From the NCBI RefSeq assembly GCF_019393635.1, contig NC_057863.1, positions 639,678,306-639,742,305 of the forward strand: 64,000 nucleotides of DNA, written 5' to 3'. Position 1 is the stretch's first letter, and each line of letters opens with the position of its first letter. This document shows positions 1 to 64,000 of the stretch, piece by piece. A program made the translations under genes and the position numbers. Origin of the DNA: Dromiciops gliroides (lineage: Eukaryota; Chordata; Mammalia; Microbiotheria; Microbiotheriidae). Below the pieces are notes generated by a model. The model made no database searches and had not been told where the DNA came from. It saw nothing but the letters and a program-made list of their open reading frames with translations.

Positions 1-2269
1 TGTGACAGCTCCCACACCTCCCATGTTAGAAGGGGCCCATGCATCAACTACCGTGTTCCCCAGACAATTGGCTCAGGAGTGGGCAGGGAGCCAGAGGCTG
101 CTGACTTCTTCTGGGCTTTGGCTGTACTTTGTGCACAATCCTGGAGAAGCTGACTTATTTCTGATGCCCTGAAAGGCCTATGAGCCACTGAGGCACTTGG
201 ATTTCACAGCTTTATCCATGGGTATTCCTCTCCACTCCCCGCAGCCCAGCCCTTTAGTCAGGAGGTGGTACCCAAGAGCTGAGGAGGCCAGAAATCCACC
301 GTCCTGTGGCCAACACAGGAGGTCCTCTCCGCTTACCATAACCTCCCAGGGAAGTGGCTGTCCGGCATCTGTCTACAGACCTCCTAGGATGCAGAAGTCA
401 TCCATCCCCTCCACTTTGGACCCTCATTCTTAGGAAGCTTTCCCCTCACATCCAGCCTAAATCGAACCTCTGTAGCTCCCACTCACCGAGGCCCCATGGG
501 ACAAGTCCAACCCCCCTCCCACATCCACCTGAGTCCTCTTTTCACCTGGCTCAGCATACTCAGTTCCTTCAGCTAATTCTCTTGCTGTGGCCTCTGAGCC
601 ATACTCCATGTCAGATCCATGCATCTGCTTGTGCCATTCACCCAGAATATTGTGACCCTGGCCAGGGACCCCAACGGTCCCCCTCCTCCCTTACCAACCT
701 CTTTTTTGCTTTGTCTTCCCTCATTAGGTTGGAAGCACCTGGAAGGGAGGGGCTGCCTTTCTACTTCTCCATTGTGCCCAGTGCTGGGCCCATCATAGGC
801 CCTGAAGCACCCTGGACAGTTCTCCCCTGAAAGCTCTCCAGCTTATCAGTGCTGTTTTTCACAATCCCCCAGCTGAGTTCTGAGGAGGGCAGGCTGTGGG
901 GGGCTTGCCTCCTGATTCCTGGAAGCCCCACCTGCCTGAAAGCAGCCTGAGGTCACATTCACCTGCTGGCTGCCACCTCCTCTGCTGAGCTCAAAGTCCA
1001 CTGAACCCCACATCCCCCCATCTTATTCTTGTCAAGGTCATTTTTGTACCCATGATGACACCACTCCCCACTGAACTTCCCCCACCAGCCTCAGCCTGGT
1101 CCTTTGGGGCCTGCCTGCCACCCAGAGGGTAAGTGCTAAGTGCCCATGCTCTCTGAACCTGGTGAAACGGGTCCTCAGGTGTCACAGCTACACCTGTGGT
1201 TCTGACCCAGTCACCAAGAGAGGGCAGTGCAGGATCCTACAACAAGAATCCCACCAAAGAAAATATGGTGAATGAAAAGTGGAAGGAGGGAGAAGAAAAA
1301 TCCCAAGGTGTCTTATGGTCTAGTCTCTTGCTGAGAGCACTTCGCGGTTTCTACAGGGCACACGAGTGTGAGTTTGCCAAGTATGAGACCTTAGCTAAAA
1401 TTGAGCTAAGAATGGAACTGGACTGTCTAGGACCCTCGAGGGAAACATCAAGGGTCAGGAAAAATTGTGGCTTTGGGCGATCATAACTAAACTGCCTTGA
1501 AGCCGATAGAGCTGTAAAAAGCAGAACTGCAGTGGGGGGAGGAAGGAGGGGGAGAGAGAGATTCAGCGAGTTCTTTACAAAGGAAGGAGCCGGAGTTTGA
1601 AGGGGAGGGTGCGGATGTGGGAACTAGAAGCCTGACACCTCTGTCACTTGTCTTTTCCCCAGCTTGGCTGGCTGCCAAATGCTACCTTTTCCCTTCTGCC
1701 ATCATGGGCTGCTGAGTCATGAGCTTTCTCACTCGCTTAGTAACCAGGAAATATTTTAACTGTTCAAAGTGTCAATGTGACAAGCTAAAAGGATGAAAAG
1801 GCATCATCTTCTCTTGTGAGCTACTGAGTCAATTCTGCACATGGAGAAGCAAAATTAGGAGAAGAACCACAGCCGGTCCTGAAGGACTACAAGTACAAAC
1901 TGGACAAGAATCAGAAGCTCTTTAGATGCCAATAAAATTAATATAATTTGTATCTCATTCAAAGGGTATAATTAATGAGAATCAACTCATCTCAGGTCTT
2001 TATTAGCAGCAGGGGAGGAAACAGACATTCATAAAACAATGTTTTGTTTTTTATGGCAAAGAAAAAATCCCTCACTAATAAGACTGTTTGCATCCATTCC
2101 AAGGATCAGCACATCAAAACTAGCCAAGATCCCTATGATAAAATCCAAGCAAAAGTAACACACTCCAAGCAGTATGCCGGCAAATGTTTAACAAGCAGCA
2201 ATGACAATAACAAGTGGCAATCCCCCCCATTAGTTTCATCTCCATTATAAATCTTTTCTCCATTGATTT

Positions 2270-2420
2270 AAGTTTAGTCAAGCAACAAAACAATAAATCG
2301 AGCTCTGACTTGTAGCATTTGTCAATTTCTGACATGTAAATTGAAGATTTAACAACTGGCTCTCCAGGCCAGGACAAGCTGAACTCCACATCCCTGAAAG
2401 ACCCTTTAGGTGAAATTTGC
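2270..2420 (-). repeat. Old interspersed repeat, copy C
   Basis: GAGCTCTGACTTGTAGCATTTG and ATTGAAGATTTAACAAC match the 49,255-49,345 part of copy B. Confidence 0.45.
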
Positions 2421-2708
2421 ATTAATCTCTGAATGGGGAGAAAATTGGAACTCAATCCTGACACAACTTTCTGCATAAAGCCAACCTAAGCAGAGAGCAC
2501 TGGCTATCAGTGTTCCAAACAGGAAGCACTCAGTTAATGCATCTTCTGTGGGGCACATGTAGAAAATGTATTAGTAACGAGCCACTAAGCAGAGGTCCTA
2601 CTCACACATTTCTAAAATCACTGCCTAAAAGGATACATTGTCATGCTGTAGAGGTGGGGGGGGGGGGGGAGAGGGGCGCTTGCACCTCGGCCTCAGAAGA
2701 CTGCTCTC

Positions 2709-2850
2709 GGGGGCAGCTAGTGGATAAAGCACCAGCCCTGGATTCAGGAGGACCTGAGTTCAAATCCTGCCTCAGACACTTGACACTTTACTAGCTGTGT
2801 GACCCTGGGCAAATCACTTAACCCTCATTGCCCCAGAAAGAAAGAAAAAA
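2709..2850 (+). repeat. Marsupial tRNA-derived SINE (WSINE1-like)
   Basis: Full-length copy with box B (GTTCAAATCC) and the CTAGCTGTGTGACCCTGGGC core. Flanking GACTGCTC direct repeats lie just before and just after it. Confidence 0.9.
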
Positions 2851-3609
2851 GACTGCTCGCCTGGGGGTGGGGGGGCTTCTTATCACCCAGTCTTCTGATC
2901 CCATGTGCCGCTGACTCTCCTGCTCTTCCTCATAGCCCCCTCCCCTCTCTCTTTCAGGGGCCTTTCCTTGGCTCTCCCCCACATCTGGAATGCTCCCCCT
3001 TCTAGTCTCTACCACCTGGCTTCCTGCCATGCTTGGTTGAAATCCCCTGTTCCGTGGTGCTTCGCTGGCTGCTCCCTTCTCATCTCCCCCTAAGATGATC
3101 TCCCTGCACAGATCTGGTTTGTACCCATTGCCTGCATGCCATCTCCCCATCAGAATGTGAATTCCTTGAGAGGGAGGACTGTTTCTTTCCTTCTTTGCAC
3201 CTTAGAAGACAATAAATGCTTGTTGCCTGATGATCCAAGGAAGGTTCCAACAAAATGAGGAAATCTGCCTTCAATCTACTAAAAGCAAGAAAAAAGGAAA
3301 CTTTGAAGGACAGGCTCTTTTGTGAGGGGTGAAGGGTGGAGCTCTCAAGATCAAAAGATTATCCTTCACAGCAAAGGTTTAATAAAAAGCTAATACTTTA
3401 AAGTACTCATTCTTCCCTGCTGCCAACGGGGCCAACACTACACGCAGGGGCAGTAGCACTAAACCTCAAAGAGGGGGCCTGGCAGGAGGCCTCTGGACAG
3501 CACCTGCACCAAGAGTTCATCCTTTCAATTTCACCACACTATTCTAACTGTGAGGCAGGGGGCTACCATCCCCTTCAGGCAGCACAAGCCAAACTAAGAG
3601 GGGGTCTCT

Positions 3610-4010
3610 CCATTAGGATTTCAGAGTAGTTAGCACATGTATAACCTGTATCAAATTGACAATTTTTGCAATGAGGGAGGAGGGGAGGGAAAGAGGGAGA
3701 GAATTAGGAACTCAAAAATTTTAAAAACACATGTTAAAAATTTCCCATGTAGGGGCAGCTAGGTGGTGCAGTGGATAGAGCACCGGCCCTGGAGTCAGGA
3801 GGACCTGAGTTCAAATCCGGCCTCAGACACTTAACACTTACTAGCTGTGTGACCCTGGGCAAGTCACTTAACCCCAACTGCCTCACTTAAAAAAAAAATT
3901 TCCCATGTAATTGGGAAAGAAGTTTTTGGTTTTTTTTTAGAGTGCTTGCAACAAGACTAAGGGAGAAATATTTAACATGATTGTACATATATAACCTATA
4001 TCAGATTGCT
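3610..4010 (+). repeat. LINE 3' end fragment, split by a SINE
   Basis: Carries the CACATGTATAACCTGTATCA and AGAATTAGGAACTCAAAAAT motifs of an abundant marsupial LINE 3' end. I assign it to an L1-type family with moderate confidence only. Confidence 0.6.
3752..3898 (+). repeat. WSINE1-like SINE inside a LINE 3' end
   Basis: Full-length copy. A clear target-site duplication, AAAAATTTCCCATGTA, flanks it and splits the LINE 3' fragment. Confidence 0.92.
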
Positions 4011-4199
4011 TTCAAATACAAATTGAATGAATCAAATTGACTTTCAAATACAAGACCCTAGAGAACCATAAAAAATTGGAGCTGGGGGACATACCTGGGG
4101 TCATACAGTGGGCGATTGTCTTGTGTCTGAGGCCGGGTATTGGCTGGGATCCCCCTGGGTCCAGGGGTGATGATTTGTCCACTGTGTCACTTAGCTAGG

Positions 4200-5235
4200 T
4201 GATGACATCTTTAGGGTTAAATTGAGGGGTGAAGAGAATTCACTGGGGGAAGGGGAAGGGCAGAAGTGAAATCCTACATGAAAGTAACAGGAAAAGGCTT
4301 ATGGAGTGGGAGAAGAGATGGGAGAGGAGCAGGGCAGTAAATGAATTTTATCTTAAACTCATCAGAGTTGCCTCAAGGAGGGACTAATACACACATACAC
4401 CCAACTGGGTGGAGTAATCGGTTTAATCTGGGCAGTAAATGAGCCTAACGCTCATTAGAATTGGCTCAAAGACCTCAATCTCATTAGAATTGGGTGGAGT
4501 AATCTCTCTAACCCTGCAGGAAAATAGGAGGGGAAGGGGATAAAGAGAGGGGCAAAAGAAGGAAGGGCAGAGTCAGGGAGGGGACAGACAGAAGCAAATC
4601 CCTTTGGAAGAGGGATAGGATGAAAGAAGATGGATAATAGAATAAATATCATGGGGAAGGGAATAGGATGGAAGGGAAACAGGTAACAATAGTAATCATG
4701 AAAAAGAGAAAAGGGGGAAAATTGTACAAAAAATATTTATAGCAACTCTTGGTGGAGGCTAAGAATTGAGAATCAAGGGAATGTCCATCAATTGAGGAAT
4801 GATGGAAGAAGCTGTGCTATATGATTGTGGTGGAATGGTCTTGTGCTATTGGAAATGGCAAACAGGATGATCCCCGAAAAACCTGGAAAGACTAATGACT
4901 ATCGATGTATAGTGAAGTGAGCAGAGCTGGGAGGACATTGTGCATAATGACAGCAGTATTGTTCAATGAGCAATTGTGAATGACTTAATTACTCTCAGCA
5001 ATGCAATGATCCAAGACAATCCCAAGGAACTAATGAGGAAGCTTACTATGCACCCCCATAGAAAGAACTGATAAAAAAGAACACTTGTGGATTGTACATA
5101 TATAACCTGGTTGCAATCTTGTGGAGGGGGGAGGAAAGGGAGGGAGAAAAATTTGGAACTCTAAATCTTATGAAAATGAATGTTGAAAACTACCCTTACA
5201 TGTAACTGGGAAAAATAAATGTCTGTTGCTAAATA
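4200..5235 (+). repeat. LINE 3' region (L1-type, marsupial)
   Basis: Shows GGGCAGTAAATGAATTTTA, the TTGGTGGAGGCTAAGAATTG block, CCTGGAAAGACTAATGA and a 3' end TATATAACCTGGTTGC to AATAAATGTC. No open frame is left. Confidence 0.6.
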
Positions 5236-5440
5236 AAACAAACAAAAAAAGAGCGCTTGCAACAAGATTAATGCAGAAATATGTTTGACACAATTGTACA
5301 TATATGACCTACATCAGATTGCTTGCTGTCTTGGGGAGGGTGAAAAATTTGGAACTCGAAATCTTATAAAAACAAATGTTGAAATCTGTACATGTAACTG
5401 GGAAATAATAAAATACTTTTATGATTAAAGAAAATAAGTG
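5236..5440 (+). repeat. Second LINE 3' end fragment in tandem
   Basis: Repeats the last part of the same LINE (TTGTACATATATGACCTACA to ATAATAAAATACTTTTATGA), directly after the first. Confidence 0.6.
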
Positions 5441-6267
5441 CTGAGAAAAGACTATTCCTGGAGAGCTGAGCAGTCCAGATAGCTAGTGGATGCCTCTTCG
5501 AGATCTCCACCAGAGGGCCTGCAGAGTCCTGCGGTCTCTAACTTGTGCCACACGGCAAAAGAATTTCTTTAGGAGGAAGCTCAAGGGGAGGAAAACTGGG
5601 CCTTCCAAATCACGACTGTGCTTGTCAGCTTCCCTTGCTGGAAGCAGGTGTTCAGGAAGCAGCCTGCCAGGTCCTGAACCACACACCTGACTGCCCAGGG
5701 CTGGCCGTCCAGGCAGGGGGATGGCCCAAATGCGGCGCTGTACTGTGTCAAGAGAAGAGCACCTGAAAGCACCACTCAGAGCCTCCAGTATGTCACAATG
5801 GCCCAGCAAAACCAGAGAGCTAAGGTTTCTTCGAGACAGACATACAGGCCGCTGTTCATAAAGTAATCATGATCACAGAACTGGAAATGAAAAGGACTGC
5901 AGAGGCTGCCCAGGCCAATACCCCCATTTTACAGAGAAGGAAACTGAGGTCCAGGTGAGATCATGTTACCTTGCAGAGAGCAGCATGGGGGAGGAATCTA
6001 GTGATCCTGGTAGGCTTCTGGGATAGACTCGGGAGGGGGTGCTCAATATCCAAAGGGTAAAGAAAGGGTAGGGGGACACAATGGGATGATGTTACGTGCA
6101 TAACTGCGACACATTTTATGCACTGCTTCAGAAGATATGGACAAAGGGGGAGGAAGGCCACACTCGGGTGTGATGTTGACTTTCACAAAGCCTACAATAT
6201 TAGGGAGGAAAAAGGAGGAGAGAAAGGGGACCTGTGCGTGTGTGCACACGCCTATCCAATAAGTTAA

Positions 6268-6460
6268 TGGTTCTTGACATTTGATTCTCTTAACAACCCT
6301 GGAAAGTAGATGCTATTGTTACCGCCATTTTATAGATGAAGAAAACGGGCTGAGAGATCAAGCTGTGTGCCTGGGAACATACGACAAAGCGTCTAAGGCA
6401 GGATCTGCATTCGGGCCTTTCCAACTGCACTGCCCACTGTGTCACCTGGTTGCCCATCCA
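6268..6460 (-). repeat. MIR remnant
   Basis: CATTTTATAGATGAAGAAAAC followed by a decayed TGTGTGCCTGGG core, in antisense order. Confidence 0.7.
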
Positions 6461-7559
6461 TCCCTCTATCGAGTCTTTAAGTCCACCAGGACTTGGGATT
6501 CAATGGGCCGAAAAGGCATCTGCCAATGCCCCAAAGCGAGTTGGCGAGTTACTATGCTCCACCACCCTGGTTACCAAGGAGTGACAGAACCCAGCCAATG
6601 TAACCAGGTCACTCAGACACAGGCTGAGACACTGACACACCCTGAAGGCCTGCCCTCAAAGTCCTCCTGGATGACCCTCTAAGAGTGGATGCTCCTGAGG
6701 TAGCCCCTCCACACAATGGGGTGACTTCAAAAGCTGGGTCTCTCTAGGTCTTGAGGACCAACTGCCTCCATCTGACATGGGGACTTCACACTTTTTGACT
6801 CCAACCCAAGGCCTGGCACAATGAAGGGAGGGCAGCCCTTCCAAGTCTATGCCCTGACAAAGGTTTGTGAGCTTAGACATACCCAGCGGCTCAAATCTCA
6901 AGAACAAACAGAAGTGCAACAGATCAGTGGGCCCACCAAGCTCTCAAGCCCCTACTGACTGTGAGCTGGCCAAGATCTGTAGATCTACTGTGTGGTCGTG
7001 GCATTTGGAGGGCGTCTCAATCCAAAAAGCAATCACACCTGATGTTATAAGCCTGGGGATAAACCACTGCAGTGAAAGGATGAAATGAAGGCCCTCTAGC
7101 AGGCGACTCCTGTGATTCTCCCTCTCGGTTTACTCTGAATGTCCGGTAGCTCCTGCTATAGCATTTTTGTCTTTTGTTTCTGCTGAACCTGAATGAAATC
7201 TCAATTTCTGTTCCCCCTAATTTTTTATGGTGCAAAAAATAACGAGGAAGCATCCTGTGTACCTCCATTATTTGTACAATAAACATTTTGATTGAAGCAA
7301 GGGCCTGCCCCAAGAAAAATAACTTTCACAGGACCCAAAAAGATGCCAATAAACAAATATGGGAGAAAAGTTGGGTTTTGCCAATGGAGATCATTTGTTT
7401 GGGGAGAATTTCTTTGGTCTAACCCATTGATTCTTCCCATGTAGAGAAACTAATTATACCTCCATCCCCTAATCGGCAAGGGTGCTTAACCTGGGGCTCC
7501 CAGAGGTCTGTGAACTTGGATGGAGAAAAAAAATGCTATTTTAATTTTCACTGGTTAGA

Positions 7560-7770
7560 TGGTCATCAGTAGCACATCAGACTTTAAATGTCTGAAATCT
7601 GAATTCAAATGTAGCCTCAGATACTTATTAGCTGTGTGACCCTGGGCAAGTGACTTTACCGCTGTCTGCCTCAGTTTTCTCATCTGTAAAATGGGAATGA
7701 TCATAGCACCTACCTCGAGGGTGGTTATGGGGCTCAAATGGGATAATGCATAAAGTGCTTGGCAAACCAC
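7560..7770 (+). repeat. MIR remnant
   Basis: Sense MIR: the GCTGTGTGACCCTGGGCAAG core, then CTCATCTGTAAAATGGG and the 3' GATAATGCATAAAGTGCTTG. Confidence 0.85.
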
Positions 7771-8366
7771 CACACACACACACACTATCTATTCTGTCGT
7801 TCATCTCTAATGAAACTTGGCAAGAACTCTGGGGGTGGGTACAGGGGTTTCCCTAGACGGCCGAGGGGGTCCATGACACAAATGTGAAGACACCCTGTCT
7901 GAGGGAGCTGCCTGGGGGTACTGAGGATGGGCCTGGCAATGTGGGAATGGAGACTTTGGCCACAGTAAGTCACAGTCAAAGGGCCATCAGTACGGCCTGT
8001 GCAATCCTTTTCTGCTTCCACAGTGATGGTGGCGGAAGGAGTCGGTGGGTGCCGAGAAGCAGCCTTGACCCCAGCTACACCTGAATTGCAACTCAGTTAT
8101 TAGGACAAGTGAACAGACATGGAACTAGAGGAATGAAATGGCATCAATCTGGATGTCTTTGTCGTAAATGAAACCATGAAATAGAAGGGCCCAAAGGCCA
8201 TGAGAAACACTCCACAGGATGTCTAGCCATCTTACAAACAGGTCAATGAGAAAATCATGTCAATTGAAAAGGAATCTGAAACTACCAAAAGCATAGAGAA
8301 AAAAGCAACCAAGAACCTCCACAAGTGCAGGCCTGTATGTCCTGCCCACTTTCCCATTTCTATAAC

Positions 8367-8517
8367 TTTTTTTTTTTTTTTTGGTGAGGCAGTTGGGGTT
8401 AAGTGATGTGCCCAGGGTCACACAGCTAGTAAGTGTTAAGTGTCTGAGGCTGGATTTGAATTCAGGTCCTCCTGACTCCAGGGCCAGTGCTCTATCCACT
8501 GTGCCACCTAGCTGCTT
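8367..8517 (-). repeat. WSINE1-like SINE
   Basis: Antisense copy with a poly-T start. TCTATAA direct repeats flank it. Confidence 0.9.
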
Positions 8518-8519
8518 CT

Positions 8520-9120
8520 CTATAATAATTTTTATGAAAATCGTCAAGTCTGTTGGCTATTCCCAGAAATACAATGATCCAAGACAACTCTGAAGGACTT
8601 ACAATGCAAAATGCAATTCATCCCCAGAGAAAGAACTGATGGTACCCGAATACGGACTGAAACACAATTTTTTTTTTTAGTGAGACAATTGGGGTTAAGT
8701 GACAGAAGTCACCATGCAGGTAGACAAATGGGCCTTGTCACCTAAATGATAAAACCTTGTTGGTGCTAACATCTTGTGGTCATCTTCAGATAAGTACTAT
8801 GAGTAAATCTGACATCAAATCCTTTTCAGTATTTCTTGGGGTTTTTGTTTGTTTGTTTGTTTGTTTTAGTGAGGCAATTGGGGTTAAGTGACTTGCCCAG
8901 GGTCACACAGCTAGCAAGTGTTAAGTGTCTGAGGCCGGATTTGAACTCAGGTACTCCTGATTCCTGGTGCTCTATCCACTGCTCCACCTAGCTGCCCCTG
9001 AAACACATTTTTTAAACTTTATTTTTCTTGAAATTTTTTGTCTGTTTTCTTTCACAACCTAATGTGGAAATGTTTTACATGACTGTACATGTATAACTTA
9101 TATTGAACAGCTTGCCTGTA
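8520..9120 (+). repeat. LINE 3' end interrupted by a composite SINE insertion
   Basis: CCCAGAAATACAATGATCCAAG to AAGAACTGATGG before 8,657, resuming at about 9,008 with TGACTGTACATGTATAACTT. Confidence 0.6.
8667..8997 (-). repeat. Composite WSINE1-like insertion with an extra 140-base segment
   Basis: A 3'-end SINE fragment (about 8667-8703), about 140 bases of unique sequence, and a full SINE (about 8841-8997), all within CTGAAACACA direct repeats (8657-8666 and 8998-9007). Confidence 0.8.
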
Positions 9121-9129
9121 TTCTCCAAG

Positions 9130-9355
9130 GGGGGTGTGGTCACTCCCCTACTCAATAAACTTCAGTGCTCCCCCATCACCGGCAGGATCCAATCGCAGCT
9201 CTAGTTACAGCCTCACTTTGACCCGCCTTTCCATCTAATTTGCCATCACTCTCCCCCTCACACAATAGCCCAGTTGTTCCTCGTGCACACTCCACACTGC
9301 TCGTCCTTGGGTTTGCATCTCACCTCTGTTTCTTAGAAGACCCTTCCAAATACAA
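9130..9355 (+). repeat. L2 LINE remnant
   Basis: AAACTTCAGTGCTCCCCCATC and the CCATCACTCTCCCCCTCACA block follow the L2 3' order. Confidence 0.6.
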
Positions 9356-10351
9356 AGATCAATTAGTGGTTTGGGGTTTTTTCTGGATTAACCCACTAGC
9401 TTTATACTATAAGAACTATCTACATGGACAGAATGTGTGTGTGGGGGGGGGGGGCAGAGACAGCGAGAAAGAAAGCCCAAAGCAAATGAAAGCGGGGAAA
9501 TCAGCCTTCCAGAGAAACTCTCCATGCCCTCCTTGGCAGTGCCAGCCTCACCTCACACTGTGACTGGTCAGCAGAGTGCTCCACAGATTTCTTCCCTTGG
9601 GACAAGTCAAACAAAGTCTGCAATGTGTGAAATGCAGAACACCACCAACACTGCATCAGTTCATCCTGGATAATGAGGCATTCAGAGGGCAGGGCAAGGT
9701 AAGAGTGGAATGTCAGGATGCTAGGGGGACTTGAGCTAGATCTATTCTAAGCCTAAGTGGCCAATTCTGTGTGGGACCCACAGCCAGGTTTCTAGAAGGA
9801 GACACATCTATGTGCCCGTTACTATTTGGGGGGGCGGGGGTCTCCTCTGCTCTCTTGCAGCCACTCTGGAAATCTCTCTACAGGGACTTTTATGCCTGCC
9901 CTGAGTGTGGGTCAGTAACAGGGTTCCCTCAGGGGAAGTGCCAAGTCAATAGAAAGAGGTAGGCAGGAGACCATCATGGAGCATCCCCTGGCACAGCCTA
10001 AGGTAGCTCTGACATGCTAGCCAGGCCTCACAGAATGGAAAAGACCCTCCTTTTATTTCAGAATGCTCAGCACCTGACCCACAGCTGGCATTTAAGAAAG
10101 GCTTGTTGGACTGAAAGGGAGACACATGCAGACAGGGCGATGGGTGACGTCCCCAATACAAGTGTATGTTCCTTTCTACACTAAAGGTGCTGAGGAGAGG
10201 GAATGGAAAGAGCTGTCATATAACATGATCTTGAGGGTTCTGGAATCACAAAAGCACCCAGGGATTGAATCTGGGGAGAAGGTGATGGACTTGTTCTGAG
10301 GAAAAAAGGATTCCAGGAAGAGAAGCACATAACAAGAAAAACAGGAGGTAA

Positions 10352-10497
10352 GGGGGCAGCTAGGTGGCGCAGTGGATAAAGCAACGGCCTTGGATTCAGC
10401 AGGACCTGAGTTCAAATCTGGCCTCAGACACTTGATACTTACTAGCTGTGTGACCCTGGGCAAGTCACTTAACCCTCACTGTCCCGCAAAAAAAAAC
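10352..10497 (+). repeat. WSINE1-like SINE
   Basis: Full-length copy with an A-rich tail. Confidence 0.9.
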
Positions 10498-10946
10498 CCC
10501 AAAACAAAACAAAAACCCAGGATAGGGTAAGATAGAGGATGCAAAACAAAATGGAAACACAGGCTAAGAAATGAGTACGGGAGGAAATGGAAGATGGGGG
10601 CGGCGGCGGCAGGGCTTCTAGAGGGACTCAGGTGTGAAGATAAGGAGGCGACTCTAGAGTTGACACCAGCCACATGCAGTGGTCACCACAGCCCATCCTT
10701 TAGGCAAGGAAATCACTAGCAAACAACCCAAGGACTACGGATCTCCCGGAAGGAGGAATGGGCCGAGATTAGCCCTGACGGCCTGGGATTTGCCTCTGCT
10801 ATGGCCAAGTGACAAGTCACTATAGACACAGTGTAGGCTGATCTGCTCCCCACAGAGGACGGGCTAAAGGCCTTCAGGGACAACCACCTCTACACTCTCT
10901 CAGTGCTACAGGACAACAATGCATCCCTTTAATAAAGATGGAACAA

Positions 10947-11196
10947 GGAGCAGCTAGGTGGCACAGTAGATAAAGCACCAGCTCTGGATTCAGAAGGACC
11001 TGAGTTCAAATCCAGCTTCAGACACTTGACACTTAGTAGCTGTGTGACCCTGGGCAAGTCACTTAACCCTCATTGCCCCACAAAAAAACAAAAAACAAAA
11101 AAACCCAAACAACAACAACAAGAAATACTATCCACATATTAAAATAACTCATGGCATACCAGCATGTACACACAAACATTGAAAATCAAGATTCTC
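10947..11196 (+). repeat. WSINE1-like SINE with extra 3' segment
   Basis: The SINE body ends at about 11,104, but the 16-base direct repeat AATAAAGATGGAACAA lies at 10931-10946 and 11197-11212. About 92 non-SINE bases therefore sit inside the insertion. Confidence 0.82.
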
Positions 11197-11204
11197 AATA
11201 AAGA

Positions 11205-11420
11205 TGGAACAAAGCACCTGCCACCTATCATCCCCTCTGATCCTCACAACAACCCAGAGATACAGGTGCTTATTATTCATTGAACTTTACAGGTAAGGAA
11301 ACTGAGGTCAAGGGAGGTTGTGATTTGCCCAGGGGTCAGAGTTAAATAGTGTTTGGGGCAGGATTTGAATCCAGGGCTCTCAGATTTTAAGTGCAGTTCT
11401 CTATCCACAACATCACACTT
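11205..11420 (-). repeat. MIR remnant
   Basis: CTCACAACAACCC and GGTAAGGAAACTGAGGTC in antisense MIR order. Confidence 0.85.
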
Positions 11421-11462
11421 TAAGAGCTAGAAACTGAAAACCAAGAAGAAAAGAGATACCCA

Positions 11463-11613
11463 CAGGGGCAGCTAGATGGCACAGTGGATAGAGCACTGGC
11501 CCTGGAGTCAGGAGGACCTGAGTTCAAATCCGGTCTCAGACACTTAACGCTTACTAGCTGTGTGACCCTGGGCAAGTCACTTAACCCCAATTGCCTCACT
11601 AAAAAAAAAAAAA
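11463..11613 (+). repeat. WSINE1-like SINE
   Basis: Full-length copy. AGAGATACCCAC direct repeats flank it. Confidence 0.92.
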
Positions 11614-12734
11614 AAGAGAGATACCCACGTCAGGGAGTTACAGAGGAGAAAAAGGACAAACGAACACTTTGTGCTAAGGAAGAAGCTTTTTGGCCTCCAG
11701 GGAATGGTTGGTGAGGCAGATCCTAGGTACGTGTGAGGCGAGATCCAGGAAGGAGGAGAGGAGTGATTCTCTGCCCCAGGGTGCTGGGATGGCACCTCCT
11801 AACGATGGGGGTTTTCTGAGAAAATGTATCTGAGCCCGAAAACTCCCTGAGGTGTGTCAGAATGGGCAGTCACTCTACTTTGGTGAATCTGGAAAGTCAC
11901 AAAAGCACAAGGGATCGTGCAAAGAGAAACAGAGAAAGCCTTGCTAAAGCTAACTAAACAGAAGACCCTAGAGGTGTGGCTGTGTTCTTATCCCTGTTCT
12001 CCATCAAGGCCAAGGAATTCAGAAGACGTGTCTTATTAACAGCTGGCTAAGAAGCTTAGATCTAAAAACTGAATGAGGATTTGTGGAGCACAGCGTAACA
12101 TACAGAAATGACAGGCTCTTGCAAAGAGAGGGGGCGCATACCTAATCATGGTTAAGAATCCATCTGGCAAGAATGTTTCCACCTGGAATTTGGCAAATCT
12201 AAGAAAAATGGACTTTAAAATTGCCCACATAAGTCCCACGCTGGGTTCCAATGAGAGCAGCCAAAAGTACGAAGATGAGATATATCCAGAAGTTCAGGAG
12301 ACAAGAGCCAAGCAAGGAGCCAGTAATAAAATCCACGTTCTCACCATGTACACAAATGTGCAAATTATGGGTAAGGAGCAGCTAAGGGAGAGATCCATTT
12401 AACACATGGAGGTGAACAAGAGCCCATAACCAGTGAGACATCACGGCAAGACCTCCTTAACAGGACCATGGCCTGGAAAGGGTCTGATCTTATTTTAAAC
12501 AAACAATCAGGACAGGTACAATTGGGGGGGGGGGGAGGGGCGCCGGTGGAAGGAAGCTATATCACAACGAAACCCTAGAAACCGAAAGAGGCACAGTAGA
12601 TATCATCTGAGTGAAGACCATGAAAGAGAAGGATGGACAAGGGGAGGAAAAGATCCCAAGGCTAGAATGGACAGCCTTCAATTGCCTGAAAAGAAGCTAG
12701 GAAAGTACAAGGCAGAGAAGCCAAGAATTTCTTT

Positions 12735-12848
12735 TCCTTTTTTGGGTGGGGCAATGTGGGTTAAGTGACTTGCCCAGGGTCACACAGCTAGTATCAAGTG
12801 TCTGAGGCTGGATTTGAACTCAGGTCCTCCTGAATCCAGGGCTGGTGC
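12735..12848 (-). repeat. WSINE1-like SINE, head truncated
   Basis: Antisense copy that stops at the GGGCTGGTGC position and lacks the tRNA-like first 30 bases. Confidence 0.85.
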
Positions 12849-13678
12849 AGTGAAGGAGATGTGAAGGCATCACTACAGAATGGATGGAGACGGTCTCCAC
12901 GCCAGGAAGATCTGGACAACCAAGAAACACTTCCCAGGAGGAAGAAAAAAGGCAATGGTCTGAAGAGATCAAAGTTCACGGCGCTCACCAGAGTAGAACG
13001 CAGCAGAACAACAGTTCACAGGACAACAGGAGGGAGGGAAGTGCAGCCGTGCTGCACTATGAGAGTGTGGGGCCCCTCAGGAGCCCACAGTGCCCAAGCT
13101 CAACCTGAGTCCTCCAGAAGGCTTGGGATTAAAAGGTAAGAGGTCACATAACCCTGAGGAAGCAAAAGACCAAAGAAGGTGGAGCAGGAACGCAGTTCCT
13201 TGTGGGTGAGACAGCAGTGACCGGCACAGCAGGTCACAAGTGCTTGCTTATCATCTAAGAACACAGAGAAGCAGCTCAAGTCTTACTCCGCTTGTGTTTT
13301 CTCCATCAGCCAGAATGATCCAGAAAGGGCTGAGAGGGAGGAGAGTCTCAAGACAACGGAACATCGGGCCACCCGAGACACGATGGCTCTGTGTAACGTG
13401 GCTCAGGTGGATGACCTCCTTTGGCACCAAAACAAGGCCACGCGACATCTGAGAGGCTGTGGGCAAATGTCTCAATTTTCCAAAAAGGAAAGAGAACAGG
13501 GTCTGTTCAGCAAAGACCACAGCCCTTGGTTTGGATTCCTAGCAGAGTTCTGAACACTCTGAAAGAGAATTAATTAGTGAATGTCTAGAAAAGGGACCCG
13601 ATCACCAAGACCCCACATGGTGTCACTAAAAACCAGGGAGGGCCAGGTTACCTTCATCTGCTTCTCTGACAGGATCAG

Positions 13679-13702
13679 AGGAGAGAGAGAGAGAGAGAGA
13701 GT
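13679..13702. repeat. GA microsatellite
   Basis: An (AG)n run of about 24 bases. Confidence 0.85.
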
Positions 13703-13918
13703 TACGTTTACTTTTGAAAGGTACTTTAAAAACATTTGTTGAACTAATGTTTGTCAAATCAATTATTGACATGGACTATTCAGTCCCTGGCAAATCCAAA
13801 CCGTTCAGAATGATTCGAAGCTCCTGCTTCCTTCAAGCACACATAGAACTGAATTGTAAAACCAAAGCTATGGCTGAGAGCTCTACAATCCAGTAGACTG
13901 GCCAGCACGTGGGTACGT

Positions 13919-14166
13919 TGGCTGTTTAGTCTTTTCAGTCAAATCTGACTCTTCGTGCCTCCATTTGGGATTTTCTTGGCAGAGATATTAGAGTGTTTGC
14001 CATTTCCTTCTCCAGCTCATGTTACAGATGAGGAAACTGAGGCACACAGGGTTAAATGACTTGCCCAGAGCCACACAGCTTGTAAGTGTCTGAGGCCAGA
14101 TTTGAACTCTGGTCTTTCCTGACTTCAGGGCCAGTGCTCTCTAGCCACTGTACCACCTAGCTGCCT
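13919..14166 (-). repeat. Longer tRNA-headed marsupial SINE (MIR-related, about 250 bp)
   Basis: On the minus strand it has a GGCAGCTAGG head, a MIR-like core, and a specific 3' half containing CCAAGAAAATCCCAAATGG. It is distinct from the short SINE. Confidence 0.85.
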
Positions 14167-14439
14167 GAGCACACAGTAAGCATTTAATAAATGTTTGCTT
14201 ACTTGCCTTATATTAATAGGAAATAGTTTTAAAAAGATTTTTTAAAAAAACACCTCAATTCAGTTAAGCACTAATGACTGCTGTGGGTATGGCCCTTTGA
14301 CTATTTAAAGAGAGACAATCTTCCTGCAGAAATCAGGAAGAAGGCTGGGCTCAGAATGGATAATAAAGAGTCAGGCTCTAAATGGTGAGCTAAGAGACAA
14401 GGGAGCTGCCATTCTGGAACTGATTCTGACCAAAGGCTA

Positions 14440-15300
14440 AGAGAATTGCTTGCTGAGAAATGCAAATCAAAACAACTCTAAACTACTTACTTCCCCACAC
14501 CCATCAGATTGGGTAACATGACAGAAAAGGAAAATGACAAATATCAGAAGATGTGGGCAAATTGGAACACCAATGCATTGTTGGTGGAGTTGTGAACTGA
14601 TCCAACCATTCTGGAGAGCAATTTGGAATGATGCCCAAAGGGCTATAAAACCATGCCTACAGGGGCAGCTAGGTGATGCAGTGGATAAAGCACCAGCCCT
14701 GGATTCAGGAGCACCTGAGTTCAAATGCAACCCCAGACACTTGACACTTACTACCTGTGTGACCCTGGGCAATTTGCTTAACCCTTATTGCCTTGCAAAA
14801 AACCCCATGCCTACCACTTGACCTAGCAATACTGGGTCTTTATCCTAAAGAAAAAGGAAAAGGACCTATATGTACAAAAATATTTCTAGCAGCTCTATTA
14901 ATGGCGGCAAAGAACTGGACATTGAGGGGATGCCCATCCACTGGGCAATGGCTGAACAAGTTGTTGTATATGATCGTGATGGAATATCATTGTGCTATAA
15001 GAAATGACTAGCGGGATGCTTTCAGAAAAACCTGGAAAGACTTAACATGAAATGATACAAAGTGAAATGAGCAGAACTAGGAGAACACTGTATACAGCAA
15101 CAGCAATACTCTATGATGCTCAACTCATGATCAAACATACTACCCATCTCCAAAGAAAAAACTGGAGTCTGAATGCAGATCAAAGCATACTTTCCCTTTA
15201 CTTTCTAAATTTGTTTTGGGCTTTCTGTCTGTCTGTTTTCACAACAAGCCTAACAGGCAGATATGTTTTGCATGACTGCACATGTATCACCTATATCAAT
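14440..15300 (+). repeat. LINE 3' region interrupted by a SINE
   Basis: AACACCAATGCATTGTTGG, then after the SINE CTGGACATTGAGGGGATGC, AGCAGAACTAGGAGAACAC and ACATGTATCACCTATATCA. It is the best preserved copy of this LINE 3' region here. Confidence 0.7.
14661..14801 (+). repeat. WSINE1-like SINE inside a LINE
   Basis: Full-length copy splitting the LINE at 14,440-15,300. The CCATGCCTAC duplication flanks it. Confidence 0.9.
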
Positions 15301-15384
15301 CTTCTCCAACAGCCCTTCTGGAAGCCAGAGAGAAGGCAATGGGCCCAGGCCAGCAGAGACAAGCAGGGGAAGTGAGGTCTACAG

Positions 15385-15515
15385 TCAAGGGGCCCAAGCT
15401 GGAATCCTGGCTCTATCACTTACGAGATAGATGACTTCAGAGAAGTAACTTCAGCTCTTGGGGATTCAGTCTCCTCCCCTATAAAAAGGAAGGAGGAGAA
15501 TTGATGACTTCTAAG
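15385..15515 (+). repeat. MIR remnant
   Basis: GGAATCCTGGCTCTATCACTT followed by a decayed core and TCAGTCTCCTC. Confidence 0.65.
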
Positions 15516-17778
15516 GTCTCTCCCTAGAGCACAGCATGACATGCACCCTATTTCAGAGATGGGAGGTTGAGAGGGATAGAAAGCCCTAAGGCAGGTCTTA
15601 ATCCCTTTTATGTTCTGGAACTGCTGGCTCTTATGGAGAAGCCGATGGACCCTTCTCAGAATCATGTTTATAAACGCATAAAGTAAAATACGTTGGACCA
15701 TAAAGGAAATCTTTGTTTTTTTGGAAAATCAAGCACACCATCTAGTATAGCAAGAAGTTCACAGACTCTAGCCATGGCATTGGCTGGGCAAGCTCGAAGG
15801 AAGAAAAGGAATACTGCTCAGGGTGGAGGAAATGAGGAGAGATGGCGACAGCAACACTCCACTCTTATTTCTGCTTCTCTGTTCTGTCAAGGAGAATGGC
15901 CTTTAAACTGGGAAGGACGGGACAAAGGACGGGCAGTTAACCAGAAGCTGCCTGGGGCTGGCCAGCCACTCGGATCCCAAGCAGCAGAACTCAGCTTGAG
16001 CTTTCACACTCCGAGTTCTGAACTTCTTCTATTGGTTCACAAAGCACTGAAGCTGGGAACTTTTTGAAAAACGTATTTTGGATAACTGCCTTTCAAAGAA
16101 TTGAAATCCTGTGTCTTTTATATCTCAAAAACATGACTCTGAGAAGGGGTTGTACCTAGGCCTCCCAGGATGACCGAAGGTGGGATGGGGGGGGTTTGGG
16201 GGTGCTGTTTCAGGGCCTTAACCAACAATGGTTATGAGCCTCCCTGATCTAATGGTTTATTCTGGCCAGCCTCTGGAAGGCAAAGCTGGGAACAGGGGAC
16301 TGAGAGGCAGCTTTGGCCTGGACGTCAGCAGGACCAGAGCTATCGAAACACCGAAATGGCTGCCTCAGAGGCACTGGGGTCCTCGCCTCAATACAGGTCT
16401 TGAAGGAGAAGACAGAGGAGAGGAGACTCCTGTGCAGACATGGACTAGACAGCCTTTGAGGCGCCAGGACCAGGATATCCTCCGGGGCTCACTCCAAGCT
16501 GGAGAGAGCAGGAGTTACTGGACCTGTCCCCTAGGGGATCCCCTCTATCAGCTCGTGGGACATTTGATGGCCTTGTGATTTCCTCACTAGGCCTGCAGAT
16601 CACAAGCTCCTCAGCCACTGCTGTGACTGAAGATGTTCATCCTTCTTTAACTACCTTTTAGGGAATGAACCTACTGGATTTTATCCTGACTGGTCTTAGT
16701 AAAGACAGTAGACTGCCCCTGGCTTCATCCTCCAAGTTCTGGAGCTGAGCAGGGCCTGCCGGAGCTTGTGCCCTATGGGCCTTGCTAGTAACTTCACAGG
16801 GTTACCTGCCCTGCCAGGATGCCTCAATGGGTCTGTGATCTCCCCTGTGAAGGGTGGGCATATGCTCCTTCCATTCATGCCTAACTGGCCAGTGTCCATC
16901 TCCTCCTGTAAACCTTTTCCAGAAAGCTCACCCCGTGTGCTGAGGGCCTTCCTCTTTCTTGAGTTTATCTGTGTGCAGTGTCACATCTACTGTCCTTGCC
17001 CACCTTATCTGGATACTTGTCTCTTTGGCAGTATGTTTTCTGCCACTTTTTACAAGTTAATTTGTCTTTGGTGATAGGATGCTATCAATGTACATTCTCT
17101 GTCTATCTCTCCACTGCCCTCTGAGTGACCCCCAACCTCTTCAGAGATGGCATTTCATGACTGGCCCATGAAGGACCGCCAAACATTGGAGGTGTTTTAA
17201 AAAAGCACCTTTTGTTTCAGGGAGCAGCTTGGGGTCATGAAAAGCAATGTGGAGGGTAGCCAAGGGTCCTCTCTCTTCCCTTCACTCTTGTTCTAGCTTG
17301 CTGTCTCTCCTCGATGTCTGTCCAAGACACGTTTATTGACGGACCACTCTGTTGGCTGGGCGTCCAACTGTCTATCATTTCTGTACAACAGGCATCCTGG
17401 GAGTAGGTGGAATTCTTATGATTGATGATGGATCTGTAAAGGTCCAGGGTTTAGTTCTGCCACAGAATTCCTCTTCCATTTGGACTCCTACATGATACGG
17501 GTAAATACATCTGTCTCTCTGTTTCCTTCCTCACTTGATATTAATTAGGGGTTTGGCAGTGCATTCTGTTGTCCTGTCTTTTAATAAATCTTTTGTAATT
17601 TCAACAAGTGCCACCCCTTTAATGAGGAGACAAATGCTTTTCTATACTCATCATTCAATAAACATGGTGGGATCTTCTCCACACATTTTAAGACTTTGGT
17701 GACTAAAAAGGAGTGGTCTGCTACAAAATATTATTTGCAAAAGCCTTCCTAACTTTTTATCTTCAAAAAATATACTCT

Positions 17779-17934
17779 GGGGGCAGCTAGGTGGTGCAGT
17801 GGATAAAGCACCGACCCTGGAGTCAGGAGGACCTGAGTTCAAATCCAGCCTCAGACACTTGACACTTACTAGCTGTGTGATCCTGGGAAAGTCACTTAAC
17901 CCTCACTGCCCTGCAAAAAACAAAAAACAAGCAA
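17779..17934 (+). repeat. WSINE1-like SINE
   Basis: Full-length copy. The ATATACTCTGG duplication flanks it. Confidence 0.92.
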
Positions 17935-19441
17935 AAAATATATACTCTGGATACACAGGTAAATTATTCTCCAAGATTTTAAAGAGATGGGTAAGTCGTT
18001 CTACAGGTTAGTAATTATTGGTCTTGGTCTCTTAGCACACCAGCTAATTTAATTTGGGTTATTTATGTACATTTCTTACACCAATCAACTTAATGTAGTT
18101 GAGAGGCCAAATCCAAGTTTTTGGCACCAGCCCTACCTCCTACCTACTGCAGGTGCTCAGCCAACAAAAAGCTCATGGAAGCACCAACTGGAATCCACAG
18201 CTTCAAAGCATCAAGGAAGAACTACCCTCCTATTCTCTGGAAAACAGATGATGAGGTAAGGCAAACTGTGTCTCTCAACAGACAGAGGTGCATGCATGTC
18301 AAGGGATCACTTGTCACAGACCGTCACAGTATTGGCTTTTTGGACTAACCATACTTGTTGGCCCAGAGGGCTCTACAGAGGGAGATGTTACTGACACATG
18401 AGGTATTTTTACTTTAAGAAAGAAAAGAAAAATCAATCATGAACTGCTCTTTGGTTAAGATTCATGGCATGTGCTACTCTCATGACCTTGGAAGGACCAA
18501 AGATTCTCTGATGTGCACAACCAGCATAATGGGTGAACAGACTTGAGAGCAAGGCAAAATGAATATAGCAACATCTCATTCACCCCTGTCACCCTCACAG
18601 ACCCTCCTTTAAAAACTGGATCTTACACACACTGCCTCCTCAGGCAGAGGACACAGAACACGGCCAGGCCTTGGCCTGAGGAGCTGCCGTCTTCACCAGT
18701 CTCCTGCCCACCTTCCTAGGCCTGTTTGCTCATCCAGAATAAGGCCCCAGCTCTCCGATCTTATCACCCTATGCTCAAACGTGCAGCAGTGCCCACAGGG
18801 GTCACACTCTGGCTCCCACACTAAGCTGAGCACTCTCCCAGGTCTCTCGAGGGCTCTACCTCTTTTGTTTTCTGGGTTTTTCCTGTACCACCCCCTGGGG
18901 TTTATCATGAGCAATGCCATCCATCTCCCCCAGATCTCGCTCCTTTGAACTACTTTAGGCTGAACGCTGGGAGCATGGAGCCCATCCACACTATCTAAAA
19001 CAAGAGGATGTAGGTCTCTTTCATGAGTCTGAAGGGCTGGCTTATGGGAAATCTCTTGTGTTCCGACTCTAACCTTTTCTGCTACTCACTTTCTCAGCTG
19101 AGTTCTCTATAGAGATCGATGGATAAGTCACATTCAGATAATCAAGGTGTTGGGGCAATTATACTTTCCAAAGAGTGTGGAAGTTGCTAAAGAAGAAAAT
19201 CAAGATGTAGCAACCACTTTCAAGAATGGAGTGTATAGTCCTAAAAGCCACCTGTCTCATGCAAAAAAATTATTCAGGCCAAAAATGCTTGGCCTTAATA
19301 ATGTGTGATTATTTATAATTGCCCTGGAAAGGCTTTCAACTGACTAGGAATGCCTCAAGGACAGGACAGGAAGGCTATGTCCCTGCTATTCATTCATCCT
19401 TGTATAGCCTTGCTGGAGGATGATAGAGGAAATCAAGGCTA

Positions 19442-35408
<15,967 letters not shown>

Positions 35409-35871
35409 GATAAAACGACCCCCGGCCCCCCCACGCGTGCCCGCCGGACTGAAGAACCTCCACACGCGGCACGAGCCGTCACGCGGCGCCTAGGGCGCAA
35501 GCGCAGGAAAAGGAACCCGCCTCCTAGGGGGCGGACTCTAGGAGAGCGCGTGCCCTGAATATCACTTCAGGGTCGTTCTGCCTTCGGATTGGCTGCGGGG
35601 ACGTATGACTCCTCCCTTGCGTACGGACCCTCCTCCGACGCCGGCAAGCAAGACTAGGGCTTCCAGCAGCCCATTGGCTGCCATTGACTCTGGGGGAAAG
35701 GTGGTCGGGGCGGGGCCCAGCGAGGTCGTCGAAGTCGCCGGCAACGGAGGCCGAGAAGGGATGCTCAAGGGCGCGACGGCCGGAGGCAGGACCCGCCCCC
35801 GTGTCATCACTTCCGCCTAGCAACGGAGCGCGACGCCTCGTTGCTAGGGGACGCCGGGCAGGGTTCCGGCC
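35409..35871. promoter_or_regulatory. Bidirectional promoter between ATAD3 and the unrecognised gene
   Basis: Only 463 bases separate the two divergent start codons. There are two ATTGG (inverted CCAAT, NF-Y type) boxes at 35588-35592 and 35673-35677, and an ACTTCCG ETS/GABPA-type site at 35809-35815. No TATA box is seen. Regulation by these factors is inferred from motif only. Confidence 0.75.
35816..35848. promoter_or_regulatory. Inverted pair of X-box (RFX) like half sites
   Basis: CCTAGCAACG (35816-35825) and CGTTGCTAGG (35839-35848) form a perfect 10-base inverted repeat with a 13-base spacer, ending 23 bases before the start codon of the unrecognised gene. Each arm contains the GTTGC(T) core of RFX X-boxes, which are common in promoters of ciliary genes. 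Confidence 0.6.
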
Positions 35872-35945
35872 ATGGCGGCAGCAAAGAAGCAGGTCCCCCG
35901 GGAGCCCTTGAGCTTCGTGCTTCGCGGGCACCGGGCCCCGCTCCG
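35872..35945 (+). CDS. Unrecognised gene, coding exon 1
   Basis: Encodes MAAAKKQVPREPLSFVLRGH and five more residues, with donor GTGAGT after 35945 (phase 2). It lies in the CpG island immediately after the inverted X-box-like pair. Confidence 0.75.
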
Positions 35946-38900
35946 GTGAGTGCGAGCGGCAAGAGGAACCGGAGGCCGCCCAAGCTGGGCGAGTATTTAG
36001 AGATCACTGAGCCCCATCCACTGAGGCCCAGGGAGTGGAATCAGGATACCCGAAGTCACCCAGAGAATCAGGGTCTAGAGTACTAGCAACCGAGGGGACC
36101 AGGCAAGGCTTCCCGTAACAGGTGGACCCTGTACTGAGCCTACATTCATTCGTTCATTCATTCAACGAGCATTTATTAAGTGCCTACGAGGTGTAGTCGC
36201 TGTGCTAATTTCTGGGGGCGCAAAAACTGAAATAGTCCCTCCCTTCAAGGGGTTTATATTCTACTGGGGCGGATACAATTAAACAAGTATTTAGTGCCTA
36301 CTGTGTGCCAGACACTATGTACTTAGTGTAGAGGCAAAGAAAAGAAAAGCAAAAACTGTCCCTGCCTTCACTTAAATGGGGAGATACATGTAAGTAACTA
36401 TGTATATACAAGATAGGTTTACAAATCCAAAATACATACCAAGTAATTTCAGAGGGGGAGAGGGAGGCCACTAGTAGCAGGTGGAGGAATGCTTCAAGGC
36501 TGAGGAAGTGGATTTACTTAGCCTGGAAAGAAACCAGGAATTCTAAGAGGAAGAGGGCACACTAAACATAGGAACAAGACTGCAAAGGTATGGAGGTGGG
36601 AGATGGAATACCAATTGCAGATAGAGCAGTTTGCCTGGAACATATCCTAAATGAAGTTGAGTAATATACGGTGTCTGGAAAAGTAGGCTGAAAGTTCATT
36701 GTGAGAGACTTTAAATATCAAGCTGAGGAGTTTGTATTTTATTCTAAAAACAGTGGGGAATCACCGAAGATAGATAATTGAGAAGGGGAAGTAACACGGT
36801 CAGATTTTTGCTTTAGGAAGATTTTGTTTTTTGGTCAGCTGTGTGCAGGATGGGTTGGAAAAGGGAAAGACTGCTAGACAGGAGTCCAATTAGGAGGCAC
36901 TTACCATGAATTTTCAGTGATTGGGGTGATTCGATTAAGAGACAATGCCAACCTGATCAAGGTTGGTGACTGGGTGAGTAGAGAGATGGCGAGGGGTATG
37001 ATATACACTGTGGAGGTAGAATTCACAGGATTTTTGGCAAATGATTGGACCTTGGGAGAGGGGAGGAAAAGGAAAGGATGAGTTGAGGACGATGCCAAGA
37101 AGTTTGAAAGAACGGTTGGCTTCAAAGTGGAGATAATGAGTTACATTTTGAATGTGTCCAATGTGAAATGTCGATGGAGATGTCCAAGCAGGCAGTTGTT
37201 GATGTGTGACTAGAATTCAGGAGAGCGATGAGGGCTTGATATATAGGCCTGGAAGTCTTCCTTTGCACAGCCTAGGACTGCACTTCCTCTTCACAACCAC
37301 CTTGTAGAATGCCTCTTCTGCTCCACAACAAAGCTCAAGGGGTTCTTCCCATCCCACTGCCCCCAAGGAGTCTCTCCACATGAAAATTACTTTGTTTTTT
37401 AAAACGTACTTCTGGGGGCAGCTAGGTGGCGCAGTGGATAAAACACCTGCCCTGGATTCAGGAGGACCTGAGTTCAAATCTGGCCTCAGACACTTGACAC
37501 TTACTAGTTGTGTGACCCTGGGCAAGTCACTTAACCCTCATTGCCCCACAAAAAAACAAACCAAAAAACCTGTACTTATATGTAACCACGCTGCCTCTCT
37601 CTGATAGAATGTAAACTCCTCAAGGCTGATATTGTTTCATTTCTGGGCTTGTATCCTTATTGCCTAGCATGGTGCCTGATACATTGGGCTAGACCCATGG
37701 TTTTGGAGGGGCAGAGGACTCACAATAAGTAAACTCCCTCTACCAATGCAGATGAGCACCTGCTCTACCACTTAGATTCTAGGAGTTACCTGGGGGACAC
37801 TGAAAGGTTAGAAAACATGGCCAGGGTCCCACAACTAGAATGGGACAGTGAGAACTTGAACCCGGGTCATCCAGACCCTGAAGAAGATAGCTCTTTATCA
37901 GCCCAGCCATCCTGACTGTATGACTTAATAAAACTTATGGCCACTAGGGGGCAGCATAGTGCATATAATACAAGGTCTAAATGCCGCCTCAGACACTGAC
38001 TAGGTGTGTGACCCTGGGCAAGTCACTTAACCCTGTTTGCCTCAGTTTCCTCCTGTAAAATGAACTAGAGAAGGAAATGGCAAACCGATCCAGTATCTCT
38101 GCCAAGAAAACCCCAGATGGGGTCATGAAGCGTCGGCCATGACTGAACTCAACTGAACAACAACAAAAAGAATACTTGTTGATTGATTGAGGCATAAAAG
38201 AATTACTTGAACCCAGAGGAACTGATGAGATCACCAGGGGAAAAGGTACAGAAATAGAAGAGAAGAGGGCCCAGGGCAGAGCCCTAGGGGACAGAACGCG
38301 GATGGTGATCCAGCAAAGGAGCCGGAGAAGTATAGATTGGACAAGTAAGGAGGAGAATCAAGAGGGATCATTGTCAAAAACACCCCAGGTGGAGGAGGAT
38401 GCGTGGGTAAGAGAAGGGCTGGTCAGCAGTGTTTAATGCTGTGGGGAGGTCAAGATGCCATCTGATGTAGCAATTAAGAGCATTGTAACCTTGGAGAGAA
38501 CAGCTGAAGCTGAAGCTCAGAAGAAGTAAATGGGAAGAGAGGAACTGGAATCAAGAAGCATAGAAGAGTGTGAGAGGAAAGAAAGAGATAGGACGGTCAC
38601 TAGAAAGGGGTCCTGGACTCAAGTGAAGGGGGTTTGGGGGTTTTGTTTGTTTGTTTGTTTTAAGGTTAAGTGAGACCTGGACACGTTTGTAGAAAGCAGG
38701 GAACGGGAGAGAAATAGAAGATTCCCAGGGGCTGGACTATGATCCAAGGGACAAGCCCCAAGAGGAGACTGGAGGTGATAGGATCAAAGACACAAGCAGG
38801 GGGGGCTGACTTTGGCCAAAAGGGTGATCTTTTCATCAGCAAAATAGTAGAAAACATAGAGAGTTTTGAGGTGTAGGGGCAGGAAAAAAAAAAAAGGAGA

Positions 38901-41900
38901 AGGGGATATAAAGAGGACTTTTGGAACAGCTACTGTGGGGAAGTGTGAGAGTCAGTTATGATGTTCCTGAGGCTGGATCCCTAATCCTAACCCTAGGTGG
39001 GGCATGTGGTTTAGTGCAATCTCCCTCCAACTCCCAAACACACTTTTCAGGCAGTGAGGGTTAAGTGACTTGCCCAGGGTCACACAGCTAGTAAGTGTCA
39101 AGTGTCTGAGGCCAGATTTGAACTAGGGTCCTCCTGAATCCAGGTCCAGTGCTTTATCCACTGAGCCACCTAGCTGCCCCCCAAGCACACTTTGACAGGT
39201 AAAATGTCCCAGGTCCTTAGGCAGAAATTCTTACCCTTTCTCCTCTTTCCCCAAACAAGTAAACAAAAATGATTTTATTCAGGGGGCGGCTAGGTGGCGC
39301 AGTGGATAAAACACCAGCCCTGGATTCAGGAGTACCTGAGTTCAAATCTGGCCTCAGATACTTGACACTTACTAGCTGTGTGACCCTGGGCAAGTCACTT
39401 AACCTCCATTGCCCCGCAAAAAAATAATAAAAATGATTTTATTCCCAACTTTGCAAGTTTTCTCTCAGAATCACCCTGTTCCCTGTAGCTGAAAGAGTTT
39501 GGGGGTGGGATGCCTTAGGGTTACAGGTTTGGTGTGAGATCTTTTTGGTCTGGGAGAAAGAGCTGTACATTTGACTTCAGAAATGGGATTTTTCATCATT
39601 CCTTGAGAAAACTGCCTGCAATGAAGGCAGATTCTTGGAGCTTGGCTTTCCTTTAAGATGACAACAAAACTGCCACATCATCACTTATCTGTGCTTTTGC
39701 CTTAACCCCAAAGGGTGAGAGAATGGTCTGTTGAGAGGAGGACTGAATATACCAATATGAGAATTGGGGGTAGCTGGAGTTGGAGGAGGACAGTTGAAGT
39801 TCTCAAGAACCCCTTCAGTCATTTTCCAGTCATGTCTGGTTCTTCATGACCCCATTTGGGGTTTTCTTGGTAAAGGTACTGGAGTGGTTTGCCATTTCCT
39901 TCTCCAGCTCATTTTATAGATGAGAAAACTGAGGCCAACAGGGTTAGGTGACTCACCCACGGTCACACAGGTAGGATGTGTCTGAGGCCAGATTTGAACT
40001 CGGAGTCTTTCTTACTCCTGGCCCAGTACTGTACCACCTAGAACTCTTAGAACACTTTGTAAGAATGTTTTGTCCCTGAAGGAGAAGCAGGTGAACCAGA
40101 AGAAGACAAATGGGAACAGGCCAGGAAGCAAAGAATTCCAGGGTCTTACAGAACTGAGGAATTCCCCAGTGGGTGACCAGTGAGGCTATCCCCATGGCTC
40201 TAATTAGGCCCCTGATAGAACTCTCTTAGTTAATCTACTGCCTCTTCTTGATGATCCTCGCAGACACCTAGAATGTTCTCCACTCAATTAGAACAGAACA
40301 GAAATTCGACTGGGGATGATTTTAAACCGAACATTAAAAGAGGGACAGCAAGAGAAATGCCAAGAGAAAGAACAAAAGGGAGGAAGTGCTTGACATTCTA
40401 AGATAATTGCTTCTGTGTGTATTGTGTTTTTATGAAGAGAGAAACGAAATGCATTTCTCAGTAACACTCAGAAAACTGCCCATGGCCAACATCATAACTC
40501 TCATGAATTAGGCAAGAACCAGATATCTTCAGGCAACCTGGAAAACACTTCATGGACTCAGGAGGAGGAAATGGGTAAGGATGAGTGAACCTGGGCATCG
40601 CTGGGTCACATGGAAGGAGTCACAGCCTTATCCCTAAAATGGAATATTTGTGAAGGGTTTGCCCACCATAGACTGTCCCAGGGGCCACATGGGGAGCCGA
40701 GGTTCTGTTCTCAGGGAGCCTACAATATAATCAGGGGAGGGATTATGACGATGATGATAATGCAAGGGAGGGCAAGACAAGTGCAAAGGAGAGGTCCCCC
40801 AAAAAGGTGCAGTGAGAAATCTAAGGAGTGGGGGAGGGAGAGGAGAAAGAGAGGGAGGGAAAGAGTGGAGATGGAGGGGGAGAGGAAGAGAAGAGAGAAA
40901 GAGAGGAGAAAATGGAGAGGGGGGGGCACCTAGGGGTGGGGTCAGAGTGCAGGGCCAGTGTAGAGGCATCTGAGATGATGCTCAGAGGAAGGACCTTCTG
41001 CAGCTGGGATCCTGCAGGGAAGGGCAAGGAGATAGAGGGCAGTCCCATTCCCGAAGGAACAGTTCTGTTGGTTTGATTTATGTCTCCAGGGCTGAGAGCC
41101 TGGCCGGCTGCTAGGGATCAAGGGTCAGGCAGTGGGTATAAAGGGCTACACGAAATGGCTCCCATTGGTCATCACACCATAGGGCTGAGCCCTACGGCAG
41201 GAACTCTAAACTTGAACATACATGAACTTCCCCATGGACTGGGGGGCATGGAACCAAATCAGTCTGCTATATAATAGATAGACTCCCCCTGCCTTATTTA
41301 AAGCATAAAATAATTTGGTTACATTTTTTAAATGATCATTTCCTTTAATGCAGCTTCATTTCATGCCATCATACTTTGCTTATTACAGAATAAGGTGTTT
41401 AGGTTTTTGCTTTAAAAGAATCATAAACAGGGGCAGCTAGGTGGCACAGTGGATAGAGCACCGGCTCTGGAGTCAGGAGGACCTGAGTTCAAATCTGGCC
41501 TCAGACACTTGACACTTACTAGCTGTGTGACCCTGGGCAAGTCACTTAACCCCAATTACCTCACCCCCCCCCCCAAAAAAAAGGAATCATAACCAAACCC
41601 CAGCCAAAGCCGTGCAGGCTACCCTCTGATACGCAGTAAAGTCCCATCATCTTTACTGTCTAATATGACATGAGAGCACTGACCAGGTTCTCTGAGTGGG
41701 ACTTCAAGTCCTGATTGTCTCTTCAGACCTCAAAGCCATTCTGGGGTGTCCCCATATCTCTGCCAATGAAGGGAAGGCAGAGCTTTGCTGGAAAGTGCCC
41801 TAAGGGTTCTTGGTCCTCTACTGGGCCAGGAAAGGCTGGGATCTGGGTGGGAAGGACTCAATGCCCCATAACTGAATGACACAGAATTCTGTGACTTGCG

Positions 41901-44900
41901 AAATCTTACATTGTGTCTTCCCCCTCCAATTGTGCAGCTGGTCTGTCTTCTCAAAAGGACAGTCCCACGATGGACGACCTAGAAGAAAGTTTACAGAAGC
42001 TGAAGGTCCAAGTGTGCCCACGCTTGGCCCCCAGCTCGAGTCCTGACTCTGATACGGAAGATATCTTTGGTTCAGATGCTGCTGATCTCTGGAGTCCTGG
42101 ACAGTCCCGGTGGTCTGAGGTTTCATGTACCCCACCTCCTGCGGAGGAGAGGGAAGCCCTGCTGCAGGCACCCATGGACTGGGGACGGTTTCTGAGTTCC
42201 CAGGGCTCAGCCAGGCTGTTGGGAAACAGCTCCCACCTCAGGGCTGGGGGCCTTTCAGTGAGGTCCCTAGCTCCAGGCAACCACAGAGCTCACCTCCTGG
42301 GAAGTGAGGTGTCCACCAGTAGCTGCCTGCCATCTGTGGCCTTGGTGATGGATGGATCCCTTGCACGGTCCTCCCCCCCTAAACTAGGGGCACCTCACGT
42401 GATCGGTGTGAAGTCTCTGCTACCTCCCAGGATCCCAGTGAGGTCCTGTTCTCCCCAGAGGAGCAGCAGCTCTCCTGGGGTTCCCAGGGGCAGGTCTCTT
42501 TCTCTCACCCGATCCCATTCTTTCTCCCCTGCTTCCAAAAGGATTCGATGGGTCCGATCTCGCTCCCAGTCTCCCAGGCCCATCTGGAGACCCACCTCAG
42601 CCAGAGCCAATGCTTGTGCTCAGCCCCCTCCTCAGCTCATCCGGCCTGGGGGGGCCAGAAAGAAAACGGCTCTGAGCCGACCATCACGGTCCCGAACTTA
42701 TAAGACAGGGCCCTGGGCTGCCCGCCGGGCCTGTGTACCCCCTGAAACCAGGGAGGAAGAAGCTCTGGACCACTCCTGGAGCCCTTACTGCCTGCCTGTG
42801 CCTGGAATCTCCTCCCCCCTGGCTCAGGAGATGAGCAAAAGGTAACAATCAGAATATAGCTACGGCTCTTGTACTTTGTGGAACCCCTTTCCTAGGGAGT
42901 ATCCCTCTGGAGACATCTAGCAATCCTGGGAGGTAAATGCTGGTATTATTCTCCATCTGCAGTATGGGAAAACTGAAGCTCAGAGGAAGTGACTCACCCA
43001 GGGTCATACAGTTAGAATCTGAGGTAGGATTCCAACCCAGGCCTTGCGGTGGATCCTTGTCCCTGTGGGCTCCCCCCAGGCTTTCCAGTCACATTGGTGG
43101 GATTTTCCCCATAAATGTAGAGTTGACTTCAAAACTAGCCTGGGGTGGGGGTGGGGGGTGGGGCGCAGCAGCTAGGTGGCACAGTGGATAGAGCACTGGC
43201 CCTGGATTCAGGAGGACCTGAATTCAAATCTGGCCTGAAACACTTGACACTTACTAGCTATGTGACCCTGGGCAAGTCACTTAACCCTCATTGCCCTGCC
43301 AAACAAAACAAAATAAAACAAGCAAAAAAAGTAGCCTGGGGTTGTATCCTCATCTTCTGGGGGCAGGCTTCACCAAGGTTTTACTCTGCAAGAGGGGAAT
43401 TGGGGGGGGGGTTTAAAACTCTGAAATGAAGGTTTCTCTCCTGGGCCCCAAGTCATGGTTTCCATCTTTAAGTGGATCTGTCCCATTTCCCAATTTTGGC
43501 CTTCAAAGAAGCAGGGCCTAGAGCCGTTTCCCAGGGGGGCTTCGACAACATCAGCGATGAGCTCCTCCTAGCAGCCAGCATGAGACCCTCAACCCTGAGG
43601 TAGCAGCTGCGTCGACAATCCGTAAACCCTTGCTTAAGGAATGTACTCTGCGTGAGAGGAGGTAGTTGGTACTTGTTGGAATAATGTTTTCTTTTTTCCC
43701 ACTTACACGTAAAAACATTTTTTAACATTCATTTTTTTTTTCCAATTTTGAGTTCCAAATCCCTTCTTGAGACGGTGAGCGATCTGACGCCAGTTATGCA
43801 TGTACAGTCACACCAAACAGGGCAGAGGCCTTTGTGAGAAATGGCCATCCTATCAAGAGAAGAGGTCAGGGGGGCAGCTAGGTGGTGCAGTGGATAGAGC
43901 GCTGGCCCTGGATTCAGGAGTACCTGGGTTCAAATCCAGCCTCAGACACTTGACACTTCCTAGCTGTGTGACCTTGGGCAAGTCACTTAACCCTCACTGT
44001 CCCACCAAAAACAAAAAAAAAGACGAGGAAGAAGCAGCAGCACAAGATTTCAAATGCTCAGTTCAATAATTCAGTAGCTTTTTATCAGGCACCCACTATA
44101 GCCCAGCTGCTGCAGGGCGGCACCCAAGCCCAGGGCCATTTGTTTGACAAGTGCCATCTTGGGCAAGGGAAGCTTGGAGAGTGGCTGTTGGAGTCCAGAA
44201 CCAGAAATGGGGTGCCCCAAGAGCTTAGCCCCCCAAGTCTGTGCCTTGCAGGTTCTTCCAGGCCCTCAAAGAAGGGAATGTGTGTCAGTCTCTGGGGACC
44301 ATGGCTCCCATCCAGAAAGCCTTGACCCGACTGCGTTTGCAGCGCCTTCGTGCCCAGGAAGACTGGGTATTGGAGCTGAAGAGGCAGCAAGAACTGGAAC
44401 GGACCCGAGGCCCCAAGTGCAAGTGGTAGGTGCTATGACCCTCCTCTGGGGCCTCCTGTCTTGGTCACAGGGACCCCGGAAAGGAAGGGATGGCAAGAGC
44501 TGGTACTTTGAGGACACGCCCCTCTGGTACCACCCAGGCCACCCCTGCCCCGCCAGGATGCTCTATTCATGGAGCTCTGAAACTCCTCTCTCCTTGGCCC
44601 CTCCTCCTCTTTAGTAGAACTGGGAGGGTGGGAGGGGCAGCTATGTGGTACAGTAGATAGAGCACTGGCCCTGGAGTCAGGAGGACCTGAGTTCAAATCT
44701 GGCCTCAGACACTTAACACTTACTAGCTGTGTGACCCTGGTCAAGTCACTTAACCCCAATTGCCTCACCAAAAAAGAAAAAAAAAAAGAAATGGGAAAGG
44801 GTTATTTTTTACCCACAGGTTTAAAGCCCCCAAGGTAGTATGCGTTGCATCTTAATATTCATGGAGAAGAAAAGGACCCCTGGTGATGCCCTTTTCTTAA

Positions 44901-47479
44901 GCCTCATCCTGGTGTGGAGGGAACTCAAAGGTTTTCAAAGGTTCTGCTGGTCACCTCAAGCTCCAGCAAGTTCTTCTAGGCTGGAGAACCTTGAAGTCTA
45001 GACTCAGAGACCGACAGGCTGTGCCTGCTGTCTGTGAGCTGGCCTGACAAAGTTGGGGAGGCTGTCTCTGGGCTGGCTCCCCCAGGGCCGACCCCACCAG
45101 CAACATCAAAGGCCCCTGGGGGCGTCCGAGTAAACATCTCTAAATGGTAAACAGTATTTTTTTTTTTTTTTGGTGAGGCAATTGGGGTTAAGTGACTTGC
45201 CCAGGGTCACACAGCTAGTGAGTGTCAAGTGTCTGAGGCTGGATTTGAACTCAGGTCCTCCTGAATCCAGGACCAGTGCTCTATCTACTGCACCACCTAG
45301 CTGCCCCATAAACAGTATTTTTAAAGACCTTGTCCTCAGTGTGAAGACTCTGAGCCCATGGAGACAGTAGTGACCCATTTTCTGCCTCTGCTCAAGAATG
45401 AGGAGCCTCAATGCCACCTTGGCCTGGCCAGGAGGAAGGTGGCAGCTCCTTGCAGCTGTGCTGGGCCCCACCTCCTGCCCTGCTGTCAGCCTGGCTCTAG
45501 GGAAAGTTCAGTCCTGAGATTCCTTGATGTAGGAGCTGGTTCTACTTCCCATTCCCTTCCCCAGAATGGTGTCTAAGTTGGGCTGGCCCACAGGCCTGCC
45601 TGGCTACCTCCTCTCTGCAGCCAGGGGGTGGGCTCTTTGATGTTCCTCCCCTTCCCACCTCTAATTTACACAACAATCTCCAAACCTTCCATCTGTGGAT
45701 TGGGCTCTACCTGATCTCACTTCCAAACTTCTTCCTTTATCCCCAGTAACGGGATGCTACTAGGCAACCCTGTCTCACGGGCAGAGCGCCAGTCGCCAGA
45801 AAGCATCGTCTCTGCTTGGAAGAAAATTACATAGCCCGTAAAAAATGGAGGGCCAGCTGAACTAGGGAGCTGTGGGCTGCACGTGAGGCTCCAAGTTTGA
45901 CTAAACTAAGGCATTGTGCTCTCTGGGGAGAAGTGCTGTCCATATTCCAAGCGGGTTGTTATTTCAGACGCACTCCGTTCTACGCTCTTTCCCAGCTGCC
46001 TGTAGCCCCAAGTCAGACACTGGGGTGTTTGTTCCAGGAGAATCTGGCCACTGTTTGTTACTCAGTTTCTACGGAAACTGTTCATTCCCCAGAGGAGGGA
46101 GCCCCACATAAAACAGCAGAACCGTGTTGGCCCCCTCTGTGGTCGACCGCACACATGGCTGGTCACACGCCTGACTTTACGTGCCATTAGAAACCCCGGG
46201 GAGTGCCCAGCCTGCTGGATGCCCTATGACAACATGGGAACATATAATCCCACCCTAATACCTTGAGAAAATACTTTCCTTCCAAGGGCTCAGAGGGTCT
46301 GGAAGATGTCCGCAGCCCTGCAAGATGGTCTGGAGCAGATATCAGATTTAATGAACTGACTCCTGAGCCTCGGTGACTTCAGCAGATCCTGTGCCCTTCC
46401 CCTCCGCTGGCTAGACACATGCCCCAGAGACAGATGCTGAAGGCTCTCAGCTCTGGGCCCCAGGGCGAAGGGGGAGGAGCACATTCCAGGCACTCCTCCT
46501 CAGCTTCTCCTTTGGCCCCCAGGGCTCTGGACAAAGAGTCAAAGGGATAAAAGTAATAATGCTGCATAGCACATTCTGGGGTTCACCCTCCTCTGGGAGG
46601 TTGTCCAAGCTCCCTTTGCTCAGATCCACTCAGTAGTGTCCCTTTTTGTGCATCAGATCAATTAAAACAGTGAGTGACTGTTTCTGGAACTTCACAATTC
46701 CTCCCTGCCCCACCCCCCCTTACACATGCAGTTTTTGTTTGTTTTGTTTTGTTTTGGTGAGACAACTGGGGTTAAGTGACTTGCCCAGGGTCCCACAGCT
46801 AGTAAGTGTCAAGTATCTGAGGCCGGATTTGAACTCAGGTCCTCCTGAATCCAGGGCCGGTGCTTTATCTACTGTGCCACCTAGCTGCCCCAAGGCAGTC
46901 CTTTCAAACTACATATGTAGGGGCAGCTAGGTGGCACAGTAGATAAAGCACCGGCCCTGGATTCAGGAGGACCTGAGTTCAAATCTGGCCTCAGATACTT
47001 GACACTTACTAGCTGTGGGACCCTGGGCAAGTCACTTAACCCCAGTTGTCTCACCAAAAAAAAAAAAAAAAAAAAAAAGGACTGCCTAATGTGGGATGAA
47101 CAGGTAAGCCATGGATGGAGTGTTCTTCACTCTGGCTCCTACTGTGGTCCCCAGCCTGCCCCTGTGAAGTCGCTCATCCCTGACAGGTGTGTGTGTGTGT
47201 GGGGGGGGTGTATGGGGTGTCCCTACTTCAAGTCCGGCTACCTGTGCTCTGTCACATCTCTGCTGGCCACCACCACTGCTTCTGATTTTCAGGTACGAGA
47301 TGAAAAGCTCCCAGTTCCACTATGAAGCTCACAAACATAACGAGTGGTTGAAGAACAGCCGGGACTCACCGCTCCTCTGTAACTACAGACAGGAACTGGC
47401 TTCCCAGACCCAGGAATTTGATGAGCCCTCCAAGCCTCCCCATCTGGATCCCTTTTTAACACGGAAGGATCATGAGTAA
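35872..47479 (+). CDS. Unrecognised five-exon gene, about 491 residues, RS-rich with C-terminal helix
   Basis: I do not recognise this gene. Five exons (35872-35945, 40438-40574, 41938-42841, 44252-44425, 47293-47479) join with canonical GT/AG borders and compatible phases (2, 1, 2, 2) into one open frame from ATG to TAA. The start sits in a strong Kozak context (GCCATGG). Residues 1-25 are basic and proline-containing. Residues 103-122 form an acidic serine motif (SSSPDSDTEDIFGSDAADLW). Residues about 239-324 are rich in RS/SP. Residues 392-425 look like a charged amphipathic helix. Residues 430-491 hold a W/Y/H-rich module with HNEWLKNSRDSPLL. There is no signal peptide and no membrane segment. 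It is divergent from ATAD3 across a CpG island and convergent with VWA1. X-box-like promoter sites suggest a ciliary or testis gene; that is inference. A splicing-related nuclear role is an alternative because of the RS tract. Confidence 0.8.
36140..37250 (-). repeat. Old L2/CR1-type LINE remnant, antisense
   Basis: Starts with CATTTATTAAGTGCCTAC and contains AAAGTTCATTGTGAGAGAC, GGTCAGATTTTTGC and GGACGATGCCAAGAAGTTTG. The family is uncertain. Confidence 0.5.
37413..37568 (+). repeat. WSINE1-like SINE
   Basis: Full-length copy in intron 1 of the unrecognised gene. Confidence 0.9.
37946..38168 (+). repeat. Longer tRNA-headed marsupial SINE
   Basis: Sense copy ending GACTGAACTCAACTGAACAA; the head is partly deleted. 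Confidence 0.85.
38169..38960 (-). repeat. Old L2/CR1-type LINE remnant, antisense
   Basis: CAGAGCCCTAGGGGACAGAA, TAGAAAGGGGTCCTGGACTC and AGGATGCGTGGGTAAGAGAAG follow the same LINE order. It continues the copy interrupted by two SINEs. Confidence 0.45.
39051..39181 (-). repeat. WSINE1-like SINE
   Basis: Antisense copy lacking a long poly-T. It lies in intron 1 of the unrecognised gene. Confidence 0.9.
39281..39427 (+). repeat. WSINE1-like SINE
   Basis: Full-length copy with exact AAAAATGATTTTATTC duplications on both sides. Confidence 0.92.
39817..40040 (-). repeat. Longer tRNA-headed marsupial SINE
   Basis: Antisense copy with the GACCCCATTTGGGGTTTTC segment; the head is truncated. Confidence 0.85.
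40438..40574 (+). CDS. Unrecognised gene, coding exon 2
   Basis: Acceptor ATGAAG ends at 40437 and donor GTAAGG follows 40574. It is open for 45 codons in the frame set by exon 1, starting EKRNAFLSNTQKTAHGQ and ending SWTQEEEM. The alternative AG two bases downstream would hit a stop quickly, so this acceptor is preferred. It is histidine/asparagine-rich and polar. Confidence 0.72.
40825..40925. repeat. Purine-rich (GGGA/GAGA) tract
   Basis: About 100 bases almost without pyrimidines, between exons 2 and 3 of the unrecognised gene. Confidence 0.75.
41429..41584 (+). repeat. WSINE1-like SINE
   Basis: Full-length copy with a C-run before the A tail. GAATCATAA duplications flank it. It lies about 350 bases before exon 3 of the unrecognised gene. 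Confidence 0.92.
41938..42841 (+). CDS. Unrecognised gene, coding exon 3 (large, RS-rich)
   Basis: A 904-base exon with a good polypyrimidine tract and TGTGCAG acceptor, and donor GTAACA. It is fully open in the predicted frame: 300 codons beginning GLSSQKDSPTMDDLEESLQK and ending LAQEMSK. It holds an acidic serine cluster early and an arginine/serine/proline-rich tract later. The composition is mostly disordered. Confidence 0.8.
42885..43060 (-). repeat. MIR remnant
   Basis: ATGGGAAAACTGAAGCTCAG and CACCCAGGGTCATACAG in antisense MIR order, just after exon 3 of the unrecognised gene. Confidence 0.75.
43167..43328 (+). repeat. WSINE1-like SINE
   Basis: Full-length copy; the tail is a mixed AAAC/AAAT run. 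Confidence 0.9.
43869..44021 (+). repeat. WSINE1-like SINE
   Basis: Full-length copy in intron 3 of the unrecognised gene. Confidence 0.9.
44252..44425 (+). CDS. Unrecognised gene, coding exon 4
   Basis: Acceptor CTTGCAG and donor GTAGGT. The 57 codons run from FFQALKEGNVCQSLG through a charged helix (PIQKALTRLRLQRLRAQEDW and onward) to RGPKCK. A SINE lies about 210 bases after the donor. Confidence 0.8.
44634..44788 (+). repeat. WSINE1-like SINE
   Basis: Full-length copy of the AATTGCCTCACC subtype. Confidence 0.9.
45155..45306 (-). repeat. WSINE1-like SINE
   Basis: Antisense full-length copy. TAAACAGTATTTTT duplications flank it. Confidence 0.92.
46734..46891 (-). repeat. WSINE1-like SINE, left arm of an inverted pair
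   Basis: Antisense full-length copy with a GTTTT-rich tail. Confidence 0.92.
46919..47078 (+). repeat. WSINE1-like SINE, right arm of an inverted pair
   Basis: Sense full-length copy with a 23-base A tail, 27 bases after the antisense copy. Confidence 0.92.
47293..47479 (+). CDS. Unrecognised gene, last coding exon
   Basis: Acceptor TTTTCAG and a frame set by exon 4. It encodes WYEMKSSQFHYEAHKHNEWL, then KNSRDSPLLCNYRQEL, and ends TRKDHE with TAA at 47477-47479. The regular aromatic/histidine content looks like a conserved structural module. Confidence 0.8.
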
Positions 47480-48225
47480 TGGGATTGGAAGGCTGATGAA
47501 GCCATGGGCTGAAGCCTTAGAATTCCCCAAGGTGATCTGGCCTTGTGGAATGAATGGAAAGCGAGGGGTCCGCTGTCTTCCAGAATGAAGACCCCCCCCA
47601 AACCCCAAAGGGGCCTTCCTCCAAAGGAGGGAGAGAAAGAGAAAGCTCTGCTTACTGAATGGACTGAGACTGGAAGGTCCAATCTCGGAATAGAGAAACG
47701 TGAAGCCAAGAGATGTGGGCTTCTCATCCCTGCTGCTAAAACCAAGCACAAAAGGGTTGGCTTCTTCTGGAGAGCTGTTCATCCATTCCTCCACTCTCTC
47801 AAAGGGCACTTATTAAATACCTACCATCACCAACTGCCAAGCAAGATACAAGGCTTAGCTAAGACAGCCCTTGTTCTCATTCGGTTCAGTAAAACACCAA
47901 GTGCAGCTCTCTCCGTGACATGCAGGGAACTCACAGCCTCTTCAAGGTGAGAAGATGGAACCGAGAGAACTAGAATACAGTATTATAAGATGAGTGCCCC
48001 AGACAGCTGCCGAGTGTCATGTGGAGGCCAAGGAAGAAGGTTGTGCCACTTGGGGCCTGGTGGGGTTGGGGGCTGGGATCCCTGGACAAGGCGGTGGAAT
48101 TGGACCTTGAAGAATGAGTAAATATTCAGCAAGCAAAGCGGGGAGGAAGAAAGACAAGAGGCACTGGGGTTGGGTTGGCCATATTGCAAACGTAACTAAA
48201 TAAAAAATTCTGATCGATAGTGTAC
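47480..48225 (+). other. 3' UTR of the unrecognised gene
   Basis: Follows the TAA and includes an old antisense LINE-like stretch (about 47,785-48,180). An AATAAA sits at 48199-48204, with cleavage expected about 15-25 bases later. The exact end is inferred. Confidence 0.55.
48199..48204 (+). terminator. Polyadenylation signal AATAAA, unrecognised gene
   Basis: First canonical AATAAA after the stop codon. The bases after it include a GTGTGTGT-type GU-rich stretch (about 48,260), a little far for a downstream element. Confidence 0.55.
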
Positions 48226-48679
48226 CCAGCGCCTGCCGGTGCTTTGGGATTTATAAAAGTGTGTGTGTTGTCTAACTGTCTGGGGGAAGAGTCCGAAGCA
48301 AACATTTAAACCCCTCGATTATGCTTGTTACTTAAATGTTTGGTTGGGTCGAAAGCTAGGTATCTGGGGTAAGGCAGGGCAATCAGGTTAGGGCTGATTA
48401 ATAGAATCCCAGCTGATGTTCCTGTCTTTGATTGGACGTCATAAAATATACCAGTGTTTTATCGAGCAGCGTTTGTGTGATCATTGCCTGGCAGCTCTGG
48501 ACACAGCGTCCCCAAGGAGGGGCAATACCACAGGACCAACTTTCCCCTGAATGACAATGCTCTGCATCTGTCACAGTCCCTAGAGGCGGTCAATCCAGTG
48601 GGAAATGAGTCAGAGATGACCTCTGGCCAGGAGGTGGCGCTGCAGCCCCAGCCTCTGGCCCTGCACCCTACTTGTTGCT

Positions 48680-48790
48680 GCTGCATTTGCAAAGGAGAAT
48701 GTTTATGCTTCACTGACCGAACCCTACGACTTTTAAGTACATGCCTGATGGTGGCACATGGGAGGTCATAGCCCACGTCCCTGCTGTGCC
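48680..48790 (+). repeat. Old interspersed repeat, copy A
   Basis: GGAGAATGTTTATGCTTCACT and ACTTTTAAGTACATGCCTGATGG correspond to the reverse complement of 49,150-49,265. The family is not identified. Confidence 0.5.
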
Positions 48791-49119
48791 CAAAGACACT
48801 TGGGCGAAGGCCATATTGGGGGAAGACAAGCCACCTCTGGGTTGTAATTGTCCCTAAGTGATGCTCTCTGCCCTGACTGGGACTGGGAGTGGGAGGTGAG
48901 AGGGAGGGAGGTGGACAGGTAGCTTGGGACCAAAGGCTAACAAGAAAACACAAAGGTTTTTATACACACACCCACCCACTCCACACACACAATAAACACG
49001 ACCCACCTTTCTAAGCGCCAGTGCAAAAAGAGGTCAGTCCCTGCCTTCAAGGAGCTTACAATCTAATCACATATAGACACATATATACACGGATTCATGC
49101 AAATATACAATGCCTGGGT

Positions 49120-49345
49120 TTTCACTCATGGCTTTGGGTACAGCATATATATGCTAGAACTTCACGCCAAGACCATGTATATGCCACCATCAAGTGGGTA
49201 CTTAAAAGCCCCCGGAGTCTGAGAAGTGTAATCTGCACTGTTAACATTTTCTCCAACACTGTCTCAAGTCTAGACAACCAAAATAAAAAAGCTCTGATTT
49301 GTAGTGTTTGCCAAACTGAAAATGCAGACACTGAAAATTTCACAA
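49120..49345 (-). repeat. Old interspersed repeat, copy B (inverted)
   Basis: The minus strand reads CTTTTAAGTACCCACTTGATGG, like copy A. Its other end (AGCTCTGATTTGTAGTGTTTG on plus) resembles 2,300-2,360. Confidence 0.5.
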
Positions 49346-49437
49346 TCAGGTAGCAGCATACCCATTACATAATATGTAAAAAATATTATATAATTATATA
49401 AACATATATGACCACATATATTACAAATTGTGGGGAG

Positions 49438-49673
49438 GGGAACTAGGTAGTACAGTGTAATAGAGTTCCAGGCCTTTGAGTTCAAATCTAGCCTCAGATA
49501 CTTACTAGCTGTGTGACCCTGGGCAAGTCACTTCACCCTATTGGCCTCAGTTTCCTCATGTGTAAAATGAGCCAGAGAAGGAAATGGCAAATCATTCCAG
49601 TATCTTTGCCAAGGAAACCCCAAATGGGGTCACCAAGAATTGGACGTGACTGAAAAATGACTGAACAACAACA
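49438..49673 (+). repeat. Longer tRNA-headed marsupial SINE
   Basis: Sense copy ending GACTGAAAAATGACTGAACA. Confidence 0.85.
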
Positions 49674-49866
49674 CATACATATAGACGTATATATGTCTCT
49701 CTTTCATAGCCACTTACGGGGCCCTTTGGTGGTATCTGGCTTACCTGACTCATAGAATCATGGATTTTGAGCTAGAAAGGATCCAGGTGATGAAATGAGG
49801 TCATATTATATGTAAAATTAGAGATCTATTTAAAGCCCTTGTAAACTTCAAAGCATCATATAAACT

Positions 49867-50013
49867 TTTTTTTTTTTTTGCAAGGCAGTGAGGGTTAAGT
49901 GACTTGCCCAGGGTCACACAGCTAGTAAGTGTCAAGTGTCTGAGGTCAGATTTGAACTCAGGTCCTCCTGAATCCAGGACCAGTGTTTTATCCACTGCGC
50001 TACCTAGCTGCCC
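49867..50013 (-). repeat. WSINE1-like SINE
   Basis: Antisense full-length copy. Confidence 0.9.
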
Positions 50014-51056
50014 ATATGAACTCTTTATCCCTCCTGTTTTATGGGTGAAGGACCTGAGTTTGGAGAGGTTCATTGTACAGGAAGAACTTGGAGGTGCTCG
50101 GGGTCCCATGTGTGAGGCTGGGTAGGGCTCATCCTAAAGGCTCCCTCCCAGTTCAGTGTGGGCCCCCCGACCCTGGAAAGCTCTGCAGAAGGTCACGCCC
50201 CACTAATTCCACATCGGGGTCATGCTTTCTGGGCCTGCATATCAAAGATGTGGAAACTGGGCTGCCTTGCCTTGCTCTGGGCCAGGCAGGGCTCCCTTGG
50301 TGGGGGTTCATATCTTCTTTCAGGCTACTCAGCAAACTCTGCAGATGTTCCTTCTCTGTGGGTTGTCATCATTTTTGCCGTAGCTCATTCGTGCTGTAAA
50401 TTTTGCAAAGTAATTTCCTCCAATCTTCCCATTTTCATTGTAAATGCTGAGTGCCCATCATTATGTGGGCTGGAAAACTGGCACGAGACAGGATTTGCAC
50501 CTTCTACTTCATGAATAGCCAGCTTGCTTAGTGTTCCCCATGGAACACCATATTTATTCCCCATGGAGCCTTTCACCCAAGAAACCCTTAATAAATATTT
50601 GTGGAATTAATTCAAGCCTTGTTCAATACAGTGGGCTGTGAAACCTACTTCCATAATCCCTAAACTGGTCCAGGTGACTATTTACCTTCCTTGGGCAAAT
50701 GCTTTTTTTTTCATATATAACAAAGCTATATAAATGAGGAGTTAGGGCTGGGAAGAAGCCAGGGCATTTCAAACAATAGAATAAATCAAGATCAAGCCAA
50801 AGGATGAATGGTTGGAAGAAAAGAGGCATGACATGATGACTATCCTCAGAGATTTGAAGGGTTGTCATTTGAGAGCATTGCTCTTGTTTTTCTTGTTCCC
50901 GGGAGCAAAATTAGGAACAAAGAATAGATGGATGGATGGATGAAAAAGCATTCAATAACATACGTCAGGCACTGTGCCAAATTCTTGGGATACAGATACA
51001 AAAAAACAAAGACAGCACCTGCTCCTTAAGGAGTTTTCATTCTAAAAGGGACAGGC

Positions 51057-51098
<42 letters not shown>
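51057..51098. repeat. CA microsatellite
   Basis: (CA)n of about 42 bases with almost no interruption; likely polymorphic. Confidence 0.95.
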
Positions 51099-51099
<1 letters not shown>

Positions 51100-51599
51100 T
51101 AGTCATGATGAATGATGAGTGGGAACCCTAAGGGAGTGCACTGACATACTCTTCCCCAGGGCAGCGGCAGAGCAAATTAGATCATGGCTTCAGATTGTGA
51201 TGGTAGGAAGATGTGAGGGCCAGGTGAGCGGAATAAAGTGGAGAGAATCAGATTTTAAGTTGCAAGTAAGGAAAAATCATCATGGCCAGGAGAGTGGTCC
51301 AAAGGTGTTTGGGGCTTCCCGGGAGGGAGTGGGCTTCCTGTTGATGGAGCCCACTGGGGAAGACCGGACAAGTCACTCACTGGCACAAACATTTGTGCTA
51401 GCTGTGAGGTCATTGGTAAAACTGCTTTCTAAAATGTGCTTTCAATTAGGACACTCCTAGGTAAACCGTTTTGGGCAGGAGGCCTTGCCCTCTGCGTACG
51501 AAAGCAGATTTTTCATCAGCCATGCCAGCCGGAGTCGGGCTGTTAAACAAAACAACCATTGCCTCTGCAAAGGGCAGAGCAATCCCTCCCTCTGGTCCC

Positions 51600-51785
51600 A
51601 CTCACTCTTTGGTTCATCCCAGGCCATAATTACCCTGTCCTCCACCCCCAACCCTCTCCTGTATGTGTGGTCTACCCTAGAAAGTAAACTCCTTGAGGGC
51701 AGAGAATGAATCTCTTTTGCATCTGCATTCCCAGAAAACTTGGCACATAATAGGCATTTAATAAGTGCTTTTATTATTCACTTGT
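51600..51785 (+). repeat. L2 3' tail
   Basis: GTAAACTCCTTGAGGGCAGAG to GGCATTTAATAAGTGCTTT is the L2 3' end. Confidence 0.65.
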
Positions 51786-51935
51786 AAAATGATGCAACTG
51801 TGAGCTCCATGAGTACTGAGACCATGGCTTATAATTCATAGATTCTGAGATTTGGAAATGGAAGGGGCTTCCAAGGCCCATCAAATCCCACTTCATCATT
51901 TTATAGATAAGGAGAAGTGTCTGAGGCAGGATTGG

Positions 51936-52091
51936 GTTTTGTTGTTTTTGTTTTTTCCAGGGCAACAAGAGTTAAATGACTTGCCCAGGGTCACACAGCT
52001 AGTAAGTGTCAAGTGTCTGAGCCAGATTTGAACTCAGGTCCTCCTTACTCCAGGGCCAAGAGCTTTATCCACTTCTCCACCTAGCTGCCCC
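51936..52091 (-). repeat. WSINE1-like SINE
   Basis: Antisense copy inserted into an older MIR-like piece. TGAGGCAGGATT duplications flank it. Confidence 0.92.
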
Positions 52092-52166
52092 CTGAGGCAG
52101 GATTTGAATCCAGATGTCCCTGACTCAAAAGTTCAGAATGCTAACCACTACACAACATTCCCATTT

Positions 52167-52313
52167 TTTTTTTTTTTTTGGTGAGGTAATAAGGATTAAG
52201 TGACTTGCCCAGGGCCATACAGCTTGTAAATGTCAAGTGTCTGAAGTCAAATTTGAACTCAGGTCCTCCTTACTCCAGGGCCAGAGCTTTATCCCCTGTG
52301 CCACCTAGCTGCC
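52167..52313 (-). repeat. WSINE1-like SINE
   Basis: Antisense copy. AACATTCCCATT duplications flank it. Confidence 0.92.
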
Positions 52314-53239
52314 CAACATTCCCATTAAACTTTATAAATCTCTTTCTCCACAACCACTCTCTAAGGTAAAATTTTTTTCCCACATCAACACACAATAAGT
52401 GCCTGACATGTGCCAGGCACTGTGCTAAGCTTTTGGGGATACAAGGAAAGGGAATTCGCCCACTTTTTCTTGAGAAGGAAACTAGCTGAGATGTTAAGCC
52501 AGGTCTTCCAGTGGCCTCCAAGAACGCTGGTCCTCCCTCTACCCCAGGGCTGACTTATCTAACCTGGGGGGGGGGGGCAAAGGAAGACAACCCAAATGAA
52601 GAGGGATGATCCTGGTTTTTGCTCAGCCCGAGGCCAGAGCTAGGAGCTATGGGTGAAAGTGAAGGGAAGGCAGATTCCAGTTGTGAGTTGCCATTAGAGG
52701 TAGACAGGAGGGTGGCCCTTCCTTCCGAGTCATCAAGCAGAGCCTGGAGGACCACTTGCTGGGGCTGGTGTTGAGGGGATTCTGGATGGACTCAGAGGCC
52801 CTTCCAAGCTCTGACCCTCTAGGGAGCACCCAGCAGTGTCCGACACAAAGCTGTCTTTAATAAGTGTTGAATAGAGTTTGGCCAGTTTCACAAAAATGAA
52901 CAGAGGACGAAGAATTTTGCATTGAGAGCTGGCAGGGACATTTTTCAGATGAGGAAGTGGACTCGAAAAAGGGGAACTGAACTGCCCAGGGTGACACAGG
53001 GAGTAAGAAATAGTGGAGCCAAGATTTGGATAACTTCTCTTTTTAGCACCCCAGGCTAACTCTGCTTGATAAAACTGGGGACAAAGGGGTCCCCTCTCCC
53101 CCACACACCAGGCCTGGAAATTGGGCTCGCTCCAGCAAACAGATCTGCTGTTTGCTTTTTTAAACTGCATCATCCATCTGTGACTTTTTAAACCAAAGAC
53201 CAAAGGAGATACATTTAAGAGAAGAAAAAACCACTCCAT

Positions 53240-56200
53240 GTGTTGGCTTAATTTATTGTCATTTCAAAGTCTGTTACATCAGTGGGGAACAAGGCACAAA
53301 GAAGCATTCAGTTAGTTCAGGACAGCCTGTGCAAACCCAGTACGTGAATGTGAAATCCACTGGCTTAGCATTTGAACACAGAGCTCTCCCTTTGGAGCCC
53401 GACTTAGCATGAGCTGGGGAGGGATAAGCACCCCGGGGCCATTCCACTGTACCAAAAGGGGAACTATACAGAACAGGGTAGCAGAGTGCAAGAGAAGCCA
53501 GAACCCTTTGTAGGGAGGGGAGGGGCAGAACACTGGAAAACACAGACATCTCCCACTGCCCCCACCCTGGGGAAGTCTCTTGACAAAGTGACCGCATCAG
53601 TTGGATTTTTACTCCAATACGAAGACCTCCAGTAGACCCTTCCAATGACTCTAATAGAACATAACCTCCTTGAGGGCAGGCACTCATTCACCTAGTGTCC
53701 CAGTCCATGACAGACACTTAAGCCTTGGTAGAGTTGACCCAGAAGATTTCTCCATCTTGCTTGGCACAGAGGTGACCTTAGATCCTGGCATGGAGCTCAG
53801 GTCAAGTACAGACCTAGTGACAGCATCTGCCTCTGTCACCTAACCCAGCTGACCAGCCACGACAACCCAGGGAAGAATTGGATTTTTAATTTAATTTTAA
53901 TTAAAAAATAAAGATGTATTTCCTGCCTCAAATGTGAGCCCCTCTTAGTGGTCCTGTCCTTGGCTGCTCTCCTTGGGAAAAAAAAATCTGATGCAATTCT
54001 TGCACCCTTGGGTGTTAGTGACCTCCTGGAGACCCCTTGTCAGAGATGGGGAGGAAACCTGCATCTAAGGAAAGGGATGGATGGAGTCCTAACTGGGGGG
54101 GGGGAATCTCATGTTGGGGGAAACCTTTAGGATTAAGAGGGGACAAATTTAAAAAAAAAAGAGGGGACAAATTTGAGAGGGCAGGGGTCATTCCACTGTC
54201 CCCCATCTGCCGACATTCAGGCCAGCCCTGCTCAGCTTCCCCAACCAATCCCCATCTCCCCTGTCTTCTAGGGAAACCAGGCCTAGGAAAATAGAGACAA
54301 GGTCTCAGGCCAATACCTTCCCACCTCCTCCTCAGCTCTTTGCTTTGGGCAGGTTATCAACCACATTGTGTTAGTACAAGAGAGAAGAGAGTGAGGCTTG
54401 GGTCCTTAGCCGAGCCACCAGCATCACGGGCTTTGGACCAAGTCCTTGAGGGACCGCCCAAGCTGGCCCAAGCTGACTGCTGACCTGCTGGGGGGAGGTG
54501 CCCTTGCAAGGGATGGGGAAGAACTGATGGGGCTCAGAGGGACCAAAGAGCCACAGAGATTCCTTCTTCTCTCCCCAGTCTCTTCGGCCCAGTGCTCTCC
54601 CTCTGGTCTGCTTCCAATGGAAAGTCTCGGCTCTCCTCTGTTATTTGGGACGAAGGGCATCATGGGGTGTGGCTAAGTGGGTCGATACTCAGGAGCTGGT
54701 GTGACTGAAAAGAAATGACAGAAAATACTGTCAGCTCTGTGTCAGATGAGCAGAGCAGAGCCTTTCCCCAGGCGGCTGAGAAAAGCCTCTTTAGGACTCG
54801 AATCCATTTTTAAAAGCCCCATTTGATACATGCAAGCCCTGCAGGACCCTCAGCCAGCAGAGAGGGGCCAGAGACTGGAAGCCCTCCAGCAGGGCAGAGG
54901 CAAGGCCCCAGCTCTCTCCCCTTCAGTCTCCTTTTGTCCATTTCCCCTTCTGCTTTCCACATGCCTAAACCTCACCATTCCTGCACGTTTCACTTGGGGC
55001 CACACCTTCTCCACAAAGCCCTCAGGTACCCCCCTCTCCCCTGAGCTCCTCAAGCTGTATGTACGGGGTCCCGATTCCAAACTCAGGGCTTGTGCCATCT
55101 GCTGCTGTCATCCCCTTCCCCCGCTCACCAGGGTGCATGTGGATGGTCTGGCAGCGCCGAGGCCCGGCGTGGGCTCTGGTAGATGGGTGTTACACACACG
55201 TGGTTGGTGGTGCCGGCGGCCAGGGCCCGTGAGAATGACGCTGTGGGTCTGTGGTGACACGCTGAGAAGGGACGGGGGCCCCACCTGCCGCCGGCACCGT
55301 ACCCTGTAGCCCTGGACGTCTCCCTGGGCCGAGTCCCATGAGGCCTTCACGGTGCTAGGGACCCAGGCTCTGAAAGTAGAGGCGCCCAATCTTGGAGGCC
55401 ACTGGCCCCAGGGCAGAGAGGGGGCTGAGGTCAGCAGAGCCCTAAGGGATGGAGAACCTGGTGTAGAAGGGACAGGGGCGCCTAGAGGTGTCCCATACAT
55501 GTAGAAGGGACTTTAGAGGCTGTCACATCTGACCCCTTCGTTTTAAACATTAGAAAGCCAAGGCACAGATTTTTTTGTTTGTTTTTTGGGTGGTGAGGCA
55601 ATTGGGGGTTAAGTGACTTGCCCAGGGTCACACAGCTAGTAAATGTCAAGTGTCTGAGAGGGGATTTGAACTCAGGTCCTCCTGACTCCAGGACCAGTGC
55701 TCTATCCATTGTGCCACCTAGCTGCCCCTGAGGCACAGTTTTGACTGGCCCAGACACACAGCTACAAAGTGTCTGAGGCAGGTCTTCCTAACTCCAAGTC
55801 CTCATGACACCTCTGCATTAAGTACTCACTATGTGCAAAATACAATGCTGGAAAGGGCAAAATTTAGAGAAGATGGACTGAAACAGCCCCCAAAGATCCT
55901 AATCCACCCCCATAATCACCCCAACTTCCTAATTAATACATGCTGATCCCCTAAGCCAGAAGGGACTGAGAGGTTAAGTGAGTAGTCTAACCTCACACAG
56001 CAAGGAATGAGATAGGGGCAGGATTTGAACCCAGACCTTCCACCCCAAAGGTCAGACCTCTCCCTCCCCTATTCCATAGGCCTTGTCACCTGTAAGGAGG
56101 CACTTAATAAGTGTTTTGTGGAATTAAGTGGAGCTTGCCCCCCCTCCCTGCTAGGGCAAACTAGGGCCAGTCCTGCTTTGTTGGTCTGGCCCCTGCTCGC

Positions 56201-59200
56201 TTGTGCTTGTGTGCTGTGGCCTCCAGGAGGACCCCCCCACCCCCCATGCTCACCTTCTTGTGTACAAGCCTTAGCTGACAGAGCTTTCTCATGGCCCAGA
56301 CTGATAGATGCAGCCACGGTGTACCAGGTAGGTGGTGTTGGGGGACAGGTTGTCCAGTGTGGTGCTGTTCTCTGGGTGGCAGGCACCTTGAGCAGCTTGG
56401 CCTCCCCCCCAGGCAGAAGGGCCATACAGGACCGTCATAGCGGAGTACACCCACAGGTGTCGGGGCCCAGCTCACGTGAAAGCTATGAGGTCTCGAGTGG
56501 GAGATGAGGATCCGGGCTGGGCTGACCTCTTCTGTAGGGCACAAGAGGTGGGGAGAAGCCGAGCCTTAGACCCTCCCCTTCCCAACAGGGGAGTCCCTTC
56601 TAGTAGCCCTCCATTCATTCTATCTGAGGGGGAAGACTTCCTTTGCTGACCCTGAATTCTTCCACTCTGGCCATTTCCACATTCCTCCTCTCTCTGTTGT
56701 TCCCTGGGTGGGGGTGCTCCCTCTTCCTCCTCCCTACATCCTCTGGGTGGGTGGGGGAACATCCCCTTCCATGACCCCCAGCTCTTCTTTCCCTCCCCTC
56801 ATTATTCCCAGGAGTCTCACCTTCCAGAGTAGTGACTTGGGTGGTCTGTGGGGCCAGGTACTGCAGGTTTGGACTCGGGCACCAAGACCACCTTGTAGGA
56901 GGTACTGGGTTCCAGGCCGTCCCACAAACCAGCTGGTCTCATTCCCAGGCAAGTGGGCGGCTCTGCTTGGAGCCAGGGTCAGCACTGGGGGCCACCTCCA
57001 GCAGGTAGTAGCCAGAGTCAACCCCGACAGCAGGGGTGGCCATGGCCAGGCGGAAGCTATGGGCTGTGACCTCAGTGGCGTGGAGCTCCTGGGGCCGCAT
57101 TGCCTCTGGCCAGAGCAAGAGAGGAGAGGAGGAGAGAAGAGGAGGGGAGAGGAGGGGAGGGGAGGAAAGGAGAAGAGAGGAGGGGAGGGGAATGGAGGAG
57201 AGAGGAGGGGAGAGAAGAGGAAGGTGAGGGGAGAGAAGAGGAGGGGAGGGGAGGGGAGGGAAGAAGAAGGGAGGGAAGAGAAGAAGAGGAGAGGAGAGAG
57301 ATATAAAGGGTCAGACAACATCACCTCCAAGAAGCCTTCCCAGATGGGTCAGGTTTCTTGTTTTGACTGCAGCCATTCTCTTCCCCCTGCCCTCCCACGC
57401 CCAAACCCAAGTCATGTCCTCTACTTGAGCCCCACCCTCTTCTCTCTCCCCCTTCTCACCCCCATTAGGAGGCTCAGTAATCAAAGACTCTTCATCCTTT
57501 TCATCTCTCATCCCATGATGACCCTGGCAGGGAAGGGCCAACAAGTGGAGTGGGTTCATTCAATTTTGCACCAGTAGCTACAGAAGGAGTTAATATAGTT
57601 TGCAAACGCCTGAGGCGCTTTTGTTTTCAGTTTTCAGTGGTCAGAGGCAGCTTTATCTTACCCTTCCCTCCTGGCATCCTCCTGAGGAGGACCCTCTGTC
57701 TAGTTCACTCAATAAGGGCTTAGAGATCCCTCTTCCTGGTAAGCCCCTGCCCTGGGGCCTGAGTATATATGACTCTGGGGCCAAATTCTCTGCTTCCTGG
57801 GGACTGTTTCTTCACCTGTTTGATCGAGATCATGATAAGAATGCTGCCATACCCGTGCCCACCTTACCCCCTCCAATCCTGAAGCTGGGAGGAACCTCCC
57901 CAGTTCAAACCCTCCATTTTGCAGATGAGGAAACTGACCCCATAGAGGTTAACTGGCAGGCTCAAGGTCACAAGGGTAAGAAGCATTAGAAATGGGACTT
58001 GAACCAGGTCCCGTGACTTTGGTGCCGTGCTCTTTTCCAACGTACCACGATGCCCTCCTATGTGAGCTGAGCTAGACCGGACCTGTGACTCACCCCAGCT
58101 CCAGCCTGGCAAAAGTCCTCCTGCTGGGTCTGGCTGGGACCCAAGACCCTCGGGCTCTCTCCCTGAGAATGGGCAGAGGATCCAGGTGGGACCTGGTAGC
58201 CTGTGGGGGGTCACATTCCCCCTCTCTCCCCTAGGGAGGGAGAGACTCAAGTCCTGGGTTCCCTGGGCCCTGGCCAGATGCCAAGTAGTGTCTTGGGTTA
58301 TACCTTGTGGCAGTGGGGAGCTATGGAAGGTTTGGGGGCCCAGAGGCTTGCCAAACTCAGTCTTTGGCATGTGTCTCGTCTTGAAGGGCCAGTTTAGAAC
58401 TGATGCAGTAGTTCAGGGCCTGATGGAGCCCATGCCACAGCCCTCACTCCCACTCCTAAGGCCCCCCCGTGTTGCAGGGCATGGGCTTTTGGGGGTTTGG
58501 TTTTCTTTTTGGAGGGCAATGAGGGGTTAAGTGACTTACCCAGGGTCACACAGCTAGTAAGTGTCAAGTGTCTGAGGTCAGATTTAAACTCAGGTCCTCC
58601 TGAATCCAGGGCCAGTGTTTTATCCACTGAGCCACCTAGCTGCCCTGTAGGCATGGGCGTTTACCACCATGCCTGAGAGTGGCTCCTGGAGCTGCAGAAG
58701 TACCCCCTACCCCCCCAGCCCTACTGCCCCCTTTCTTCTGGCCCTGCTGCCTTGGGATCCTCCCTGAGAAGGATTAGTAAGGAGCGGCCCTCTCCAGCCT
58801 CCAGCACATGACCCACCCTCCTTTCCCCACTGCTTAGGGGCCAATGATTAACCCAGAGAGAGGACACAAGAATCCTCAGGAATGTTGGCATGTTCCTGTA
58901 GCCACAGCTGGCCTGGGCTGGGGCTGGGCCAGATGCTGCTGGCTCCAGGAAGAATGCAGGGCCCCAGCCCACCTGCTGGGCAGCTCCTCTCCCCAGCCCC
59001 AGCCCCTCCCTCTGGGGCGGGGAAGGGGGAGAGGAAGGTACTGAAGCCAGCTCCCAATGCTTCTTCTCATCACCTCTCTCTGAGCTATTGCATCAGCCCT
59101 AACTGCTCTTACAAATCATCCTACAAGAATCATCTTCCTCATCTCCAGAGACTAGGAGCACGGCAAATGCCCTGCCCCTAAATCTTCCATAGCTCCCCAC

Positions 59201-62200
59201 TGTCCACATGTTAAAACCCAATGTCCTCAACCTGGCATTCAAAGCCTTCCCACCAGGTCCCCAATGTCTACTCCACCTCCCTACCTCGAGCCCCAACTGT
59301 GAACAGTCGATTTCTACCAGACCACGTTGTTGCGAGACCGACCCCAGCCTCTGGCCTTGCTGGTGTGGGAGACTTTCCCCTCACTTCTCTCCTGATCTTC
59401 AAGGTCAATTCAATGGTGTCCACCTCTTCCACGAAGTCTGCCCTGCCCAGCCCTGCCCATGTCTTCCTCCTCTGAGCTCAGAGGTGAATCATAAGTGAGT
59501 CTTGTATTTGCAGCCAAACCAAGCTCCCAAGAGCGGAGACTAGGTCTTATGATTCTCCCTTCTCCTTCCCCCCTGGCCCCGCCCCCAGAAAAGTCTAGCC
59601 TTGGGTCTGTTTGCTCATCTGTCAGATGACAGGGTTAAACTCTAGGCTCTGGAGGCCCCTACATCTCAGGACGATGAACTTAGGATGCTATAACCCTAAC
59701 TGGCTTCTATGGTCCCTTCCAGTTCTAAACCTTCCCCTCTGCCAGAACCCTTATTCTCAAAGGTGATAACTTGGTAAAGTGCTTGCAAATCTTCAGGTTA
59801 AGCACTTCATAGTCTTGAAAATCTCCCTTCAAGGACACATCTGGTCATATCTCTCCTGAGCTCAACAACCTTCAGTGGCTCCCACTTGTCTGCTGAAGAC
59901 CCTGCCTAATGTGTCACCATCTTTCCGCAGTGTTATGTCCTATCACTCCCTTCATACACTGTGTGCCTCAGCCCAATTGGCTTACCTTGCCTTCCCCCCA
60001 CCCCGAAGTGTGCCCTGGGTTCTTTTGTGGCTGTGTCTGCTCACTCTGCTCCCAAAGTTTGGAATGCATTCCCTCTCCCTCTGCCCCTGTTGAATTCCTA
60101 CCATCTAAAGTCCAACTTGAGTGGCACCTCCTCCAGGAAGCCTTCCCTGATTCCCAATCAAGAACAACCTTCCAGGAAGGGCACCTCATTCAGGGCTCTG
60201 TCCAAAGCACTAATGGTGGAAGTGATGTCTGCCATTGTTATCTTTGCCTTTTTCTTAAGCTACTCGGAGACTGTTAGCTCTCTGAGGGCAGGGGCCCATA
60301 CTCTTATCTGAACATCCTATTCTGCAAAAACCAGGTACACACATGCACATGTATACACACATGCACACACACGTTACACAGCACACATGTGTATACATGC
60401 ACACAACACGATGCACACATGTAGATCTGTACACCCACACATATATGTGTACATGCATGCATATGCTTACATGCACTGTGTACCGCACACGTGCCCTAAC
60501 ACTACACTCAACACATACTTCAAAAGCTTGTGATTTCATCATTTGGGGCACTCCCTTTGCAAATACAGATGACAGACAACCCACCCCATGGCACTAGGTA
60601 AAAGAGCTTCTAGAATTGCTATGCTCGGGGCAGCTAGGTGGTGCAGTGGATAGAGCACTGGCCCTGGAATCAGGAGTACCTGAGGTCAAATCCGGCCTCA
60701 GACACTTAACACTTACTAGCTGTGTGACCCTGGGCAAGTCACTTAACCCCAGTTGCCTCACTAAAAAAAAAAAATTGCTATGCTCCCCAAATTTATCAAG
60801 AAGTGACCAACTAGCTGATGAGGAGCCAACAGGCATTTATTACGAGTGCCTACCACCCCCCAGGCCCTATACTGAGCTACAAGACAAACTAAACTAGTCC
60901 CCGCCCTCAAAGGTCTAGCATTCTATCAGGGAACAACAACACACCCACAGTTTAGTATATACAAAATGAATACAAGGTGATGGGGGATGGGCAGTACTGC
61001 TTGGTTGGGATAAGGATAGGTTCTCAGTTGGGAGAAAGGGTGCAGGAGCTGAGTCTGGAAGGAAATCTAGAATTCTAAGATGCAGAAATGGGGAGCGAAT
61101 GCATTTTGGGAATGAGGGACAGCCTGTGGGCAAAGACACAAAGATGGGAATGATAGACGGCGTGTCATTTTTTGAGAAATATCAAGATCAGAGCAGCTGG
61201 TGGAGCAGTTGCGTAAAGCACTGGCCCTGAATTCAGGAGGACCTGAGTTCAAATCCTGCTTCAGATACTTGACACTTACTAGCTGTGTGACCCTGGGCAA
61301 ATCACTTAACCCTCATTGCTCTGCCCCCCCCCCCCGCCCGGCCCCCCCCCCCCCCCCGCCCCAAATAGAAATAACTGATTGGCTTCATTAAATACCAGAG
61401 AGGGAAGAGCCAAAGATGACAGGACACAGCCCACAGGTCACCACATGCACCCATCCCGGGGCTTCTCGTGACATCTCCTCAGCATCCAAGGAGCCCCTTC
61501 TCCTCACAGTCAGGCACAAGAGGGCATTCTGGTCACCTGCTTGCTAATTGGGTTCTCCAGCTGCCCATTCCTTACTTCTCAATCCTTCCTCCACACATCT
61601 GCCAAAACTAACCTTCAGAAAGCTGGGTAACCATCCTCCCTCTCCAAAACCTATCGCCTTGAGGATATAAACAAACTGGAGTTGAACATTCTCCACTATC
61701 TGAATCCAACCTGCCTCTGCAGGCTTATTCCATACCACTCCCTTTCATGCACACGGTGTTCCAGCCCAACTGGCCTGTTAGCTGATTCTTGAGCTTGGTA
61801 TTCCATCTCCCACCTCCATCCTTTGCCTGTCTACTCTCTATGCCTGGAGCTCCTTCTCTTCCTCACCTCTGCTTCTTAGATTTTTTATCTTCCCATAACC
61901 TTACAGATGAGTTGGCACTCTTTACTCAAAGTCTGTTCCTGATCACCCTCCTGTTCGAACATAGGTATTAATATGGTGTAATGGGAAGGGTGATGAATTT
62001 AGAATTCAAGGAACAGTGTTCTGTTTGAACTCTCCAAAGCTTCAGTTTTCTCATCTGTAAGATCAAGAAATCGATCCAGAAAACTTCTAAAGCCCTCAAC
62101 CTGTCACCCTGTAAGGATCTCAAATTACCTTTTATTTATTTTAGTCATGGACATACTTATTATATCCCACCTTGTTCCCCTGCAGAAACTAAGCTTCTTG

Positions 62201-63273
62201 AGAATAGAAGAAGGGCAGCTAGGTGGCACAGTGGATAAAGCACCGGTCCTGGATTCAGGAGGACCTGAGTTCAAATCCAGCCTCAGACACTTGAACACTA
62301 GTTGTGTGACCTTGGCAAGTCACTTAACCCTCACTGCCCCACAAAAAAAAAAAAGAAAAGAGAATAGAAGGGATTGGTCATTTTTGTCTTTCTAGCTCTG
62401 ACAACTTGAATGTAGTAGGTGAAGCAGCTAGGTGGTGAAGTAGAGCACAGACCCTGAAGTCAGAAGGACATGAGTTCAAATCTCACCTCAGATGTGTACT
62501 ATCTATGTGACCTTGGGAAGTCACTTAACCTAGATTGCCCCAAAATAAATAAATAAATAAATAAATAATGTTTTGGGGTGTATTTTTTTTTGAAAGAAAG
62601 CAGTGGTCACTTAAAAATGTTTGTATGAAAAGCTGAATGACGTTTCCCCCAGTCCCTTGAGGAAGTTCTACCTGAAGTCTAACCTCAGACCCTCACGCTA
62701 CCTGCCCATGGCAGGGTTCCCAGGGACCAACGGGCCTACCAAGGATGGAGCCCCGCAGCTCGGGGACAATAATTTGCAAGTCATCCACATCCACAAAGCG
62801 CAGGTGCTTCTCCGGGGGCTGGGAGGCAGCGGCAGAGAGGTCCAGGAAGTTGCCCCTGCCAGTGCTGACGATGAAAACCGTCACCCCCAGGTCCTTGAGA
62901 GCCCGCATGGGGGCCTGCGCATCGTCACTGGAGCCGCCATCGGTCACCCACACCAGCACCTTGCTCACGCCGGGCCGAGCTCCCCGCCCTGGTGGTGAAT
63001 AGCTGTTCCTTGGCCAGCTCCAGGGCCAGGCCAGTGTTGGTATCGCCCATTAGCTGCTTGGCCGCCCGGATGGCCTCCTGGGCGGCAGCCCCGGAGCGGT
63101 GTTGGTCAAAGGGGAACTCCACGGTGGGCTTACTGCCCACATGTACCATGCTGGTCTGCACGGCCCCTGGACTCAAGGAAGCAGCTGTACCAACTGCCCC
63201 ACAAACTCCTTCACCCGAGAGAATTCGTAGTAGAGAGCGCTAGCTGAGCTGTCAGCAAGAAGAGGAGGTCACC
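53240..63273 (-). CDS. VWA1: VWA1 (WARP) extracellular matrix protein, frame broken at many places; first exon outside the window
   Basis: Exons are read at 63273-62740 (VWA domain), 57105-56821 (FN3), 56531-56254 (FN3), 55369-55129 (FN3-like) and 54704-54673 (tail), with a 3' UTR to about 53,240. KVLVWVTDGGSSD, GVTVFIVSTGRGNFL, FVDVDDLQIIVPELRGSIL, then DSGYYLLEVAPSA and KALSAKACT are diagnostic of VWA1. Family knowledge: VWA1 is a secreted pericellular matrix protein that binds perlecan and collagen VI; loss of function causes a human neuromyopathy. The signal-peptide exon would lie beyond the right edge. At least eight small frame breaks are needed to follow homology, so this is either a recent pseudogene or a stretch of poor base quality. 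Identity is certain; coding status is not. Confidence 0.9.
53252..53257 (-). terminator. Polyadenylation signal AATAAA for VWA1
   Basis: The minus strand reads ATGACAATAAATTAAGCC. It is the first canonical signal after the VWA1 stop and implies a 3' UTR of about 1.4 kb. Confidence 0.5.
54673..54704 (-). CDS. VWA1: Probable last coding exon of VWA1
   Basis: Strong acceptor (TTCTTTTCAG) followed, in the phase 1 frame used by the other FN3 exons, by VTPAPEYRPT and a stop at 54675-54673. It is very short, so this rests on splice context and phase only. Confidence 0.45.
55129..55369 (-). CDS. VWA1: FN3-like exon downstream of VWA1 FN3-2
   Basis: Acceptor TTTCAG before 55369 and donor GTGAGC after 55129. 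It reads STVKASWDSAQGDVQGYRVR, then VSPQTHSVILT, then LAAGTTNHVCVTPIYQSPR after a frame change. The tryptophan strand, GYRVR strand and GTTNHVCVTP strand give an FN3 pattern. As I remember it, human VWA1 has only two FN3 modules, so this is an extra module or a separate degraded fragment. Confidence 0.65.
55570..55728 (-). repeat. WSINE1-like SINE
   Basis: Antisense copy in a VWA1 intron, between the FN3-like and second FN3 exons. Confidence 0.92.
56254..56531 (-). CDS. VWA1: VWA1 second FN3 exon (frame broken)
   Basis: Begins EEVSPARILISHSRPHSFHV after acceptor CTACAG and ends KALSAKACTQEG with donor GTGAGC. The segments GGEAKLLKVPA, ENSTTLDNLSPNTTYLV and TVAASISLGHEKALS lie in different frames, so several indels occur between about 56,310 and 56,460. 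Confidence 0.85.
56821..57105 (-). CDS. VWA1: VWA1 first FN3 exon (frame broken)
   Basis: Starts with the AMRPQELHATEVTAHSFRLA segment after acceptor GGCCAG and ends TTQVTTLEG with donor GTGAGA (phase 1). Homology moves between frames near 56,950, 56,918 and 56,860. The NETSW and SYKVVLVPESKP segments are readable but lie in different frames. Confidence 0.85.
57115..57302. repeat. Purine-rich tract directly upstream of the VWA1 FN3-1 acceptor
   Basis: About 185 bases of GGGA/GGAGA on the plus strand, hence a pyrimidine-only tract in the VWA1 pre-mRNA. Confidence 0.9.
57895..58055 (-). repeat. MIR-like remnant
   Basis: GCAGATGAGGAAACTGA, AAGGTCACAAGGGTAAG and GGACTTGAACCAGG in antisense MIR order. 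Confidence 0.65.
58495..58646 (-). repeat. WSINE1-like SINE
   Basis: Antisense copy. GGCATGGGC direct repeats flank it. It lies in a VWA1 intron. Confidence 0.9.
59070..59520 (+). repeat. L2 LINE remnant
   Basis: CCTCAACCTGGCATTCAAAGC, CACCAGGTCCCCAATGTCTAC and a CT-rich L2 continuation, in a VWA1 intron. Confidence 0.6.
59820..60315 (+). repeat. L2 LINE remnant
   Basis: AACCTTCAGTGGCTCCCACT to CTCCAGGAAGCCTTCCCTGA and CTCTCTGAGGGCAGGGGCC follow L2 3' order. Confidence 0.75.
60332..60490. repeat. Alternating CA/TG-rich tract
   Basis: Imperfect repeats of ACACATGCACATGTATAC type, purine-pyrimidine alternating over about 150 bases. Confidence 0.8.
60628..60772 (+). repeat. WSINE1-like SINE
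   Basis: Full-length copy. AATTGCTATGCTC duplications flank it. Confidence 0.92.
61192..61363 (+). repeat. WSINE1-like SINE with a C-tract tail
   Basis: Diverged head (GCAGCTGGTGGAGCAGTTG). The expected A tail is replaced by about 42 bases of nearly pure C. Confidence 0.88.
61322..61363. repeat. C-rich homopolymer tract
   Basis: Runs of 12 or more C interrupted by single G residues. Confidence 0.9.
61440..62415 (+). repeat. L2 LINE remnant interrupted by a SINE
   Basis: CCAACCTGCCTCTGCAGGCTT and CCAGCCCAACTGGCCTGTT, with a tail AACTAAGCTTCTTGAGAATAG resuming after the SINE at 62,213-62,354. Confidence 0.65.
62213..62354 (+). repeat. WSINE1-like SINE
   Basis: Near-full copy with AGAATAGAAG duplications, inserted in an L2 tail. 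Confidence 0.92.
62420..62568 (+). repeat. WSINE1-like SINE, old copy with AAAT tail
   Basis: A diverged copy (GAAGCAGCTAGGTGGTGAAG) ending in a (AAAT)n run. Confidence 0.85.
62740..63273 (-). CDS. VWA1: VWA1 exon with the VWA domain (three frame breaks)
   Basis: Acceptor CCCAG before 63273 and donor GTAGGC after 62740 (phase 1). It starts GDLLFLL and runs to ELRGSIL. Against VWA1 homology one base is missing near 63,253 (just at the MIDAS DxSxS motif), one is missing near 63,175 and one is extra near 62,980. Between the breaks the residues are well conserved, including DTNTGLALELAKEQLF and WVTDGGSSDD. Confidence 0.9.
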
Positions 63274-63454
63274 CTGGGCAGCTGGGGGGCGTGTGGCAGG
63301 GGCCTGGCGGAAAAAGGGGGGACAGAGAAGGGGTCAGCAATGGAACGACATCGACCATACTCAAGGCTAGCATGGATACAGCTCTTGAAGACTTGCAGAG
63401 TTTTATACACATAGGTTATATCATTTGATCCTCACAACTACCTTGTGAAATAGG

Positions 63455-64000
63455 GTTAGAGGAGAGGCAGAGAGAGAGAGGAGAGAGAGAGAGAGGAGAG
63501 AGAGAGAGAGGAAGAGGGAAGGAGAGGGTAAAGAGAGGGAGGGGAATGAGAGAGAAAGGAAGAGAGGAAAAGGGAGATGGAGGTAGAGAAGGGGGAGAAA
63601 GAGGAGGAAGAGGGAGAAGAGAGGGAAAGAGAGAGGGAGGGAGAGAAAGAGGGAGGGGAGATGAGGGAAAGGAGAGAGAGGGAGAAGGAAGAGGGAGAGA
63701 AAGGGAGAGGGGAGAGAAAGAGAGGGAGAGGGTTAAGAGGGAGAGAGGAGAGGATTAGAGGGAGGAGAGAGGGAAGAGAAAGGAAGAGAGGGAAAAGAGA
63801 GGTGGAGAAAGAGGAAGAGAGGGGGGAGAAAGGGAGGAAGATAGAAGGAGGAGAGGGGAAGAGAAAGAGGGAGAGAAGAGAGGGAGGGAGAGGAGAAAGG
63901 GAAAGAGAGGGATGGAGAGAAAGAGGGAGGGAGAAGGGGAGAAAGAAGGAAAGGAGAGAGAGGGAGAGGAGAGAGGGAGAGATGGGAAGGGAGAGAGAGA
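63455..64000. repeat. Long GA/GGGA purine tract
   Basis: At least 545 bases almost free of pyrimidines, continuing past the window edge, in the VWA1 intron before the VWA exon. Confidence 0.92.

Follow-up and report, generated by a model that had tools for sequence, protein, structure and literature searches.

We found that a 64-kb forward-strand stretch of Dromiciops gliroides NC_057863.1 (positions 639,678,306–639,742,305; the whole stretch analysed, hereafter the window, whose own numbering is used below) probably contains a real, single-copy, unnamed protein-coding gene between ATAD3 and VWA1. Computed for this gene were an open frame, matching splice phases and an exon chain that scored in excess of simulated sequence, and no second copy was found. 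Its 3' part (exons 3–5) is probably fairly sound, and its 5' part is unsettled. If real, the gene would add a coding partner at the ATAD3 promoter and would exemplify a gene retained in one mammalian branch and missing from human annotation; if not, the locus would have an ordinary divergent transcript.

Locus and five-exon model

The flanking genes were recognized by Pfam analysis of the window. ATAD3 is on the minus strand, with a start codon at 35408 and matches to PF12037 (ATAD3_N) at 34908–35489 and 26858–27388. VWA1, also on the minus strand, was represented by PF00092 matches at 62693–63049 and 62925–63239, and an fn3 match in the VWA1 region (55108–55512) scored below the cut-off. These flank matches bear out the placement between VWA1 and ATAD3 proposed in an earlier note on this DNA. 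The proposed gene occupies the plus strand, head to head with ATAD3, and has VWA1 on its other side.

The earlier note supplied the outer coordinates and length only; the inner boundaries were set in the present analysis and agree with both. All five rebuilt exons are on the plus strand: exon 1 (35872–35945; 24 codons, beginning with the ATG), exon 2 (40438–40574; 137 nt), exon 3 (41938–42841; an acidic serine motif, a Ser/Arg/Pro-rich low-complexity region and the alternative start ATG 41970), exon 4 (44252–44425; a charged segment, helical by eye only) and exon 5 (47293–47479; a W/H/Y-containing C-terminal segment and the stop TAA). The spliced model comprises 1476 nt (491 codons and a stop), with GT/AG in 4 of 4 introns and consistent phases. 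This exact rebuild reproduced the five exons, canonical splice sites, consistent phases and approximately 491 residues described earlier. An open frame across phase-consistent spliced exons, one criterion for a protein-coding gene, was found, and the periodicity value for all five exons joined was 0.009. A candidate poly(A) signal, AATAAA, is located on the plus strand at 48199–48204, about 720 bases past the stop; it is non-specific, as the AATAAA/ATTAAA pattern had 4 matches within 47480–49500 (at 47812, 48199, 48991 and 49282).

SINE sequences of a marsupial-type family were represented in the window by 40 matches of at least 80 bp, with a median identity of 88.9% to one copy (range 71.3–100%, query included). 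None of the 40 overlapped the proposed exons. With this median identity, the previous description of the surrounding repeats as heavily decayed was overstated. The end of the window (63416–64000) is a long GA/TC-rich low-complexity region that has several open frames on either strand.

Coding signal of exons 3–5

In exon 3, the proposed frame had no stops, whereas the two remaining plus frames contained 12 and 9. Its open frame of 316 codons was slightly longer than the maxima of 311 and 292 codons in two sets of simulations (200 each, 10 kb). A still longer open frame (335 codons, partly GA-rich low-complexity) was observed on the plus strand at 56570–57577, so that open-frame length alone is weak evidence in this window. 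Across exons 3–5, 420 codons were free of stops. The proposed frame ranked first among six by codon score in each of exons 3, 4 and 5. The score per codon was near zero in exon 3 (0.037), 0.271 in exon 4 and 0.214 in exon 5; the exon 4 value was equalled or exceeded by 1.5% of 14747 open windows and the exon 5 value by 4.0% of 13357, these windows being overlapping and including known genes. Three-base periodicity was seen in exon 4 (0.024) and exon 5 (0.001), was not significant in exon 3 (0.319), which accounts for about 70% of the 410 aa encoded from ATG 41970, and had a value of 0.064 for exons 3–5 joined. Support for exon 3 comes mainly from the length of its open frame. The splice sites of exons 3–5 (three acceptors, two internal donors) all ranked in the top 4.13% for their class across the window; for example, the exon 4 acceptor and donor were in the top 2.56% and 3.28%, respectively, and the exon 5 acceptor was in the top 0.58%.

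These data bear on an alternative explanation, namely that divergent transcription from the ATAD3 promoter yields a long non-coding RNA here and that the exon chain and open frames are fortuitous or remain from a former gene. We consider this explanation unlikely, albeit one to be taken seriously. The lack of periodicity in exon 3 is what a non-coding RNA would show, whereas the coding-like periodicity and joining phases of exons 4 and 5, and the 420 stop-free codons, argue against it.

The same question was addressed with a chain scorer. Its codon usage and splice-site frequencies, like those behind the codon and splice-site scores, were human values, and all these scores are relative only. 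Run without supplied coordinates, it returned exons 3–5 as the top plus-strand chain in 38000–48000, with a score of 39.2 when exon 3 was cut to 42578–42841 and 38.1 with the full exon 3. The Markov null (n = 200), which takes no account of CpG islands or simple repeats, had a mean of 10.0 and a maximum of 22.7; a chain of 38–39 against this maximum argues against a fortuitous arrangement. The top minus-strand chain in the tile containing ATAD3_N sequence scored 51.2, and other window tiles scored 28.7, 27.6 and 24.1, all over the simulated maximum. Real sequence was less permissive of a firm conclusion: among 20 sampled 10-kb chromosome pieces, 4 of 40 strand-stretches (2 of 20 loci) exceeded 38, and such matching scores are consistent with the non-coding explanation. 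Scores of the control loci were computed relative to the base composition of each, and most of these loci were lower in G+C (0.33–0.48) than the gene locus. The two exceeding loci scored 139.0 and 174.6 (L009) and 38.8 and 61.3 (L027). The longest open frames were seemingly GC-rich low-complexity sequence in L009 and partly simple repeat in L027, and genes are possible in either.

5' end and the shared CpG island

A CpG island at 35000–35999 (no strand assigned) is a candidate divergent promoter for ATAD3 on the minus strand (ATG 35408) and exon 1 on the plus strand (ATG 35872), whose start codons are divergent and separated by 464 bp. GC content in the island was 0.67–0.72, and the CpG observed/expected ratio was 0.80–0.91 over four 500-bp windows covering 35000–36249 and 0.84–0.91 in the island. 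Divergent transcripts are common at CpG islands, a general point that also suits a non-coding RNA from this promoter. Exon 1 lies inside the island; its ATG has G at both −3 and +4, a strong context, and its donor, CCG/GTGAGT, was in the top 0.41% among GTs of the window.

When the exon 1 ATG was spliced straight to exon 3 without exon 2, a stop was reached after 60 residues, and in-frame reading into exon 3 thus needs a linking exon. The sole single linking exon above the thresholds (acceptor ≥0 bits, donor ≥2 bits, 20–399 nt; single exons rather than two-exon chains) was 40438–40574, that is, exon 2 of the earlier note. This exon is doubtful. Its acceptor was weak (1.6 bits, A at −3, top 7.0% among AGs of the window), its donor had 3.78 bits, and three-base periodicity was absent (0.171). 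An equal or better candidate was present in 61 of 100 simulated introns, which places exon 2 at chance level, as a non-coding RNA would also allow. The membership of exon 1 in the gene is provisional and depends on this putative linking exon. The previously claimed multi-exon gene was therefore sustained in its exon 3–5 chain, which scored above simulation, and not in exon 2.

Because exon 2 was at chance level, the protein may start within exon 3 at ATG 41970 (410 aa) and not at ATG 35872 (491 aa); the N-terminus may be either. According to the former possibility, the coding gene is the same and exon 1 is part of a separate transcript or is spliced in another way. ATG 41970 is within the open frame, in the coding frame, and its A at −3 and G at +4 make a strong start context. 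Against this, exon 1 lies in the CpG island and combines a strong start-codon context with an excellent donor. We regard this other 5' end as evenly balanced. It is a version of the coding-gene explanation and is compatible with it. For the coding gene we favour, we propose that a CpG-island promoter common to it and ATAD3 would drive the two in head-to-head orientation, that its transcription would end before the 3' end of VWA1, and that exons 3–5 (410 aa from ATG 41970) would form its coding part, perhaps extended at the N-terminus by exon 1.

Comparison with human and mouse

Primates carry a duplicated ATAD3 locus, and the locus has been linked to mitochondrial disease. In a human gene list (PMC9318831), which consists of two runs, VWA1 directly precedes ATAD3C in the first run, and the second run contains ANKRD65, TMEM88B, LINC01770 and FNDC10. 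LINC01770 is non-coding and is found between TMEM88B and FNDC10; it could be near, its place relative to VWA1 and ATAD3C not being given in that source (PMC9318831). The earlier note knew of no human coding gene at this position and suggested that in primates the gene may have been lost or may be unannotated, either of which is possible. The order of VWA1 and then ATAD3C agrees with the absence of a human coding gene as far as that list goes, whereas the division of the list into two runs leaves the placement of LINC01770 unstated. The adjacency of VWA1 and ATAD3C in the first run is also consistent with the non-coding explanation. In mouse, Atad3aos is listed as 'ATPase family, AAA domain containing 3A, opposite strand' (PMC5726758), from which it follows that an opposite-strand gene has been named there. 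This listing again fits a non-coding RNA; the candidate resembles Atad3aos in being, by name, a gene opposite the Atad3a strand. That 2610204G22Rik might be another name for Atad3aos was considered and found no confirmation. A literature search, limited in coverage, turned up no account of a coding gene in the VWA1–ATAD3 interval. One tentative and rather doubtful possibility is that an ancient mammalian or amniote gene on the ATAD3 promoter stayed intact in marsupials and was lost or became non-coding in placental mammals.

Relatives and second copies

Exons 3, 4 and 5 singly, and spliced exons 3–5 and 4–5, had no Pfam match above the cut-off; the best match, Nakanori (E 0.18), and Motilin_ghrelin (E 4.1) were below it and were discarded. 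The 410-aa product of exons 3–5 had 0 matches in PDB at E≤10. Both scans covered exons 3–5, which, in line with the earlier note, could thus be placed in no Pfam family or solved structure. Among the best candidates scored in 3.30 Gb of genome (17 contigs), no second copy of exons 3–5 was found at E≤0.001. Exon 4 had a single genomic place by both protein and DNA search, exon 5 had a single place at E≤0.001, and a protein search of the genome gave no second copy of exon 3.

The next match to the exon 5 peptide (L005, G000:C2:579310200-579310355, minus strand; E 0.64, 43% identity) was rejected as a paralogue: it contained two internal stops and had no convincing exon 3 or exon 4 partner within the surrounding 10 kb, and the match was therefore taken as chance. 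Two further matches, L006 at E 0.66 and L007 at E 4.1, were inspected in their own 3 kb and dropped on their E-values. It is thus highly improbable that the locus is a copy, processed or segmental, of some other gene of this genome, given the presence of introns, the absence of a second place at E≤0.001 among the best candidates scored, and the stops in L005. In viral and prokaryote collections, pattern matches occurred in 3, 26 and 24 stretches, none of which was confirmed as a relative.

Composition and motifs of the predicted protein

The 410 residues include 13.9% Ser, 10.5% Leu, 10.2% Pro and 10.0% Arg. The RS-rich tract reported earlier corresponds to a mild enrichment that is weak against shuffled sequences: the best 60 aa contained 7 RS/SR dipeptides, a number attained by 6.3% of 1000 shuffles, and the total was 15 compared with a shuffle mean of 11.3 (fraction 0.145). 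The candidate is similar to SR/RS-rich proteins in having a serine/arginine-rich tract with SP sites. Unlike them, it is only weakly enriched in RS/SR (15 versus 11.3) and has no dense RS repeats (7 in the best 60 aa); it also differs from the SR protein family in that Pfam revealed neither an RNA-recognition motif nor any other domain above the cut-off in exons 3–5.

Judged by eye, as was the exon 4 helix, the protein would be mostly disordered, with a Ser/Arg/Pro-rich centre that may be phosphorylated at 11 S/T-P sites (7.2 in shuffles, fraction 0.074; five patterns tried, uncorrected). The RVxF-type pattern is a docking motif for protein phosphatase 1 (PP1). Two overlapping matches to an RVxF-like pattern (shuffle mean 0.26, fraction 0.027; five patterns tried, uncorrected) formed one site, KRIRW, which fits the pattern and is a putative PP1 docking site. 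This site is the candidate's likeness to PP1 regulatory subunits, a resemblance in sequence in which the short motif alone defines nothing. The charged segment and the short aromatic C-terminal module may form the binding part. As a low-confidence reading, we propose that the protein would act as a phospho-regulated adaptor, nuclear or centrosomal. Among the remaining patterns, CDK-type sites were ordinary (2 versus 1.1 in shuffles), and both CK2-type sites (4 versus 6.8) and basic clusters (2 versus 3.2) were fewer than in shuffles.
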